DNA from: Streptomyces sp. NBC_01717
GTDB taxonomy: Bacteria > Actinomycetota > Actinomycetes > Streptomycetales > Streptomycetaceae
Assembly: GCF_036248255.1 (NCBI RefSeq)
Contig: NZ_CP109178.1
Location: 2,604,001 to 2,668,000, forward strand
Direction: 5' to 3'
Length of the DNA: 64,000 nucleotides
Numbering within the stretch: the stretch's first letter is position 1; each line of letters starts with the position of its first letter. The notes beneath the pieces are model-generated. The model did not search any database. It worked only from the letters and a program-made list of their open reading frames with translations, and had not been told where the DNA came from. Of this stretch, positions 1 to 64,000 are shown piece after piece. A program made the translations under genes and the position numbers.

Positions 1-246
1 GTGCAGCGCGGCGATGACGATCTGGGCCACGACCGCCAGCGCCCCGACGGCCGCCGTCAGTCCGGGGCCGGCGAACGCGGCGGTGAGCGCGGGCGCCGCG
101 ATGAGGAACGGACCGAGGTGGATGGTCTCCGGGGTGTTGATGTCGATCAGCGCTGTCGTCGCGATGATCGCGAGCGGCACGATGAGGAGTCCATGAGTAG
201 GGCGCCACGGAGAGGTGAAGCGGGTGACGCTGTGCCGGAAGCGCAT
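1..246 (-). CDS. Membrane PP2C/SpoIIE-type serine/threonine phosphatase, N-terminal part only
   Basis: Partial gene: 82 codons are visible and the rest lies beyond the left edge. The ATG at 246-244 is preceded by AGGAG. The product starts with a basic segment and then alternates hydrophobic stretches (LLIVPLAIIATTALIDI, GPFLIAAPALTAAFAGPGLT). This is the pattern of the membrane sensor region found ahead of PP2C phosphatase domains in many Streptomyces proteins, with the typical sequence IHLGPFLIAAPALTA. Such proteins usually dephosphorylate anti-anti-sigma factors. The catalytic domain is not in view, so the function is inferred from the N-terminus alone. Confidence 0.6.
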   Translation of the reverse strand, partial: MRFRHSVTRFTSPWRPTHGLLIVPLAIIATTALIDINTPETIHLGPFLIAAPALTAAFAGPGLTAAVGALAVVAQIVIAALH

Positions 247-320
247 ATCTCCTGCTTACACCTGTGATGTCCGGCTCGCCTCGTAGGTGGGTCCGGCCGC
301 TGCAGTCGACTCTCCCGGGT

Positions 321-674
321 TCAGCGCTCTTCGGTCAGCTGTGCGTCCAGTTCGTCGAAAAGCAGCTCGCCGTGGTCGATCTGACCGGTCCGGTACGCCG
401 ATCGCGCGACCAGATGCGCGGCGACCGGTCCGGTCATCAGCTGGAAGAACCCGATCAGCGCGAGCGTGGCGAGGTCCATGCCGCTGCGCAGGCGCAGTGC
501 GACTCCGGCGAGGACCAGCAGCAGGCCGAGACTCTGCGGCTTCGTCGCGGCGTGGCTGCGCGACAGGACGTCCGGCAGCCGCAGCATGCCGATCACCCCG
601 AGCAGGCAGATGGCCGCGCCCATGAAGACCAGTAGCGCACCGGTCGTGTCGACGATCTGGAGCCAGACGTTCAC
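321..674 (-). CDS. mrpG: Mrp Na+/H+ antiporter subunit G (MnhG/PhaG family)
   Basis: This 117-residue membrane protein starts at GTG 674-672, overlapping the mrpF stop by 4 bases. Three hydrophobic helices (residues about 8-28, 48-62 and 70-90) flank the family segment GMLRLPDVLSRSHAATK, which is diagnostic for MnhG/MrpG. The acidic tail (GELLFDELDAQLTEER) is cytoplasmic-looking. MrpG is one of the small subunits of the multi-subunit secondary Na+/H+ antiporter and has no known activity alone. It is the last gene of the mrpACDEFG operon. Confidence 0.93.
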   Translation of the reverse strand: MNVWLQIVDTTGALLVFMGAAICLLGVIGMLRLPDVLSRSHAATKPQSLGLLLVLAGVALRLRSGMDLATLALIGFFQLMTGPVAAHLVARSAYRTGQIDHGELLFDELDAQLTEER

Positions 675-1000
675 TCCGGTTCCTCCTCGGTCCTCGTCCG
701 GTCGCGTACGGCTTTCCTCGGCCGGTCGCGTACGGCGATGAAGCGGGCGATGCCCACCGAGCCGGTGAAGCCGAGAAAGGCCAGCACCAGCATGATCGGG
801 AAATAGAACGCGTCGCGTGCGACGGCGGACTTGGCGCCGAGGCCGGCGATGATGAGGGCGGCGCACACATCCAGCGAGATCGCCCGGTCCAGCATCGAGG
901 GGCCGCGCCAGATGCGGCCGAGCAGCGCCGCCCCGGCAATGACGAGCACCACCACGGCGGCGGTGAGAAGGACCCGGTCGACGGTCTCCGGAGCACTCAT
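671..1000 (-). CDS. mrpF: Mrp Na+/H+ antiporter subunit F (MnhF/PhaF family)
   Basis: The product has 109 residues with three predicted membrane helices (about 10-30, 38-58 and 64-90). It carries the family signature GPSMLDRAISLD and the following segment ALIIAGLGAKSAVARDAFYFPIMLVLAFLG (shown here as the run from residue about 48). The C-terminus is a short charged tail rich in Arg and Glu. The gene overlaps mrpE upstream and mrpG downstream by 4 bases each, which indicates translational coupling. MrpF is a structural component of the Mrp complex. Confidence 0.93.
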   Translation of the reverse strand: MSAPETVDRVLLTAAVVVLVIAGAALLGRIWRGPSMLDRAISLDVCAALIIAGLGAKSAVARDAFYFPIMLVLAFLGFTGSVGIARFIAVRDRPRKAVRDRTRTEEEPE

Positions 1001-1629
1001 GAGCCCGCCCCCGCCCCGTCCGTCCGCGGCGTCGGCGGTGGTGGTTCGGCCACCCGGACGATCTCGTCAGGGGTGCCGAAGGCCCGTACCGTCAGTTCCT
1101 CCAGCCGCCAGACGGAGCGCCGGGCCGCCTCGAGCACGGCGGGCCGGTCCGCGTCGAGGACGTGGACGAAGACGGTGGCCGTGGCACGGCGTACCTCGAC
1201 GACGGATCCGCCGGGCACGTTCGACACGGCGACGGCGGTCGCCGCGAGCATCAGGTCGGAGCGGCAGCGCAGCGGTACGGCGATGACGGCGGCCCGGTGC
1301 GGATGGTCGACGAAGATCTGCCGGGTGACCTTCACGCCCGAGGTGTACATGTCGTAGAGCAGATAACCGGCGAGCAGCACGATGCCCCACGGGTGGAGCC
1401 GGAGCCCGAGATCGACGCGGGGCAGCGGGAAGGCCAGACAGACCGCCACCGCGACGACGACGCCGGTCACCACATTGGCCCAGCTCAGACTGGACCAGAG
1501 CAGCACCCAGATGACGGTGAGCCAGGCGATCAGCGGAAGGTCGAGGACGCGCCGTCGACGGCCGGCGAATTCGCAGCTGAAGGGCGGCAGTTCCGGGTTC
1601 CGGTAGGACAGGGTGATCCAGCGTTTCAC
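997..1629 (-). CDS. mrpE: Mrp Na+/H+ antiporter subunit E (MnhE family)
   Basis: The product has 210 residues, somewhat longer than the usual 160. It begins with a charged segment and then hydrophobic helices near residues 32-50 and 52-70 (PLIAWLTVIWVLLWSSLSWANV). The region YDMYTSGVKVTRQIF followed by a predicted cytoplasmic alpha/beta domain (VPLRCRSDLMLAATAVAVSN, PGGSVVEV) matches MnhE. The extra C-terminal part is Pro-rich. Overlap with mrpD and mrpF is 4 bases on each side. The role is assembly or stability of the antiporter complex. Confidence 0.92.
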   Translation of the reverse strand: MKRWITLSYRNPELPPFSCEFAGRRRRVLDLPLIAWLTVIWVLLWSSLSWANVVTGVVVAVAVCLAFPLPRVDLGLRLHPWGIVLLAGYLLYDMYTSGVKVTRQIFVDHPHRAAVIAVPLRCRSDLMLAATAVAVSNVPGGSVVEVRRATATVFVHVLDADRPAVLEAARRSVWRLEELTVRAFGTPDEIVRVAEPPPPTPRTDGAGAGS

Positions 1630-3284
1630 CGGCCGAGCACCGCCTCGATGTAGGGGGAGCGTGCGAGGATTTCGGCGGCCGTGCGGTCGGTGTACGAGGT
1701 CAGCGGTCCGGCGAGCACGGTGAAGGAGAGCCCGAGGGCGACGGCTGCCGCAGTGGCGGCGGTCATGAGCGTCGGCAGCTTCGTCGTGGTGGTGACGGCA
1801 TGACCGTGGAGGGTGGCCGCGACCGCGAGCCCGGCGGGCTGGTGCCGGTGGAGGATCGGTTCGTCGCCGGTGCCGGGAATGCGGTCCGGGCCTTCGTCGG
1901 CGTCCTCGTCGCCGCCGTTCTCGTCGTCGGACTCCAGGACGGTGCCGTCCGCGGCCTGGCCGGGTGGTGCGGCCCGCCAGAACGCCAGGTTCCAGACCTT
2001 GGCCATCACGTACAGCGTCAGCAGGCTGGTCGCCACCGAGCCGACGACGAGGATCCAGGCCCAGACGCCGCCGTCGGCCACACCGGCTCGCATGAGGCCG
2101 AGCTTGCCGATGAAGCCGGACAGCGGCGGGATCCCGGCGAGGTTCATGGCGGGCACGAAGAAGAGGGCGGCGAGCAACGGGGCGGCTCTGGCCAGTCCGC
2201 CGATCCGGGTGAGTTCGGTGGTGCCGGTGCGGCGCTCGATCAGTCCGGCGACGAGGAACAGCGTCGTCTGGACGGTGATGTGATGGGCGACGTAGACGAT
2301 CGCGCCGCCGTACGCCTCGCGGGAGGCGAGGCCGATACCGAAGACCATGTAGCCGATGTGGCTGATGAGGATGAAGGAGAGCAGCCGCTTCAGGTCGGTC
2401 TGGGCGACGGCTCCGAGGATGCCGATCATCATCGAGGCGAGCGCGGCCGCCATCAGCAGGTCGCCGAGCCGGTTGCCGGGGAAGAGCAGGGTCTCCGTAC
2501 GGAGCATGCAGTAGATGCCGACCTTGGTGAGCAGGCCCGCGAAGACGGCGGTGACGGGGGCGGGTGCGGTGGGGTACGAGTCGGGGAGCCAGGCGGCGAG
2601 CGGGAACACGGCTGCCTTGATGGCGAACACGGTCAGCAGCATGGCCTGGATCAGGGTCTGTACGCCGAGCGGGAGTTCGCCCAGCCGCTGGGCCAGCTGG
2701 GCGAGGTTGGCGGTGCCGGTGGCCGCGTATGTCATGGCGATCGCGGTGAGGAACAGCATCGACGAGAAGAGCGAGATGATCACGTACGTGGAGCCGGCCC
2801 GCACCCGGGGGCCGGTGCCGCCGAGGGTGAGCAGCACGAAGCTCGCCACCAGCATGATCTCGAAGCCGACGTAGAGGTTGACGAGGTCACCGGCGAGGAA
2901 CGTGCAGGAGACTCCGGCGACCAGGATCAGATACGCGGGGTGGAAGACCGCCACGGGTGTCTCTTCGTCGCGGTCGGCCATGCCCTGGCCGAGGGAGTAG
3001 ACCAGCACGCAGAGGGTGACGGCCGAGGAGACGGTCAGCATCAGCCCGGACAGCCGGTCGGCGACCAGGGTGATGCCGAGGGGAGGGGCGAAGTCGCCGA
3101 GGTGGACGGTGAGGGGGCCGCCGGAGTCGGCAGCGATCATCAGGGCGACGGAGAGCGCGAGCACGGCGGTGAGCACGGCGACGCTGATCATGCGCTGGAA
3201 CTGTTTGAGCCGGGTGCCGAAGGCGAGGCTCAGGCCGGTGGCGCAGAGCGGCAGCAGCACCGGCAGCGGGACGAGTGCGTTCAC
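1626..3284 (-). CDS. mrpD: Mrp Na+/H+ antiporter subunit D (MnhD, proton-translocating type)
   Basis: The product has 552 residues and starts at GTG 3284-3282, overlapping the mrpC stop. It belongs to the NuoN/NuoL-type antiporter-like subunits. Around fourteen hydrophobic helices are visible, with the conserved membrane Lys regions KAAVFPLAAWLPDSYPTAP and HHITVQTTLFLVAGLIE typical of MrpD. Residues about 437-506, between the last helices, hold an unusual hydrophilic insertion. Its first part is acidic (SDDENGGDEDADEGPD) and the second is His-containing (HRHQPAG, LHGHAV). MrpD and MrpA form the two ion-translocating modules of the complex. Confidence 0.95.
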   Translation of the reverse strand: MNALVPLPVLLPLCATGLSLAFGTRLKQFQRMISVAVLTAVLALSVALMIAADSGGPLTVHLGDFAPPLGITLVADRLSGLMLTVSSAVTLCVLVYSLGQGMADRDEETPVAVFHPAYLILVAGVSCTFLAGDLVNLYVGFEIMLVASFVLLTLGGTGPRVRAGSTYVIISLFSSMLFLTAIAMTYAATGTANLAQLAQRLGELPLGVQTLIQAMLLTVFAIKAAVFPLAAWLPDSYPTAPAPVTAVFAGLLTKVGIYCMLRTETLLFPGNRLGDLLMAAALASMMIGILGAVAQTDLKRLLSFILISHIGYMVFGIGLASREAYGGAIVYVAHHITVQTTLFLVAGLIERRTGTTELTRIGGLARAAPLLAALFFVPAMNLAGIPPLSGFIGKLGLMRAGVADGGVWAWILVVGSVATSLLTLYVMAKVWNLAFWRAAPPGQAADGTVLESDDENGGDEDADEGPDRIPGTGDEPILHRHQPAGLAVAATLHGHAVTTTTKLPTLMTAATAAAVALGLSFTVLAGPLTSYTDRTAAEILARSPYIEAVLGR

Positions 3285-3892
3285 CCGGTGTCTCCTCGGT
3301 TCGCGTCCGCGGCAGGGGCTTCGGTACGGGCTTCGGCGTAGTCCTGCGGGTCGGCGCCCAGCACGTCGTGCCAGAGGTCTCCGCCGGCGTCCCGGCCGCG
3401 GGCCTGGAGGGCGCGGTCGGCGCGGAGCCGGGCCCGGAGGCGTTTGCGTTCCTCCCGGTACCGGGCGCGTTCCTCCGCCGTGCGTTCGGACGCGGACCGG
3501 TACTGCTCGCGCAGTTCGTCCCGCTCCCCCAGCACCTCGGCGCGCAGCGCGATACGCCGGTCCTCCAGGTCGTCGTGGACCTCGTCGGTACCGGTCAACT
3601 GGTGGCTGCGGTACGCCATCGCGAGGAGGAACGCCGTGGTGGCGAGCGTGATGACGATCGCGGTCAGAGCGATGGCCTGCGGCAGCGGGTCGGTGACCTG
3701 CCACAGCGGGACGCCGTACAGGAGGGGCGCCCTGCCCGCCGATCCCGTGGCGGACAGGACGAGCAGGTTGATGCCGTTGCCCGCGATCACCGCACCGAGC
3801 AGGATGCGGGTGAGGGGGCGGGTGAGCATGAGGATGCCGCCGACGGCACACAGCACGGCGGCCGTGGCCAGAAGAGAGGCGCTGACCGTCAT
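3281..3892 (-). CDS. mrpC: Mrp Na+/H+ antiporter subunit C with long C-terminal coiled-coil extension
   Basis: Residues 1-100 form the three-helix NuoK/MnhC domain. LLGAVIAGNGINLLVL carries the conserved helix-2 segment, and DPLPQAIALTAIVITLA is the MrpC/NuoK hallmark. MrpC proteins usually stop near residue 110-115. This one runs to 203 with an extremely charged tail (residues about 105-165, e.g. LGERDELREQYRSASERTAE) that should form a cytoplasmic coiled coil. The start is ATG 3892-3890, overlapping the mrpA stop. The role of the extension is unknown. Confidence 0.93.
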   Translation of the reverse strand: MTVSASLLATAAVLCAVGGILMLTRPLTRILLGAVIAGNGINLLVLSATGSAGRAPLLYGVPLWQVTDPLPQAIALTAIVITLATTAFLLAMAYRSHQLTGTDEVHDDLEDRRIALRAEVLGERDELREQYRSASERTAEERARYREERKRLRARLRADRALQARGRDAGGDLWHDVLGADPQDYAEARTEAPAADANRGDTG

Positions 3893-6873
3893 CCGGGTGC
3901 ACCTCCGGCCTCGGGCGCCGTGCCCGGTCCTGCTTCCGGATCGGGCTCGGCTCCCGGTCCCGCTTCCCCCGGGGGCGCCTTCTTCTCCCCCGCCGCGTTC
4001 TCCGCCGCGGCCTTCTCCGCGGCGGCCCGCTCGATCTGACGGTCGATCTTGGCTCCGAGTGCGCGCACGATGTCCAGCACCACGCCCAGCACCAGGAGGT
4101 ACACACCGAAGTCGAAGAGGACCGGCGTGCCCAGGTGGTACGGGCCGAACACGGGCAGCCGGCCGTGATATGTCCAGGCGTGCAGCACGGTTCCGTCGGC
4201 GAGGCCGAGCAGCGCCACTCCGGTGGAGATGAACAGCCCGAGGCCGGTGAAGAGCCCCGGCTGCAGCGGTGCGGCTTCGGCGAGTTCGAACCGGCCGCCC
4301 GCCAGATAGCGGGTGATCAGCCCGACACCGGCGACGAGTCCGGCGACGAACCCGCCGCCCGGCATGTTCTCGGCGCAGAACAGCAGGTAGACGGAGAGCA
4401 CCAGGATCGGATGGAACAGCAGCCGGGCCACGACCTCGAAGACGACCGACCGGTGTTCGGGGGCGAGCGTGGCGCCCGCCGCGAGCCAGCTCCGCTCGGG
4501 CGCGCCCTCGTCGCCGTGCGGAAGGCCGGTCAGTCCGCGCTCCGTCAGCGACCAGGCCGTACGCCCGGGGACCTCCTCGCGCAGCCCGGATCCGTCCGCC
4601 CGGCGGTGCAGATAGATCAGGCTGGTCACGCCGATCGCCGCGGCGGCGAGCACGGCGGACTCCCCCATCGTGTCCCAGGCCCGCAGGTCGACCAGGATGG
4701 TGGCGACCACGTCCTTGAGCCCGTGGTGCGCGGTCTCCTCGACCATGGCGGCCCCGGCGGGGTCGGCGGTACGTGCGGCCGCCGCGACCCACACCACCAC
4801 GCTCAAGGTGGCGGCCGCGGCCAGCGCCACAGGAATGCGTACCGCGCGCCGCCACGTACTGACCGACTCCTGGAAGTGCACCGGCATCCGCCGCAGCACC
4901 AGCACGAACACGACCATGGACACCGTCTCGACGCAGAACTGGGTGAGCGCCAGATCGGGGCCGCCCTGGACGACGAAGAGCAGCCCGGTGCCGTACCCCG
5001 TCAGCCCCGCCAGGACCACCGCCTTCATCCGGCGGCTGACGGTGAGGCAGAGAAGCGCGGCCGCGCAGGTCAGGACAGCCACGGCGCCCTGCAGCGGAAC
5101 GTCCCAGAGCCGCGGCGCCGAAGCCCCGTGCCACGGCCGGTCCACCCCCAGCACGGCGAGCTGTCCGGCGAGCATGACGAGCAGAGTGATGGCGAGATAG
5201 CCGGAGAGCGAGCCGCGCTGGACGAAGCCGGTGATCTCCAGCGAGGTCCGCTCCAGGCCGAGCAGCAGACGGCCGAAGACCCGGTCGGCGGTCGGCCAGG
5301 CGATCCGCCGGGAGAGCCGGGTCACGGTGGTACGCCCGGCGAAGAGCACCGCACCGCCGACCGTGGCGACGGCCGAGAGCAGCAGGGCGGTGCCGAACCC
5401 GTGCCAGAGCGCGAGGTGGTACGGATGCGCGGGTACGGGGAACTCGTCGGCGTACGCGCTGAGCAGCCGCTGGACCCGGCCGACGCCCGGCCCGAGCACC
5501 AGGCCGCAGAGCGCCAGCACGGCGGGCGGGGCGAGGAACGCCCAGCCGACCCGGTGCACCGGGGTGTCCTCGACGCCGGGTTTACGGGCGAACGCGCCCC
5601 AGACGAACCGTACGGCGTAGGCGACGGTCAGCGTCGAGCCCGCCACGGTGACGGCGAGCGCCCAGCGGTCCGCGGCGTCGCCGTGCAGCAGCGCGTCGAA
5701 CGCGGCCTCCTTCGCGGCGAATCCGAGCAGCGGGGGCAGTGCGGCCATGGACGCGGCGGCGAGCACGGCGACCGCGCAGACGTACGGCAGCGCCCGGCCG
5801 ACGCCCGAGAGTCTGCGCAGATCGCGGGTGCCCGCCGCATGGTCGACGATGCCGGTGACGAGGAACAGCGGTGCCTTGAACAGGGCGTGACTCAGAATCA
5901 TGACCGCGGCGGCGAGAGCGGCGTCGCGGTTGCCGATACCGGCGAGCAGGGTGAGGAAGCCGAGCTGGCTGACGGTACCGTAGGCGAGGACGAGCTTGAG
6001 GTCGTTCAGCCGAAGCGCCCGCCAGCCGCCGAGCAGCATGGTCGCTCCGCCGAGGACCAGGACGACGGGCCGCCATACGGGGACGTCGGCGAAGCCGGGC
6101 GCGAGGCGTGCCACCAGGTAGACACCGGCCTTGACCATGGCCGCGGCGTGCAGATAGGCGCTGACGGGGGTGGGGGCGGCCATGGCGTTCGGCAGCCAGA
6201 GGCTGAAGGGCCAGATCGCCGACTTCGACAGTGCTCCGCAAAGGATCAGAACCACGGCCACCGAGATGGCGAGGCTGGTGGCCGGCGGGTCGGCGACGAT
6301 CGCGGAGATCCGGTACGTGCCCGCCGCCTGACCGAGGATCAGGAAGCCGACAAGCATCGCCAGGCCGCCGAGCGTGGTCACGGTGAGCGCCTGGAGCGCG
6401 GAGCGGCGGCTGTGCTTCTGTTCGCTGCTGTACCCGATCAGCAGGTAGGAGAAGACTGTGGTCAGTTCCCAGAAGAGATAGAGCGTGATCAGGTCGTCGG
6501 CGAGGACCAGGCCGAGCATGGCACCCGCGAAGGCCAGCAGGTTCCCGGCGAAGCCGGCCAGTCGGGGGGCGTCGTCGGAGAAGTACGAGGCGCAGTACAG
6601 CAGGACGAGCGCGCCGATTCCGGCGGCGAGCAGCACCATGAGTTCGGCGAGCGCGTCGAGGCGCAGTTCGACGAAGACGTCGTACGCCGGCATCCACCGC
6701 CACGACCAGGTCACGGATCCGCCGGACGCCGCGGTGTTCCACTGCGTGGCCGCCCACACCGTGGCGGCCGCGGGCGGCAGCGCGAGCACGACGAACGCGC
6801 GGCTGCCGAGGCGCCGTACCAGCGGGGCCGCGCACGCGGCGAGGACGAAGTGGCAGACGATGAGCGCTGTCAT
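3889..6873 (-). CDS. mrpA: Mrp Na+/H+ antiporter subunit A fused to MrpB domain
   Basis: The product has 994 residues and is the first gene of the operon. Residues 1 to about 500 are the NuoL-like ion-translocating module: E136 lies in LYLFWELTTVFSYLL, and the membrane Lys/His region reads SHALFKAPLFLVTGIVDHA. Further helices and an MbhE-like part follow. An MrpB-type domain (LFHPILVLSVYLLFCAENMPG) lies near residues 830-950, so no separate mrpB is needed. The C-terminus ends in an Ala/Glu/Pro-rich low-complexity tail. The complex exports Na+ in exchange for H+ and supports alkaline pH and salt tolerance. Confidence 0.95.
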   Translation of the reverse strand: MTALIVCHFVLAACAAPLVRRLGSRAFVVLALPPAAATVWAATQWNTAASGGSVTWSWRWMPAYDVFVELRLDALAELMVLLAAGIGALVLLYCASYFSDDAPRLAGFAGNLLAFAGAMLGLVLADDLITLYLFWELTTVFSYLLIGYSSEQKHSRRSALQALTVTTLGGLAMLVGFLILGQAAGTYRISAIVADPPATSLAISVAVVLILCGALSKSAIWPFSLWLPNAMAAPTPVSAYLHAAAMVKAGVYLVARLAPGFADVPVWRPVVLVLGGATMLLGGWRALRLNDLKLVLAYGTVSQLGFLTLLAGIGNRDAALAAAVMILSHALFKAPLFLVTGIVDHAAGTRDLRRLSGVGRALPYVCAVAVLAAASMAALPPLLGFAAKEAAFDALLHGDAADRWALAVTVAGSTLTVAYAVRFVWGAFARKPGVEDTPVHRVGWAFLAPPAVLALCGLVLGPGVGRVQRLLSAYADEFPVPAHPYHLALWHGFGTALLLSAVATVGGAVLFAGRTTVTRLSRRIAWPTADRVFGRLLLGLERTSLEITGFVQRGSLSGYLAITLLVMLAGQLAVLGVDRPWHGASAPRLWDVPLQGAVAVLTCAAALLCLTVSRRMKAVVLAGLTGYGTGLLFVVQGGPDLALTQFCVETVSMVVFVLVLRRMPVHFQESVSTWRRAVRIPVALAAAATLSVVVWVAAAARTADPAGAAMVEETAHHGLKDVVATILVDLRAWDTMGESAVLAAAAIGVTSLIYLHRRADGSGLREEVPGRTAWSLTERGLTGLPHGDEGAPERSWLAAGATLAPEHRSVVFEVVARLLFHPILVLSVYLLFCAENMPGGGFVAGLVAGVGLITRYLAGGRFELAEAAPLQPGLFTGLGLFISTGVALLGLADGTVLHAWTYHGRLPVFGPYHLGTPVLFDFGVYLLVLGVVLDIVRALGAKIDRQIERAAAEKAAAENAAGEKKAPPGEAGPGAEPDPEAGPGTAPEAGGAPG

Positions 6874-7208
6874 ACGGCCCCGGTGGGCGTCCCGCGCCTG
6901 CCCGCGGGGGGCGTCCGGGGCTTGGGCGAAGCATCACGGGCATAGGGCACTGAATAGAGATATATCCCCCACCTCCTATCACCCGTACGGCGCGCCGCGC
7001 AGATGCAGGACACCGCTTCGGACGCGGCTGTACGCCGACCGTCACGTCCCCGCGTGCACAGGCTTCGCCAACTGGCGGGTGACGGTGCCGCGTCAGCCCG
7101 AGACGCGGGGGGTGGTGAGGGGTGCCACCGGCAAGGGCGCCGAGGCGCGACTCGCCTCGATCACCGACGAACCGATGTACCCGGCGGGATCACGCCCGTC
7201 CGGTCTCC
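6874..7208. other. Intergenic region upstream of the mrp operon (335 bp)
   Basis: No credible gene was found here. On the minus strand an A/T-rich island near 6955-6970 (reading GGGATATATCTCTATTCAG) stands out in otherwise GC-rich DNA. It lies about 90 bases upstream of the mrpA start, so it may include the mrp promoter. The remainder (about 7000-7200) is GC-rich and shows no recognisable domain in any frame. Confidence 0.4.
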
Positions 7209-7610
7209 TCACGGCAGTACGGCCATCCCGTCGAGCTCCACGAGAGCCTGTTCGTCCCAGAGCCGGGCCACCCCGACGACCGCCATCGCCGGGTAGTCGC
7301 GGCCCGCCAACCGCCGCCAGATCAGACCGAGTTCGGGGGCATGAGCGCGGTAGTCGGCGACGTCGGTGGCGTAGACGGTGACCCGGGCCAGATCGGCCGG
7401 GGAGCCACCGGCCGCGCGCAGTGCGACGAGCAGATTGGTGAGGGCCGTCGTGAACTGTTCGGGCAGTGTGTCGCCGATGACCTTGCCGTTCCGGTCAAGA
7501 GCCGTCTGCCCGGCCAGGAAGACCAGTTGACTGCCGGTGGCCGTGACGGCGTGCGAGAAGCCTGTGGGCGGGGACAGCTCGGCGGGATTGATTCGGTGGA
7601 TCGGACTCAT
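7209..7610 (-). CDS. RidA (YjgF/YER057c/UK114) family enamine/imine deaminase
   Basis: The product has 133 residues and starts at ATG 7610-7608, overlapping the acyl-CoA dehydrogenase stop by 4 bases. Features include the RidA-type strand segment LVFLAGQTALDRNGKVIG, the helix EQFTTALTNLLVALRAAGGSPADLARVTVYATD, read here as separate pieces of the RidA fold, and the C-terminal VVGVARLWDEQALVELDGMAV. RidA proteins hydrolyse reactive enamines/imines to ketones and ammonia. Its place in an aryl-CoA operon suggests a role on an amino-substituted ring intermediate. Specificity cannot be read from sequence. Confidence 0.88.
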   Translation of the reverse strand: MSPIHRINPAELSPPTGFSHAVTATGSQLVFLAGQTALDRNGKVIGDTLPEQFTTALTNLLVALRAAGGSPADLARVTVYATDVADYRAHAPELGLIWRRLAGRDYPAMAVVGVARLWDEQALVELDGMAVLP

Positions 7611-8767
7611 GCGGACGGCTCCTGGTTCCCGGACGGCTCCTGCTGCGCGGTCGGCGCCGTCGCGTACAGCTCCTTGGCGATGATCGTGCGCTGGACCTCG
7701 CTGGCCCCCTCGTAGATCCGCGGGGCGCGCACCTCCCGGTAGAGGTGTTCGAGCAGATGACCGCGCCGCAGCGCACGGGCGCCGTGCAGCTGGACGGCGG
7801 CGTCGACGACGTACTGCGCCGCCTCCGTGGCGTACAGCTTCGCCATCGCCGCTCTGCGCGGAACCCCCGGTTCCCCCGCGTCGTACGCCGCCGCGGCCGC
7901 GTACACCAGGAGCCGGGCGGCCTCGGTGCGGGTGGCCATTTCGGCGACCTGGTGCGAGACGGCCTGCAGATCCTTGAGTGGGCCGCCGAACGCGGTGCGT
8001 TGCGCGGTGTGGGCCAAGGTCGCGTCGAGGGCCGCGCGGGCCATGCCGACGGCGAAGGCGCCGACGCTGGGACGGAACAGGTTGAGGGTGTTCATGGCGA
8101 CCCGGAAGCCGCGGCCGGGTTCGCCGAGTACGTCGTCCGGGGTGACCGGCACCTCGTCGAAGGTCAGCGCGCCGATGGGGTGCGGGGAGAGCATGTCGAG
8201 CGCTGTGCCGGTCAGCCCCGGGCGGTCGGCGGGGACCAGGAACGCGGTGACGCCGCGGGCTCCGGCGCCGGGCGTCGTGCGGGCGAAGACGGTGTAGAAG
8301 TCGGCCTCGGGGGCGTTTGAGATCCAGCACTTCTCGCCGGTCAGCCGCCAGCCGTCCCGGGCGTGCGCCGCGCTGAGGGCGAGGGCCGCCGCGTCGGAGC
8401 CGGCGCCGGGCTCGCTGAGCGCGAAGGCTGCGACCGCGCGGCCCGCGCGGACTTCGGGGAGCCAGCGTTCACGGTGGGCCGGGGTACCCGCCTGGACCAA
8501 TGGGTACGAGCCGAGTCCTTGGAGGGCCAGCGCGGTCTCGGCCTCCGTGCAGCCGCGGGCCAGGGACTCGCGCAGCAGACAGAGGTCGAGGGCTCCGGAG
8601 GAGAACAGCCGGTCGAGCAGGCCCAGTTCACCGAGGGCGGCGACGAGTGCGCGGTTGACGTGACCCGGTTCGCCCTTCTCTGCGAGGGGGCGCAACTGCT
8701 GCTCGGCCAGGGCGCGCAGCTCCTCGCACCAGGCGGTCTGTGACGGATCGAGCGAGAATGCCGACAT
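7607..8767 (-). CDS. Acyl-CoA dehydrogenase family flavoenzyme
   Basis: The product has 386 residues. ATG 8767-8765 follows AGGAGAG at good spacing; an upstream in-frame extension lacks a ribosome site. Family motifs are FALSEPGAGSDAAAL (FAD/acyl binding), LTGEKCWISNAPEAD, and near the C-terminus QLHGARALRRGHLLEHLYRE followed by YEGASEVQRTIIAKEL. The Glu of YEGAS occupies the catalytic-base position of many family members. The enzyme introduces an alpha-beta double bond into an acyl-CoA using FAD. It is expressed divergently from the aryl-CoA ligase and together with RidA, so a cyclic acyl-CoA substrate is plausible. Confidence 0.9.
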   Translation of the reverse strand: MSAFSLDPSQTAWCEELRALAEQQLRPLAEKGEPGHVNRALVAALGELGLLDRLFSSGALDLCLLRESLARGCTEAETALALQGLGSYPLVQAGTPAHRERWLPEVRAGRAVAAFALSEPGAGSDAAALALSAAHARDGWRLTGEKCWISNAPEADFYTVFARTTPGAGARGVTAFLVPADRPGLTGTALDMLSPHPIGALTFDEVPVTPDDVLGEPGRGFRVAMNTLNLFRPSVGAFAVGMARAALDATLAHTAQRTAFGGPLKDLQAVSHQVAEMATRTEAARLLVYAAAAAYDAGEPGVPRRAAMAKLYATEAAQYVVDAAVQLHGARALRRGHLLEHLYREVRAPRIYEGASEVQRTIIAKELYATAPTAQQEPSGNQEPSA

Positions 8768-8786
8768 ACCGGCGCCTCTCCTGGAT

Positions 8787-8826
8787 CGTATCGCGAAGTA
8801 TTGACTACCGTCATTCAAACGATACG
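8787..8826. promoter_or_regulatory. Inverted-repeat operator in the divergent promoter of the aromatic locus
   Basis: The perfect 7-bp arms CGTATCG (8787-8793) and CGATACG (8820-8826) are separated by 26 bp. They sit in the 88-bp gap between the divergent acyl-CoA dehydrogenase and ligase genes. TTGACT at 8801-8806 could be a -35 for the plus strand, with TACGCT (8823-8828) as a weak -10. The nearby PaaX-family gene is the obvious candidate regulator; binding is inferred. Confidence 0.5.
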
Positions 8827-8855
8827 CTCCAAGGGCGACAAGGGGGCGATCCGTT

Positions 8856-10481
8856 ATGGACCCGAAGACCTCAGCGCACATCGACAGCTTTGCCAGAGAG
8901 CATCTGCCACCCCAGGACCAGTGGCCGGAACTGGTCTTCGGTCTCCCCGAGCTGGACTATCCGGACCGGCTGAACTGCGCCGCCGAACTCCTCGACACCA
9001 CGGTCGCCCGTCTCGGACCCGACCGCCCCGCCTTCCGTACCCCTGACGGCCCGACGTGGAGCTACGGCGAGCTCCAGGACCGGGTCGACCGGATCGCCCA
9101 TGTCCTGACCTCCGATCTGGGGGTCGTCCCCGGCAACCGGGTCCTGCTGCGCGGCCCCACCACCCCCCATTTGGCCGCCTGCTGGCTCGCCGTGCTGAAG
9201 GCGGGCGCGATCGCCGTGACCGTACTGGCACAGCAGCGATCCCAGGAGATCGCCACCATCTGCTCGATGGCCCGCGTCGGCCATGCGCTGTGCGATGTCC
9301 GGTCGGTCGACGATCTGGTGAAGGCTCAGGTGCCGGGGCTGCGGATCACCGCGTACGGAGGGGACGGGGCGGACGATCTGCTGCGGCTGGCCGAGCTCCG
9401 GCCGGGGCCGTACCCGGCTGTGGACACCGCCGCGGACGATGTCGCGCTGATCGCGTTCACCTCGGGCACCACCGGGCGTCCCAAAGGCTGCATGCACTTC
9501 CACCGCGATCTGCTGGCCATCGCCGACACCTTCTCGCGCCACGTCCTGCGGCCGGGCCCCGAGGACGTGTTCGCGGGCAGTCCACCGCTCGGCTTCACCT
9601 TCGGGCTCGGCGGCCTGGTGGTCTTCCCGCTGCGAGCCGGCGGTTCGGCGCTGCTGCTGGAACAGGCCGGTCCGCGGCAGCTGCTGCCCGCGCTGGCCAC
9701 CCACCGCGTCTCGGTCCTGTTCACCGCCCCGACCGCGTATCGCGTGATGCTCGACCATCTCGGCGAGCACGATCTGTCCGCGCTGCGCCGCTGCGTCTCG
9801 GCGGGCGAGAACCTGCCCGCGGCGACCTGGCACTCCTGGTACGAGCGGACCGGTCTGCGCATCATCAACGGCATAGGCGCCACCGAACTGCTGCACATCT
9901 TCATCTCCGCCGCCGACGACGCGATCCGCCCCGGCACCACCGGGGTTGCGGTGCCCGGCTGGCAGGCGCGCGTGCTGGACCGGGACGGCCGCGCGGTGCC
10001 CGACGGGGAGCCGGGGCTGCTCGCCGTACGCGGCCCGACGGGGTGCCGCTATCTCGCCGACGCACGTCAGACGGAATACGTGCAGCACGGCTGGAACCTC
10101 ACCGGCGACACGTACACCCGCGACAGCGACGGCTACTTCCACTACGTCGCACGCGCCGACGACATGATCATCTCCTCCGGCTACAACATCGCGGGCCCCG
10201 AGGTCGAGGACGCCCTGCTGCGCCATCCCCAGGTCGCGGAAGCAGCGGTGGTCGGCCGGCCGGACGAGCTGCGCGGCCAGGTCGTGGTGGCGTACGTAGT
10301 GCCTCGCGAGGGCGCCGCACCGTCGGCCGACGACCTGCGCACGTACATGAAGGGCGAACTGGCGCCGCACAAGTGCCCGCGCGTCATCGAGTTCCTGCCC
10401 GCTCTCCCCCGGACCGCCACGGGCAAGCTGCAGCGGTTCCGGCTGCGTAGCGAGGCGGACCGGAGCCAGGCCCTAGAGTGA
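8856..10481 (+). CDS. Aryl/acyl-CoA ligase (ANL family; 2-aminobenzoate- or benzoate-CoA ligase-like)
   Basis: This 541-residue adenylate-forming enzyme shows the full motif set: FTSGTTGRPKG (A3 P-loop, residue about 200), NGIGATE (A5), YVARADDMIISSGYNI (A8 hinge) and PRTATGKLQR with the catalytic Lys (A10). The spacing GSPPLGFTFGLGG and the N-terminal PPQDQWPEL resemble benzoate/2-aminobenzoate-CoA ligases. ATG 8856 follows a G-rich ribosome site (AGGGGG). The enzyme would activate an aromatic acid with ATP and CoA, the entry step of the pathway encoded around it. Exact substrate is inferred from context only. Confidence 0.88.
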   Translation: MDPKTSAHIDSFAREHLPPQDQWPELVFGLPELDYPDRLNCAAELLDTTVARLGPDRPAFRTPDGPTWSYGELQDRVDRIAHVLTSDLGVVPGNRVLLRGPTTPHLAACWLAVLKAGAIAVTVLAQQRSQEIATICSMARVGHALCDVRSVDDLVKAQVPGLRITAYGGDGADDLLRLAELRPGPYPAVDTAADDVALIAFTSGTTGRPKGCMHFHRDLLAIADTFSRHVLRPGPEDVFAGSPPLGFTFGLGGLVVFPLRAGGSALLLEQAGPRQLLPALATHRVSVLFTAPTAYRVMLDHLGEHDLSALRRCVSAGENLPAATWHSWYERTGLRIINGIGATELLHIFISAADDAIRPGTTGVAVPGWQARVLDRDGRAVPDGEPGLLAVRGPTGCRYLADARQTEYVQHGWNLTGDTYTRDSDGYFHYVARADDMIISSGYNIAGPEVEDALLRHPQVAEAAVVGRPDELRGQVVVAYVVPREGAAPSADDLRTYMKGELAPHKCPRVIEFLPALPRTATGKLQRFRLRSEADRSQALE

Positions 10482-10485
10482 TCAC

Positions 10486-11313
10486 GTGGCCGACCTGCAC
10501 ACCCCCCGATCCCTGATCGTCACCCTCTACGGTGCGTACGGTCGCACCCCCGGCGACACACCGCTGCCGGTGGCCGAGCTGATCCGGTTGCTGAACGCCG
10601 TCGGTGTCGACGCCCCGTCGGTGCGCTCCTCGGTCTCCCGGCTGAAGCGGCGCGGGCTGCTCGTACCGGCGCGGACCGCGAACGGCGCGGCCGGATACGC
10701 GCTGTCGCAGGACGCCCGCCAGCTGCTGGACGACGGCGACCGGCGGATCTACGCACATCCGTCACCACCGCTGCGGGACGGCTGGGTGCTCGCCGTCTTC
10801 TCCGTACCGGAAGCGGAGCGGCACAAGCGGCACCTGCTGCGCTCCCGGCTCTCCCGACTGGGCTTCGGCACGGCCGCGCCAGGGGTCTGGATCGCACCCG
10901 CCGCACTGTACGACGAGACCCGGCACACCCTGGAGCGGCTGGAACTCGCCCCGTACGTGGACCTGTTCCGCGGGGAACACCTCGGCTTCGCCGCCACGCG
11001 GGAGTCGGTGGCGCGCTGGTGGGACCTGGAGGCCATCGCCCGGCTCCACCTGGACTTCCTGGCCCAGCACGAACCGGTGCTGCGGGCCTGGGAATCGCGT
11101 ACCGGGGAGCCGGACGCGGAGGCCGCCTACCGGGACTATCTGACCGCCCTGGACTCCTGGCGGCGGCTGCCGTACACCGATCCGGGGCTGCCGGAGGAGC
11201 TGCTGCCGAAGGACTGGCCGGGGGGCCGGGCGGCGGAGGTGTTCGGGCTGCTGCACGCCCGGTTGCGGGACGCGGGGGCGGAGTTCGTCCGAGGCGGGCC
11301 GGGCGGCTCGTAA
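10486..11313 (+). CDS. PaaX-family transcriptional regulator
   Basis: The product has 275 residues and starts at GTG 10486, four bases after the ligase stop. The N-terminal winged helix includes PRSLIVTLYGAYGR and VDAPSVRSSVSRLKRRGLLVPA. The middle reads HPSPPLRDGWVLAVFSVPEAERHKRHLLRSRL, in pieces typical of PaaX. The C-terminal domain contains LVARWWDLE-like sequence. PaaX proteins repress aromatic CoA-pathway genes and respond to aryl-CoA thioesters. Co-transcription with the ligase supports autoregulation of the divergent promoter. Confidence 0.88.
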   Translation: MADLHTPRSLIVTLYGAYGRTPGDTPLPVAELIRLLNAVGVDAPSVRSSVSRLKRRGLLVPARTANGAAGYALSQDARQLLDDGDRRIYAHPSPPLRDGWVLAVFSVPEAERHKRHLLRSRLSRLGFGTAAPGVWIAPAALYDETRHTLERLELAPYVDLFRGEHLGFAATRESVARWWDLEAIARLHLDFLAQHEPVLRAWESRTGEPDAEAAYRDYLTALDSWRRLPYTDPGLPEELLPKDWPGGRAAEVFGLLHARLRDAGAEFVRGGPGGS

Positions 11314-11353
11314 AGCGTGTGCACAGCCCGGTCCCGACTGGTCATCATGGACC

Positions 11354-12175
11354 ATGACCTGGACCTTCACTGACGACGTCGATGTGTTCCTGGACACCGC
11401 CGGTGCGTGGCTTGCGACCCGGCCCGCCGAGAACACTCTCGTACTGACCATCACCGCGACCCTGCGCAGCAGCGGCCCGCATGCGTACGGCGGGGACGCC
11501 CCGGTGCTGGGCTGGTGGCGCGGACCGGACGGCGAGGTCGCGGGGACCCTGGTGCAGACCCCGCCGTACCGGCCGCTGCTCGGCGTCGTCGCCCCGGAGG
11601 CCGTCGGTCCGCTGGCCGCCGCGTTCCCGCTGACCGCCGTCAACGCAGACCGGGCCACCGCCGAGGCGCTGGCCGCGGGGTGGCCCGGCCACCAGGTCGA
11701 AGAGGTACAACGGCTGTACCTTCTGGACGAGTTGGTCCCGCCCTCCCCCGCGCCGCCGGGCGGTCCCAGGTCCGCCACGGCCGCCGACCGGGCCCTGCTG
11801 GTGGCCTGGCATCGCGCGTTCGCCGCGGACGTCGGCCAGCCTGACGCCCACGCCGAGCGGATGGTCGACGAGCGGACGGCGTCCGGCGATCTGACGCTCT
11901 GGGAGACCGGCGGGGTCCCGGTGTCGATGGCGGGTGTCTCCCCGCGAGTCGCCGGCGCGGTGCGGGTGACGGCCGTGTACACGCCACCCGAGCACCGGGG
12001 CCACGGGTACGCGGCGGCGGTGACGGCCGAGGTCAGCCGGGCGGCGCGGGAAGCGGGCGCGCAGGAGGTGCTGCTTTTCACGGATCTCGCCAACCCGACG
12101 AGCAACGGGGTCTACCAGCGCATCGGCTACCGGCCGGTCTCGGACCGGCTGTTGATCACTGCGGAGTCGACGTGA
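11354..12175 (+). CDS. GNAT family N-acetyltransferase
   Basis: The product has 273 residues. The C-terminal half (about 150-270) has the GNAT core. VRVTAVYTPPEHRGHGYAAAVTAEVSRAAR holds the acetyl-CoA P-loop (residues RGHGYA), followed by EVLLFTDLANPTSNGVYQRIGYRPV, where NxxYxxIGY is a family hallmark. The N-terminal half is a degenerate second GNAT-like domain. Substrate is unknown. The stop overlaps the start of the next gene by 4 bases, so the two are probably translated together. Confidence 0.85.
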   Translation: MTWTFTDDVDVFLDTAGAWLATRPAENTLVLTITATLRSSGPHAYGGDAPVLGWWRGPDGEVAGTLVQTPPYRPLLGVVAPEAVGPLAAAFPLTAVNADRATAEALAAGWPGHQVEEVQRLYLLDELVPPSPAPPGGPRSATAADRALLVAWHRAFAADVGQPDAHAERMVDERTASGDLTLWETGGVPVSMAGVSPRVAGAVRVTAVYTPPEHRGHGYAAAVTAEVSRAAREAGAQEVLLFTDLANPTSNGVYQRIGYRPVSDRLLITAEST

Positions 12176-12642
12176 CGGGCGGGGCCGAGAAGGCGCCGCT
12201 GGAATCGGGCTGGCTGATCGCCGCGAATGTGGTGCGGTGGCGACGGTACGGGGAGGGCGGGCAGGAGCTGCGGCCGGGCACCAAGTCCTACCGGGGAGGC
12301 TCGAAAGTGCATGTGATCGACACCTACGCGGGGACGGGCCACGAGACGCTGACCACGATCGGACGCGCGCGCCACACCGGCAGGTACATCACGATCGACA
12401 TGGCGACGCGCAATCTGCACACGTTTCGGGCCGTGCCGGTCTACAGCCCGACCGTGCTGCGGCTCTGCGCGGAGGCGGAAGTGGGCGGCTGCTGGGACTC
12501 CCGGGAGGACGCAGAGCAGCTCGCCGCCCGGCTCGGACGTCTGGCGGCCGAGTACCGCGGGTCCTGGTGGGACGGCGCGCCCCATCCCGTCCCCTGCCGC
12601 TGCCACGACTGCTTGACGGGCGGGGCGCTCACCCCAGCGTGA
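12172..12642 (+). CDS. Conserved hypothetical protein
   Basis: The product has 156 residues and starts at ATG/GTG overlapping the GNAT stop (start read at 12172). No family is recognised with confidence. It contains SGWLIAANVVRWRRYGEGGQ near the start, a strand-rich middle (SKVHVIDTYAGTGHETLTTIG) and a C-terminal cluster PCRCHDCL with three Cys that could bind metal. It has no signal peptide or membrane segment. The 3' end overlaps the convergent monooxygenase gene by 14 bases. Confidence 0.7.
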   Translation: MTGGAEKAPLESGWLIAANVVRWRRYGEGGQELRPGTKSYRGGSKVHVIDTYAGTGHETLTTIGRARHTGRYITIDMATRNLHTFRAVPVYSPTVLRLCAEAEVGGCWDSREDAEQLAARLGRLAAEYRGSWWDGAPHPVPCRCHDCLTGGALTPA

Positions 12643-14911
12643 GCCGCGGCTTCGGTGCGTCCGTGCGGCCGGTCGGCGGTGTGCGGCTGCCCGCGCGGTA
12701 CGGAAGCGGCCAGGGCGCGCCCGGTCCGCCGTAGCCCTGGTCGGCCGCCGCGTGCAGGGTCCAGTGCGGGTCGTACAGATGCGGGCGGGCCAGGGCGCAC
12801 AGGTCGGCACGGCCTGCCAGCAGCAGCGAGTTGACGTCGTCCCAGGAGGAGATCGCACCGACCGCGATGACGGGCACGACCAGGGCGTTGCGGATCCGGT
12901 CGGCGAACGGGGTCTGGTACGAGCGGCCGTACTCGGGGTCTTCGTCCGGGACGACCTGGCCGGTGGAGACGTCGATGGCGTCGGCGCCGTGCGCGACGAA
13001 CGCGCGGGCGATCTCGACGGCGTCCTCGGCCGTCGTGCCGCCGGCGGCCCAGTCCGTGGCGGAGATGCGGACGGTCATGGGCCGGTCGTCGGGCCACCGG
13101 GCGCGGACCGCGTCGAAGACTTCGAGGGGGAAGCGGAGTCGGTTCGACAGCGGTCCGCCGTAGATGTCGGTGCGGTGGTTGGTGAGCGGGGAGAGGAACC
13201 CGGAGAGCAGATAGCCGTGGGCGCAGTGGAGTTCGAGCAGGTCGAAGTCGCAGGTGGCGGCGTGCCGGGCCGCTGCGGCGAACTGGTTGCGGATCACGTC
13301 GAGCCCGGCGCGGTCCAGCGCGTGCGGGACCTGGTTGACGCCTTCCCGGTACGGGACCGGGGAAGCGGCGGACAGCGGCCAGTTGCCCTCGTCGAGGGGC
13401 TGGTCGATGCCCTCCCACATCAGCTTGGTGGAGCCCTTGCGACCGGAGTGGCCGAGCTGGATGCCGATCGCCGTGCCGGGGGCGGAGGTATGGACGAAGT
13501 CGGTGATCCGGGTCCAGGCGGCGGCCTGTTCGGGGGTGTAGAGCCCGGTGCACCCGGGGGTGATCCGGCCCTCGGCGCTCACGCACACCATCTCTGTCAT
13601 GACGAGCCCGGCGCCGCCGAGGGCGCGGGCGCCCAGGTGGACGAGGTGGAGGTCACCGGGGACGCCGTCGACGGCCGAGTACATGTCCATCGGGGAGACG
13701 ACGACGCGGTTACGGAGTTCCAGGCCGCGCAGCCGCAGCGGGGTGAACATCGGCGGGGTGCCGGGGGCGCAGCCGAACTCCTCCTCGACGGCGGCGGTGA
13801 AGCCGGCGTCGCGCAGCCGCAGGTTGTCGTGGGTGACGCGGCGGCTGCGGGTCAGAAGGTTGAAGGCGAACTGGCGGGGCGCCTGGTCGACGTACGTACC
13901 CAGCTCCTCGAACCAGCGCAGGCTCGCTGCGGCGGCGCGCTGGGTGGAGGCGACGACGGGCCGCCGCTCGGCCTCGTACGCGGCGAGGGCTGCGGGCAGG
14001 TCCGGCTGCTCCTCGATGCAGGCGGCGAGCGCCAGGGCGTCCTCGACGGCGAGCTTGGTGCCGGACCCGATGGAGAAGTGGGCGGTGTGGGCGGCGTCGC
14101 CGATGAGAACCGTGTTGCCGTGCGACCAGTGGGCGTTGACGACGGTACGGAAGGTGAGCCAGGAGGAGTTGTTGGAGCGCAGCGGGCGGCCGCCGAGGGC
14201 GTCGGCGAAGATCTTGCCGCAGCGTTCCGTCGATGCTGCGGTGTCCATGGCGTCGAAACCGGCCGCGTGCCAGACCTCCTCGCGCATCTCGACGATGGCG
14301 GTGGAGGCACCGGCCGAGAAGGGGTAGGCGTGCAGCTGCATCACGCCGTGTTCGGTCTCGGCGATCTCGAAGCGGAAGGCGTCGAACGCGAAGTCCGTGG
14401 CGAGCCAGATGTAGCGGTTGCGGTGGGTGGTGACGGTGGGCCGGAAGGTGCCGGCGTACGTCTCACGGGTGGTGCTGTGCACGCCGTCGGCCGCGATCAC
14501 CAGGTCGTGCGTCGCGGCGAGCTCGGCGGCGGGCGGGGCCTCCGCGCGGAAGCGGAGCCGTACCCCGAGGGACGCGCAGCGCTTGTGCAGGATCTCCAGG
14601 AGCCGGCGGCGGCCCAGCGCCGAGAATCCGTGGCCGCCGGACGTCTGGGTCCGGCCGCGGTGGACGATGTCGATGTCGTCCCACCGTACGAATTCGGCCT
14701 GCAGCGCGCGGTACACCACGGGGTCGGCGTGTTCGATGCCTCCGAGCGTCTCGTCGGAGAGGACGACGCCGAAGCCGAATGTGTCGTCGGGGGCGTTACG
14801 CTCCCAGACGGTGACGGAGCGCTCGGGGTCCAGGCGCTTGAGGAGGGCCGCGGCGTACAGCCCGCCGGGGCCGCCGCCGATCACCGCGATCCGCCTCGTG
14901 TCGGAAGCCAT
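12629..14911 (-). CDS. Bifunctional aryl-CoA monooxygenase / OYE-type reductase (2-aminobenzoyl-CoA or salicylyl-CoA type)
   Basis: This 760-residue protein has two fused domains. Residues 1 to about 380 are a group A flavin monooxygenase: GGGPGGLYAA near residue 12 (FAD dinucleotide fold), DLVIAADGVHS (DG motif) and VLIGDAAHTAHFSIGSG (GD motif). Residues about 385-740 are an Old Yellow Enzyme-type reductase (RNRVVVSPMDMYS, GIQLGHSGRKGS, LLELHCAHGYLLSGFLSP, VIAVGAI). This architecture is known from 2-aminobenzoyl-CoA monooxygenase/reductase and from enzymes annotated as salicylyl-CoA 5-hydroxylase. It would hydroxylate, and possibly reduce, the ring of a CoA ester. Confidence 0.92.
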   Translation of the reverse strand: MASDTRRIAVIGGGPGGLYAAALLKRLDPERSVTVWERNAPDDTFGFGVVLSDETLGGIEHADPVVYRALQAEFVRWDDIDIVHRGRTQTSGGHGFSALGRRRLLEILHKRCASLGVRLRFRAEAPPAAELAATHDLVIAADGVHSTTRETYAGTFRPTVTTHRNRYIWLATDFAFDAFRFEIAETEHGVMQLHAYPFSAGASTAIVEMREEVWHAAGFDAMDTAASTERCGKIFADALGGRPLRSNNSSWLTFRTVVNAHWSHGNTVLIGDAAHTAHFSIGSGTKLAVEDALALAACIEEQPDLPAALAAYEAERRPVVASTQRAAAASLRWFEELGTYVDQAPRQFAFNLLTRSRRVTHDNLRLRDAGFTAAVEEEFGCAPGTPPMFTPLRLRGLELRNRVVVSPMDMYSAVDGVPGDLHLVHLGARALGGAGLVMTEMVCVSAEGRITPGCTGLYTPEQAAAWTRITDFVHTSAPGTAIGIQLGHSGRKGSTKLMWEGIDQPLDEGNWPLSAASPVPYREGVNQVPHALDRAGLDVIRNQFAAAARHAATCDFDLLELHCAHGYLLSGFLSPLTNHRTDIYGGPLSNRLRFPLEVFDAVRARWPDDRPMTVRISATDWAAGGTTAEDAVEIARAFVAHGADAIDVSTGQVVPDEDPEYGRSYQTPFADRIRNALVVPVIAVGAISSWDDVNSLLLAGRADLCALARPHLYDPHWTLHAAADQGYGGPGAPWPLPYRAGSRTPPTGRTDAPKPRLTLG

Positions 14912-14915
14912 GGCG

Positions 14916-15743
14916 CTACCTGCCCTGCCATTTCGGCGGGCGCTCCTCCGCGAACGCGGCGTGGAACTCGGCGTAGTCGTCGCCGTGCATCAACAGGGCC
15001 TGGGTGGCGGCGTCCATCTCCACGGCGGCGGCGAGCGGCATGTCGAGTTCGGCGGTGAGCAGCGCCTTGGTCTGGGCGAGGGCGAGGGCGGGGCCTTCGG
15101 CGAGGCGGCGGGCGAGCTCCGCGGCTCGGGCATCGGCCTGTCCCTCTTCGGCCAGCTCGCTGATCAGCCCGATCCGTTCCGCCTCGGGGGCGCGGACCGG
15201 CTCGCCGAGCATCAGCAGCCGGGTGGCATGGCCGAGGCCGACGACGCGCGGCAGCAGATAGGCCGCCCCCATGTCGCCGCCGGAGAGCCCGACCCGGGTG
15301 AAGAGGAAGGCGAACCGGGCGGACGGGTCGGCGACACGGAAGTCGGCGGCCAGCGCGAGGACCGCACCGGCGCCCGCGGCGACGCCGTGCACCGCGGCGA
15401 TGACGGGGAAGGGGCACTCGCGCAGCGCCCGCACGACCTGCCCGGTCATCCGGTTGAAGTCGAGCAGTTGCGCGGTGTCCATCGCGAGCGTGGCACCGAT
15501 GATCTCGTCGACATCGCCGCCGGAGCAGAAGCCGCGCCCCTCACCGGCCAGCACGAGAGCGCGCACGGAGCGTTCGCGGGACAGCTCGGCGAGGAGGTCG
15601 CGCAGGTCGGCGTAGGCGCCGAAGGTGAGCGCGTTGAGCTTCTCGGGGCGGGCCAGGGTGACGGTGGCGACGCCGTCGTCCGTCGTCAGCCGCAGATGGT
15701 GCCAGTCATCGGTACGGCGGGCGGAGCTGGGAAACGGGCTCAT
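14916..15743 (-). CDS. Enoyl-CoA hydratase/isomerase family protein
   Basis: The product has 275 residues with the crotonase core. LAGEGRGFCSGGD (first oxyanion-hole strand), HGVAAGAGAVLALAADFRVA (second oxyanion loop and helix) and FTRVGLSGGDMGAAYLLPRVVG are followed by the C-terminal helices RRLAEGPALALAQTKALL. The start is ATG 15743-15741. It lies 4 bases upstream of the bifunctional monooxygenase, so the two form an operon. A hydration or ring-opening-type step on a cyclic enoyl-CoA fits the neighbouring enzymes, but the precise reaction is inference. Confidence 0.9.
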   Translation of the reverse strand: MSPFPSSARRTDDWHHLRLTTDDGVATVTLARPEKLNALTFGAYADLRDLLAELSRERSVRALVLAGEGRGFCSGGDVDEIIGATLAMDTAQLLDFNRMTGQVVRALRECPFPVIAAVHGVAAGAGAVLALAADFRVADPSARFAFLFTRVGLSGGDMGAAYLLPRVVGLGHATRLLMLGEPVRAPEAERIGLISELAEEGQADARAAELARRLAEGPALALAQTKALLTAELDMPLAAAVEMDAATQALLMHGDDYAEFHAAFAEERPPKWQGR

Positions 15744-15801
15744 GGAGGGTGGTCCCCTTCAGCCGTCGGGCTGCTACCTGCTCTCGAAGTTATCACCCTT
15801 A

Positions 15802-15817
15802 CGTGACTTCCGTCACG
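15802..15817. promoter_or_regulatory. Inverted repeat between the enoyl-CoA hydratase and anti-sigma ATPase genes
   Basis: CGTGAC (15802-15807), ttcc, GTCACG (15812-15817) form a perfect dyad about 60 bases upstream of the hydratase start. It could be an operator for the hydratase-monooxygenase operon. Its arms differ from the dyad at 8787-8826, so a common regulator is not evident. Confidence 0.35.
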
Positions 15818-15996
15818 AGTACGCGATAGGTGCCGATCGGAATGTGGTGAACGTCCCTTTCGGACCGGACCGCAGCCCCTTGTCTGTGTCGTTGCGCTTC
15901 GTAAGGTTGAAAGGAAGAAGTCTTGAGCTCCAGAAACTCGAGCTCCGGACAGCCGTACCTCCGGAACGGAACCCCGTCTTGCCGCCCGATGGACCG

Positions 15997-16410
15997 ATGC
16001 CCGCCTCCTGGCGTATCGCGCTGCCGCACTCCACGGCCGCAGTGCCGATGGCCCGCACCCTGATCCGTACGGCGCTGGCGGACATCGACACACCGGCCGA
16101 CACCACCGACACGGCCGAGCTCCTCACCGCGGAACTGGTCGCCAACGCCGTGAAGCACACCGACGGCGACGAGCCCGTCGAGCTGGTGGTGGAGCTTCTG
16201 GAGACCGGCTGCCAGGTGGAGGTCCACGACCGCGACCCGGCCCCGCCGGGCGACCTCTCCCGGCCCCGGCCCGGCAGCGAGCCGGACCCCTGGCAGGAGC
16301 ACGGCCGTGGCCTGCTGCTCATCCGCACGCTCAGCTCGTCCTGCGGTCATCGCACGACGGAGCACGGCAAGGCCGTGTGGTTCACGCTGCCGCATCAGCA
16401 CCGTCGGTAG
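15997..16410 (+). CDS. HATPase_c anti-sigma-factor-type ATP-binding protein (RsbW/SpoIIAB-like)
   Basis: From ATG 15997 the product has 137 residues. GHKL-ATPase boxes are visible: N-box LTAELVANAVKHTDG, G1 VEVHDRDPAPP and G2 EHGRGLLLIRTLSSSCG. Such stand-alone ATPases are abundant in Streptomyces and can act as anti-sigma factors or kinases of anti-anti-sigma factors. The frame stays open upstream to GTG codons at 15844/15847. That stretch uses rare codons (AGG, AGA, AGT, CTT, TTG) unlike the gene body, so it may be an untranslated leader. The start is therefore uncertain. Confidence 0.75.
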   Translation: MPASWRIALPHSTAAVPMARTLIRTALADIDTPADTTDTAELLTAELVANAVKHTDGDEPVELVVELLETGCQVEVHDRDPAPPGDLSRPRPGSEPDPWQEHGRGLLLIRTLSSSCGHRTTEHGKAVWFTLPHQHRR

Positions 16411-16462
16411 AGGGCGCTTCTCGCCGCTCGTTACCGCCCTTCAGCGTCGATCGGCGCCCCCC

Positions 16463-16559
16463 GGCACCGCCCCCGGTGCCTCTGCGCATCCCCCGGCACC
16501 CCGGTGCCTGTGCATGTTCCCCCCGGCACCCCGGTGCCCCTTGGCGCTTCCTCGGTGCC
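16463..16559. repeat. Tandem GGCACC/GGTGCC hairpins between convergent genes
   Basis: Three successive inverted repeats occur: GGCACC 16463-16468 with GGTGCC 16475-16480, GGCACC 16495-16500 with GGTGCC 16503-16508, and GGCACC 16525-16530 with GGTGCC 16533-16538. A fourth half-site GGTGCC is at 16554-16559. They lie between the ATPase gene and the convergent permease gene. They probably act as a bidirectional terminator that grew by duplication. Confidence 0.6.
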
Positions 16560-16561
16560 TC

Positions 16562-18001
16562 TCAGTCCTCGTCCGCGCCGGCCAGCCGCGACCGGCTCCG
16601 GCTGTAGCCGGCGTACACCGCCGCGCCGACCACCAGGAACACCGCGAACTGCACCCAGGTCGCCCAGCCCGTCCCGTACATCAGATACAGGCAGAAGAGG
16701 ACACCCAGGATCGGGCTGAGCGGGTAGAGCGGCACCCGGAAGGAGCGCTTCAGCCCTGGGTTGCTGCGCCGCAACGCGATCACCGCGACATTGACCGCCA
16801 CCATGATGCCGAGCGTGCCGATGGTCGTCAGATTCACCACCACGTCGAGGGACGCGAAGGCTGCCGGCACGGCGAAGACGACGGCCACGATCCAGGTGTT
16901 GGCGACAGGCGTCGCCGTCCGCGGCGAGACACGTTCGAAGACCCGCGGGACCAGGCCGTCGCGGGACATCGACATCAGGATGCGGGTCTGCCCGTACATC
17001 ACCGCGAGCACGACCGACGCGATGGCTACGACCGCGCCGAACGCGATGATGCCGCCACCGACGGTCGAGCCGGTGACCTGGTCGACGATCAGCGAGAGCG
17101 CGGCCGGCTTGTCGGAGACGGCGTCCGCGCCGAGTGCGCCGATGGCCGTGAGGGCGACCGCGCAGTAGAGCAGGGTGGCGACCCCGAGGCAGATCAGGAT
17201 CGCGATCGGGATGTTCCGCCGGGGGTTCTTGACCTCTTCGCCCGCGGTGGTGATCGCGTCGAAGCCGATGTACGAGAAGAACGCCAGCGAGGCACCGGCG
17301 GTGACCCCGGCCGGACCATGGGTGGCGAACGGCGTGAGATTACCGGCCTCGAACGCGGTGAACGCGATGGCGCAGAAGGCGATCAGAATGCCGATCTTGA
17401 GGACCGCCATCGCGGCCGTGGCGCCCGCGCTCTCCCGGATGCCGCGCACCAGCAGGGTGGCGGCCATCATGATCACCACGATGGCGGGGAGGTTGATCAC
17501 ACCGCCGTCGCCGGGCCCGGCGGACAGGGCGGCGGGCAGGTGCCAGCCGACGAGGCTGTTCAGCAGTTCGTTGACGTACTGGCTCCAGCCGACCGCGACC
17601 GCGGAGACCGAGACGCCGTACTCCAGCAGCAGACACCAGCCGACGAGGAACGCGATGCGCTCGCCGAGAGTGGCGTAGGCGAAGGAGTACGAACTGCCGG
17701 AGACCGGGATCGCGCCGCCCAGCTCGGCGAAGGAGAACGCGGTGAAGATGCAGGTGATCGCAGCGAGAACGAAGGAGAGGACGACCGCGGGGCCGGCCTC
17801 GGCGACGGTGTCGGAGAGGCCGACGAAGATGCCGGTGCCGACGATGGCTCCTACGCCGAAGCACACGAGCTGGAACAGCCCCATGGTGCGCTTGAGGCCG
17901 TGCCCCTCCAGGTCGGCGCCGGATTCGGCGACCAGCTGGTCGGGGCTCTTGATGCGCAGGCCGGGCCGGGGCGACAGGCTCGGCAGGCGGAGCGGACTCA
18001 C
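16562..18001 (-). CDS. APC superfamily amino-acid permease (CAT/YfnA-like)
   Basis: From GTG 18001-17999 (preceded by GAAGAGA) the product has 479 residues with about twelve membrane helices. Helix 1 carries GVGAIVGTGIFVGLSD, the APC substrate-binding loop. SFAELGGAIPVSGSSYSFAYATLGE and FFSYIGFDAITTAGEEVKNPRRNIP are further hallmarks of the cationic amino-acid transporter branch. It lies downstream of arcB and arcA on the same strand, so arginine or ornithine is a reasonable substrate guess. It is not an ArcD-type antiporter. The last residues are a short Arg/Asp tail. Confidence 0.88.
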   Translation of the reverse strand: MSPLRLPSLSPRPGLRIKSPDQLVAESGADLEGHGLKRTMGLFQLVCFGVGAIVGTGIFVGLSDTVAEAGPAVVLSFVLAAITCIFTAFSFAELGGAIPVSGSSYSFAYATLGERIAFLVGWCLLLEYGVSVSAVAVGWSQYVNELLNSLVGWHLPAALSAGPGDGGVINLPAIVVIMMAATLLVRGIRESAGATAAMAVLKIGILIAFCAIAFTAFEAGNLTPFATHGPAGVTAGASLAFFSYIGFDAITTAGEEVKNPRRNIPIAILICLGVATLLYCAVALTAIGALGADAVSDKPAALSLIVDQVTGSTVGGGIIAFGAVVAIASVVLAVMYGQTRILMSMSRDGLVPRVFERVSPRTATPVANTWIVAVVFAVPAAFASLDVVVNLTTIGTLGIMVAVNVAVIALRRSNPGLKRSFRVPLYPLSPILGVLFCLYLMYGTGWATWVQFAVFLVVGAAVYAGYSRSRSRLAGADED

Positions 18002-18178
18002 GGGGCGATCTCTTCTCTGGTGGAGCATGTGGGGGGCTCGTGCGGACGGAGCGGGTGGGGGGCTCCGGTCCTCCGGTCCTGCGGGGGGACGGCACGAAAA
18101 TGGGGCTCGAGCGTGCGAGCTCGAACCCCACCAAGTGGAACCATGGTAGCCACTTCTTCGCATGTTCACCCAATCGGG

Positions 18179-18192
18179 CGCATGATCATGCG
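18179..18192. promoter_or_regulatory. Perfect 14-bp palindrome upstream of the permease gene
   Basis: CGCATGATCATGCG is self-complementary along its whole length. It lies 178 bases upstream of the permease start and 28 bases beyond the arcB stop codon. It may be an operator controlling the permease; no regulator gene is adjacent. Confidence 0.35.
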
Positions 18193-18219
18193 TTGCTCGG
18201 CGCCCCTGGCCGTGCCGGG

Positions 18220-19224
18220 TCAGGCACCGGCCAGTGTCGCCACCAGGACGGCCTTGATCGTGTGCATCCGGTTCTCGGCCTCGTCGAAGACGACCGAGTG
18301 TGCGGACTCGAAGACCTCGTCGGTGACTTCCAGCTCGGTCAGACCGTGGCTGTCGTGGATCTCGCGGCCGACCTTGGTCCCGAGGTCATGGAAGGCCGGA
18401 AGGCAGTGCAGGAACTTCACGTCGGCGTTGCCCGTGGCCTTCAGGACGTCCATGGTGACGGCGTACGGCGCGAGCGCCGCGATGCGCTCGTCCCAGACCT
18501 CCTTGGGCTCACCCATGGAGACCCAGACGTCGGTGGCGACGAAGTCGGCGCCCCGGACGCCCTCGGCGATGCCCTCGGTGAGAGTGACGGTCGCGCCGCT
18601 GGACTCGGCGAGCCGGCGGGCCTGCGCGACGATCTCCTCGGCCGGCCAGTAGGCCTTCGGAGCGACGATCCGGACGTCCATGCCCAGCAGCGCGCCCGTG
18701 ACCAGGTACGAGTTACCCATGTTGAAACGGGCGTCGCCGAGGTAGGCGAAGGCGATCCGCTCCAGCGGCTTGTCGCTGTGCTCGGTCATCGTGAGGACGT
18801 CGGCGAGCATCTGGGTCGGGTGCCAGTCGTCGGTGAGCCCGTTGAAGACAGGCACCCCACCGTACGCCGCCAGCTCCTCGACGGTCGCCTGGCTGTCACC
18901 GCGGTACTCGATGCCGTCGAACATCCGGCCCAGAACACGGGCGGTGTCCTTCACCGACTCCTTGTGGCCCATCTGGGAGCCCGTGGGGTCGAGATACGTC
19001 GTGGAGGCACCCTGGTCGGCGGCGGCGACCTCGAAGGCGCAGCGAGTACGGGTCGAGGTCTTCTCGAAGATCAGCGCGATGTTCCGACCGCGCAGCCGCT
19101 GCACCTCGGTGCCCGACTTCTTGGCCGTCTTGAGCTCGGCGGCCAGCTCGATCAGGCCGCGGAACTCCGCGGCCGTGAAGTCCAGCTCCTTGAGGAAGTG
19201 GCGGCCTGCGAGGTCTATCGCCAT
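18220..19224 (-). CDS. arcB: Ornithine carbamoyltransferase
   Basis: This 334-residue enzyme of the aspartate/ornithine transcarbamylase family has the carbamoyl-phosphate motif STRTR at 57-61. HPTQ lies near residue 135, the ornithine loop SMGE is in [10 protein letters not shown], and [10 protein letters not shown] near 274 holds the catalytic Cys. It interconverts citrulline + phosphate and ornithine + carbamoyl phosphate. The length and immediate linkage to arginine deiminase argue for the catabolic (ArcB) role. The biosynthetic argF/argI role cannot be excluded from sequence alone. Confidence 0.93.
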
Positions 19225-19273
19225 GGTGGCTGCTCCTGGGTCGGGCGAGGGTCGCGCGTACAGTCCTGGAAGT

Positions 19274-19299
19274 CTATACGAGACAACGCATCGCTATAC
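19274..19299. promoter_or_regulatory. Direct repeat CTATAC in the arcB upstream region
   Basis: CTATAC occurs at 19274-19279 and 19294-19299, exactly 20 bp apart and so on the same helix face, 50-75 bases upstream of arcB. On the minus strand the copies read GTATAG and could overlap a -10 element. This may be an arginine-responsive regulator site; the sequence does not match a classical ARG box well. Confidence 0.3.
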
Positions 19300-19376
19300 A
19301 GCCCCTGTGCTGCGTGTCCGCGCGATCCACCGTGTATCCGGTCGGCCCCCGCGTCTTCCGTACGGGTGCGCCCCGG

Positions 19377-20609
19377 CTACACGGGGTCACGCACCACCGG
19401 GCAGCTCATGCAGCGGGGGCCGCCCCGGCCCCGGCCCAGTTCGCTGCCGCGGATCTCTATGACCTCGATGCCTTCCTTGCGCAGATACGTGTTGGTGGTG
19501 GCGTTGCGTTCGTAGGCGATGACGACACCCGGCTCGACGGCCAGCACGTTGCAGCCGTCGTCCCACTGCTCGCGCTCCGCCGCGTGCACGTCCTGGGTGG
19601 CCGTGAGCACCCGGATCGAGTCCAGGCCGAGTGCCGCCGCGATGGCCCGGTGCATGTGCTCCGGGGGATGGTCGGTGACCTTCAGATCCCGCGGTCCGCC
19701 GCCGGGCTCGATGGTGTAGGAGCGGAGCATGCCGAGCCCCGCGTACTGGGTGAACGTGTCGCCGTCGATCATCGTCATCACCGTGTCGAGGTGCATGAAC
19801 GCCCGGCGTTTGGGCATGTCGAGCGCCACGATCGTCCGCGCGGAACCGGCGTCGAACAGTCCGCGCGCCAGCATCTCGACCGCCTGCGGGGTGGTGCGCT
19901 CGCTCATCCCGATGAGGACGGCGCCCTGGCCGATGACCAGGACGTCGCCGCCCTCGATGGTGGACGGATAGTCGTCCTGGCCCTCCGACCAGTGGTGGAA
20001 GGCCCCGGCCTCGGCGCCGGTGAAGAGGGGGTGGTGGCGGTAGATCGCCTCGAAGTGGACCGTCTCGCGCTGCCGGGCCGGCCAGCGCATCGCGTTGATG
20101 GACACCCCGTCGTAGATCCAGGCCGAGGTGTCCCTGGTGAAGAGGTGGTTGGGCAGCGGACCGAGCAGGAAGTCGTCCAGTTCCATGACATGGAAGCGGA
20201 CGGAGGTCGGCTCGCTGTGCCGCTCCAGGAACTCCCGCTTCGTCATCCCGCCGACCAGCGCCTCCGCCAGCTCGTCGGTGGACAGCTCCTCGAAAGCGGC
20301 CCGCAGATGTTCGGTGGCGAGCGGACCGTACTCCTTCTCCTCGAAGACCCGGTCCAGCACCAGCCGATTGGCCACCGGAATGTCCAGGGCCTCACGGAGC
20401 AGATCGCCGAAGAGATGCACCTCCACTCCGCGGTCGCGCAGGACGTCCGCGAAGCCGTCGTGCTCCTGCCGGGCGCGGCGCACCCACAGCACGTCGTCGA
20501 AGAGGAGCGCGTCCTTGTTGCTGGGGGTGAGCCGCTTCAGTTCGAGATCGGGGCGGTGCAGTATGACGCGGCGCAGCCGCCCGGCCTCGGAGTCGACATG
20601 GAATCCCAT
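19377..20609 (-). CDS. arcA: Arginine deiminase
   Basis: From ATG 20609-20607 the product has 410 residues. N-terminal [32 protein letters not shown], the middle [28 protein letters not shown] (His and Asp of the active site) and the C-terminal [12 protein letters not shown] (nucleophile C403) are all diagnostic. It hydrolyses arginine to citrulline and ammonia. Longer in-frame upstream sequence lacks family similarity and was excluded. With arcB it forms a partial arginine deiminase pathway. A carbamate kinase gene (arcC) is not in the window. Confidence 0.95.
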
Positions 20610-20677
20610 GCCTCCATCCTCACCGCGCGGAGCGCCGTTCACCCGGCGAATCGCCACCTGCCTCTTCGTCTTCGGGA

Positions 20678-23257
20678 TCAGAGCCGCGGGTCGACGGGCT
20701 CCGACTCCAGGGCGAGCACCGCGAACACCGCCTCGTGGACCCGCCACAGCGGCTCCCCGTCGGCGAGCCGGTCCAGCGCCTCCAGCCCCAGGGCGTACTC
20801 ACGGAGCGCCAACGACCGCTTGTGGCCGAGGAACCGGGACCGCAGCCGCTCCAGATTCTCCGGACGCGTGTACTCGGGGCCGTAGATGATCCGCAGGTAC
20901 TCCCGGCCGCGCACCTTGATGCCCGGCTGGACCAGCCTCCCCTTCTCGTCCCGGACGAGCGCCCCGAGCGGTTTCACGACCATGCCTTCGCCGCCGTTGC
21001 CGGTCATCTCCAGCCACCAGTCGATGCCGGCGCGGACCGATGCCTCGTCGCCGGTGTCGACCACGAGCCGCCGGGTGACCTGGAGCAGGCCGGTGGGGTC
21101 GTGCTCCACCAGGCGGTCGAGCCAGGCAAGCTGCTCGTCATGCGGTACGGAGGCCAGTGACCGGCCCCGCACGGCGAGGACCTGGAACGGGGCGATCCGC
21201 ACCCCGTCGAGGCCCTCGGTGGACCAGCAGTAGCGACGGTAGGCGTCGGTGAACGCCGCCGCGTCGGCCGTCCGGTCCTGCTGACGCGCAGCCAGGTCGG
21301 CGACGTCGACACCGCGGGCCGCCGCTGCCGCCAGCGCCGCGTTGGCCCCGGGGAGGACGGCCCCGGACGCGGCGCCGACCGCCGCGTACTGCGAGCGCAG
21401 CAGGCCGCCGGCCTTGAGGGACCAGGGCATCAGCTCGGCGTCGAGCAGCACCCAGTCGGTGTCCCACTCGTCCCAGAGTCCGGCGGCGGTGACGGCCGTG
21501 CGCAGCCTGCCGAGGATCACCTCGGTCAGGGCGACGTCGTCCAGGAACGGCCGTCCGGTACGGGTGTGCAGCGCCCCGGTCGGGCCCTCGACCCCGAACC
21601 GCTCCCGGGCCGCTTCCGCGTCGCGGCAGACCAGGGCCACCGCGCGCGAGCCCATGTGCTTCTCCTCGCACACGACCGTGGCGACACCGTCCGCCCGGTA
21701 CTGGGCGAACGCCTCGGCCGGGTGCTCCAGAAAGCCTTCCTCGTGGGAGGTGGCGGTCGGCGCCATGGTCGGCGGCAGGTAGCCGAGCAGCCGCGGGTCG
21801 ACGGCGAACCGGCTCATGACTTCGAGCGCCGCCGCGGCGTTCTCCTCGCGCACCGAGATCCGGCCCTGGTACCGGGTCTCCACGATCCGGCGGCCCTGCA
21901 CATCGGCGAGGTCCAGCGGGCGGCCCTCCCGGCCCCCGGGTGCCTCGGTGGTCAGCGGCTTGGCGGGCTCGTACCAGACCTTCTCGGCCGGTACGTCGAC
22001 GAGTTCGCGCTCGGGCCAGCGCAGCGCGGTCATCTTCCCGCCGAAGACCGCACCGGTGTCCAGGCAGAGGGTGTTGTTGACCCAGGATGTGCTGGGCACG
22101 GGCGTGTGGCCGTAGACCACGGCTGCGCGGCCGCGGTACTCCTCGGCCCACGGGTAGCGCACGGGCAGGCCGAACTCGTCGGTCTCGCCGGTGGTGTCCC
22201 CGTACAGCGCGTGCGAGCGGACCCGTCCGGAGGTGCGCCCGTGGTACTTCTCGGGCAGCCCGGCGTGGCAGACGACCAGCTTGCCGCCGTCCAGCACGTA
22301 GTGGCTGACGAGCCCGTCGATGAACTCCCGTACCTGCTCGCGGAAGGCCGGGTCCTTCGCGTCCTCCCGGTCCAACTGCTCGATGGTCTCGGCGAGTCCA
22401 TGGGTGTGCTGGACCTTGCGGCCCTTGAGGTAGCGCCCGAGCTTGTTCTCGTGGTTCCCCGGCACGCACAGGGCGTTGCCCGCGGACACCATGGACATGA
22501 CGCGGCGCAGCACACCGGGGCTGTCGGGGCCGCGGTCGACGAGGTCGCCGACGAAGACCGCCGTACGCCCTTCGGGGTGCGCGCCGTCGACGTAACCGAG
22601 CTTGCCGAGCAGGGACTCCAGCTCGGAGCTGCAGCCGTGGATGTCCCCGATGATGTCGAACGGGCCGGTGAGATGACGGAGGTCGTTGTAGCGGCGCTCG
22701 AGCACCACTTCGGCGTGCTCGGCCTCCTCCTCCGTGTGCAGGACGTGCACCTTGCGGAAGCCCTCGCGCTCCAGGCCGCGCAGCGAACGGCGCAGCTCGC
22801 GACGGTGGCGCTGGACGACGTGGCGGGGCATGCCGGCCCGGTCGGGGCGGGCTGCGTTGCGCGCCTGGCAGACCTCTTCGGGCAGGTCGAGCACGATCGC
22901 GATCGGCAGCACGTCGTGGCTGCGGGCCAGCTGCACCAGCTGCTTGCGGCTCTCGGCCTGGACGTTGGTGGCGTCGACGACGGTCAGCCGCCCGGCGGCG
23001 AGCCGCTTGCCCGCGATGTAGTGCAGCACGTCGAAGGCGTCGCCGCTGGCGCTCTGGTCGTTCTCGTCGTCGGCGACGAGGCCACGGCAGAAGTCCGAGG
23101 AGATGATCTCGGTGGGCTTGAAGTGCCTGTGCGCGAAGGTGGACTTGCCGGAGCCACTGGCCCCGACGAGAACGACGAGGGAGAGGTCGGTCACCGGCAG
23201 CGTGCGGTGCGTGCCTGTGTTCTTCTCGGTGTCGTTGCCGGTGTCGTTGTCGGTCAT
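20678..23257 (-). CDS. pnkp: Polynucleotide kinase-phosphatase-ligase (bacterial Pnkp)
   Basis: This 859-residue RNA-repair enzyme has three catalytic modules. The 5'-kinase (about 25-185) has P-loop GASGSGKST at 32-40. The binuclear metallophosphatase (about 198-430) has GDIHGC 204-209, [10 protein letters not shown] 237-246, GNHEN 267-271 and YGHTP 382-386. The adenylyltransferase (about 480-859) has EEKHMGSR, with nucleophile K533. This is the layout of Clostridium thermocellum Pnkp. It heals broken RNA ends and, with Hen1, seals them. ATG 23257-23255 overlaps the hen1 stop by 4 bases, so expression is coupled. Confidence 0.96.
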
Positions 23258-24732
23258 GCTGCCTTCGCCTCCTTCTTCTTGATGTCGTCCTCGGCGGTCT
23301 TCGTGAAGACGGCCAGCTGCGTGGGCGGTCCCACCTCGGGGTCGTCGGGCCCCACCGGAACGAAGTCGACTCCGTATCCGTGCCGCTGTGCCACCTCCTG
23401 CGCCCAGGCCCGGAACTCCGCCCTGGTCCACTCGAAGCGGTGGTCGCCGTGGCGCACATGCCCGGCCGGGAGACTCTCCCAGCGGACGTTGTACTCGACG
23501 TTCGGTGTCGTCACGAGCACCGTCTGCGGCCGGGCCGAACCGAACACCGCGTACTCCAGCGCGGGCAGCCTCGGCAGGTCGAGGTGCTCTATGACCTCGC
23601 TGAGCACTGCCGCGTCATAGCCGGCCAGCCGCTTGTCGGTGTACGTGAGCGAGCCTTGCCGGAGCGTGACGCGGCCGGCCTGGCGCTCCCCCATCCGGTC
23701 GAGCTTGAGGCGGCGCGAGGCGATGGTGAGAGCGCGCATGGAGACATCGACGCCGACGATCTCCGTGAAGCGCACGTCCCTCAGCAGCGCCTGGACCAAC
23801 TGCCCCTGTCCGCAACCGAGGTCGAGCACCCGGCTCGCCCCGGCGGCGCGCAGGGCCTCCAGGATCGCCGTGCGCCGCTGCTCGGCGAGCGGCACCGGCT
23901 TCTCCTCGGTGTCCGTCGTCTCGTCCACCGCGTTGTCGATGCTCTCCACCGCGAGGTCGTCCAGCTCGGCGAGCCGCACCAGCTCCAGCCGTTCCATCGC
24001 CTGCCGGGTCAGCCCCCAGCGCCGGGACAGATAGCGGCTGGTGATCAGCTTCTGCTCGGGGTGGGCGGCCAGCCAGCCGTCACCGGCCCGCAGCAGCTTG
24101 TCCACCTCGTCGGGCGCGACCCAGTAGTGCTTGGCGTCGTCGAGCACCGGCAGCAGGACGTACAGCTGCCGCAGCGCGTCGGCGAGCCGCAACTCGCCCT
24201 CCAGCACGAGCCGTACGTACCGCGAGTCGCCCCACTCCGGGAACTGCGCGTCCAGCGGTACGGCCACGGCGTCCACGCTCGCCCAGCCGAGCGGCCCGAA
24301 GAGCTTCGAGACCAACTCAGGCCCACCGCGCGCCGGGAGCGCGGGCACCTCGATCCTGAGCGGCATGGGGTCCGCCGCGCGCTCGGGCCGGGCCCGGCAC
24401 ACACCGTTCAGAGCGGACTTGAAGACGGCGCTCATCGCTACGGAGAGCAGCGAGGACGCCGCGTACGGGCGGTCGTTCACGTACTGCGCGAGCGCCGCGT
24501 CCGGGGCGCCGCCCCGGCCCTTTCCCTTGCCACGCCGCACCAGCGCCACCGGATCCACCTCCAGCAACAGCGCGGCCGTGCAGCGCTCGGCCGATGCCTC
24601 GGGGTAGAAGACGTGCGCGGTGCCGTGGGACGTGGAGAACTGCTGCGCCTTCTCGGGGTGCTTGTGCAGCAGGAAGCCGAGGTCGGTGGCGGGTCGCTCC
24701 GGCGTGCCGGTCGTACTGATTGTCAGGAACAC
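23254..24732 (-). CDS. hen1: 3'-terminal RNA ribose 2'-O-methyltransferase Hen1
   Basis: The product has 492 residues. The N-terminal half (1 to about 260, beginning FLTISTTGTPERPATDLG) is the bacterial Hen1-N domain that activates the Pnkp ligase. The C-terminal methyltransferase has the SAM motif LDLGCGQG at 303-310 and the metal ligands E379, E382, H383 (SEVIEHLD) and H431 (GDHRFEW). It 2'-O-methylates the 3' ribose at the break before sealing, protecting repaired RNA from repeat cleavage. GTG 24732 fits the family N-terminus. GTG 24756, after a G-rich site, is an alternative start. Confidence 0.95.
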   Translation of the reverse strand: MFLTISTTGTPERPATDLGFLLHKHPEKAQQFSTSHGTAHVFYPEASAERCTAALLLEVDPVALVRRGKGKGRGGAPDAALAQYVNDRPYAASSLLSVAMSAVFKSALNGVCRARPERAADPMPLRIEVPALPARGGPELVSKLFGPLGWASVDAVAVPLDAQFPEWGDSRYVRLVLEGELRLADALRQLYVLLPVLDDAKHYWVAPDEVDKLLRAGDGWLAAHPEQKLITSRYLSRRWGLTRQAMERLELVRLAELDDLAVESIDNAVDETTDTEEKPVPLAEQRRTAILEALRAAGASRVLDLGCGQGQLVQALLRDVRFTEIVGVDVSMRALTIASRRLKLDRMGERQAGRVTLRQGSLTYTDKRLAGYDAAVLSEVIEHLDLPRLPALEYAVFGSARPQTVLVTTPNVEYNVRWESLPAGHVRHGDHRFEWTRAEFRAWAQEVAQRHGYGVDFVPVGPDDPEVGPPTQLAVFTKTAEDDIKKKEAKAA

Positions 24733-24785
24733 ACGTCCGAGTATGGTCCGGTTCACTCGCCCCCCACCAGGCATTTTGTTGATGT

Positions 24786-25751
24786 CTACGGTTCCGGTGT
24801 TCCTCCAGCCCCTGCTGTCCCTCCAGACTGTCCTGTCCGTCCCGTCCGTTCCGCCTCCAGCAGCTCGGCCAGTTTCGCGATCGACGCCGGGCCGACCCGG
24901 CAACAGCCGCCGACCAGCCGGGCGCCGGCCGCCTGCCAGCCCCGCACCCGACCCGGGTCGAAACTGGCACCCCCGGTCCACACCCGATCCGCGGCGTCCC
25001 AGCGCTCACCGCTGTTCGGGTACACGACGACCGGCTTCCCGGTGACCTCCGCCGCCGTCTCCACCGCACGGTCGGCATCGGCCGGATCGCAGCAGTTCAC
25101 TCCCACAGCCACCACGCGCTCGTGCCCGGCGGCGAGCGCGAAGGCCGTCTCCAGCGGCTGCCCGGCCCGGGTCCGGTCCCCCGCCACGCTGTAGGAGAGC
25201 CAGACGGGCAGCCCGCACCCCTCGACCGCCCGCAGCAGTGCCTCCGCCTCGTCGACGTCCGGCACCGTCTCCAGTGCCAGCACATCGGGTCCGGCGGCGG
25301 CCAGCGCCTCGATCCGGGGCCGGTGGAAGCGCTCCAGCTCCCGGACCGAGAGGCCGTACCGGCCGCGGTACTCGCTGCCGTCCGCGAGCATCGCCCCGTA
25401 CGGGCCGACCGAGGCGGCGACCCAGATCTCCCGGTCCGTCGCGCCACCGGCCCGCCGGGCCAGCTCCACGCTGCGGGCGAAGAGCTCCGCCGCCCGGTCC
25501 CGGCCGATCCCCCGCCGCGCGAACCCCTCGAACGTCGCCTGATAGCCCGAGGTGATGAGCACCTGCGCACCCGCCCGCACATAGGCCCGGTGTGCGGCCT
25601 CGATCTGCCGGTCCTCGTCGAGCAGCAGCCGGGCCGACCACAGCTCGTCGGACAGATCGCAGCCCTGCGCCTCCAACTGGTTGGAAAGGCCTCCGTCGAG
25701 CAGGACCGTGGACTCTGCGAGCGCGGCGGCCAGCGGGCGGTCGGGTTGCAC
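24786..25751 (-). CDS. mmuM: Homocysteine S-methyltransferase
   Basis: This 321-residue protein of the zinc-dependent homocysteine methyltransferase family has LLDGGLSNQLEAQG at the N-terminus, ITSGYQATFEGFARRG, VGVNCCDPAD (first zinc Cys region) and RLVGGCCRVGP (the GGCC zinc-ligand pair). It would transfer a methyl group from S-methylmethionine or S-adenosylmethionine to homocysteine. Only 53 bases separate it from hen1 downstream, so it may share transcripts with the RNA-repair pair. A link through SAM recycling is speculation. Confidence 0.92.
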   Translation of the reverse strand: MQPDRPLAAALAESTVLLDGGLSNQLEAQGCDLSDELWSARLLLDEDRQIEAAHRAYVRAGAQVLITSGYQATFEGFARRGIGRDRAAELFARSVELARRAGGATDREIWVAASVGPYGAMLADGSEYRGRYGLSVRELERFHRPRIEALAAAGPDVLALETVPDVDEAEALLRAVEGCGLPVWLSYSVAGDRTRAGQPLETAFALAAGHERVVAVGVNCCDPADADRAVETAAEVTGKPVVVYPNSGERWDAADRVWTGGASFDPGRVRGWQAAGARLVGGCCRVGPASIAKLAELLEAERTGRTGQSGGTAGAGGTPEP

Positions 25752-25842
25752 AGGTGCTCCTCTCAGCGACTCGTGTTCAGCTACTCCTGTTCACCGGTCC
25801 GGTGTCCGCCTCGGTCCGGTGTCCATCTCGCTCGGGACCGGC

Positions 25843-26766
25843 TCAGTTCAGCTGGGACTGAACCTGCGAGGAGATCAGCTCCAGGTGGTCCAGATCGTCC
25901 AGATCGAGGACCTGGAGGTAGATCCGCGACGACCCGATCTCGCCGTACCGGCCGATCTTGTCGACCACTTCGGCGGGCGAGCCCGCAAGTCCGTTCGCCT
26001 TCAGCTCCTCCACATCGCGGCCGATGACCGACGCACGGCGGGCCACCTCGGCGTCGTCCTTGCCGACACAGACCACCAGGGCGTTGGAGTACACCAGGTC
26101 GTCCGCGCCGCGCCCGGCCGCCGTTGCGGCTTCCCTGACCCGTCCGAACTGCTTCTCACTGTCCTCCAGCGAGGCGAACGGGATGTTGAACTCGTCCGCG
26201 TACAGTGCGGCGAGCCGCGGTGTACGCGTCGCACCGTGACCGCCGATCAGAATCGGCACCTTGGCCTGGGCCGGCTTGGGCAGCGCGGGCGAGTCGGTGA
26301 GCTGGTAGTAGGTGCCGTCGTAGTTGAACTTCTCGCCGACCCCGGTCGCCCAGAGTCCGGTGACGATCGCCAGCTGCTCCTCCAGCCGGCCGAACTTCTC
26401 CTTGGGGAACGGGATGCCGTACGCCTTGTGCTCCTCCTCGAACCAGCCCGCGCCCAGGCCGAGTTCGACCCGGCCGCCGGACATCTGGTCGACCTGGGCG
26501 ACCTGGATCGCGAGGACACCGGGAAGCCGGAAGGTCCCCGCGGTCATCAGCGTGCCGAGCCGGATCCGCTTGGTCTCGCGCGCCAGCCCGGCCAGGGTGA
26601 TCCAGGCGTCGGTCGGGCCGGGCAGCCCGTTGCCCGCGCCCATGTGGAGGTAATGGTCGGAACGGTAGAAGGCATTGAAGCCGAGGTCCTCGGCAGCCTT
26701 GGCGACAGTGAGCAGAGTGTCGTAGCTCGCCCCTTGCTGGGGCTCCGTGAAGATTCGAAGATCCAT
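25843..26766 (-). CDS. LLM-class flavin (F420-dependent) oxidoreductase
   Basis: From ATG 26766-26764 the product has 307 residues. It is a luciferase-like TIM barrel: FNAFYRSDHYLHM, TLMTAGTFRLPGVLAIQVAQVDQMSGGRVELGLGAGWFEEEHKAYG (in sequence, about residues 70-115), KVPILIGGHGATRTPRLAA and LAGSPAEVVDKIGRYGE. The segment VELGLGAGW-EEH is typical of the F420-dependent class common in actinobacteria. The substrate is not predictable. It lies 91 bases upstream of mmuM on the same strand. Confidence 0.9.
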   Translation of the reverse strand: MDLRIFTEPQQGASYDTLLTVAKAAEDLGFNAFYRSDHYLHMGAGNGLPGPTDAWITLAGLARETKRIRLGTLMTAGTFRLPGVLAIQVAQVDQMSGGRVELGLGAGWFEEEHKAYGIPFPKEKFGRLEEQLAIVTGLWATGVGEKFNYDGTYYQLTDSPALPKPAQAKVPILIGGHGATRTPRLAALYADEFNIPFASLEDSEKQFGRVREAATAAGRGADDLVYSNALVVCVGKDDAEVARRASVIGRDVEELKANGLAGSPAEVVDKIGRYGEIGSSRIYLQVLDLDDLDHLELISSQVQSQLN

Positions 26767-26880
26767 GGATCCATCCTGCACCTCCGAACGCCGGTCGTGC
26801 CTCCTCCCACTGCGTGTGCGGCCCGGCGGCGGATCCGAGCACGGTCGGTCAGGTGCGGCCAGGTGTGCCCGTGGCGGCGG

Positions 26881-27417
26881 TCACGGCTGGCCCGCCGCCG
26901 AGCCTGCCGGTCCGCGGACCGCACCGCGCGGGCCGTCCCGCCCTCTCCCCCGCTCCAGATCGTGCTGCCGTTCCCGGTCCTGCTCCGCAAGGCGCCGGAG
27001 CATCCCGTGCACCCGGTCCAGCGACTCGTCCGCGGCGTCGATCGCCTCTATGCACTGCCAGTAGAGACTCTCCTCGTCGGTGTCGCAGGCCACCGCGACG
27101 AGAGCCATCCCCACTTCCCCGAGCAGCGCGCCGAGACCGGTCAAAGTCGCGTGCGGATCGGCCACCTCGGAGAGCTGGGCAGCCCGTGCCACACCGGTCC
27201 GCACCACCGGATGGTCCGGCGCCCCGCTGCCCCTCCCTCCGATCTCACTGAGCCCTCGCGCCTCACCGCGCAGCTCCTTCGGCCCGCTCGCCGCCAGCCG
27301 GTCGCCGATCGCCTGAGCCAGTGCCTGAGCCTGCCAGGCCTCCGCCATGATGGACGGCGTACCCCGGCTCTGCGCCAGAGCTCGCCGACTTACCCCTATG
27401 AGCCGCTCCGCTTCCAT
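26881..27417 (-). CDS. Conserved actinobacterial hypothetical protein (possibly DUF6099)
   Basis: The product has 178 residues, mostly alpha-helical, beginning MEAERLIGVSRRALAQSRG and containing AWQAQALAQAIGDRLA, then EESLYWQCIEAIDAADESLDRV. The C-terminus is an Arg/Gly-rich tail. There is no signal peptide or membrane segment. The sequence resembles a conserved Streptomyces family that I believe is DUF6099, but this assignment is from memory and the function is unknown. The gene stands alone, on the same strand as its neighbours. Confidence 0.7.
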   Translation of the reverse strand: MEAERLIGVSRRALAQSRGTPSIMAEAWQAQALAQAIGDRLAASGPKELRGEARGLSEIGGRGSGAPDHPVVRTGVARAAQLSEVADPHATLTGLGALLGEVGMALVAVACDTDEESLYWQCIEAIDAADESLDRVHGMLRRLAEQDRERQHDLERGRGRDGPRGAVRGPAGSAAGQP

Positions 27418-27508
27418 GCGTGCCCCCGTCCGTACGAAAACCCGCTCACCTCATCCATTACCCACAGTGAGGGGAGTGGCACCGAAAGGCCAGGGGATTT
27501 CGGAAATC

Positions 27509-27535
27509 TGTGGACAGGAAGTCGATTGTGGATAA
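27509..27535. other. Two DnaA-box-like sequences
   Basis: TGTGGACAG (27509-27517) and TGTGGATAA (27527-27535) lie 18 bp apart. The second is the exact complement of the classical box TTATCCACA, and the first differs from TTGTCCACA at one position. They fall just beyond the stop codon of the MazG-like gene. There is no AT-rich unwinding region, so this is not a replication origin. Confidence 0.35.
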
Positions 27536-27540
27536 GTCGA

Positions 27541-27900
27541 TCACTCCGAAGAGTGACGATCTTGGGGATCTGGCCGCTCCGGAACCGGAAACCGCGCCTC
27601 GTTCCGATCGATTTTCTCCGCGAGCGCCGCCAGCGCATCGATGCCCAGCACCTCGCAGAACTGCAGCAGATACGCGAGCACGTCCGCGACTTCGTCCGCC
27701 ACCCGATGCGCCGTCTCGGGTTCCTCCATCACCCGTGCCGACTGCTCGGGCGTCAACCACTGGAAGATCTCGACCAGTTCGGATGCCTCGACGCTCAGCG
27801 CCACCGCCAGGTTCTTCGGGGTGTGGTACTGCTCCCAGTCCCGTTCGGCCGCGAACGCGGCGAGCCGTCGCTGCAGTGTCTGCACGTCAAATTCTGTCAC
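27541..27900 (-). CDS. MazG-like nucleotide pyrophosphohydrolase
   Basis: The product has 119 residues from GTG 27900-27898. It is an all-alpha NTP-PPase: HTPKNLAVALSVEASELVEIF carries the ExxE metal motif and VADEVADVLAYLLQFCEVLGI carries the second (E-x-x-D) pair. Such short MazG-like proteins hydrolyse nucleoside triphosphates to monophosphates. The start overlaps the stop of the AAA ATPase gene by 4 bases (GTGA), so the two are translationally coupled. Confidence 0.9.
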   Translation of the reverse strand: MTEFDVQTLQRRLAAFAAERDWEQYHTPKNLAVALSVEASELVEIFQWLTPEQSARVMEEPETAHRVADEVADVLAYLLQFCEVLGIDALAALAEKIDRNEARFPVPERPDPQDRHSSE

Positions 27901-29105
27901 GGTTCCAGGTCTACCACCGTCACACCGGCCGTCCCGCGGGCCTCGGAGGCGGCCGCCTCCGCGACCGTGCCCACCAGCCGGAGATGTCCGGCCGCGCCGA
28001 TCGACGCCGCCAGGGCCAGCAGCCGGCGCAGCTGACGTCCGTCCAGGTCCCGGTCGAGTCCGTCGGCCAGCACGGTGAGGGTCTGCATGGCCGACGGCAC
28101 CTCCCCCGCCGCCTCCATGTCCAGCACTCCGGGTCCGGTGAGCAGCACCAGGGCCAGTGCCAGATACCTCAACTCGCCGTCGCCGAGCCGCCCGACAGGG
28201 GTGCGATGTCCGCCGTCGCGCTCGACCAGGGCGTGCACCTTCCCGTCCGCGAGCCGCTCGACGCCCAGACCCGTCACCGTCCCCGCGCATCCGGCACCGG
28301 CCGCCGCGACGAGGCGGGCATGCCGCTGACCGCACTGGGTGTGCGTACGTTCCAGCACCGCCGCGAGGTTCTCGCAGCCGCGACGCAGCCGGTCCTCGCC
28401 GCTCGGCACCGGTGCCCGCATCCGCTGCGGCTGCGGTTCGCACGCGAAGACCGACCGCAGGGCCACCACCATCTGTTCGGCGGCGGCCAGGACCCGTACC
28501 TGCCCCTCGGTGGTTCCCGCGACCCTCAGCGGCAGCAGCGCCGTGCCGAGCACGTCGTCCGGCAGTGGGGCGCGGGTCACCGGGACCGTGCCTGCCGTGT
28601 GCCAGGCCGCCTGGACCGTCGAACGCCCGGGATCGCGCAGGGCGGTGGTGAGCAGGGTCTCGCCGCCGCCGGTCAGCCGTTCGCCGACGATCCGGAGAGT
28701 GGGTTCGGCCTGGACGGCGAGATCGAGCCGGACCGGACCGGCCGGGCCATCCGTCGTGCAGCCGATCCGGAAGCCACGGCGGCCCTGCGCGTCGGCCCCG
28801 GCCCGTTCGGGTACGTACGCCTCCGGGTCCGGGAACACCTCGGCGAGCGGGTCGCCGGCCCCCAGCCGGGCCAGTGCCTCGTATGCCCGCAGCGCGCTGG
28901 ACTTGCCGCTTCCGGCGGCACCGGCGAAGAGCGTGAGCGGACCGATCGGGAGGACGGTGCCCCGGTGCGAGGCGAAGGCGGAGAGCCGCAGTTCGCTCAC
29001 GACGGGGCCGGCGGAACGGGCGGGCCCGGCGGCGGACGGTAATCCGGAACGGACATCGGGGGCAGCGGGTGGCGGCGGGGTGGCCCCCGGGCAGAGTGCA
29101 GTCAT
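27897..29105 (-). CDS. AAA/ABC-type ATPase (SMC/RecF-like fold), uncharacterised
   Basis: From ATG 29105-29103 the product has 402 residues. SELRLSAFASHRGTVLPIG precedes Walker A GAAGSGKSS at about residue 67. An ABC-like signature GRLGDGELRYLALALVLL lies near residue 310, followed by a degenerate Walker B (GPGVLDMEA) and a long helix. This layout is that of AAA_21/RecF-like ATPases found in overcoming-lysogeny and repair systems, but no effector domain is fused. It is coupled to the MazG-like gene downstream. Function is unknown. Confidence 0.8.
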   Translation of the reverse strand: MTALCPGATPPPPAAPDVRSGLPSAAGPARSAGPVVSELRLSAFASHRGTVLPIGPLTLFAGAAGSGKSSALRAYEALARLGAGDPLAEVFPDPEAYVPERAGADAQGRRGFRIGCTTDGPAGPVRLDLAVQAEPTLRIVGERLTGGGETLLTTALRDPGRSTVQAAWHTAGTVPVTRAPLPDDVLGTALLPLRVAGTTEGQVRVLAAAEQMVVALRSVFACEPQPQRMRAPVPSGEDRLRRGCENLAAVLERTHTQCGQRHARLVAAAGAGCAGTVTGLGVERLADGKVHALVERDGGHRTPVGRLGDGELRYLALALVLLTGPGVLDMEAAGEVPSAMQTLTVLADGLDRDLDGRQLRRLLALAASIGAAGHLRLVGTVAEAAASEARGTAGVTVVDLEP

Positions 29106-29160
29106 GAGCGGACCGTACTCACGCCGTCGACCGGCGAACCGTTCCGCCAGGCGGACCTTC

Positions 29161-29559
29161 CTACGATCGAGGTACGCCCGCCGTCGCAACCCCCTCGACC
29201 TCCATGCCGACCGGCGACAGCAGAAAGACGTTCCGGTCGACCCGGTGCATTCCGCTGCCCAGCCCGAAGACCACACCGCTGGCGAAGTCCAGGATCCGCT
29301 TGGCCACATCGGTCTCGGCGCCGGTCAGATCGAGCAGCACGGGGATCTGTGCGACCAGGTACTCGGCCACCTCCCGCGCGTCCGCGAAGACCTGCACCCG
29401 CAGCACGACCATGCGGCGCTGTTCGGCGGTCTCGCGGTCGTCGGGGACCGTGCGGTGGTCGACCCGGGACGGCCACTCGTTGCGGCTGCGCAGCGGTACG
29501 ACCTGGGCCAGCCCCTCCCACTGCTCGTCCGTGACGTCGTACCTGTCGTATCTGCTCAC
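29161..29559 (-). CDS. SepF-like protein (cell-division associated)
   Basis: From GTG 29559-29557 the product has 132 residues. The C-terminal SepF domain is clear: RRMVVLRVQVFADAREVAEYL, IPVLLDLTGAETDVAKRILDFASGVVFGLGSGMHRVDRNVFLLSP. It lacks the N-terminal amphipathic membrane-binding helix of true SepF and begins SRYDRYDVTDEQWEG. This fits the SepF-like proteins (SflA/SflB type) of Streptomyces that influence sporulation septation. An upstream in-frame start at 29622 would add 21 basic residues and is less likely. Confidence 0.85.
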   Translation of the reverse strand: MSRYDRYDVTDEQWEGLAQVVPLRSRNEWPSRVDHRTVPDDRETAEQRRMVVLRVQVFADAREVAEYLVAQIPVLLDLTGAETDVAKRILDFASGVVFGLGSGMHRVDRNVFLLSPVGMEVEGVATAGVPRS

Positions 29560-29663
29560 CGGACCACCCCGTCTGTGCTTCGGTCGGCGTTGCGCCGGCT
29601 GCGCTCGCTGTTCATCGGGCAATTCTCTCGCCCCTCACCCGTTCGGCGTACCAGCGACACGGG

Positions 29664-30932
29664 TCAGTGGCTGATCGACACCTCCGACGGACCCGCGGGC
29701 TCCGCGTCCGGGTTCACCTCGAGCGGGGTGAAACGGACCGGCAGATGCACCAGCGCGCGGTGGAACGGGCCGGGCCGCCACATCAGTTCGCTCGCCGGGA
29801 CGGCCAGTTCCGCATCGCACAGCTGGCTGGTCAGTTGCTCGATCGCGGTCATCGCGATGAGCAGCGCCGGCTGCTTCGCCGGACACCGGTGCGGCCCAGT
29901 CGACCAGGCCAGGTGCGCACTGCCGCCGGAGCGTACGCCGGGGTCAGAAGTGGCCGCCGCGGACTGGGTGTTGGCCGCCGCGTAGGAGACCAGGAGCAGC
30001 TGTCCGGCACGCAGCCGGACGCCATGGAACTCGGTGTCCTGGCGCGGGTAGTGGGCGGCCAGATTGGCCAGCGGCGGGTCCTGCCAGAGGACCTCGTTGA
30101 TGGCCTCGTGGGCCGTCATCGCACCGCGTTGCAGCGAGCCGGCGTAGCGCGCGTCGGTGAGCATGTGCAGCAGCGCGTTGCCGATCAGATTGGTCGTCGG
30201 GTCGTGGCCCGCACTCATCACCAGGGTGATCTGACGCACAGTCTCGTCGTTGTCGAGACCGGCCGGGTGGCCGAGGAAGTACGAGGTGAGATCGCGGCGG
30301 GGCCGGGCGCGCCGGTCGGCGACGAGGCGGGTGACGACGGTGACGAGATCGGCGTACGCGGCGGCGGCGTCATCGGCCGAGTTGAACATGCCGCCGATGC
30401 CCTCCACGATACGTTCGCGGTCCTCGGGCGGTACGCCGAACCACGTGGTGAAGACGTGCAACGGGAGCCGTCGCGCGTACTGGGCTACGAGGTCGCCGCT
30501 GCCGGAGGCGGCGAACTCCCGGATGAGCCGGCGGGCGACGCGGGCCACCTCGGCCCGCAGGACGTGCGGTTCGATCATGGCGAGGCCGTCGTTGATGGCG
30601 TCGCGGTAGCGGGCGTGCACGTCGCCGTCGCTGAAGAGTGCGGTCGGCCGGTAGCCGAGCATCGGCAGGACCGGCGAGTCGGCGGGGACGGTGGCCTGCC
30701 AGGCCCGGGGGTCCTTGGTGAAGGTGTGGGTGTCGCGCAGCAGATCGACGGCCGCCTGGTAGTCGGTGACCAGCAGCGCGTCGATACCGGCGGCGATCCG
30801 GACCGGGGCGAGCGGGCCGTGATCCCGCAGCCGCCGGTAGTGGCCGTGCGGATCGGCGGCGAAGTCCGGGCCGTACAGCGCGAGCGGCTGCGGCGGCTGT
30901 ACGGAGCGCACGGTGGCGGCGGGAGGTGTCAT
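29664..30932 (-). CDS. cvnE: Conservon cytochrome P450 (CvnE, CYP157-like) lacking the ExxR arginine
   Basis: The product has 422 residues from ATG 30932-30930, overlapping cvnD by 4 bases. The I-helix reads AGHDPTT (241-247) and the heme loop STGPHRC has thiolate C350. At the K-helix the invariant ExxR motif is E280-V-L-W283, with Trp in place of Arg. Loss of this Arg is a published peculiarity of the CYP157 family of S. coelicolor, and several conservon P450s belong there. It is the last gene of the conservon. Substrate and redox partner are unknown. Confidence 0.92.
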   Translation of the reverse strand: MTPPAATVRSVQPPQPLALYGPDFAADPHGHYRRLRDHGPLAPVRIAAGIDALLVTDYQAAVDLLRDTHTFTKDPRAWQATVPADSPVLPMLGYRPTALFSDGDVHARYRDAINDGLAMIEPHVLRAEVARVARRLIREFAASGSGDLVAQYARRLPLHVFTTWFGVPPEDRERIVEGIGGMFNSADDAAAAYADLVTVVTRLVADRRARPRRDLTSYFLGHPAGLDNDETVRQITLVMSAGHDPTTNLIGNALLHMLTDARYAGSLQRGAMTAHEAINEVLWQDPPLANLAAHYPRQDTEFHGVRLRAGQLLLVSYAAANTQSAAATSDPGVRSGGSAHLAWSTGPHRCPAKQPALLIAMTAIEQLTSQLCDAELAVPASELMWRPGPFHRALVHLPVRFTPLEVNPDAEPAGPSEVSISH

Positions 30933-31543
30933 GACGGGTCCTGAGGCTGGGGCAGGCGGGTCAGCACATGCTCGGCGAGGGCGATCAGGGCGTCGATGCT
31001 GCCGCGGCGTTCGCGGGCGTCGCACTGCAGCAGAGGTGTGTCGGGGTGGAGATCGAGGTGTTTGCGCAGCACCTCGTCGGGGTGGTCAGGGGCGTCCGGG
31101 AAGCGGTTGACGGCGACGGCGTACGGCAGTCCTTGCTCCTCGACCATGTCCATGACCGCGAAGGAGTCGCCGAGCCTGCGGGTGTCGACCAGCACGAGGG
31201 CGCCGAGGGCGCCGCGCGCGATGTCCTCCCAGAGCGGGAAGAACCGTTCCTGGCCGGGGGTGCCGAACATGTAGAGCACCAGGTCGTCGGGGACGGTGAG
31301 CCGGCCGAAGTCCACGGCGACCGTGGTGGTGGTCTTGTCCGGCAGTCCCGCGGTGTCGTCGAGACGGGTGCTGGACTGGGTCATCGCCTCTTCGGTGTGG
31401 AGCGTGGGTATCTCCGACAGCGTACGGATCAGGGTCGTCTTGCCCACGCCGAAGGGACCCGTGACGACGAGCTTCATCAGGGTCTGGTCGGCGTGCGGCA
31501 GATAGCCGATGCCGGTCCGGTCAGTGGAGGGAGCGGAGTCCAA
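30929..31543 (-). CDS. cvnD: Conservon small GTPase (CvnD, Ras-like/MglA-like)
   Basis: From TTG 31543-31541 (preceded by GAGAGG seven bases earlier) the product has 204 residues. G1 is GPFGVGKTT, G3 is MFGTPGQERF and the base-recognition region is AVAVNRFPDAPD. The family segment DKTTTTVAVDFGRL, with the switch I Thr run, is standard for CvnD proteins. It acts with the CvnA sensor and CvnB/CvnC as a membrane-associated, G-protein-like signalling complex in Streptomyces. The start lies 22 bases inside the cvnC reading frame. Confidence 0.93.
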   Translation of the reverse strand: MDSAPSTDRTGIGYLPHADQTLMKLVVTGPFGVGKTTLIRTLSEIPTLHTEEAMTQSSTRLDDTAGLPDKTTTTVAVDFGRLTVPDDLVLYMFGTPGQERFFPLWEDIARGALGALVLVDTRRLGDSFAVMDMVEEQGLPYAVAVNRFPDAPDHPDEVLRKHLDLHPDTPLLQCDARERRGSIDALIALAEHVLTRLPQPQDPS

Positions 31544-31874
31544 CGAGCAGCCTCTCGACGAGCGACCGGTCGGTCTCCCCGGCGCTGGGGATCGGCGGTC
31601 GGGTGTGCAGATGTCCGGCGGCCGCGAGGTCCGTGGCCAGGAAGACGGTGGCGCTGACCGGAAGGTCCAGGTGGGCCGCGCATTCGACGACGCTGAGGGC
31701 GCCCGGTTCGAGCAGCTCGCACAGCCTGCGCTGTTCCGAGCCCGTGTCGTCGGGCAGGGCCGAGTCGGTGCGTACGAGCACGGCAAGCCGGTCGAGTGCG
31801 GGGCCGGTGGGCCGGGTCCGGCCACCGGTGACCAGGTAGGCGGGGATCAGACGGCGTCCTGGACCCGGGGTCAT
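31521..31874 (-). CDS. cvnC: Conservon protein CvnC (DUF742)
   Basis: The product has 117 residues and starts at ATG 31874-31872, overlapping cvnB by 4 bases. The DUF742 pattern is visible: RRLIPAYLVTGGRTRPT at the N-terminus, LVRTDSALPDDTGSEQRRLCELLEPGALSVVECAAHLDLP (helix-turn-helix-like, residues about 34-72) and a C-terminal ERLLVGLRSLH. CvnC is part of the conservon signalling complex. Its winged-helix fold may not bind DNA. Confidence 0.93.
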   Translation of the reverse strand: MTPGPGRRLIPAYLVTGGRTRPTGPALDRLAVLVRTDSALPDDTGSEQRRLCELLEPGALSVVECAAHLDLPVSATVFLATDLAAAGHLHTRPPIPSAGETDRSLVERLLVGLRSLH

Positions 31875-32296
31875 GGCCGGGCGGCGGTGTCCGGTCGGCG
31901 GGCGGGTGCGTTCATCGCCCGGGTCAGCGCGGTGACCTGCACCTGCATCTGGTACGCGATGTCGCCGAGCTTGGCCCCGGGTTCCGCGAACAGGGCGAGC
32001 GTGGTGTTCTTCCCGGCCGGGACGACGATGGCGAAGCCCTGATCGGACTCGACGACCGTCTGGGCCAGCTGCGGCGCCTCGACGTCGGTGAACGCGGTGG
32101 TGAAGGCCCGGGCCGCGGCGTGCAGGGTGGCGGTCATGGCGGCTACCCGCTCGGCGGACGCGCGGTCCAGGCCGGGTGAGGCCCCTTCGACGAGGCCGTC
32201 GCCGGTGGCGACCACGGCGTGCTGCACACCGGGAAGTTCCAGCAGCGGGGTCAGCACCCATGCGAGGTCACCGGTGGTGGGGGTAGGGGTGCTCAC
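31871..32296 (-). CDS. cvnB: Conservon roadblock/LC7 protein CvnB
   Basis: The product has 141 residues from GTG 32296-32294, overlapping the cvnA stop. The roadblock/LC7 fold is recognised by LAWVLTPLLELPGVQHAVVATGDGL, then DQGFAIVVPAGKNTTLALFAEPGAKLGDIAYQM in sequence. In other systems roadblock proteins act on Ras-like GTPases (MglB on MglA), so CvnB probably regulates CvnD. Confidence 0.93.
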   Translation of the reverse strand: MSTPTPTTGDLAWVLTPLLELPGVQHAVVATGDGLVEGASPGLDRASAERVAAMTATLHAAARAFTTAFTDVEAPQLAQTVVESDQGFAIVVPAGKNTTLALFAEPGAKLGDIAYQMQVQVTALTRAMNAPARRPDTAARP

Positions 32297-33657
32297 GTCT
32301 CGTCGTCTCCTTGGTCGTTCCGGTCGTCCTGGCCGTCTTTGTCGTCGTGGTGTTGCGCTTCCGGTGGGGCGGCGGGGGCGCTGCGGCCGCTGAGGGTGCC
32401 CTGCTGGAGCGCCGCCCACGACGCCTCGGCCTGTTCGGGGGTACGGGGCGGCGGTGGGGCGGCCGGGGTGGCGGCGGGCGCGGACCGTACGAGTGCCGGA
32501 CGGGGTGCGCGGCGGCGCCGGCTGGGCAGTCCGTCGCGTTCCTCCGCGGCGGGCTCCGGCTCGGCGGCGGTCTCCGGCTCGGCAGCAGCCGTGGTGGCGG
32601 TGTGCGCGTGCACCGGCTTCGGGGCGAGGGCGGAGAGGCTGCGGTCGTCCTCCAGCACTGTCAGGAGGTGGGCGGGGACCCGCAGGATCGTACGCATCCC
32701 GCCGAACGGTGAAGGCTCGATATGGCAGCTGAGGCCGTACTGGACGACCAGTCGGCCGACAACGGCGAAGCCGGTCTGCGGCGGATCGCCCAGCTCGGTC
32801 AGGAGTACTTCGGAAGGGCCCGCCAGCAGGGCGCGGGCCCGTTCGAGCGCGTCGTCGTCCATCCCGATGCCCGCGTCGTCGACCACCAGGAAGGCGCCGC
32901 GGCCGCCGCTCTGCTGGACCGTCACCTGTACGTCGGTGTCAGGGTGCGAGTACGCGGTGGCATTGGCCAGCAGTTCGGCGAGGGCGATCGCGAGAGGTTC
33001 GGCGGCACGGGCGACGACGGCGAGCCACTCGTCGCGCAGATGGTTGGCCACCTTGATGCGTTCGTAGCCGGCGACGCGGGACTGGGCGCCGAGCACGATC
33101 TCGACGAGCGGCGAGTTCTGCCGGGCCAGGCCCGGCCAGGCGTCGCAGAGCACCGCGGTGGCCTGGGTGCGGCGCAGCGCCAGTTCGTTACGGAAGTCCA
33201 GCTGCAGGATCCGCGGATCGTCGTACTCGTGCTGAAGTTCGTGCAGCAGTTGCTGGGACTGGTTGAGCAGGGACTGGATCTTGGCGGAGGTGCCGCGCAT
33301 CGCCGCTCGGGCGGCCGCGTCGACGCGCTGCCGCTCCTCGATGACCGCGGCTCGGGCCGCCTGGACCGCCTCGGTCAGCAGCCGTGCGGAGCCGCCGTCG
33401 ACCTCGGCCGCCTCGCGCAGGCCGGGCACCGGCGCACTGGGGTGGGAGAGGGCGAGCGCGGCGGCGGGTATTCGCTTCTGGGCCAGCTGCCGGATCTCGT
33501 CGGTGAGGGCGGTGGTACGGGCATCGGCCGCCTTCGCCTGGCGTTCGGCCAGCTCGACGCGGGCCCACGCCACATTGGCGTCACGGGCCGCGTTCTGGGA
33601 GCGGACCACGGCCGTCACGGCAGCGACGACGGCGATCAGCGCCACGATCCATGCCAT
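32293..33657 (-). CDS. cvnA: Conservon sensor-kinase-like protein CvnA
   Basis: From ATG 33657-33655 the product has 454 residues. A single N-terminal membrane helix (AWIVALIAVVAAVTAVV) precedes a long helical region (about 25-200). A GHKL ATPase domain follows: LAELLANATAYSHPDTDV is the N-box and FLVVDDAGIGMDDD is G1. The C-terminal 100 residues are Ala/Pro/Glu-rich and disordered. A canonical phospho-acceptor H-box is not obvious, as in other CvnA proteins. It heads the cvnABCDE operon, whose genes all overlap. Confidence 0.92.
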   Translation of the reverse strand: MAWIVALIAVVAAVTAVVRSQNAARDANVAWARVELAERQAKAADARTTALTDEIRQLAQKRIPAAALALSHPSAPVPGLREAAEVDGGSARLLTEAVQAARAAVIEERQRVDAAARAAMRGTSAKIQSLLNQSQQLLHELQHEYDDPRILQLDFRNELALRRTQATAVLCDAWPGLARQNSPLVEIVLGAQSRVAGYERIKVANHLRDEWLAVVARAAEPLAIALAELLANATAYSHPDTDVQVTVQQSGGRGAFLVVDDAGIGMDDDALERARALLAGPSEVLLTELGDPPQTGFAVVGRLVVQYGLSCHIEPSPFGGMRTILRVPAHLLTVLEDDRSLSALAPKPVHAHTATTAAAEPETAAEPEPAAEERDGLPSRRRRAPRPALVRSAPAATPAAPPPPRTPEQAEASWAALQQGTLSGRSAPAAPPEAQHHDDKDGQDDRNDQGDDET

Positions 33658-33749
33658 GCCGTCACCGCATTTCTGTTGTCGGGTCCGTCTCCCTGCCCGG
33701 GCGGCGGGAGATCCGGCTGTCACCCCGCGCGGCCTGCCGCCCCACGGGA

Positions 33750-34748
33750 CTACTCCCCTTCTTGCGCGGAGAGTTCTTGAGCGGCGACTTCCTGAGCGAC
33801 GACGGCGACATCGGTCATCACCTGCAGCACACCGGGCAGTTCGGACCCGTCCAGCTGCCGGTACTCGCTACCGATCGTCACCACGAGCCGTTCGGCCAGG
33901 CCGAGTTCGGGGTGTCGCCGCTCGCCGATCACCCGGCGGGCCGCCTCCAGCGCAGGCACCCCGGCCGCGTGGAGGGCGTGGGCGCGATCCCGTACGTACT
34001 CGAGGTAGCCGATGTGTGCGCGCACCCCGGCCGGGTCGAGGACCGGACCGTGGCCGGGGACGATGGTCTCGGCACCGGTGGCCAGCACCTGCTCGCAGGC
34101 CGCGATCACATGGGAGAGGGGACCCGCCCAGTGCACCGGGTGGTCGCCCGGCTGCTGCGGTGTGGAGGCGAAGATGACGTCGCCGCTGAACACGGTGCGC
34201 TGCGCCGGCAGGTGCACGATCAGGTCGCCCGTGGTGTGGGCGGCGGGCAGGGCCGAAATCTGGACCGGGTACTCCCCCAGGGTCAGTTCGAGCTCCCCGG
34301 TGAAGTACGTGGTCGGCTGCACCGGTTCGGTCTGCGACCAGTCGAAGGTGCCGAAGTGGCGCTTGAGGTATTCGCCGAGCGCGGTGGCCGGGTCGCCTCC
34401 CTGGACCAGCGCGTGCTGCTGTTTCGGGGTGGGTTCGTAGTGGATGTGTTCCCGGGCCTCGCGGGTCGCGATGATCTCGGCGTCCGGGAGCACGCCCGCG
34501 CCCCAGAAGTGGTCCCCGTTGGCGTGGGTGACGATCACCCGGTCGATGGAGGCACCGTCGGGCAGTCGCTTCGTGGACTCGGCCAGGAACTGGCCGGCGA
34601 GTACAGGGTCGTACGGGGTGTCGATCCAGATCGCTCCACGCGGCGAGGTGAGCAGGCCGCAGTTGGCGAGACCCCAGCCGCGTTTCGGCGGGAGCCACGC
34701 GTACAGGTCCCGCCCCAGCTCGACGAAGTCTCCACCCGTGATCGACAT
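33750..34748 (-). CDS. MBL-fold metallo-hydrolase
   Basis: From ATG 34748-34746 the product has 332 residues. The metal motif is THANGDHFWGAG, a variant of HxHxDH in which the second His is Asn (H-A-N-G-D-H). AAHTTGDLIVHLP supplies the next His, FSGDVIF the bridging Asp and VPGHGPVLD the last His. The asymmetrical first motif suggests loss or alteration of one zinc site. It looks cytoplasmic, with no signal peptide. The substrate is unknown; glyoxalase II- or lactamase-like hydrolysis is possible. Confidence 0.88.
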   Translation of the reverse strand: MSITGGDFVELGRDLYAWLPPKRGWGLANCGLLTSPRGAIWIDTPYDPVLAGQFLAESTKRLPDGASIDRVIVTHANGDHFWGAGVLPDAEIIATREAREHIHYEPTPKQQHALVQGGDPATALGEYLKRHFGTFDWSQTEPVQPTTYFTGELELTLGEYPVQISALPAAHTTGDLIVHLPAQRTVFSGDVIFASTPQQPGDHPVHWAGPLSHVIAACEQVLATGAETIVPGHGPVLDPAGVRAHIGYLEYVRDRAHALHAAGVPALEAARRVIGERRHPELGLAERLVVTIGSEYRQLDGSELPGVLQVMTDVAVVAQEVAAQELSAQEGE

Positions 34749-35086
34749 GGACGCGATTATGCCGACCGCGATCCGGCCACGCGTTCGAGCCTGGCCGAGA
34801 CGCGCCCTGGTTGGCGCAAAATCGATGGTTGCGCTCGGCGGTGGCAGTCCGACGGTGACGGTACGAGACCGGCCGCCGGTGCCTCCGAACGACATCTTCC
34901 GGACGATCCACTTCAATTCACCCGACAGTGCCACGCATCGCAGCGACGGCCGATCGGGCGGCCGCCGTACCGGAATGCGCCGATTACCCACCGAGCATGG
35001 CTGAAAACAGATGCAGAGAGACCCCCGGTGACGGCGCCCGACGGCGCCGCCCCCGGAGATCCTCTCGAGATCGTGGCCGGGTGTCG
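34749..35086. other. Intergenic region with terminator hairpin (338 bp)
   Basis: No gene is supported. A 7-bp stem (35032-35038 with 35043-35049, loop CGAC) lies 38 bases past the stop of the ricin-lectin gene on the minus strand. It is a candidate terminator. The rest holds the upstream region of the MBL gene. Confidence 0.45.
35032..35049 (-). terminator. Hairpin downstream of the DUF3472/ricin gene
   Basis: CGGCGCC pairs with GGCGCCG across the tetraloop CGAC. It is well placed for termination of the minus-strand gene ending at 35087. There is no U-tract, as is usual in Streptomyces. Confidence 0.5.
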
Positions 35087-36415
<1,329 letters not shown>

Positions 36416-37588
36416 CTAGCGAACCTGACCGCGTTCGAAGTACGCGATCAGCTCGGGGTCGAGAGCCGGCACGTCGTACGGTGCACCGCCCTCACGCAGC
36501 GAGCGGGTCGCGAGCACACCGGCGGCAACGCTCATCCGGGCGGCGACCGGAGAGGTGTCGGTGACGCCGCCGTCGCGGACGAACCGGCAGAACTCATCCA
36601 TGATCCGGCTGTCCCCGCCGCCGTGCGAGCCGTTGGCCTCCGGCACCCGGTAGGTGATGTCGGCCTCGGCGCGGTATCCGCTGGGGCCGGTGTTCCAGAC
36701 CTTGACCTCGTCACCCGGGCTGTCGCCGAAGTTCTCCAGCCGCCCCTCGGTGCCGATGACGGTGTAGTTGCGCCAGTAGTCCGGGGTGAAGTGGCACTGC
36801 TGGTACGCGGCCACGACGCCGTTGTCGAGCTGCATGTTCATCACCGAGACGTCCTCGACGTCCACGATGTGATGCAGGTCCTTGCGGGCCGTCGGCGGCC
36901 AGTCGAACTCCCGCAGCCAGTTGTCCGGTCGCGGGGTGTCCGCCTCGCGGCGCGGCAGGTCGCCGTAGACGAGGAGGTCACCGAGGGCGTTGACCCGACG
37001 GGTGTAGCCGCCGGCCAGCCAGTGCAGGACGTCGATGTCGTGCGCGGCCTTCTGGAGCAGCAGTCCGGTGGTGCGGGTCCGGTCGGCGTGCCAGTCCTTG
37101 AAGTAGTAGTCACCGCCGTAACCGACGAAGTGTCGCACCCAGACGGCCTTCGGCTCGCCGATGTCACCGCGGGCGATGATGTCGCGCATCAGCCGCACGA
37201 CGCCCATGTGGCGCATGTTGTGGCCGACGTACAGCCGGGTCCCCGTCTCGTACGCGGCGCGCAGGACGTTGTCGCAGCTCTCGACGGTGATCCCGAGCGG
37301 CTTCTCGACGAAGACCGCCTTGCCGGCCCGCAGGGCATCGATGGCGATGACCTCGTGGGTGTCGTCCGGGGTGGCGATGACGACCGCGTCGAGATCGTCC
37401 CGGTCGAGGAGCAACTTGTAGTCCTCGACCGCGACATCGGTGCCGAAGCGCTCGGCTTCGCGCTGCCGCACCTCGGGGTCGACGTCGCAGACGGCGGTGA
37501 TCGCCGAACCCTTACCGGGGTGGTGGGCGGAGATCGCAATGGAACGGCGGAGGCCGAGCCCGATGACGCCGAGTCGCAGGTCTGACAC
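36416..37588 (-). CDS. Gfo/Idh/MocA family NAD(P)-dependent oxidoreductase
   Basis: The product has 390 residues. The N-terminal Rossmann fold reads RLGVIGLGLRRS, VCDVDPE and VIATPDDTH. VEKPLGITVESC carries the catalytic-site EKP motif, and GLLLQKAAHDIDVLHWLAGG the active-site His/Asp region. Members oxidise or reduce sugars and sugar derivatives. The gene is the last of the operon after two permeases and a lipoprotein, and probably acts on the imported sugar. The large inserted region (DYYFKDWHADRTRT) is typical of the sugar-acid branch. Confidence 0.9.
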   Translation of the reverse strand: MSDLRLGVIGLGLRRSIAISAHHPGKGSAITAVCDVDPEVRQREAERFGTDVAVEDYKLLLDRDDLDAVVIATPDDTHEVIAIDALRAGKAVFVEKPLGITVESCDNVLRAAYETGTRLYVGHNMRHMGVVRLMRDIIARGDIGEPKAVWVRHFVGYGGDYYFKDWHADRTRTTGLLLQKAAHDIDVLHWLAGGYTRRVNALGDLLVYGDLPRREADTPRPDNWLREFDWPPTARKDLHHIVDVEDVSVMNMQLDNGVVAAYQQCHFTPDYWRNYTVIGTEGRLENFGDSPGDEVKVWNTGPSGYRAEADITYRVPEANGSHGGGDSRIMDEFCRFVRDGGVTDTSPVAARMSVAAGVLATRSLREGGAPYDVPALDPELIAYFERGQVR

Positions 37589-37627
37589 GGGAGTCCCTTC
37601 TGTCTGTGCGGGTGGTGCGGGCGGAGA

Positions 37628-39268
37628 CTACTTACCGGCGATCGAGGCCTCGTACTCGGCACGCATCTGGTCGCCGCCGCCTGAGCGCCACTTACGCAGC
37701 TCCTCCTTGTAGGCGGAGATCGGCTTGCGTCCCGCCATGATGTCCTTCTGGCAGTCGCTCATGGCCGTGGTGAGCGACGCGTATTTGCGGGTGTACGTGT
37801 CGGAGAAGTGGCCGCTCGTCGGGTTCGACTGGTTGTTCTTGAGCAGTTCCTGCTGCCAGGCGTGGATCTGACCGGCCATCGCCGCCTTGCCCGGGAGGTA
37901 CACGTACTCGGGCCCGTTGGCCAGGAAGGCCAGCGGCATGGCGGTGGTGACCGCCTCGGAGTTGCCCTTGCCGGTGAGCTTGACGTCGCCGCTGGAGGTG
38001 CGGGTGAAGTGCTTGCCCTCGATGCCGTTGTCGAGGAAGAGACGCTCCTCCGTGCCGAACGGGGCGGCCAGGTAGTCGAGGACGCCGAGCAGCATCTTGA
38101 CCCGCTTCTCGTCGGCCTTCTTGGAGATGGCGGTGTAGCCGACCGAGCCGTAGCCCATGCTGTACTTCGGCTTCGCGCCGGCCTGGGCGGCGAACGGCAC
38201 GATGATGCCGAAGGGGAAGTCGTACGTCTTGGCGTCCACCAGGAAGCTGGGGAAGGACTGCACGTAGGCGCCGAGGGATCCCTGCGCCATCTTCTCCATG
38301 GTGGTGGAGAGGTTGGGATCGGGCCAGAAGAGACCGGCCTTGGCCACCTTGACGCCGAACGCCAGGGCCTCCTGGTACTCCTCCGTCTCGTACATGTGGG
38401 TGAGCTTGCCGCCCTCCAGCCGCCAGCCGCTGGGGGCGCCGAACCACTGTCCGAACATGCCGACGTGATTCACGTACGCCGGCTCCAGGACGTACTTGTT
38501 GCGCTTGGCGTCGAGCAGCTCCTTGCCCTTGGCGAGGAAGTCCTCTGCGCTGGTGAACTCGGCGCCGCCGACCGGCTTCCAGAAGTCCTGGTTGACGACG
38601 TAGACCTGGCCCATGGAGCCGTACGCGACGGCCACACCGCGGATCTTGCCGTTGATGACGGCGGTCTTCCATGCGGTGGTGGGCAGGTTCGCCAGGTTCG
38701 GATACTTCTTGACCGCGTCGCCGGACAGGTACGGGGTGAGGTCGTGGAACTTGGCGTCCAGCAGCTCGGGCACGCGCTGCAGGCCCTGGTTCGGCGGGAA
38801 CCAGACCAGGTCGGGGATGTCACCGCTGGCCATCATGGCGTTGAACTTGGTGAGGTAGGCGTCGACGCCCTGGTCGACGACAATCGTCATGTCGAACTGC
38901 GCGCCGAGGCGCTTGTTCAGCTCCTGCCAGTAGGCGTTCTTGGCCTGCGGCGGCGCAGGCGTCGTGAAGGTCTCGGTCAGCGCCGTGATGCGGCTGCCGT
39001 CGCCGGGGGCCTTGGCCACCGACTTGGTCAGCTTCTTCGGATAGCGCAGGTACGTGGCATCCAGCCCGGCCGCATTGCCCGCGAGGTCGGCCGGCGCGGT
39101 CTGCGCGGCCACGTACGTCGGAAGCTTCAGCTTGGCCGACGCCTTGGCGCCACCCTTGCTGACGGTGGCGCCACTGCCGCACGCGGTCAGCGACGACAGG
39201 CCCGCCACGGTCAGCCCGGCGATCCCCGCCGCGCCCATGAAACCGCGCCTGGACAAGTTGATGGACAT
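37628..39268 (-). CDS. Sugar ABC transporter substrate-binding lipoprotein (Tat-type, LipO/YtcQ-like)
   Basis: The product has 546 residues. The signal peptide has a twin-Arg motif (SRRGFMG) and a lipobox ending in C30 (LTAC), so it is a Tat-exported lipoprotein. The mature part is a large cluster-D-type binding protein: ARQ-like start, DIPDLVWFPPNQGLQ, FGQWFGAPSGWRLEGGKL and YKEELRKWRSGGGDQMRAEYEASIAGK in order. Such long proteins serve LplB/LplC-type importers of oligosaccharides or uronides. The ATPase is not encoded here and is likely the shared MsiK type. Confidence 0.92.
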   Translation of the reverse strand: MSINLSRRGFMGAAGIAGLTVAGLSSLTACGSGATVSKGGAKASAKLKLPTYVAAQTAPADLAGNAAGLDATYLRYPKKLTKSVAKAPGDGSRITALTETFTTPAPPQAKNAYWQELNKRLGAQFDMTIVVDQGVDAYLTKFNAMMASGDIPDLVWFPPNQGLQRVPELLDAKFHDLTPYLSGDAVKKYPNLANLPTTAWKTAVINGKIRGVAVAYGSMGQVYVVNQDFWKPVGGAEFTSAEDFLAKGKELLDAKRNKYVLEPAYVNHVGMFGQWFGAPSGWRLEGGKLTHMYETEEYQEALAFGVKVAKAGLFWPDPNLSTTMEKMAQGSLGAYVQSFPSFLVDAKTYDFPFGIIVPFAAQAGAKPKYSMGYGSVGYTAISKKADEKRVKMLLGVLDYLAAPFGTEERLFLDNGIEGKHFTRTSSGDVKLTGKGNSEAVTTAMPLAFLANGPEYVYLPGKAAMAGQIHAWQQELLKNNQSNPTSGHFSDTYTRKYASLTTAMSDCQKDIMAGRKPISAYKEELRKWRSGGGDQMRAEYEASIAGK

Positions 39269-39323
39269 GGTTCTCCTTGAAGTGTGCGAAGTGCGGGGGG
39301 GGGGAGGGGCTGCGGCGGGCGGA

Positions 39324-40283
39324 TCAGCCCTTGATCGCCCCGGTGAGGACGCCCTTGACGAAGAACTTCTGCAGGAAGGGGTAGACGCAGAAGATGGGCA
39401 CGATCGCGATGATCAGTACGGCCATCTGCAGCGAGGTCGCGGGCGGAATCGCATGCACGCCCATGGCCTGCGCGTTGATGCTCTGACCGTTCAGGACGTA
39501 CGAGCGCAGGATCACCTGGATGGGGAACTTGCCCGAGTCGTTGAGGTAGAGCACCGCGTTGAAGAAGCTGTTCCAGTAGCCGACCGCGTAGAAGAGGCCG
39601 ACGACGGCGAGGACGGCCTTGGAGAGCGGGAGGACGATCCGGAAGAGGACGGTCACCTCGCCCGCGCCGTCGATCCGCGCGGCGTCGTACAGCTCCTCGG
39701 GAATGCTCTGGAAGAAGGAGCGGACGACCACGATGTTGAACGCGTTGAGAAGTACGGGAAGGATCAGCGAGGCGTAGGTGTCGAGCAGTTGGAACTGCTG
39801 GACCGCCAGGTACGTCGGGATGATGCCGGGGGCGAAGAGGAAGGTGCCCAGCACCAGCAGCAGGATCGGCTTGCCGAGGACCGTGCCGGGGCGCGAGGTG
39901 CCGTACGCGATGAGCACCGTGCACGCCAGGCTGAGCGCGGTACCGATCAGCGTGATGAAGATGGAGACCACCGCGGCCTGCGTGACGACCCCGCCGGAGA
40001 GGATGACCCGGTACGCCTCCAGCGTCGGGTGCTTCGGCAGCAGGACGTAGCCGCCGTTGGCGTTGAGTTCCTCGCGACCGGCCAGGCTTGTGCCGATGGC
40101 CAGGACGAACGGGTAGAGCACGATCACGGTCAGGACGACGAGGGCCGCTGCCTTCGCCCCCTGTCCGTACCAGTGCGGACGCTCCATCCACGGCGGACGG
40201 CCGGACGAGGCGCGGCCGCGGGCGGTGGCGCGCGGGCCGGACCCGGCGGTGCGCAGCCGACTCGCAAAGGTCGTCTGACTCAT
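39324..40283 (-). CDS. Sugar ABC transporter permease (LplC/YtcP-like)
   Basis: The product has 319 residues with six predicted helices. ALVVLTVIVLYPFVLAIGTSLAG is helix 1. The EAA loop is PEELYDAARIDGAGEVTVLFRIVLPLSKAVLA, in sequence about residues 205-240, and the C-terminus ends KFFVKGVLTGAIKG, typical of LplC/YtcP proteins. The stop is 55 bases upstream of the lipoprotein gene. The start overlaps the end of the other permease gene by 4 bases, so the two membrane subunits are coupled. Confidence 0.93.
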   Translation of the reverse strand: MSQTTFASRLRTAGSGPRATARGRASSGRPPWMERPHWYGQGAKAAALVVLTVIVLYPFVLAIGTSLAGREELNANGGYVLLPKHPTLEAYRVILSGGVVTQAAVVSIFITLIGTALSLACTVLIAYGTSRPGTVLGKPILLLVLGTFLFAPGIIPTYLAVQQFQLLDTYASLILPVLLNAFNIVVVRSFFQSIPEELYDAARIDGAGEVTVLFRIVLPLSKAVLAVVGLFYAVGYWNSFFNAVLYLNDSGKFPIQVILRSYVLNGQSINAQAMGVHAIPPATSLQMAVLIIAIVPIFCVYPFLQKFFVKGVLTGAIKG

Positions 40284-41296
40284 CGGTACACTCCCTGCTC
40301 ACCGAAGCGGTGGGCCAGCTTGTTGGCGGCGAGGATCAGGGCGAATCCGATGACGCCCTTCATCAGACCGGCGGCCGTGCTCATCCCCCAGTCGCCGTCG
40401 ATGACGCCGTGGAAGTAGACATAGGTGTCCATCACCTCGGAGGCATCCGGGCCGACCGCGTCGCGCTGCAGGATGATCTGCTCGAAGCCGACCGAGAGGA
40501 TGTCGCCGAGCCTCAGGATCAGCAGCATGAGGATCACCGGCCGGATGCCCGGCAGGGTGATGTGCCAGATCCTGCGGAGCCAGCCGGCGCCGTCCATGGC
40601 GGCGGACTCGTACTGGCCCATGTCGATCGACGCGATCGCTGCCAGGAAGATGATCGTGCCCCAGCCGCAGTCCTTCCAGATGGCCTGTGCGGTGATCAGC
40701 AGCTTGAAGGTGCCGGGGTCCGTCATCACGTTGCCGATGGTGACCCCGTGCTCCATCAGGAGCGTGGTGACCGAACCCGCGCCGCCGAGCACCTGCTTGA
40801 ACATCGCGACCACGACCACCCACGACAGGAAGTGCGGGAGGTAGACGATGGTCTGGACGAACCGCTTGATCTTCTCGCTGATCAGCGAGTTGAGCAGCAG
40901 CGCCAGGGCAATCGGGGCCGGGAAGTAGAGCAGCAGCTGAATCGCGGTGATCTGCAGGGTGTTGGAGACCGCGGACCAGAACTCCGGCTCGGAGAGCAGC
41001 GCCGTGAAGTTGGCGAGGCCGACGAACGGGCTCTGCTTGAAACCCAGGAACGGCTGGTAGTCCTGGAAGGCGATGACGTTGCCCGCGAGCGGCAGATAGA
41101 AGAAGAGCACGAAGTACAGGACGCCCGGCAGGCAGAACAGCAGGAGGGCTCTGTCCCGCCTCAGGCGATGACGCAGCGGCTGCCGTATTCGGGCTTTGGT
41201 GCGCTTCTTCCCGGCGGGTGAGTCCGCGTCATCCGGGTCGCGGGGCTGCGGCACAGGCGACCGCACGGCTGAGACCGGCGCATCTGCCATCGTCAC
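40280..41296 (-). CDS. Sugar ABC transporter permease (LplB/YteP-like)
   Basis: From GTG 41296-41294 (GGAGG five bases upstream) the product has 338 residues; ATG 41290 is an alternative. After a charged N-terminus come LLLFCLPGVLYFVLFFYLPLAG and NVIAFQDYQPFLGFKQSPFVGLANF, hallmarks of LplB. The EAA loop is QYESAAMDGAGWLRRIWHITLPGIRPVI. It is first in the operon, with the lplC-like permease, lipoprotein and Gfo/Idh dehydrogenase following. The upstream region holds the operator-like dyad at 41432-41455. Confidence 0.93.
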   Translation of the reverse strand: MTMADAPVSAVRSPVPQPRDPDDADSPAGKKRTKARIRQPLRHRLRRDRALLLFCLPGVLYFVLFFYLPLAGNVIAFQDYQPFLGFKQSPFVGLANFTALLSEPEFWSAVSNTLQITAIQLLLYFPAPIALALLLNSLISEKIKRFVQTIVYLPHFLSWVVVVAMFKQVLGGAGSVTTLLMEHGVTIGNVMTDPGTFKLLITAQAIWKDCGWGTIIFLAAIASIDMGQYESAAMDGAGWLRRIWHITLPGIRPVILMLLILRLGDILSVGFEQIILQRDAVGPDASEVMDTYVYFHGVIDGDWGMSTAAGLMKGVIGFALILAANKLAHRFGEQGVYR

Positions 41297-41662
41297 AGGC
41301 ACCTCCAGGGCTGATGGAGCAGAGAAAGTCCCGCAATACGGAGGCGGCACGCACCACCGACGGTGCGGCCGCTGCTCCGTCGCGGCGACAGCCACATAGT
41401 TCACGACGGTGCACCTGGATGGCAAGAGTTGTTCATTTCGCAGAGGTAACGAACATCTACAGACATCGGAATGCGAACGTCCGTTTTGAGTCAGTTGAGG
41501 CCTAAAGCTGGATGAAAGGGACGTACCAGGGGTGCGGGAGCACTCGACGAGCTGCCCGAGCCTATTGCCAGGGAGTTCGTCGCGGGACGAGAAGATCCAC
41601 TGTGCTCGATCTTGCGTCGACAGCCACCCCTCCCCGCATTCTCAAGCAGGGAGGGTTTTCCC
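41297..41662. other. Upstream region of the sugar importer (366 bp)
   Basis: This holds the minus-strand promoter region of the importer operon and, further right, the leader of the decayed lectin gene. Apart from the dyad at 41432-41455, no gene is visible. Base composition is lower in GC at 41430-41510 than in neighbouring genes. Confidence 0.4.
41432..41455. promoter_or_regulatory. Candidate operator upstream of the sugar ABC operon
   Basis: GTTCATT (41432-41438) and AACGAAC (41449-41455) are near-perfect inverted arms (6 of 7) over a 10-base centre. It lies about 140 bases upstream of the importer start. It resembles the dyad GTTCAC-N11-GTGAAC at 43140-43162, suggesting one regulator, plausibly the DeoR-family protein at 42208-43008. 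Confidence 0.45.
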
Positions 41663-42165
41663 GTGTCTGTGCCCGACCCCGGCCGACTCGGTCCGATCGA
41701 TTGGATCGGTCCGCTCGGCCCGATCGTCGGAAGTTCCTTCGCGGCCCTGGCACTTGCGGCCGGGCCAGGAATGCCCACGGCACACGCAACCCGACTCGAG
41801 TGAGCCGAGGACGCCGATCCGGCCGCCGACGTGGACCGGGCCGCCGTCGTGGAGACCTGCCACAGACGCACCGAGGAGGGCTGGGTGCGCGGCGCCGACC
41901 GGACCCTGCGTCCGGCGAACAACTCCTGCCCGGCCACCGCACCGGAGAGGTCCGGAAACGCCAAGAAGGCGCCGGCCACGATCACGACCTGCGCGGGCAC
42001 CCCGGGACCACTGACGACCTGGACGTACGGCGCACACGGCTCGGCCGTGGACGATGCGACGGCCAGTGCCTGTACACGCCGGTCGGCCACAGGCCCGGAC
42101 AGGGCTCGGAGTTGCGCCTCTTCACCGGCAAGGCGGACCAGCGGTGGACCGCGCCGCGCAACTGA
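41663..42165 (+). pseudogene. Decayed secreted ricin-type lectin
   Basis: GTG 41663 follows GGGAGGG with good spacing. The frame begins with a secretory-looking segment (SSFAALALAAGPGMPTAHA) and hits TGA at about 41801. Beyond it the same frame continues with beta-trefoil sequence (GWVRGADRTLRPANNSCPA, TITTCAGTPGPLTTWTYGAHG). The last repeat (GQCLYTP, GSELRLFTGKADQRWT) continues in a different frame to the stop at 42163-42165. One in-frame stop and one frameshift therefore disrupt a ricin B lectin gene. A sequencing error would be needed to rescue it. Confidence 0.6.
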
Positions 42166-42207
42166 TCCTGCGCGACCGCATCCCCGCCGGACGGGCCGGT
42201 GTCACCG

Positions 42208-43008
42208 TCACACAGCGATGACGGTGACACCGGCCTCGGTGAAGCGGGCTTTCGCCTCGGGGGTGATGCCGGTGTCGGTGACCAGGAAGTCCACCTGGCT
42301 GAGGTCGCAGACCCGGGCGAAGGCCCGCTTGCCGATCTTCGAGGAGTCGGCGGCCACGACCACGCGCTGCGCCTGCTCGGCGAGCAGCCTGTTGATGCTG
42401 GCCTCGCCCTCGTGGTGGACGTACGCCCCACGCTCGGTGTCGATCGCGTTGACGCCCAGCACGGCGACGTCCAGGGTGATTTCGCCCAGCACGCCGCTGG
42501 CCAGCGGGCCGGTGAGCTCGTACGACTGGGGCCGGGCCACGCCTCCGGTCACCACGATCTTTATCTGCGGCCGGATCACCAGCTCATTGGCGATGTTGAG
42601 GGCGTTGGTCACCACCGTCAGCGTCGGCTGGCCGCCGGTCCCGGGGCCGGTGTCACCGACGAGGTCGGAGCGCACGGCCAGCGAGCGGGCGACCTCGGTG
42701 ATCGTGGTGCCGCCGGTCAGTCCCACCACTTCGCCCACGGCGACGAGTTCGGACACGGCGCGGCCGATGGCCTGCTTCTCCGGGGCGTGGCGTCCCGTCT
42801 TGTAGCGCAGCGCCAACTCGTACGAGACCCCGTGCGCGACGGCGCCACCGCGGGTACGGGTGAGCAGCTGCTGCTCGGCAAGCTGGTCCAGGTCACGGCG
42901 GATGGTCGCGGCCGAGACGTCCAGCGTCGTCGCGGCGTCCTCGACCTCCACCCTGCCGTGCTTCCCGACCAGCTCCAGCAGCGCGTTCCACCGGGCATCC
43001 CTGGACAA
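42208..43008 (-). CDS. DeoR/GlpR-family transcriptional regulator
   Basis: From TTG 43008-43006 (AGGAGAG five bases upstream) the product has 266 residues. The N-terminal winged helix is KHGRVEVEDAATTLDVSAATIRRDLDQL, and TRTRGGAVAHG follows. The C-terminal DeoRC sensor domain shows GLTGGTTITEVARSL, VVTNALNIANELV, VVVTGGVARPQSYELTGPLA and VVAADSSKIGKRAFARVCDL. It probably senses a phosphorylated sugar and represses the divergent isomerase gene and the sugar importer. Intergenic operator candidates lie at 43121-43162. Confidence 0.93.
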   Translation of the reverse strand: MSRDARWNALLELVGKHGRVEVEDAATTLDVSAATIRRDLDQLAEQQLLTRTRGGAVAHGVSYELALRYKTGRHAPEKQAIGRAVSELVAVGEVVGLTGGTTITEVARSLAVRSDLVGDTGPGTGGQPTLTVVTNALNIANELVIRPQIKIVVTGGVARPQSYELTGPLASGVLGEITLDVAVLGVNAIDTERGAYVHHEGEASINRLLAEQAQRVVVAADSSKIGKRAFARVCDLSQVDFLVTDTGITPEAKARFTEAGVTVIAV

Positions 43009-43120
43009 GAGAACTCTCCTTACGGATCCGGGATTCGAGCACCCATCCCCTTGGGCACGGTCACCGGACACGCGCAAGCGTCGCACAAGGCTCTGATCAG
43101 TCAAGTCTCCTGCAACGAGA

Positions 43121-43162
43121 ATGCTTGATAATGCTTGTAGTTCACTTATAACGTGCGTGAAC
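43121..43162. promoter_or_regulatory. Divergent operator region of the DeoR/SIS gene pair
   Basis: ATGCTTG occurs twice at 10-bp spacing (43121-43127 and 43131-43137). It is followed by the dyad GTTCAC (43140-43145), an 11-base centre and GTGAAC (43157-43162). They lie between the DeoR regulator (minus) and the SIS isomerase (plus, GTG 43194). DeoR-family proteins commonly bind such repeats. The second dyad resembles that at 41432-41455. Confidence 0.5.
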
Positions 43163-43193
43163 GAGCATCCCATCACCTGTACGGAGTGCAAAA

Positions 43194-44078
43194 GTGTCGT
43201 TTGTCGAGATTGAGACAGCCAGCCAGCCGGAGTGCTGGCGTCGCGCCGCGGAGCTGGCACCGAGCCAGTCGGCCGCACTGCCCGCCACCGGCGAGCGCAT
43301 CGCCGTCGTCGGCTGCGGCACATCGTTCTACATGGCTCAGGCATACGCCGCGCTCCGCGAGGAATCCGGTCAGGGCGAGTCCGACGCGTTCGCCGCATCG
43401 GAGTTCCCCTTCGGCCGACGCTACGACCGGGTCGTCGCGCTCACCCGCTCGGGCACCACGACCGAGGTGCTGGACCTGCTGGGCCGGCTCCGCGGTGTCA
43501 CCCGTACCGTCGCGATCACGGCCGACCCGAACACGCCGGTGATGACCGCGGCCGACGACGTCGTCGTACTCGACTTCGCCGACGAGCAGTCCGTGGTGCA
43601 GACCCGGTTCGCCACCACCACGTTCACGCTGCTCCGCGCCCACCTCGACCTGCACACCGACGCCGTGGTCCGCGACGCGGAGACCGCACTAGCCGAGCCG
43701 CTGCCCGAAGGCCTGCTGGACTGCACCCAGTTCACCTTCCTCGGCCGGGGCTGGACGGCCGGCCTCGCCAACGAGGCCGCGCTCAAGATGAAGGAGGCGT
43801 CGCTGTCCTGGACGGAGGCGTACCCCGCGATGGAGTACCGCCACGGCCCGATCAGCATCGCCACCGCCGGCACCGCCACCTGGATGTTCGGCGCCGCGCC
43901 GGAGGGGCTCGACGATCAGGTGCTGTCGACCGGGGCCCGCTGGGTGGAGAGCGGCCTGGACCCACTGGCCGAGCTGGTCCGCGTACAGCGCCTGGCGATC
44001 GCCCGCGCCGAGGCCGCCGGCATCGACCCGGACAGCCCCCGCCACCTGACCCGCTCGGTGGTCCTCGCGGACGCCTGA
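43194..44078 (+). CDS. SIS-domain sugar isomerase/deaminase-like protein
   Basis: From GTG 43194 (ACGGAG upstream) the product has 294 residues with two SIS domains. The first has ERIAVVGCGTSFYMAQAYAAL, SEFPFGRRYDRVVALTRSGTTTEVLDLLG, the S-G-T-T phosphosugar loop, and VAITADPNTPVM. The second has FTFLGRGWTAGLANEAALKMKEASLSWTEAYPAMEYRHGPIS, the GlmS-like isomerase signature. No glutaminase domain is present. It resembles AgaS/FrlB-type amino-sugar phosphate isomerases or deglycases. It is divergent from the DeoR gene and probably processes the sugar imported by the nearby ABC system. Confidence 0.9.
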   Translation: MSFVEIETASQPECWRRAAELAPSQSAALPATGERIAVVGCGTSFYMAQAYAALREESGQGESDAFAASEFPFGRRYDRVVALTRSGTTTEVLDLLGRLRGVTRTVAITADPNTPVMTAADDVVVLDFADEQSVVQTRFATTTFTLLRAHLDLHTDAVVRDAETALAEPLPEGLLDCTQFTFLGRGWTAGLANEAALKMKEASLSWTEAYPAMEYRHGPISIATAGTATWMFGAAPEGLDDQVLSTGARWVESGLDPLAELVRVQRLAIARAEAAGIDPDSPRHLTRSVVLADA

Positions 44079-44085
44079 CCCGCGG

Positions 44086-44341
44086 ATGGACATCGTCGAG
44101 CGCGCGCTCACCGTTGCGCACAACGGTGTCCGCGGCGGCGCGTGCGAGGGGTTCCTCGCCGCGCCGGTACGGGGCAGCCGGGCAGGCGTCCTCGTCCTTG
44201 CCGGGTCGGCGTCTACCCGACGGCAGCTCCTCATCCCCCGTGTCGACCGGGCGGGTCGGGTCCGCCGACCAGGCGGACCAGGACCCGGGGTACGGGGCGG
44301 CCGAGCCGATCCCCGCCCGTGCCGGCGCCGGCAGGTCGTGA
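44086..44341 (+). pseudogene. Possible remnant of an alpha/beta-hydrolase (thioesterase-like) gene
   Basis: Eight bases after the isomerase stop, an ATG opens MDIVERALTVAHNGVRGG and then GFLAAPVRGSRAGVLVLAG. This resembles the N-terminus of acyl-CoA thioester hydrolase/dienelactone hydrolase-type proteins just before the oxyanion-hole region. The similarity then jumps frame (TGRVGSADQA, GYGAAEPIPARAG) and ends without any catalytic motif. I read it as a frameshifted, truncated gene, but the evidence is short and weak. Confidence 0.3.
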
Positions 44342-44408
44342 CGAGCGGTCACCCCGCCGCCGTTCCACAGGTTTCGTTCGGCATTATCCGGCCCCGGCCA
44401 TAAGGACG

Positions 44409-45434
44409 TCAGGCCTCCGTCAGGCGACTGCCCGGACCGACGTCTTCCGGAGTGGCCCCCATCGGGTCCCCCGGCCCGGCGATCCATCCCAACCGGGCCG
44501 CCTGCCAGCCCAGTTGGATCCGACTGGTGGCAGCGGCACGGTCCATCAGATCCCGCACCCGGCGCTGCACCGTCCGTCTTCCCATCCGCAGCTGTCGGGC
44601 GATGCCGGTGTCGGTCAGTCCGGAGAGCAACAGGGTCAGCAGCTCGATGTCGTCGTCCGTCAGTTCGCTGCGCGGCTGGACGGCCATGGGGTGCAGGGGC
44701 AATGCGGATTCCCACACGAGCTCGAACAGCGCGACCAACGCTTCCAGCAGCGGACCGGGGTGGATGTGGACGACCCGCTGTGTACACGATTCGCCCGAGC
44801 GCATCGCAAGAAGGGCCGTCGAACCGTCGACGATGACCATCTTGACCGGCACATGATTCAGAACCCGGCCCTGCTCCCCCGCCTCCGCGTACTGGAGGAC
44901 CTCCTCTCGTGACCCGTCCGCCTCCAGCCCCAGCCGGTCGTAGACGGTCCGGAACCTCACCCCCGCCGCCAGCTGTTCGATCTCGACCTCGTTGACGGCT
45001 TCGGATACCACGTACGGCGGGGCGTCGAACCGTACGACCTCCCTGCGGGCCCGAGCCTGGATCTGCTGGTACCGCAGCGCCACCTCCTCGTCGGGGACGA
45101 CCTCGGCCATGTCCCCCGAGATGTCCGGGCGGGGCGCGCTGCGGTACTCGTCCGCGAGCCGGTCCAGAGCCCCGCGGGCCTTCGTCAGCTCGGTCATCCG
45201 CGCCAGGAGGAGCACCTCCCCCGCTATGTCCGGAGGTGATGGAATCAGCTGTGCGGGCCGGTCGTCGGTGGCTGTCACCAGACCCTTCTCGACGAGTCCG
45301 CCGATGGTCTCGGCCGCGTGCCCGGCGCTGAGGCGGAGAAGGTGCCGGATCCGGTCCGCGTCGGTACGTCCTGTCCGAACGAGCAGTTCGTACACCTGCG
45401 ACTCGGTGGTGCTCAGACCGAGCGTCTCCAGCAT
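44409..45434 (-). CDS. TrmB/LuxR-type helix-turn-helix regulator
   Basis: The product has 341 residues. The N-terminal winged helix is LETLGLSTTESQVYELLVRTGRTDADRIRHLLRLSAGHAAETIGGLVEKGLV, in pieces TrmB-like. The middle (about 110-250) is a sensor domain. The C-terminus carries a LuxR helix-turn-helix: ELTDDDIELLTLLLSGLTDTGIARQLRMGRRTVQRRVRDLM. This two-HTH combination occurs in Streptomyces regulators often linked to secreted peptidases. The gene lies downstream of the subtilisin gene on the same strand, separated by a strong terminator, so it is probably transcribed from its own promoter. Confidence 0.85.
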   Translation of the reverse strand: MLETLGLSTTESQVYELLVRTGRTDADRIRHLLRLSAGHAAETIGGLVEKGLVTATDDRPAQLIPSPPDIAGEVLLLARMTELTKARGALDRLADEYRSAPRPDISGDMAEVVPDEEVALRYQQIQARARREVVRFDAPPYVVSEAVNEVEIEQLAAGVRFRTVYDRLGLEADGSREEVLQYAEAGEQGRVLNHVPVKMVIVDGSTALLAMRSGESCTQRVVHIHPGPLLEALVALFELVWESALPLHPMAVQPRSELTDDDIELLTLLLSGLTDTGIARQLRMGRRTVQRRVRDLMDRAAATSRIQLGWQAARLGWIAGPGDPMGATPEDVGPGSRLTEA

Positions 45435-45547
45435 CTCCGCACTCTCCCCTCGCAGGCTCCCGAGGAGCCCCCTTCACCCATGCAGCGCGTCACGGCGTGC
45501 CCGAAGCATCCGTGAACGCGATGACAATACGGCCGTTTACACAGGCA

Positions 45548-45591
45548 GGGCGCCCGGCGCAGGGAATCTCTCATCCCTGTGCCGGGCGCCC
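45548..45591 (-). terminator. 18-bp terminator hairpin of the subtilisin gene
   Basis: Arms 45548-45565 and 45574-45591 pair at 17 of 18 positions, with one G-T pair, over an 8-base loop (ATCTCTCA). It is 33 bases past the subtilisin stop. This is one of the strongest hairpins in the window and should isolate the downstream regulator gene. Confidence 0.75.
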
Positions 45592-45623
45592 GGTACTGTC
45601 CGACGGACTTCCGGATCAGGACC

Positions 45624-48600
45624 TCACTTGAGGGCGTAAGCCCGGGTGATGGTCTGGACGGTGCGGCTGCCCGCAGAGTCCCAGACCTCGGTCTTGAGGG
45701 TCACGAAGCCATTGGTGTCGGCCAGCTTGGGGTGCCACAGCAGTGCCTGGAAGGAGTTGTCGTCCTTGCGCAGCATCGCGGCGGACTTCCAGGTGGCGCC
45801 GTCGTCGTAGGAGACGGAGACCTTGGCGCCGGCGACCGCCGTGGAGCCGGCCCAGCCCTTGGGGCGTCCCGCGTCCACGGTGAAGGTGTACGGCAGTCCG
45901 GCCCGTGCCTGGTTGAGCACGTTCAACGGCAGGTCGTAGTCGAGCAGGATCACGGGCATGGACTCACAGACCTTGGGCGTGGGGATGAACGCCGTGTCGC
46001 AGTCCTTGATGGCCATCGTGGTCGGTGCCGCCTGGCTGAAGTTCCACTCGGTGCGTATCTGGCGGCCCAGGGTGACGCCCGGGACGTCGGTGGTCAGCTT
46101 CTGGTCGAGGACGTACCGGTAGTCCGCCTTCTCCTGCGCCAGCTGACCGAAGCCGGTGATCGGCTGCCCGTTGAGGTAGTAACTCCAGGTTCCGGTCAGG
46201 CCCGACAGGGTGTGGGTGGGATCGTTGTCGGCACCGTTGCTGCCGGGCAGCTTCTGCCAGACGTCGGTGCGGCAGAACACACACGGCCCGAACTCGTACT
46301 GGGACAGGCGCATCGGCGCGTCGAACCAGCTCCGGGTGTAGGACTTGCCCGGGGTGAGGTAGGTGCCGCGGAGGCTGTTCATCCGCCAGGTCGAGGAGTT
46401 GAAGTTGGCCGACACGCTCGTCTGGTACGTCACCCCGGTGCCCGCGAGGAAGTAGTCGTCGCGGGTGGTGCCCTGGTAGAGGGGCTGGCCGACGGAGCCC
46501 GTGCTCACCTGTAGGGGACCCCAGACGTTCATGTTCTCGGCGCCCAGGCGCCGGGCGCCGTCGGAGTGGAACGTGTTGGTGACCTTGGCGAAGTCCTTGA
46601 CGTCGACGGTCTTGGCCAGGTCGGCGGGGATCCGGTCGTCGGTGAAGTGCGGGTTGTAGGTGTAGCGGGACTCCAGGACGCCCTTCAGCGCGATCCGGAC
46701 CTTGCCTTTGGCCACCAAGCCCTTGAGGGTTGCGGCGTTGTCGTACGTGGCGTGGGCGACCGGGATGGTCTGGCCGGCGGGGACGCCGCTGCCGCTCGGG
46801 CCTGGGTCGGCAGGGGCCACGATCATCGCGACGGCTCCGGCAGTCGCGGCCCTGGCGGCCTGGTCGTCGGCCTTGGTGACATCGGCCACGGAGACCAGAA
46901 CGGTCTTGCCCTTGACGTCGGCACCGGCGAAGTCCTGCTCGGCGCCGGCGCCCAGGTCGACCAGCTCGGTACGCTTGGTGCCCTCGAAGCGCTTCGCGTT
47001 CACCGAGGACTTCAGCGGGATGCTCACGTGCCCGGGGCCCGTCACCTCCAGCTGGACCAGCGGTTCGCGCCGGGCCAGGGAGGTCTCCAGGCGCAGCGCG
47101 CCGGTGGTGGCGCCGGCACTGGGGATGGCACCTTGCCTGGTGTCGGCGAGGTTGAGCAGGTTGCCGATGCCGACGAAGTCGGCGTGGCCGTTTGCGGTGC
47201 CGTCGTCACGGACGATGAACGTGGTCACCTGGCCGTTCTCCAGTGGCCGCTTCTCACCCTTGACCTTCACGCTGAGGTCGGTGGCGGTGGTGCCGTCGAC
47301 GGTGAAGGTCTGGTCCCGGTCACTCACTTCGATGTCGGGCACGGTGAACAGGTCGGCCGCGTAGGAGACAGCGCCCCCGGCGGGGTCAGCCGTGTAGAGC
47401 GAGCCTTCGATGGAGTACTTGCCGAGCGGTACCGACAGGGTGGCGGTGCCGTTGTCGTACATGGTCTGGGTCTGCCAGAAGTTGTTGTCCATCCCGTGCA
47501 GGGTGAACTTGAGCGCCTTGGGGGCCTTGCCGAAGCGGTCGGTGACCTTCAGCGTGACCTCGTGCTGCTCGACGGAGGTGACGAAGCCGAGCGCGGCGTG
47601 CACCGACTCGCCGCTGTCGGAGGTGGCGGTGACCGATCCGCCGTACTGACCGGCCTTCAGGCCGTTGTTGTCGAGCGTGACGGTGACCTCGGCGGTCCCG
47701 CCGGCCGGGACGGTGACCCGGCCGTCGGACAGGCCCGCTCCCGACAGCGACAGGGTCCCGGCCGGGACCGCGGTGCCGCTCGCGTCCTTGGCGGAAGCCA
47801 CCAGGGTCACCACGGTGTCGTTCGCGGCGTCGTTGTGCAGCGTCAGTGTGCGGCTGCGGGCGGGGTAAGTGCCCTTCTGCCAGGGTATGACGCGGAAGTC
47901 GGCGGTGCCGGACAGCTCCAGCGACGGGTCGAGGGCGGCGGGTATGTCGACCCGCCCGTAGCCCTGCTGGTAGACGGTCTGGTCGGCGGCGGCCTTGGCG
48001 TGCGCCGTCAGCGCCTCCTTGATGCGCTGCCCGGTCCAGTCGGGGTGGCGCTGCTTGAGGATCGCGGCGGAGCCGGCCACGTGCGGGGTGGCCATCGAGG
48101 TGCCGCTGGCCGCCGTGTAGTTGGCGTCCACGGGCGTGCCCATGGTGGTGCCGGCCGCGCGGGCGGCGACGATGTCCACGCCCGGGGCGGTGATCTCCGG
48201 CTTGATCGCCATGTCGCCGAGGCGCGGGCCACGACTGGAGAAGTCGGCGAGCGCATCGGACTTGTCGACGGCGCCGACGGTGAGGGCCGAGTCGGCGGCG
48301 CCGGGGGTGCCGAGGGTGCTCTCACCGGGGCCGGAGTTGCCGGCGGCGATGACGAACAGGACGTTCGAGGAGGCACTGAGCGAGTTGACCGCGTTGGTCA
48401 GGACGTCCTCGCCGGGGGCGTCAGGACCACCGAGGCTCATGCTGACGACGTCGGCGCCCTGCTCGACCGCCCACTCCATGCCGGCCAGGATGCTGGAGTC
48501 CGCTCCCTGGCCCGAGTTGGACAGGACCTTGCCGACCAGCAGGTCGGCGCCGGGGGCGACACCCTTGTACCTGCCGTCGGAGTTGGCGCCGCTGCCCGCG

Positions 48601-49484
48601 ATGGTGGACGCGACATGGGTGCCGTGGCCGTGACCGTCCTGGACCGTCTGGCCGTTGACGAAGCTCTGGCTCCCGACGATCTCGGACTTGATGTCGGCGT
48701 TGTTCAGGTCGGCCCCGGTGTCCAGCACGGCGACCTTCACGCCCTTGCCGTCGTAGCCCTCGGCCCAGGCCTCCGGGGCGCCGATCTGCGGCACGCTCTT
48801 GTCCAGTGAGACCTTCGCCTTGCCGTCGTACCACAGCTTGCTCACCCCGGCGGTGCCGGGCGTGACCGCTTTCCCGGCGCTCCTGGTGAGCGAGCGGGTG
48901 GGCTTGACGGCCTGCCAGAAGCCCTTCGCGCTGTGCTTGTGGACGCGCAGAGCGGACAGCCCGAGCCGGGGCATGACGCCCCCGCTGTCGCTGCCCGGCA
49001 GATCCTCGGTCTTCTCCTTGAGCGAGGCGGCGGCCGGCTTCCCCTGGAAGTCGACGATGGCGGGGACCTCGTCGGTCTTCGCGTCGCCGTAGCCGTCCCT
49101 GACCATCCGGCTGATGTTGAACAGCTCGCCGTCCACCGTGCTGGAGGCGAGGGCGGCCATGGCGTCCTCGGGGTAGACGTACAGGTCGCCGTTCTGCCCA
49201 CTGGCGGTCTGGAACGTCTTGGACGTTCCCCCACCGGAGACGATGTTCACCGACTGCTTGCCGTCCGGCCCGGTGGTCAGCGCGACCTTGTCCCCGGTGA
49301 CCAGGGTCAGTGTCGAGGTGGTCGACCCGTTCCGGTGCGTGGACGGTGCGCCCGAGGCGCTCGGGCCGGTCGACGGCGGGGCGGCTGCTGCCGCCCAGGG
49401 CTGGCTTGTCAGCGACAGGACGACCGCCACTGCCGCCCCGCCGACGACAGCTGTACGCCGTCGTCTCGCGCGGGTTGTACGCAT
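45624..49484 (-). CDS. Large secreted subtilisin-like serine peptidase (S8)
   Basis: From ATG 49484-49482 (GGAAGGA upstream) the product has 1286 residues. A signal peptide (TAVVGGAAVAVVLSLTSQPWAAAAA) is followed by an inhibitor-like propeptide (about 50-220). The catalytic S8 domain (about 235-510) has D255 (VAVLDTG), H287 (GHGTHVAS), N383 (AAGNSG) and S463 (GTSMATPHVAG). A C-terminal region of about 750 residues carries beta-sandwich modules and a PA-like segment (GKTVLVSVADVTKADDQAARAATAGAVAMIV in pieces near 880-930). It is an extracellular protease with probable substrate-recognition modules. Confidence 0.95.
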   Translation of the reverse strand: MRTTRARRRRTAVVGGAAVAVVLSLTSQPWAAAAAPPSTGPSASGAPSTHRNGSTTSTLTLVTGDKVALTTGPDGKQSVNIVSGGGTSKTFQTASGQNGDLYVYPEDAMAALASSTVDGELFNISRMVRDGYGDAKTDEVPAIVDFQGKPAAASLKEKTEDLPGSDSGGVMPRLGLSALRVHKHSAKGFWQAVKPTRSLTRSAGKAVTPGTAGVSKLWYDGKAKVSLDKSVPQIGAPEAWAEGYDGKGVKVAVLDTGADLNNADIKSEIVGSQSFVNGQTVQDGHGHGTHVASTIAGSGANSDGRYKGVAPGADLLVGKVLSNSGQGADSSILAGMEWAVEQGADVVSMSLGGPDAPGEDVLTNAVNSLSASSNVLFVIAAGNSGPGESTLGTPGAADSALTVGAVDKSDALADFSSRGPRLGDMAIKPEITAPGVDIVAARAAGTTMGTPVDANYTAASGTSMATPHVAGSAAILKQRHPDWTGQRIKEALTAHAKAAADQTVYQQGYGRVDIPAALDPSLELSGTADFRVIPWQKGTYPARSRTLTLHNDAANDTVVTLVASAKDASGTAVPAGTLSLSGAGLSDGRVTVPAGGTAEVTVTLDNNGLKAGQYGGSVTATSDSGESVHAALGFVTSVEQHEVTLKVTDRFGKAPKALKFTLHGMDNNFWQTQTMYDNGTATLSVPLGKYSIEGSLYTADPAGGAVSYAADLFTVPDIEVSDRDQTFTVDGTTATDLSVKVKGEKRPLENGQVTTFIVRDDGTANGHADFVGIGNLLNLADTRQGAIPSAGATTGALRLETSLARREPLVQLEVTGPGHVSIPLKSSVNAKRFEGTKRTELVDLGAGAEQDFAGADVKGKTVLVSVADVTKADDQAARAATAGAVAMIVAPADPGPSGSGVPAGQTIPVAHATYDNAATLKGLVAKGKVRIALKGVLESRYTYNPHFTDDRIPADLAKTVDVKDFAKVTNTFHSDGARRLGAENMNVWGPLQVSTGSVGQPLYQGTTRDDYFLAGTGVTYQTSVSANFNSSTWRMNSLRGTYLTPGKSYTRSWFDAPMRLSQYEFGPCVFCRTDVWQKLPGSNGADNDPTHTLSGLTGTWSYYLNGQPITGFGQLAQEKADYRYVLDQKLTTDVPGVTLGRQIRTEWNFSQAAPTTMAIKDCDTAFIPTPKVCESMPVILLDYDLPLNVLNQARAGLPYTFTVDAGRPKGWAGSTAVAGAKVSVSYDDGATWKSAAMLRKDDNSFQALLWHPKLADTNGFVTLKTEVWDSAGSRTVQTITRAYALK

Positions 49485-49699
49485 CAGGATTCCTTCCGCA
49501 GGCTGAACGGGCATGCGCGCCAACGGAACTGATGCTCGGTCGGGCCATGGTCGACCGACCGGACGTCCGGATGATGCCGCGCCCGCCGGAACCTAGTTGC
49601 GTGTAGACCGCAGGATCCAGAGGCGAAGTGGCGGCTCTGTGCCAGATGGCGCCTTGTCGCCACACAGGGCCGTTCGCGTGGCAGCTCCACAACCACGAA

Positions 49700-49731
49700 G
49701 GGGCCCGACGGCCTTCACGGCCGCGGGCCCC
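49700..49731 (-). terminator. Terminator of the acidic hypothetical gene
   Basis: GGGGCCCG, a bulged A and CGGCC (49700-49713) pair with GGCCGCGGGCCCC (49719-49731) over a TTCAC loop. The 13-bp stem lies 39 bases past the stop of the gene at 49770-50300. Confidence 0.7.
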
Positions 49732-49769
49732 GCCCCCTTGCCGCTGCCGACGGGCAGGGCTGTCGTCGG

Positions 49770-50300
49770 CTACTCCTCGAAATAGGCGTCCAGTACGGCG
49801 TCGAGTTCGTCCGCCCATTCCTTGAGGCTGCTCCTGGCTGCCGCCTCGACTTCGGCATTGAACCAGCGGTTGGTCGACATATGGACGGTGACGGTGAACC
49901 GGCGCCCGAACCGGGGCGACTTCACCTCGACCGCACCGATTTCGTCCCAGCGGAAATCGGCCTCCTGATCGTCCAGCGTGAACCGGATGCCATCACGGTC
50001 CGCGGTGATCGAACCCCGGCGGTCGCTGACCTCGAATACAGGTCCGTCCGCTGCCTTCTCGTCCTCCTCTCCCCCCTTCTCGCCGTCCGTCGCGTCCAGC
50101 GCGTCCTGCGCGCCGGAAGCGGCAGCCTCTACGGCGGCCAGGTCGTCGGGGGCGGCGTCCTCGGGCGCCTGCTCCTCGGTCTTCCCCTGGTCCGCGTCAG
50201 GCGTCCCCGCGGGGCGGGGGGCCGTGAGACCAGGGATGTACGCCGGGTCTGTCCCTGCGGCGTACGCGGGCTGAGTGTTCGGATCTATGCGCTGCTCCAC
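49770..50300 (-). CDS. Conserved hypothetical acidic protein
   Basis: From GTG 50300-50298 the product has 176 residues. The N-terminal 85 residues are Pro/Ala/Asp/Glu-rich and disordered (e.g. DATDGEKGGEEDEKAADGP). The C-terminal part is a compact strand-rich domain: FEVSDRRGSITADRDGIRF, FRWDEIGAVEVKSPRFGRRFTVTVHM and a final helix ending LDAYFEE. The pattern WDEIGAVE is seen in small PH-like domains of Streptomyces hypothetical proteins. Function is unknown. There is no signal peptide. Confidence 0.75.
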   Translation of the reverse strand: MEQRIDPNTQPAYAAGTDPAYIPGLTAPRPAGTPDADQGKTEEQAPEDAAPDDLAAVEAAASGAQDALDATDGEKGGEEDEKAADGPVFEVSDRRGSITADRDGIRFTLDDQEADFRWDEIGAVEVKSPRFGRRFTVTVHMSTNRWFNAEVEAAARSSLKEWADELDAVLDAYFEE

Positions 50301-50513
50301 GGCGGGCAGTATGGCCGACGAACCTGTACGAGACCAGCAAGCGCCGGACGGAGCCGTCGGTGCCGCGCACGCCGGCATGCCCCCGGGCGAGCGCGGACCT
50401 CGTCGCACGGGACACAGGGGCCCGGCCGACATCGGCGGTCCGCGCACCGACACGACGGTCAACACCACTGGTCACAGAGAGATCTGACCCGGCATTCACC
50501 CCCTCGCCGAGAA

Positions 50514-50542
50514 GGGGCGGACACGGCATCCGTGCCCGCCCC
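50514..50542 (-). terminator. Hairpin downstream of the sigma-factor operon
   Basis: GGGGCGG-A-CACGG (50514-50526) pairs with CCGTG-C-CCGCCCC (50530-50542) over the loop CAT, with one mismatch. It is 133 bases past the stop of the cupin-like gene. Confidence 0.5.
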
Positions 50543-50549
50543 CACATGT

Positions 50550-50569
50550 CACCGACCGATCATTCGGTG
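50550..50569. promoter_or_regulatory. Orphan TetR-type dyad
   Basis: CACCGA (50550-50555), an 8-base centre and TCGGTG (50564-50569) form a perfect dyad of the kind TetR-family repressors bind. No TetR gene is adjacent, so it may serve a distant regulator or be accidental. Confidence 0.3.
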
Positions 50570-50674
50570 GAATTGACGACCGCAGCCGCGGCGAGCTGGG
50601 AAGCGCATCGCCGCGGTCGCCGAGCGCGACGGACAGGACCCCGACCCGATGCCGGGCCTGCGACGACCCCGATG

Positions 50675-50983
50675 TCATTCATGCTGTTCATGTCGTTCCT
50701 CCATCATTCGGTAACTGGCGTACGGGTGTGTTGACTGGCCTGCGACGGTCCTGGCTCTGGGGGTGACGATGCGCACCCTCGCCGTGCGACGGCCGGGGTT
50801 CCGCAGGGCGCGGACGCCGGTACCGCGGAGCCAGAACCCGGCGTCGCGTCCAAGGACTGGCCCGGGCTCGCCGTCGTGCAGCTCCAGCTGCACCCGCCCG
50901 CGGGTGACGACGCCGAACGCGTCGCACCATTCCGCCGCGACCACCGCGACACGCGCGCCACCGCGCAGCGTGAGCGTCCACAC
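50675..50983 (-). CDS. Small cupin-like protein, partner of the adjacent sigma factor
   Basis: From GTG 50983-50981 (GGAG eight bases upstream) the product has 102 residues. It begins WTLTLRGGARVAVVAAEWCDAFGVVTRGRVQLELHDGEP, a small all-beta fold resembling the cupin half of AraC-type sensor proteins. It lacks the usual metal-binding His residues and ends in a polar tail with two Met. It follows the ECF sigma gene by 5 bases, so it may modulate the sigma factor. This role is inference. Confidence 0.6.
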   Translation of the reverse strand: MWTLTLRGGARVAVVAAEWCDAFGVVTRGRVQLELHDGEPGPVLGRDAGFWLRGTGVRALRNPGRRTARVRIVTPRARTVAGQSTHPYASYRMMEERHEQHE

Positions 50984-50988
50984 CGGGA

Positions 50989-51987
50989 CTACTCCGTGCC
51001 GTCCGCCGGCAGGCGCTCCGGCAGCCCGAGCCGCGGGAACTGGTCGTCGTGGAACGTGACGATCTCGGTGATCGCCCCGCCGGTGACGCGCAGGACGTCG
51101 ATCGTCAGCGGCAGGTACGCGCCCTCCCGCTTCCGCCAGAGGTAGAAGGCGGCGGCGGGCTGGCGGTTTACGGAGGTGAGGACGGCGCGCAGGCCCTTCA
51201 TGCCCTCGAAGCCGCTCTCGACCCAGTCGTTCACCACCGCGTCGCGGCCGACGTACAGGCCCGGCGTGGGCGGCATCGAGCAGCGGACGTCGTCCCGCAG
51301 CAGTGCGGCGAGCCCGTCGACGTCCGTGGCCACGCTGGCGTCGGTATAGCGGCGCACCAGCTCGCGCGTCCCGGCGTCCTGTTCGCCGCCGGTCCAGTCC
51401 TGCCGCTCGGCAGGCAGGTGCTCCCGCATGCCGGCGCGGGCCCGCTGCAGCGCGCTGTTCACGGAGTTGACGGAGTCCCCGAGGAGCTCCGCGACGTCCT
51501 TCGCCGGCCAGCCGAGCACGTCCCGCAGGATCAGCACGGCCCGCGGGCGCGGTGCGAGGTGCTGGACTGCGACCAGGTACGCCAGCTCGATCGTCTCCCG
51601 CGCGACGGCGACGGTCTCCGGCTTGTCCGCGTCGCCTGCGGGCAGCTCGTCGAGCAGCCGGTCCGGGTAGGGCTGCAGCCACAGCACCTCGCCGCCGGTC
51701 GCAGGCTCCGGACGGCACTTGGCAAGCAGGTCCAGGCAGGCGTTGGTGGCGATCCGGTACAGCCAGGCCCGGAACGTCGACCGCCCCTCGAAGGTCTCCC
51801 GCCGCCGCCAGGCACGGAGGAACGTCTCCTGCACGGTGTCCTCGGCGTCCTCGAACGACCCGAGCATCCGGTAGCAGTGCACGTGCAGCTCCCGCCGGTG
51901 CCGCTCCGCCAGCCCCGAGAACGCCGGCTCGTCGACCTCGCCCAGCCCGCTCACGCCCAGCTCCTCCAGCCGCGTGTCCGCACTCAT
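50989..51987 (-). CDS. ECF-type RNA polymerase sigma factor with C-terminal SnoaL-like domain
   Basis: From ATG 51987-51985 (GGAAGG eight bases upstream) the product has 332 residues. Region 2 is HRRELHVHCYRMLGSFEDAEDTVQETFLRAWRRRETFEGRSTFRAWLYRIATNACLD, given here as a run of family segments. Region 4 is LAPRPRAVLILRDVLGWPAKDVAELLGDSVNSVNSALQRAR. Residues about 205-332 form a SnoaL/NTF2-like domain (RRYTDASVATDVDGLAALL, CSMPPTPGLYVGRDAV). This matches the SigX5-type family (TIGR02960) in which the C-terminal domain tunes activity in place of a separate anti-sigma factor. Confidence 0.9.
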   Translation of the reverse strand: MSADTRLEELGVSGLGEVDEPAFSGLAERHRRELHVHCYRMLGSFEDAEDTVQETFLRAWRRRETFEGRSTFRAWLYRIATNACLDLLAKCRPEPATGGEVLWLQPYPDRLLDELPAGDADKPETVAVARETIELAYLVAVQHLAPRPRAVLILRDVLGWPAKDVAELLGDSVNSVNSALQRARAGMREHLPAERQDWTGGEQDAGTRELVRRYTDASVATDVDGLAALLRDDVRCSMPPTPGLYVGRDAVVNDWVESGFEGMKGLRAVLTSVNRQPAAAFYLWRKREGAYLPLTIDVLRVTGGAITEIVTFHDDQFPRLGLPERLPADGTE

Positions 51988-52089
51988 CACGTCATCCTTC
52001 CGCCTCGTCGTGTCCCGTCGTAGGTGTGACGGGTGCGGGCGTGAAAACTCATCACCAGGTCGGTCGGCATGGCTGAGCGTTCCTCATCC

Positions 52090-52610
52090 TTATCCTTGGT
52101 AGGCCGGGTTTTCGACGTGGTGGAGAACGAGGATCGCCTGGACCATTGCGGTCGTCCGGGACGGGCTGCAGCGCAGCTTGGTCAGGACTTTCCAGGTCTT
52201 GAGGGTGGCGACGGCGCGTTCGCCGCGGCGGCGGATCCGGGCGTGGGCCTTGTTTCAAGGCCTTCTGCCGGCGCGGCAGCTTCGGCCGGTGGCGGTGCCG
52301 CCTGAACGGGATACGCACGGAACCGCCGGCGCCTTGATACGCCTTGTCCGCGAAGGTCATCACGTCAGCGTTGGTCACCGCGGCGACGATGCCGTGGGTT
52401 CGCGCAGCAGTCAGGTCGTGTGCCGAGCCGGGAAGTGCCGCCGACGCCCAGACGAGGCGTCCGGCCGCATCCGCGATTACCTGCACGCTCATTCCCTGCC
52501 GTCGGTGCTTTCCGGAGTAGTACGGCTTCTGATCGTGCACGCGGTCGATCGGGATCAGCGTGCCGTCGAGGATGACGTAGGCCAGCAGCCGGAGCCGATT
52601 CGTTCTTCGC
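52090..52610 (-). pseudogene. IS5-type DDE transposase remnant, truncated and frameshifted
   Basis: One frame encodes YVILDGTLIPIDRVHDQKPYYSGKHRRQG, the DGT with first Asp of the DDE triad, then VWASAALPGSAHDLTAARTHG and FADKAYQGAG (second Asp). Near 52255 a one-base shift is needed to continue into ARIRRRGERAVATLKTWKVL and the C-terminus HHVENPAYQG, ending at TAA 52092-52090. Upstream of about 52610 the frame is closed by a stop and the N-terminal HTH region is missing. No inverted repeats were identified. The element is therefore immobile. Confidence 0.7.
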
Positions 52611-52878
52611 GATCAGTGATTTCTGGTGGGCGGTCTCCACCCCGAACCACACGCCGACCGCATTCGTCCGCTTCTTGCATGCGACATCGGCGGTCGCGAC
52701 CTTCATTTCCTCCGGTACGGGCGTCCTCCCCGGACAAGTCGATTCGCCTGCCGGCGATCGCGACGATCAGCACCATAAGTCGCGACAAAGCGGAAAGCTC
52801 AACCGCCCATCCGACACCAAATCGGGAATTTTTCTCGCTCGGTATCTCCTGCCATCGCGAGATGGCGCATCAACACCG
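52611..52878. other. Intergenic remnant DNA next to the transposase fragment
   Basis: No gene is supported. A short frame (52706 leftwards, starting MKVATADVACKKRTNAVG) has no recognisable similarity. Base composition falls at 52800-52830 (a run of AATTTTTC), unusual here, suggesting foreign or decayed sequence around the insertion remnant. A small GCCATC/GATGGC hairpin at 52851-52866 lies just past the next gene's stop. Confidence 0.4.
52851..52866 (-). terminator. Small hairpin downstream of the PP2C phosphatase gene
   Basis: GCCATC and GATGGC pair over the tetraloop GCGA, 12 bases past the stop at 52879. An A-rich stretch follows on the minus strand. Weak but well placed. Confidence 0.35.
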
Positions 52879-55140
52879 TCATTCAGCCGGAATCGCAATA
52901 TCGAACCAGGTCGTTTTTCCGCGCCCCGCCGGCGAGCTACCCCAATCGCCGGCCAGCGCGTCGACAATCAGCAGGCCACGCCCGGACTCCGCTTCCTGGT
53001 TGTTCTCCTCGTCCGCGACGATCGCGGTGGGCACGGGTGGATGCGGGTCGCTGTCACGAACCTCGACCCGGATCCGGTCCGGGTACTCCCGCAGCCGCAA
53101 CTCCACTTCACTGTCGGCGTGGATCAGGGCGTTGGTGACGACCTCGGACGTCAGCAGTTCCAAGGTGTCCAGCATCGGCAGCAGGTCCCATTGGCGCAGC
53201 AGGTCCCGCAGGAATTCCCGCACCTGCGCGACCCCCTGCAGGTGGTGACGCTGCACCGACATCCGTGCCACCCGCCGGTGCTCCCGGGACTGCGCTCCCT
53301 CGTACCGCACCAGCAGCAGGGCTGCGTCGTCGGCGAGAACCCGCCATCCGCGGCGGTCCTGGACGAGACGGTCGGCCAGCACCTCGAGGTTGTCGCCGCA
53401 GTGATCGGCCAGCACACGGCCGAGTCTCTCCATCGCCGCTTCCGATCCCAGCAGCCGCCCGTCCAGCAGACCGTCGGTGAAGAGTGCCATCACCGACCCC
53501 GCCACCACCTGCACCTCGCTCTGCTCGTACCGGGCCTGCGCATCGACACCCAACGGCACCCCCACGGGCAGCGATTCGGTGACGCCGTTTCCGTCCGCGT
53601 CGACGATGAGCGGGCTCGGGTGGCCCGCGGTCGCCGTGGTGGCGGTCCCGCTCGCCAGGTCGAGCCAGACACAGCAGCACGTGGCATACAGATCCGTGCC
53701 CAGCCCGGAGAGCAGCCGATTGCTCCGTTCCAGCACGATGGCCGGATCGTGCCCCTCGGCGGCGTACGCCCTGACGCCACTGCGCAGTTGGCCCATCACC
53801 GCCACCGCCTCCAGGCTGTGGCCCTCCACATCGCCGATGACCAGGCCGATTCCGCCACCGGGCAGCGAAACGATGTCGTACCAGTCGCCTCCCACGTCCG
53901 CCCGATCGGTCGCCGGGAGATAGCGGGCCGTGGCGACCGCCTCGGTCATGTGCGGGAGGCTGCGCGGCAGCAGGCTGCGCTGCAGGGTCTGGGTGAGCGC
54001 GTGCTCGATCTCGTAGGAACGCGCCCGCTCCAGGGACTGGCCCACCTGCTCCAGCATGATCGTCAGTACGGCGAGCTGCTCGGGGGCGAACGGAGGCGCG
54101 GGTTCCGGGAACTCCAGGACGCAGCAGCCCGTGGCCCGCCCCTTGGACACCAGAGGGAGGTAGGCGCGGGCCTGGACCTCCGGATCGGGGTCGACGTCGG
54201 GATAGGCCTGCCGCAGCGCCTCGGCCGACGGGAAGGAAAGGATCTCGATCGCGCGGAGCGTGTCCGTCTCCGGTGTGTGGCGGGACAGCAGAGTGCCTTC
54301 GACCCGCTGGACCGACTCGCGTGAGAACCCTGCCGCCCCGACCACATGGAGCCGCCCCTGCTCGGCGAGGCACAGCATCACCGCCCGGCCGCCGAAGGGC
54401 CGGACCACCTGGGTGTCCGCGGCGGCGAGGACGTCCCGGATGTGCACCGCGGCCGTGAGTTCGGCGGCGAGCCTCTGCAACTGGTAGAGAAACGTGCTGC
54501 CGGTCGGCTTGGGAACGACCGGCACCTCCGGCCGGCGGGGGCCGGCTTCCGCAGCCGCTCCCGTGGCCGCGGCGGCGGCCCGGGCACGCGACACCTCGGC
54601 GATGAACAGCGGCACATACGGCGCCTTCATCCACACGCCCTGATCCGCGAGGTCCGTCAGCTCGACGGCCAGGTCGTCCGCGACGGCCTGAAGGAAATCC
54701 AGCGAATCGGTGGCCACCGGCCGGGGCGGCACCCAGCGCACACTCAGCGCACCGAACCGGTACCGGAGGGTCCGCACCGGCGCTGAGGCGACCATCATCG
54801 GGTACGGATTGTGGATGAAGAGGGCCGGAGACCGACGGGTCAGCTCCTGGAGATCGGTGTTCTCGAACAGCACCAGTTTCCCGGCCTGGTGCGCCCTCGC
54901 CGTGCAGAAGTTGCGGTCGTCCGCCGCCATGCCCGACGGAACGGTGAAGCTCAGTGTGGTGTCCACCATCATCGCTGCTGCGAGCGCCCGGTCGTCGTCG
55001 GTCAGCAGATAGGCCGTGCACGTGCTGCAGTCGAGGCCGCGGTTCAGCCGCCGCAGCGCAGCGGCGATGACGCGGTCGCGGTACATCAACTGCGGCCCGG
55101 TCGGCCCCTTGGGGTCTGCCGCGGAGGATGGGGAGTCCAT
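52879..55140 (-). CDS. GAF / SpoIIE-type PP2C phosphatase / HATPase multidomain protein
   Basis: From ATG 55140-55138 the product has 753 residues. Residues about 20-200 are an unassigned sensor-like region, about 225-400 a GAF-like domain. About 410-620 are the PP2C phosphatase (ADVGGDWYDIVSLPGGGIGLVIGDVEGH, ATAGHPSPLIVDADG, ALFTDGLLDGR carry the metal Asp residues). About 630-753 are a GHKL ATPase (LLTSEVVTNALIHADSE, VEVRDSDPHPP, GRGLLIVDALAGDWG). Phosphatase and anti-sigma-type kinase in one chain suggest a self-contained switch for anti-anti-sigma factors. It is soluble, with no membrane helix. Confidence 0.92.
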   Translation of the reverse strand: MDSPSSAADPKGPTGPQLMYRDRVIAAALRRLNRGLDCSTCTAYLLTDDDRALAAAMMVDTTLSFTVPSGMAADDRNFCTARAHQAGKLVLFENTDLQELTRRSPALFIHNPYPMMVASAPVRTLRYRFGALSVRWVPPRPVATDSLDFLQAVADDLAVELTDLADQGVWMKAPYVPLFIAEVSRARAAAAATGAAAEAGPRRPEVPVVPKPTGSTFLYQLQRLAAELTAAVHIRDVLAAADTQVVRPFGGRAVMLCLAEQGRLHVVGAAGFSRESVQRVEGTLLSRHTPETDTLRAIEILSFPSAEALRQAYPDVDPDPEVQARAYLPLVSKGRATGCCVLEFPEPAPPFAPEQLAVLTIMLEQVGQSLERARSYEIEHALTQTLQRSLLPRSLPHMTEAVATARYLPATDRADVGGDWYDIVSLPGGGIGLVIGDVEGHSLEAVAVMGQLRSGVRAYAAEGHDPAIVLERSNRLLSGLGTDLYATCCCVWLDLASGTATTATAGHPSPLIVDADGNGVTESLPVGVPLGVDAQARYEQSEVQVVAGSVMALFTDGLLDGRLLGSEAAMERLGRVLADHCGDNLEVLADRLVQDRRGWRVLADDAALLLVRYEGAQSREHRRVARMSVQRHHLQGVAQVREFLRDLLRQWDLLPMLDTLELLTSEVVTNALIHADSEVELRLREYPDRIRVEVRDSDPHPPVPTAIVADEENNQEAESGRGLLIVDALAGDWGSSPAGRGKTTWFDIAIPAE

Positions 55141-55357
55141 GAGATCCGCCCCGGGGCATCGACGACAGGTGGGGGTGCGGCTACCCCGCTGCTCGGCGAC
55201 ATGCGCCTTAGCCATTTCAGTATGGGCGCAAAACGCCAGGTATGCGCCCGCGCGGTGCCATCCGGGTACCCGCACGGCAGCCATGACCGGATACACCCTG
55301 GACAGCGGCGTCACGCGCCCGCCGGAATGCCGCTGTCCGTGTACGGCTGCGGGCAGG

Positions 55358-55406
55358 CCGGGACGCTGCTCCGCCCGTCGGGCCGATGGGCGGAGCAGCG
55401 TCCCGG
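55358..55406 (-). terminator. 19-bp perfect hairpin downstream of the VOC gene
   Basis: CCGGGACGCTGCTCCGCCC (55358-55376) and its exact complement (55388-55406) flank an 11-base loop. It is 20 bases past the stop of the VOC gene. It is the strongest hairpin in the window. Confidence 0.8.
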
Positions 55407-55425
55407 AGGGTGTGCGGCTTCCTCG

Positions 55426-56205
55426 TCAGGCCGACCGGGGTGCGGGCTTGAGAACGGCGAAGGGAGCGCCGAACGGGTCGGCGAGCCAGACGATCCGGCC
55501 GACGTCCGGCACGTCCTCCGCGGGCATCAGCACCGATCCGCCGTTCTCCTGTGTCCTGGCGACGATGTCGTCGGCGTCTGCCGCAGCGAAGTACGGCATC
55601 CATCGCGGCTCCATGGTCTCCTGGGCCTGGGCGAGACCACCGAAGCTCGCGTCCTGCTGATCGCCGCCTGCGGTGGAGAGCACGGTGTACGTCATTCCGG
55701 GGGCTTCCATCTCCTGGCTCCGCCAGCCGAACAGCGACCGGTAGAAGGTCAGTGCCGCGGAAGTGTCGCCGACGTGCAGCTCGACCCAGCACAGCGTGTC
55801 GGGCTCCGAGGTCTTCTCCAGGCCCTTGACACCAGCGGGCTGCCAGACCGAGAACTCGGCACCGCCCGGGTCGGTGAAACAGGACATCCGTCCGGCGTCC
55901 ATGACATCGAGCGGGGCGACCCGAACGGTGCCGCCGCCCTGCTCCACGGCTTTGGCCGTCGCGTCGGCGTCGGGGGTCTGGAAGTACACCGTCCAGGCCG
56001 GACTCGCGCCCTCCTCCGTGAGCGGGCCGACAGCGGCGACGGTCTTGCCGTCCTTCCGGAAGAAGCCGTAGCCGCCTGCCTCGGGTCCTGCCGAATCAAA
56101 GCTCCAGCCGAACACGGCGCCGTAGAAATCCGCGGCGGCCGCGGTGTCGGTGCTGCCGAGGTCCAGCCAGCTGGGTGCGCCGGTCGCGAAATGAGTGCTG
56201 AGCAC
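55426..56205 (-). CDS. VOC-family (glyoxalase/bleomycin-resistance fold) protein, two-domain
   Basis: From GTG 56205-56203 (AAGGAGG eight bases upstream) the product has 259 residues. Two tandem VOC modules are visible. The first begins GAPSWLDLGSTDTAAAADFYGAVFGWSF and ends GAEFSVWQPAG. The second begins LCWVELHVGDTSAALTFYRSLFGWRS and ends GAPFAVLKPAP. The sequence matches the Cfp30B/27-kDa-antigen type of actinobacterial VOC proteins. Ligand and reaction are unknown; metal ligands are not all obvious. Confidence 0.88.
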   Translation of the reverse strand: MLSTHFATGAPSWLDLGSTDTAAAADFYGAVFGWSFDSAGPEAGGYGFFRKDGKTVAAVGPLTEEGASPAWTVYFQTPDADATAKAVEQGGGTVRVAPLDVMDAGRMSCFTDPGGAEFSVWQPAGVKGLEKTSEPDTLCWVELHVGDTSAALTFYRSLFGWRSQEMEAPGMTYTVLSTAGGDQQDASFGGLAQAQETMEPRWMPYFAAADADDIVARTQENGGSVLMPAEDVPDVGRIVWLADPFGAPFAVLKPAPRSA

Positions 56206-56595
56206 GGGGGTGTCCTCCTTCGACGGATCGACGCGCGACCGGTCCCGTGGGACCGCGCTCACGCTGCCGTAGCGACCGGACCGAGTCCCGCACGGGTCGC
56301 CCCGGAGATGGTCATGGCCATCTGACACCCAAAGCCCGGGTGACAACGGAATGACGCTCCGCAATCCTCCGGATCCTGAGGTTCCTCCGAACGATCTCGA
56401 TCCGGCGCGAACGGCGCGCACGGACCACAACGACCCCAAAGTGATCTTCTTCGGAAACCCGGACACACCCTACGTACAACCCTTGTGCCTCATGCGCTGT
56501 CATACACGGCACCGGACAAGGAACGGGCCCTCTCCGGTCACCCCCGCGCCCCCGAGCTAGCCCGGCCCTTCGTGAACCGAACCAAGGAGCCGCTC
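56206..56595. other. Divergent intergenic region (390 bp)
   Basis: It contains the promoters of the VOC gene (minus) and FG-GAP gene (plus). The palindrome TACGTA lies at 56471-56476, about 120 bases upstream of the FG-GAP start. No credible gene was found; short open frames have no similarity or ribosome sites. Confidence 0.4.
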
Positions 56596-58146
56596 ATGCG
56601 CAAGTACCGCTCGGCCGCCGTCGCGGCGGCATCGTTTCTCCTCGTCACGGGCGCGGCCATCGCCTCGGCCCCGTCCGCCTACGCCGGTACACCCGGCGGC
56701 ACGCACGCCAACGACCGCAACACCGACTTCAACGGCGACGGCTACGACGACGTGCTCGTGGGCTCTCCCGGTGCGGCGGTCGGTGGGCGCAAGGGCGCGG
56801 GCATGGTCACCGTGCAGTACGGCGGACCCAAGGGCATGGGCACGACCAATGTCAGGGCCTTCAGCCAGAACTCCTCCGGGGTGGCCGGAGCCGCCGAGGC
56901 CGGCGACAACTTCGGCAAGGCCGTGGCCAGCGGCGACCTCGACGGCGACGGGTACGACGACGCGGTGGTCGGTATCCCCGGCGAGGACATCGGCGCCGTC
57001 TCCGACGCGGGCGGCGTGGTCGTCCTGTGGGGCACACCCAAGGGCCTCACCGGCTCTGTGAGCAACTGGCTTCAGGCCGACGATCTCACCAAGAGCGGCA
57101 GATTCGGCGCCTCGCTCGCCGCGGCCCGCTTCTCGGACACCACACCCGGCGACCTACTGGCGGTCATGGACTCGGTCGGACTGACCACCTACCAGTTCGA
57201 GCCGGCCACCGAACCCGGCGCGAAGAGCGCCGTCCCGCAGTCGCGGCAGCCGCACCAGAAGGCGCGTACGACGCTCACCTCGCCGCCGAAGAAGGCGCTC
57301 GCCAGGTCCGGTGCCGACGAACCGCAGGGCATCCAGCCCAAGTCGATGACCACCGGCGACTACGACAACAACGGCTACGCCGACCTGATCGTCTCCGGCA
57401 CCAGCGTGGGTGACGAACCGGGCCACGGCTGGTCGTACATCCTCCCCGGCACCGCCTCCGACGACGAGCCGCTGCCGGTCACCGCGGTACGCGGCGGCCC
57501 CGTCGTCGCCTCCGGCGACATCAACGGCGACGGGTACGACGACCTGGTGACCGGTGAGCCGCACAGCCCGGACGACGGCGGCGAGAGCATGACCGGCGGC
57601 ATGGTCGGCGTCTACTACGGCAGCGAGGCCGGACTCGCAGGCCAGGAGGGCCCTGGCACCCCGCCGGTCTGGTGGACCCAGGACTCGTCGGGCGTGCCGG
57701 GCACGAACGAGCGGGGCGACGGCTTCGGCACCGACCTCTCCGTCGGCGACACGAACAAGGACGGATTCGCGGACCTGGCGATCGGGGTCTCCGGCGAGGA
57801 CATCGGCACCGTCCCGGACGCGGGCGCCTTCATCGTCCTGCGCGGTTCGGCCCGGGGCCTGACGGCCACCGGCGTGCTGTCGGCGAACCAGGGGACCGCC
57901 AACGTCCCGGGCGCCGTCGAGAAGGGCGACAAGTGCGGCGGCCAGGTCGCCTTCACCGACCCAAACGACGACGGCCGGTTCGGCCTGCTCGTCTCGGCGC
58001 CTGGCGAGAACACGAACGACGGCTTCGTCTGGGTCTTCTCCGCGGGCACCGGCGGCATCACCACCTCCGGTTCCTGGAGCTACGGCGCGGGCGACTTCGG
58101 CGGCCCGACGACGGATGCGTTGTACGGGGCGGCGATCGACGACTGA
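56596..58146 (+). CDS. Secreted FG-GAP / integrin-like beta-propeller protein
   Basis: From ATG 56596 (AAGGAG six bases upstream) the product has 516 residues. A Sec signal peptide (AAVAAASFLLVTGAAIASAPSAYA) precedes repeats with calcium-binding loops: DFNGDGYDDVLVGSPG, DLDGDGYDDAVVGIPGED, DYDNNGYADLIVSG, DINGDGYDDLVTGEP, DTNKDGFADLAIGVSGED and DPNDDGRFGLLVSAPGE. Six visible repeats fit a seven-blade propeller. Such Streptomyces proteins are extracellular and of unknown role. The linker near residues 205-235 is Pro/Lys-rich. Confidence 0.93.
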   Translation: MRKYRSAAVAAASFLLVTGAAIASAPSAYAGTPGGTHANDRNTDFNGDGYDDVLVGSPGAAVGGRKGAGMVTVQYGGPKGMGTTNVRAFSQNSSGVAGAAEAGDNFGKAVASGDLDGDGYDDAVVGIPGEDIGAVSDAGGVVVLWGTPKGLTGSVSNWLQADDLTKSGRFGASLAAARFSDTTPGDLLAVMDSVGLTTYQFEPATEPGAKSAVPQSRQPHQKARTTLTSPPKKALARSGADEPQGIQPKSMTTGDYDNNGYADLIVSGTSVGDEPGHGWSYILPGTASDDEPLPVTAVRGGPVVASGDINGDGYDDLVTGEPHSPDDGGESMTGGMVGVYYGSEAGLAGQEGPGTPPVWWTQDSSGVPGTNERGDGFGTDLSVGDTNKDGFADLAIGVSGEDIGTVPDAGAFIVLRGSARGLTATGVLSANQGTANVPGAVEKGDKCGGQVAFTDPNDDGRFGLLVSAPGENTNDGFVWVFSAGTGGITTSGSWSYGAGDFGGPTTDALYGAAIDD

Positions 58147-58179
58147 CCCGCGCACCGGACACCCGTCCACCATGCGTCA

Positions 58180-58212
58180 CCGGTGCCCTGGACAGTTTCT
58201 CCGGGGCACCGG
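58180..58212 (+). terminator. Hairpin downstream of the FG-GAP gene
   Basis: CCGGTGCCC (58180-58188) pairs with GGGCACCGG (58204-58212) over a 15-base loop, 34 bases past the stop codon. It is a likely terminator separating the secreted-protein gene from the ArsR promoter. Confidence 0.5.
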
Positions 58213-58250
58213 GTTCTCCCGCACCTTGACCGCTGCCGAACCCACCGCAC

Positions 58251-58281
58251 ATGAATGCTTGAACATCCATTCATGTGTTCA
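58251..58281. promoter_or_regulatory. SmtB/CzrA-type operator: two nested inverted repeats
   Basis: ATGAATG (58251-58257) and CATTCAT (58268-58274) form a 7-bp dyad with a 10-base centre. TGAACA (58260-58265) and TGTTCA (58276-58281) form a 6-bp dyad also with a 10-base centre, shifted by about 8 bp. This arrangement is characteristic of ArsR/SmtB repressor sites. It lies about 20 bases upstream of the regulator start, so autoregulation is expected. Confidence 0.7.
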
Positions 58282-58300
58282 TCTCCGTAGCATGGTGACC

Positions 58301-58723
58301 ATGGGCAACGGAGTGAACGCCCCCGACAGCAGTGCCGCAGCGCCGCACGCCCGTCTGACCCCGCAGAACGCACCGCAGGTCGCCGCCATGTTCCAGGCGC
58401 TGTCCACGCCCTCCCGGCTGCTGATCCTGGCCCGGCTGCGCGAAGGCCCGTGCGCGGCGACCGAGCTGGCGACCGCTGTCGGCATGGAGCAGTCCGCCTG
58501 CTCGCACCAGCTTCGCCTGCTGCGCAATCTCGGTCTGGTCACCGGCACCCGGCGGGGCCGCTCCGTGGTCTACACACTCCACGACGACCACGTCGCCGCA
58601 CTCCTCGACCAGGCCCTGCACCACGCGGAACACCTCCGCCTCGGCCTCACCGATTCCCCAACCCGCGTTACGGACACCCTTTTTGACGATACGTCAGAGG
58701 CGGCTCGCTTGGGCAGCCCTTGA
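58301..58723 (+). CDS. ArsR/SmtB-family metalloregulator (CzrA-type zinc-like sensor)
   Basis: From ATG 58301 the product has 140 residues; ATG 58292 is an alternative start. The winged helix reads FQALSTPSRLLILARLREGPCAATELATAVGMEQSACSHQLRLLRNLGLV in family pieces, with wing TRRGRSVVYTL. In helix alpha-5, HDDHVAALLDQALHHAEH gives D95, H97, H108 and H111, exactly the D-x-H-x10-H-x2-H site of CzrA/SmtB. Zn2+ (or Co2+/Ni2+) should release it from the operator at 58251-58281. No metal transporter lies next to it. Confidence 0.92.
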   Translation: MGNGVNAPDSSAAAPHARLTPQNAPQVAAMFQALSTPSRLLILARLREGPCAATELATAVGMEQSACSHQLRLLRNLGLVTGTRRGRSVVYTLHDDHVAALLDQALHHAEHLRLGLTDSPTRVTDTLFDDTSEAARLGSP

Positions 58724-58782
58724 CGCAAGGTTGACCGCTTGCGTGGAGATCCGAGGGACCCCGGGCCGCTACGGTCCCTCCC

Positions 58783-59454
58783 ATGTCTCTGAGACCTCCT
58801 CCCCTCCCGGTCCTCCCGTACCGCAAGCCGACGCGCGGCCGGGACTACTGGGTGCTGGACGACGTGTTGCCGGATCCGGACGCCACCCGGGAGCGCTGCC
58901 TGGCCAGGGAGGACTGGACGGAGGGCTACCCGCACAAGCCCGAGAGCTGGCCGGGACTGCGCGCCATGCCGGGGCTCGAGCCCGGTGAACTGGCGCAGGT
59001 GGAGCGGCTGGTGAGAAAGGCGACCGGCGCCCGGGAACTCTGGGCCGAACGCCCTTCGGGCGGCGGCACGTTCAACCACAACTGTGTCCAGGTCGTCGGG
59101 GAGGGCGAATGCGAGCCGCGCCCCCACACCGACTCGCGGACACTGTGCCGCTACGCCGCGGTGCTCTATCTCAACCCCGGCGTTCCCAAGGACTGCGGAA
59201 CCAGTTTCTACCGTCAGAGCCTGCCCGGTGGAGTGCTGGGCGGCAACCAGGTGACCGCGCCGCACAACAACCTCGTCGACGCGCTGGGCACCCGCTTCGT
59301 GTCACCGGACTCCTTCGTCGAGGACGTACGGGTCCCGCACCGCGCCAACCGGCTGCTGCTCTACTCCGCCAATATGATCCACAGCGCCACCGGTTACTCG
59401 GGTCACACGCTGAAGGAGAAGCGGATGACGGCCGTCTTCTTCTGGAAGGCCTGA
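58783..59454 (+). CDS. DUF6445-type protein (2OG-Fe(II) oxygenase-like)
   Basis: The product has 223 residues. The N-terminus reads YWVLDDVLPDPDATRERCLA. The core has the HxD pair in PRPHTDSRTLCRYAAVLYLNP and a distal His in NMIHSATGYSGHTL, the spacing of a 2-oxoglutarate/Fe(II) facial triad on a jelly-roll fold. It resembles DUF6445, a family I recall but cannot verify here. Substrate is unknown. The gene is 59 bases downstream of the ArsR gene on the same strand, so it could be under its control. Confidence 0.7.
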   Translation: MSLRPPPLPVLPYRKPTRGRDYWVLDDVLPDPDATRERCLAREDWTEGYPHKPESWPGLRAMPGLEPGELAQVERLVRKATGARELWAERPSGGGTFNHNCVQVVGEGECEPRPHTDSRTLCRYAAVLYLNPGVPKDCGTSFYRQSLPGGVLGGNQVTAPHNNLVDALGTRFVSPDSFVEDVRVPHRANRLLLYSANMIHSATGYSGHTLKEKRMTAVFFWKA

Positions 59455-59502
59455 CCCGACGGCCCACGGTGGGACGAGCACCGTAGCGAGCGAAGGAAGA
59501 AC

Positions 59503-60129
59503 ATGAGCGATGTAACCGGGTTCGAGGACATCTCACCGACCACCCTCGCCGACGTCCTGGGACGCGAGCAGGTCATGAACATCGGCATTCGCCCTCTGTG
59601 GCCCTCGATCCCGCGCATTGCCGGCCCGGCGTTCACCGTGCGGTGCCCTCCGGGGGACAACCTCATGCTCCACGCGGCCATCCATCGCGCGGAGCCCGGC
59701 TCGGTCATCGTCGTCGAAGCGGGTGACGTGGACTACGCACTCGCCGGAGGAAACGTCTGCGCCGTCGCCCAGCGCCGAGGGGTCGCCGGGTTCGTGCTCG
59801 ACGGGGTGATCCGTGACCTCGCCGAGGTGCGCGAGATGGGCTTTCCCGTCTTCGCCAGGGGGGTCATCCCCATCCCGGGAACGAAGTCGGCCGTCGTGCC
59901 ACTGGGTGGTCAGGTGCGGTGCGGCGGCGTGAACGTACACGCCGGGGACATCGTGGTGGCCGACGAAGAGGGCATCGTGGTCACACCCCGCGCCCGCCGG
60001 GAGCAGGTACTCCTCGATGCCCGGGCGAAGTTGGCCAAGGAGGCCGGTGAATCCCTCGATGCGTGGGAGGAAGCGCATCGCGCCCGCATCGACAAGATCC
60101 TTGGCGAGTACGGCAACGGCATCGTGTAG
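59503..60129 (+). CDS. RraA-family aldolase/decarboxylase-like protein
   Basis: The product has 208 residues with the compact RraA fold. DISPTTLADVLGREQVMN, then AGPAFTVRCPPGDNLMLHAAIHRAEPGSVIVV, and the active-site region LDGVIRDLAEVREMGFPVFARG (Arg-Asp pair) define it, followed by RCGGVNVHAGDIVVADEEGIVVTP. This is the set of residues conserved in HMG/CHA aldolases and distinguishes them from RNase E regulators. It probably cleaves a 4-hydroxy-4-methyl-2-oxoglutarate-type substrate or decarboxylates oxaloacetate. A Mg2+ cofactor is expected. Confidence 0.9.
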   Translation: MSDVTGFEDISPTTLADVLGREQVMNIGIRPLWPSIPRIAGPAFTVRCPPGDNLMLHAAIHRAEPGSVIVVEAGDVDYALAGGNVCAVAQRRGVAGFVLDGVIRDLAEVREMGFPVFARGVIPIPGTKSAVVPLGGQVRCGGVNVHAGDIVVADEEGIVVTPRARREQVLLDARAKLAKEAGESLDAWEEAHRARIDKILGEYGNGIV

Positions 60130-60316
60130 CAGCCCACCTGCTCCGGAGAGGTCTTCAGCCGGACCCGGCTCCGCTTCCTGCCGCTGCTCCGGAACCCACG
60201 AGCGCGCAGTACAGGCCATTTCGTCGACCGGTTGTCAACGCGCGTGGATCGGCGCCGAGTTGCTGTGACAGACTGCGCCGACGCGGCGGTTCGACCCATC
60301 GGTGACGGAGCACGGC

Positions 60317-61102
60317 ATGACGACAGGGATGTCCCACACCTCGATCGACACCAGCAAGCCCCACTCCGCGCGGGTGTACGACTGGCTCCTCGGCGGGAAG
60401 GACAACTACCCCGTCGATCAAGCGGTGGCGGAGCACCTGCCGGCCGAGGCGAAGATCGGGGCGCTTCAGAACCGTGCGTTCATGAGCCGTGCGACGGCCT
60501 GGCTGGCCGGCGAGGGCATCGGGCAGTTCCTGGACATCGGTACGGGCATCCCGACCGCCCCGAACCTGCATCAGACAGCCCAGGAGATCAACCCGGCCGC
60601 CCGGGTCGTCTACTGCGACAACGACCCCATCGTCCTGCGTCACGCGGAGGCGCTGCTGATCAGCACGCCGGAGGGGGCGACCGACTACGTTCCGGCGGAC
60701 GTGCGCGAGCCCAAGGGGATCGTGGAGGCCGCGCGCCGGACTCTGGACTTCGACCGGCCGGTCGCCGTGTCGCTCCTCGGCCTGCTGCACTTCCTGCCGG
60801 ACGAGGACGATCCGTACGCCATCGTCCGGACCTTGGTGAGCACACTGGCTCCGGGCAGCTACGTGGTGCTGTCCCAGGGAGCATCCGATGTGAATCCCGA
60901 GCGGGGAGAACAGGGCGCCGCCGAGTACCGCAAGGGTGGCATCCGGCTCGCGCTGCGCACCCGCGACGAGTTCGCCCACTTCCTGGACGGCCTGGACATC
61001 GTCGAACCGGGTCTGGTGACGGCGCCCGAATGGTTCCGGGGCACCCCCGCGCCCCGGCCCGAGGCCAGCGGACTCTACGTCGCGGTCGCGCGGGTCCCGT
61101 AG
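60317..61102 (+). CDS. DUF574-family SAM-dependent methyltransferase (Methyltransf_19)
   Basis: From ATG 60317 (GGAG six bases upstream) the product has 261 residues; GTG 60302 would add five. The family opening SKPHSARVYDWLLGGKDNYPVDQ and the SAM-binding LDIGTGIPTAPNLHQTAQ are unmistakable. VVYCDNDPIVLRHAEALL and LLGLLHFLPDEDDPYAIV follow. Large numbers of such paralogs occur in Streptomyces with unknown targets. The gene stands alone. Confidence 0.93.
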   Translation: MTTGMSHTSIDTSKPHSARVYDWLLGGKDNYPVDQAVAEHLPAEAKIGALQNRAFMSRATAWLAGEGIGQFLDIGTGIPTAPNLHQTAQEINPAARVVYCDNDPIVLRHAEALLISTPEGATDYVPADVREPKGIVEAARRTLDFDRPVAVSLLGLLHFLPDEDDPYAIVRTLVSTLAPGSYVVLSQGASDVNPERGEQGAAEYRKGGIRLALRTRDEFAHFLDGLDIVEPGLVTAPEWFRGTPAPRPEASGLYVAVARVP

Positions 61103-61271
61103 GCCCTCGGGCGACCACGCCCGTCTCGAGGAGGGGCCCTTGTGCGGAGCCCCGGTCGGCCTGCCGACACCCGGGCACGGTTGCTCATATGCGCAGCAAG
61201 CAGTACCCGGGCAGCGGCGGGAGCGGGCCGGCTCGCCTTCCGACCGCCCGCAGCGTGCCCCGCAGTCGCGG

Positions 61272-62858
61272 TCAGTCCGTCGGCTCGCGCCCGGACAGCC
61301 GTACCTCCTCGATGTCGAGGGCTGCCTGCAGTCGGCGCAGCACGGTGTCGTCGATGCGGCGTTCGTCGCGGAGCCGGACCACGGTGGCGCGCTTGTGGGA
61401 GATGAGGGCGAGGCGCAGCGCGGTGTAGAGCTGGTTCCGGAGCAGGGCCTGGTCGTCGCCGGCGCCTGTGCCCTTGGCGCGTACGACTGCCAGTTGCGCC
61501 TCGTACTCGTGGCGCAACGAGTCGACCACCTTCGGATCCGTGCCCAGGTCGGCGGCGAGCTGCGGCAGCGCCGCGAGTGCCCCTTCCACGGCGAGGGTCT
61601 CGGCGAGGATGTGTTCCTCCTCGACCGACGTGTCGCGGGGCAGCCGGGCCCAGCGCACCACGCCGGGGAGCAGGAGTCCCTGCACCACCAGAGTCACGAC
61701 GATGACGCCAGAGGTCACGAAGACGATCAGGTCACGGTCGGGGAAGGGCTCACCCGAGTCGAGCGTGTGCGGCACCGAGAGCGCAATGGCGAGCGACACC
61801 GCGCCCCTGAAGCCGGCCAGCCCGCTCACCACCCGGGCGCGGTGGCTGATCCGAAGCAGCCGCTGCTGCGGACGGCGGTCGATCATACGAATCAGGTACA
61901 CGGAGACGAACAGGAAGGCGAGGCGCACCACGACGAGTGCCGCAGAGACGAGGCCGACCACGATCAGGGCGTGGTTGAAGTCAGCGCGGCTCAGAGTGCG
62001 GACGGCATCCTGAAGCTCCACTCCCACAAGGACGAACAGGGCGCCGTTGATCACAAACGTCGCCATCGGCCAGAACGCCATCGCCTGCCGGCGTGCCTCG
62101 GCCCGCACCACGCGCGGGGCGGTCTGAGACATGATCAGTCCGCTCACGACCACCGCGAGGACGCCGGAGGCTTCGATCAGGTCGGCGAGCAGGTACGCGG
62201 TGAAGGGTGCCAGGATCATGACGAGGTTTCCCAGCAGGGGGTCGGGCAGGCGTCGGCGCAGGTACGTGTTGACCCACGCGACCACCACGCCGACTGCAGC
62301 ACCGCCGCCGTACGCGAGCAGGAACAGCCCGCCGATGTTCGGGATGCTGAGGTGGTCCGCGCCGACCGTGATGCCGACGGCGAGACCGTAGATGACGAGC
62401 GCAGTCCCGTCGTTGACCAGGCTCTCGGCGCGCAGCACGGTGACTTGGCGGCGTGGCAGGGCCCGGCCCAGGACGCCGACGGCCGTCGCGTCAGTGGGTG
62501 CCACGGCCGCGCCCAGCACCCACGCCGACCCCCACGGCAGCCCCAGGGCGTGCCCGGTGGCCGCCACGGCCCAGGCCGTGAGGATCACGAGCGCGGTGCT
62601 CAGCAGCACGATGCCGCGCAGGTTGGTGCGGATCTCCCGCAGGGACGTCGTCAGACTCTCCCAGTACAGCAGGACCGGCAGGAAGAGCAGCAGCACCACC
62701 TTCGGCGGCAGCTGCGCCTGCCGCACCGCGGGGACGAACCCCAGCAGCACACCCACGATGAGCAGCAGGACGGGCGGGGCGATGCCGAAGCGCTGCGCCA
62801 GGGCGTTGCCCACCAGGACGGCCACGCCCAGGAGCACGACGAGTTCGAGACCGAGCAT
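61272..62858 (-). CDS. CPA1-type Na+/H+ antiporter
   Basis: From ATG 62858-62856 (AGGAGAAAC upstream) the product has 528 residues with about twelve helices. VAPTDATAVGVLGRALPRR and LRAESLVNDGTALVIYGLAVG carry the ion-binding motifs (Asp-Asp/Glu-x-x-x-Asn-Asp) of CPA1 exchangers. AGFRGAVSLAIALSVP is the conserved Arg helix. Residues about 400-528 are a soluble, helical C-terminal domain of unknown role. It is a second, independent system for sodium/pH homeostasis besides Mrp. Confidence 0.93.
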   Translation of the reverse strand: MLGLELVVLLGVAVLVGNALAQRFGIAPPVLLLIVGVLLGFVPAVRQAQLPPKVVLLLFLPVLLYWESLTTSLREIRTNLRGIVLLSTALVILTAWAVAATGHALGLPWGSAWVLGAAVAPTDATAVGVLGRALPRRQVTVLRAESLVNDGTALVIYGLAVGITVGADHLSIPNIGGLFLLAYGGGAAVGVVVAWVNTYLRRRLPDPLLGNLVMILAPFTAYLLADLIEASGVLAVVVSGLIMSQTAPRVVRAEARRQAMAFWPMATFVINGALFVLVGVELQDAVRTLSRADFNHALIVVGLVSAALVVVRLAFLFVSVYLIRMIDRRPQQRLLRISHRARVVSGLAGFRGAVSLAIALSVPHTLDSGEPFPDRDLIVFVTSGVIVVTLVVQGLLLPGVVRWARLPRDTSVEEEHILAETLAVEGALAALPQLAADLGTDPKVVDSLRHEYEAQLAVVRAKGTGAGDDQALLRNQLYTALRLALISHKRATVVRLRDERRIDDTVLRRLQAALDIEEVRLSGREPTD

Positions 62859-63410
62859 GGTTTCTCCTGTGCAGAGGGCTACGACGGACCCGAGGGACGG
62901 ATGACACCGTTCATCGCCGCGAACGACGACTGGCTAACGGTTTTACTTCCCCGCGTACGCGCCCGACCTCAACGACCCGTTCCGGATCCACTCGCCTCCA
63001 CGGAGTCCGGGTCGCTTTCGTCGACGTCCGGCGGAATGGTGACGAGCGTCGGTACGTAGCACGCGTCCACATCCCACGTGCCGCCTCGCTTGTGACTTCG
63101 GTATCCGTACGTTCACCGACGCCGGGACCGGCCGCCGCTTCGCCGCTGCGTCTCGGGCCGTGATCGTCAGCGGGCTCATCTCAGGTCTTCACTCGCGGGG
63201 GGGAAAGCGGGGCGGGCACGCCGAGGGCGACCGAGCAGCGCCGTTACGCCACCCACCGCGAACACCACAGCCTGCCCGTCCGACTCCGTCGATGATCGGC
63301 CTGACACGCTCCACAGCCGGAAGGTACCGAGCGGTTGATGCGCCACAGGCCGGGCACAAGCACGGGCAGACAGGACCGTGCACTGACAATGCGGAGGCCG
63401 GGGAGGCCCG
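62859..63410. other. Intergenic region (552 bp)
   Basis: No gene is supported. On the minus strand, about 63000-63115, a short frame reads GGTWDVDACYVPTLVTIPPD and ends at a stop, but it lacks a start codon and could be the tail of a lost gene. On the plus strand about 63117-63195, FTDAGTGRRFAAASRAVIV also looks like a fragment. The upstream half holds the antiporter promoter. A ribosome site (GGGGAGG) precedes the ATPase gene at 63411. Confidence 0.4.
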
Positions 63411-63803
63411 ATGGACACGATGAGCGTCAACGTGGCAACCGCCCGCCCCGCGGCATCCCTCGCCGGGGCACGCGAGAGTGCCCGGGCTTTCCTCGAATGT
63501 CTGGTACAGCCGGCGATCGCAGCCGAGGCTGCCGACACCGTGGTCCTGGTCGTCTCGGAGCTCGTCACCAACGCCCTGCGCCACGGCGGCGGCACCTGCA
63601 CCCTGGACCTGACCGCGCACACCGACAGCATCGAGGTGTCCGTGCGTGACCGCAGCCCGCAGGTCCCGCGCATGCGCACCCCCGACCTGAACGGCGGCAC
63701 CGGGGGTTTCGGTTGGCCCATGGTCAACCGCCTCGCCCGCGCCACCGCGGTGACCCGCCGGACGGCCGGCGGCAAGACCGTAAGCGCCCTTCTCGCCCGG
63801 TAG
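63411..63803 (+). CDS. HATPase_c anti-sigma-factor-type ATP-binding protein
   Basis: The product has 130 residues from ATG 63411 (GGGGAGG four bases upstream). GHKL boxes are: N-box LVVSELVTNALRHGGG, G1 EVSVRDRSPQVPRM and G2-like GGFGWPMVNRLA. The G2 loop has fewer glycines than usual. It is one of many small ATPases in Streptomyces that act as anti-sigma factors or serine kinases for STAS-domain partners. No partner gene is adjacent within the window. The final 197 bases of the window show no gene. Confidence 0.85.
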   Translation: MDTMSVNVATARPAASLAGARESARAFLECLVQPAIAAEAADTVVLVVSELVTNALRHGGGTCTLDLTAHTDSIEVSVRDRSPQVPRMRTPDLNGGTGGFGWPMVNRLARATAVTRRTAGGKTVSALLAR

Positions 63804-64000
63804 CACCAAGGCGCCGCTGCCAACCCGCGACGGGTGACCTCCCCAAGACCTGGCTGCTGCCCCAACGGTCCAGGTGATGTGTCGGCACGATGTGTGCTGG
63901 GGGCGAGCCGTTGCGGCGCCGAGCCCGGCTGCGCACCGCCGGACGCACGAACCTGCTCAGGCCACGCACCGGCTCCGCCCACGACGTGGCGTGGTCAGCG
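63804..64000. other. Right-edge non-coding stretch (197 bp)
   Basis: No coding frame, RNA or repeat is recognisable; a neighbouring gene may begin outside the window. Confidence 0.3.

Follow-up and report, generated by a model that had tools for sequence, protein, structure and literature searches.

The window, a stretch of 64,000 nucleotides from Streptomyces sp. NBC_01717, carried a gene cluster accompanied by two operator-like palindromes (Table 1). An earlier note on this DNA had named a set of an aryl-CoA ligase, a monooxygenase/reductase fusion, an acyl-CoA dehydrogenase, an enoyl-CoA hydratase, a RidA protein and a PaaX-type regulator, and every member was recovered between positions 7209 and 15743 by open reading frame and family profile scans. 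The synteny search suggested at the same time was also run, and the core genes recurred in 80 Streptomyces loci that had been collected via the fusion protein and then probed by tblastn, which speaks against a chance assembly of the set. The GNAT acetyltransferase and small-protein genes, absent from the gene list of the earlier note, were present in part, not all, of these 80 loci.

Table 1. Genes and operator-like sites of the cluster, in window coordinates.
Feature	Position	Strand	Basis or remark
Rid-family protein, 133 aa, Met-type	7209..7610	-	PF01042
Acyl-CoA dehydrogenase family protein	7607..8767	-	PF00441, PF02770, PF02771
Operator-like palindrome, dehydrogenase-ligase intergenic region (divergent genes)	8789..8824	.	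TATC-N9-TGAC-N4-GTCA-N7-GATA
AMP-forming aryl-CoA ligase, predicted 2-aminobenzoate-CoA ligase	8856..10481	+	homology
PaaX-type repressor	10486..11313	+	PF07848, PF20803, PF08223
GNAT acetyltransferase, variable passenger	11354..12175	+	PF00583
Small protein, no assigned function, variable passenger	12172..12642	+	no Pfam or NCBIfam match
FAD monooxygenase/OYE-type reductase fusion, 2-aminobenzoyl-CoA monooxygenase/reductase-like	12629..14911	-	NF006101
Crotonase-fold protein	14916..15743	-	NF006107; proposed ring-cleaving or isomerising step
Operator-like palindrome, upstream of the crotonase gene	15791..15828	.	TATC-N9-TGAC-N4-GTCA-N9-GATA

The sequence placed the ATG of the Rid gene over the stop codon of its upstream gene, and the ATG of the dehydrogenase gene at 8767, the domain scan of the latter having used 7607-8764 (minus the start codon). 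The crotonase-fold protein scored 395 bits against NF006107 (cut-off 330) and was a close relative of PDB 3g64, a putative enoyl-CoA hydratase. The N-terminal, middle and C-terminal PaaX domains were all matched by Pfam in the regulator, which reached 144.4 bits against TIGR02277, the profile of the phenylacetate-operon PaaX, below its cut-off of 264.55. The TGAC-N4-GTCA core was observed in 72/74 dehydrogenase-ligase intergenic regions and in 78/80 regions upstream of the crotonase gene, the window being counted in both, and only two sites in the genome fitted the palindrome pattern. A scan with the sigma-70 consensus found no promoter- or terminator-like sites. The PaaX-type repressor would be a candidate for controlling the divergent units through the common palindrome.

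The fusion is a single polypeptide of 760 aa with PF01494 at residues 8-324 and PF00724 at 388-722, and it scored 1215.9 bits against NF006101 (cut-off 1078). Its reductase site (His562, His565 and Tyr567), which aligned to HGAHGY of 5ocs and presumably corresponds to H191/N194/Y196 of OYE1, was intact, and the His-His-Tyr residues were kept in 115/115 compared sequences on the window's side. A paralogous fusion of identical architecture, of the salicylyl-CoA 5-hydroxylase type, was found in 12 loci of the same genus with a gentisate dioxygenase match within 2 kb; four of these scored 1097-1109 bits against NF006101 and the other eight fell under the cut-off. These gentisate-linked loci resembled the window in having a related ligase (11/12) and a PaaX regulator (9/12). 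Nevertheless, they differed in the nearby gentisate dioxygenase, in an FAH gene in 11/12, in the loss of the reductase Tyr in all 12 and in the absence of a Rid gene from all 12 (18 kb searched per locus). This contrast indicated that the window enzyme, on the side that keeps the Tyr, should dearomatise its substrate and leave an enamine, and that the Rid gene follows the amino substrate. In a deeper sister clade of fusions, the Rid was retained in the genome, yet the reductase site was altered in 8/12.

A close known counterpart lies on plasmid pAL1 of Arthrobacter sp. Rue61a (NC_009453), which shares the fusion (61% identical), the ligase encoded beside it (54%) and the Rid protein (50%), the latter also of the Met type, together with PaaX regulators; FAH, cupin and thioesterase genes stand in place of the window's crotonase-fold protein and acyl-CoA dehydrogenase. 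The adjoining AMP-binding gene is taken to be ARUE_113p00220, for which expression in E. coli yielded anthranilate-CoA ligase activity (PMC3534580). The top PDB match of the window ligase was 4wv3, an anthranilate-CoA ligase. In a midpoint-rooted tree this ligase grouped with those of proteobacterial clusters, but the type B ligases (Rue61a group) grouped with the gentisate-linked ones; clade membership of the ligase thus does not settle the substrate by itself. The tryptophan dioxygenase (TDO) and kynureninase genes adjoin each other in the window's genome. Among 19 plasmid loci with the fusion, TDO and/or kynureninase lay in the retrieved stretch in six, and two further plasmid loci were on a quinaldine plasmid (L118) and beside a quinolone dioxygenase (L123). 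The 2-aminobenzoate reading of the earlier note was hence well supported by independent lines, namely the ligase homology, the kynurenine neighbours in some relatives, the absence of gentisate dioxygenase and the separate gentisate-linked paralogue clade, and the cluster is most likely a CoA-bound breakdown route for anthranilate, a leftover of tryptophan breakdown.

A salicylate route, in which the fusion would act as a salicylyl-CoA 5-hydroxylase leading to gentisate, is suggested by the name of NF006101 (bifunctional salicylyl-CoA 5-hydroxylase/oxidoreductase), whose cut-off the fusion exceeds. The lack of gentisate 1,2-dioxygenase, which the earlier note had recorded for the locus, nevertheless held for the whole 10.2 Mb genome, where TIGR02272 gave no match at E<=1e-3; the clade adjoining gentisate dioxygenase is a distinct one, with a changed reductase site and no nearby Rid; and Rue61a, bearing the homologous genes, is reported to grow on anthranilate and not on salicylate or gentisate (PMC3534580). 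On these grounds the route was considered very improbable and was rejected. Equally improbable was the possibility that the true substrate is a substituted 2-amino aromatic acid or another one of this class, derived for instance from a secondary metabolite, with anthranilate as a side substrate. The GNAT and small proteins are left unexplained by an anthranilate route, and homologous ligases may also take benzoate (PMC3534580); against this, the genus survey found the fusion above the NF006101 cut-off in 133/150 genomes and kynureninase above its own in 144/150, which fits a common housekeeping substrate.

The Rid protein scored 64.1 bits against PF01042 (gathering cut-off 27.3) and 42.3 bits against TIGR00004, under its cut-off of 106.25. 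At the position of the catalytic Arg105 of RidA, a Met was present in 87/87 aligned cluster Rids, window included (88/88 with that of locus L147), and the Glu120 position was Glu in the same 87; this invariance suggested that the pocket is under selection. The Met was found in none of the Rid paralogues of the same genome, five of seven being alignable (one was gapped at the Arg105 site and one alignment was off by one residue there), and in 0/17 lower-scoring Rids sampled from other genomes. The structure model of the Rid protein (18 close relatives) had a mean pLDDT of 64, with the last 20 residues below 50.

The Rid gene was present in 70/71 Streptomyces loci with a long enough contig, the other 9 of the 80, whose contigs end before the Rid position, being left out of the count. 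In the exception (L053), two overlapping pieces of a cluster-like Rid match lay far off in the genome; another locus without a nearby Rid (L135) lay on a plasmid whose record gave weaker Rids only (~60 bits). Across 198 genomes of the phylum, which are phylogenetically non-independent, the fusion was matched at 535 bits or more in 28, and each of these also had a cluster-type Rid scoring no less than 109 bits; 2 of the remaining 170 had such a Rid at 94 bits or more, these thresholds having been picked after the scores were known. The pair lay within 10 kb on one contig in 21/28 genomes and on different contigs in 7/28.

The suggestion of the earlier note that RidA deaminates the ring was supported by the position and co-occurrence of the gene, but not as regards the kind of protein, which is no ordinary RidA, the deaminase arginine being replaced by Met. 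Reading it as an ordinary enamine/imine deaminase is untenable because the arginine needed by the tested Rid deaminases is missing. RutC R104A was inactive, and arginine-less Rid subfamilies are reported to have shown no deaminase activity (PMC8113886, PMC4433059) and have been described as mysterious (PMC4433059). The arginine-less Rid Y3550 is likewise reported to have failed as a RidA deaminase (PMC7221256). Ordinary RidA detoxification of 2-aminoacrylate was rejected as its main role as well, given the missing arginine and the way the gene follows the fusion.

The gene content, conservation, residues, co-occurrence and operator-like sites are the direct basis of the route proposed here. 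The ligase would convert anthranilate to 2-aminobenzoyl-CoA, as in the literature on its homologues, and the fused monooxygenase/reductase would oxygenate C5 and reduce the ring, presumably to 2-amino-5-oxocyclohex-1-ene-1-carbonyl-CoA. The Met-type Rid protein may then hydrolyse the C2 enamine, releasing ammonia and giving a 2,5-dioxo compound, after which the crotonase-fold protein may cleave the C1-C2 bond of the ring; the acyl-CoA dehydrogenase would supply beta-oxidation. Rue61a is reported to form a CoA ester of C7H8O4 on anthranilate only, which the authors of that study considered possibly a cyclohexanedione-carboxyl-CoA (PMC3534580). It also formed C7H7NO3-CoA, presumably the aromatic hydroxyanthraniloyl-CoA, on anthranilate (PMC3534580), so part of the flux may bypass the enamine; the strain cured of its plasmid reportedly still grew on anthranilate (PMC3534580). 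The whole reading, an aerobic CoA-thioester anthranilate route with the Met-type Rid as deaminase, ring opening by the crotonase and PaaX control, was judged reasonably probable.

Enamine hydrolysis may also proceed unaided or through another enzyme. If it occurred alone or within the crotonase/dehydrogenase step, the anthranilate route would hold and a non-catalytic Rid would bind or quench a side product. The missing Arg105 and the record of the arginine-less Rids (PMC8113886, PMC4433059, PMC7221256) speak for this, as does growth supported by the Rut pathway without RutC, reported in PMC8113886. Nevertheless, the tight linkage of the gene to the amino-type fusion, its absence from all gentisate-linked loci and the invariant Met and Glu argue against it, and it appeared rather doubtful. 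That the Rid protein removes the amino group, despite the missing arginine, is plausible from the position and co-occurrence of its gene. In a wider form, with about an even chance of being right, the Met-type Rids would be a new subfamily acting on the CoA-thioester enamine 2-amino-5-oxocyclohex-1-enecarbonyl-CoA: the arginine, which grips the free carboxylate in RidA, would have been lost because the carboxyl is thioesterified here, and on the salicylate branch the Rid gene and the reductase site would both have disappeared when the substrate had no amino group. If true, this would give an arginine-less Rid a deaminase role for the first time and provide a step that the aerobic anthranilate pathway has been missing.

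The gene list of Schuhle et al. (2001) for Azoarcus reportedly includes a 'putative translation inhibitor protein', an older name of the Rid family, and a MarR-type regulator, as opposed to the PaaX type of the window. The Azoarcus cluster, compared by description only, resembles the window in its ligase, monooxygenase/OYE-type reductase fusion and beta-oxidation genes (pathway summary in PMC4539516) but has a 3-hydroxyacyl-CoA dehydrogenase gene that the window cluster is missing. RutC (3-aminoacrylate deaminase) and AmnE (2-aminomuconate deaminase) are likewise Rid proteins that hydrolyse enamines within catabolic pathways; nevertheless, they act on free acids, whereas a CoA thioester is proposed for the window Rid, and RutC depends on its Arg104 where the window protein has Met. 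Rid genes are predicted in benzoate regulons of Betaproteobacteria, and not in the anthranilate-CoA pathway, in the available text of PMC6449761, and a literature search over titles and abstract openings, this source included, found no Rid role in the aerobic anthranilate-CoA pathway. The pathway itself is already known from Azoarcus and Arthrobacter. What looks new is the Rid variant, together with the split at the reductase site.

The locus ties one arginine-less Rid clade to a specific pathway and offers a candidate substrate for it. Furthermore, two functions under a single NCBI family name become separable, an intact reductase Tyr with a Rid neighbour marking anthranilate, and a lost Tyr with gentisate dioxygenase marking salicylate. 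Since the fusion exceeded the family cut-off in 133 of the 150 genus genomes, many proteins probably bear the NCBI name wrongly, and the capacity to degrade anthranilate by this route may come close to a core trait in the genus.

By strand and spacing, the eight genes at 7209–15743 were arranged in three transcription units (see table), with the dehydrogenase and ligase genes forming a divergent pair. The window (2604001–2668000) belonged to a single contig of a 10.2 Mb genome, in which nine matches to the family NF006101 were found, the full family length being covered by the window copy only. The earlier note had called for a synteny search, and this recovered the core genes: a conservation set of at least 80 Streptomyces loci was gathered with the fusion protein as query, and in the 80 loci searched by tblastn the crotonase-fold, fusion, ligase, dehydrogenase and Rid genes kept the same order wherever the contig reached. 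PaaX was not picked up in five of these 80 loci (L001, L003, L006, L007, and L046), and the GNAT and small unknown genes were variable, only some Streptomyces carrying them within the cluster. The window protein grouped among the Streptomyces loci in both the fusion tree and the ligase tree.

Features of the cluster and its flanks (flanks judged from translations)
Feature	Position	Strand	Unit or remark
Resembles multi-subunit Na+/H+ antiporter operon	1626–6873		downstream of Rid gene
Acyl-CoA dehydrogenase gene		−	unit 2, first
Rid gene	7209–7610	−	unit 2, second
Ligase gene		+	unit 3, first
PaaX-type gene		+	unit 3, second
GNAT gene and small unknown gene	11354–12642	+	unit 3, last
Crotonase-fold gene	14916–15743	−	unit 1, first
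Fusion gene (monooxygenase/OYE-type reductase)	12629–14911	−	unit 1, second
Apparent amino acid permease, ornithine carbamoyltransferase and arginine deiminase	16562–20747		adjoining cluster

The Rid gene was present in 70 of the 80 Streptomyces loci, and in nine of the remaining ten the contig stopped before its position. The tenth, L053, lacked it from its place in the cluster; its genome carried a cluster-like Rid far away, as two overlapping matches (L222 and L224), one with an internal stop. L053 and L135, the latter as judged from its plasmid record, were counter-examples to the linkage, and L130 was cut by the record end. At the level of the phylum, 28 of 198 genomes had a fusion match scoring 535 bits or more (14 above the cut-off, 12 at 751–912 bits, and two partial). 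A cluster-type Rid scored 109 bits or more in every one of the 28, and 94 bits or more in 2 of the 170 other genomes; in G178, one of these two, it lay on a 5 kb contig with a ligase and a dehydrogenase. Fisher's test for this co-occurrence over the 198 genomes gave 4.9e-32, a value affected by kinship among the genomes and by thresholds set after the scores were known.

The position of Arg105 was occupied by Met in all 87 aligned cluster Rids (70 from Streptomyces, 16 from plasmid loci, and that of the window) and in the Rid of all 14 phylum genomes with a fusion above the cut-off, own genome included. Glu120 was invariant in the Met-type Rids aligned. In Sulfitobacter plasmid pSG53, a second Rid adjoining the fusion (L131, 3692–4033) had Arg at this site, and a Met-type Rid (L147) was also present. 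A deeper sister clade of fusions (L102–L113, other actinobacterial genomes) kept a Rid gene in the genome, with I, V, T, L, K, S or M at this site, never Arg, and Met in 2 of 14 genomes. Since the Rid residue varied and the reductase site was altered in 8 of 12 fusions, this clade may carry out other chemistry.

The top PDB match of the ligase was the anthranilate-CoA ligase 4wv3, with benzoate-CoA ligases only just behind. The window ligase and fusion were 54 and 61% identical, respectively, to those of the quinaldine plasmid pAL1 of Arthrobacter Rue61a (L118). The pAL1 ligase compared, taken from the position before the fusion gene, should be ARUE_113p00220, whose product, according to PMC3534580, had anthranilate-CoA ligase activity in E. 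coli. The same paper describes growth of Rue61a on anthranilate and none on salicylate or gentisate, and states that its ligases may form benzoyl-CoA too. Nineteen plasmid loci were chosen for spread from 95 records with one place covering 80% of the query; tryptophan dioxygenase and/or kynureninase genes were found in the stretch shown of six (L119, L120, L122, L126, L127, and L133), and L123 carried a quinolone dioxygenase. Both kynurenine genes also occurred in the same stretch as a second fusion copy in one genome of the genus (L216). In the window genome, a kynureninase gene adjoined a tryptophan 2,3-dioxygenase gene approximately 1.9 Mb from the cluster, and gentisate dioxygenase gave no match, so that the absence of this enzyme noted earlier extended to the whole genome. 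Ligase homology, the kynurenine-gene neighbors and this absence upheld 2-aminobenzoate as the likely substrate.

Fusions linked to gentisate provided an internal control. A fusion above the cut-off was found in 133 of 150 genomes of the genus, and some gentisate dioxygenase match in 61, none above its own cut-off. Comparison by eye of the matches listed placed at least 12 fusion copies no more than 2 kb from such a match, 11 scoring 1030–1109 bits and one cut copy (G250) 849 bits. All 12 were examined with 18 kb of sequence each: none gave a match to the cluster-Rid profile, and a related ligase, FAH and PaaX were present in 11, 11 and 9 loci, respectively. In a fusion tree built by a quick method, the 11 full-length copies formed one clade (SH-aLRT 100) beside those of types A and B, which carry Rid. 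Twelve positions cleanly separated 44 Rid-side from 11 gentisate-side fusions, and 11 of them, His562 and Tyr567 included, were within the reductase domain.

The window reductase site (His562, His565 and Tyr567) was aligned to 5ocs. In OYE enzymes these residues bind the substrate carbonyl and donate a proton. His-His-Tyr was retained in all 115 window-side fusions (80 Streptomyces loci, the window, 13 phylum loci, 19 plasmid loci, and two copies in one genome, with possible species overlap) but in none of the 12 gentisate-linked ones (QHH in 10, HHH in one, QHQ in one). Read most simply, the window fusion would still reduce the ring, like the Azoarcus enzyme, whereas the gentisate-linked fusion would only hydroxylate. 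NF006101 is named "bifunctional salicylyl-CoA 5-hydroxylase/oxidoreductase"; the window protein fitted it by score and 8 of the 12 gentisate-linked paralogues fell under its cut-off, and from these sequences the name looks misapplied.

Downstream of the fusion the clusters differed: type A had crotonase-fold and dehydrogenase genes, whereas type B (L118, L120–L124, L134, and L216) had mostly FAH, cupin and thioesterase. As ligase, fusion and Rid were common to both, the Rid should act on the shared fusion product. The earlier note had suggested RidA as the ring deaminase; the tracking of the fusion by its gene favored this role, but the replacement of Arg105 by Met counted against it. In published work, Rid4–7, which lack the arginine, showed no deaminase activity (PMC4433059, PMC8113886), and a further arginine-less Rid, Y3550, failed as a RidA deaminase (PMC7221256). 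In our reading, the arginine of RidA holds 2-aminoacrylate by its free carboxylate, a group that is missing from a CoA thioester. The CoA esters of C7H8O4 and C7H7NO3 were detected in Rue61a only on anthranilate, and its authors name no deaminating enzyme, the word "deaminase" being absent from the text (PMC3534580). The former fits the deaminated dione, and the latter is presumably the aromatic hydroxyanthraniloyl-CoA.

The crotonase-fold protein was above the cut-off of NF006107, named just "enoyl-CoA hydratase family protein," and closely related to PDB 3g64, a "putative enoyl-CoA hydratase" (503 bits over 275 residues). By the usual hydratase numbering, this protein seems to lack the two catalytic-site glutamates, and an aspartate was common to it and the PaaG-type isomerase 4fzw in the alignment. 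It would open the ring between C1 and C2, yielding 4-oxopimeloyl-CoA, and 3g64 may gain a function from the cluster context.

Both promoter regions of the cluster contained TGAC-N4-GTCA with TATC and GATA arms. Window included, 78 of the 80 regions preceding the crotonase-fold gene carried this core, as did 72 of the 74 dehydrogenase/ligase intergenic regions; in 20 mononucleotide shuffles the means were 0.25 and 0.05 regions, respectively. Genome-wide, the left-arm pattern occurred in these two places only (three matches, one site on both strands), a descriptive uniqueness as the pattern was built from these same sites. The PaaX-type protein probably binds these candidate palindromes.
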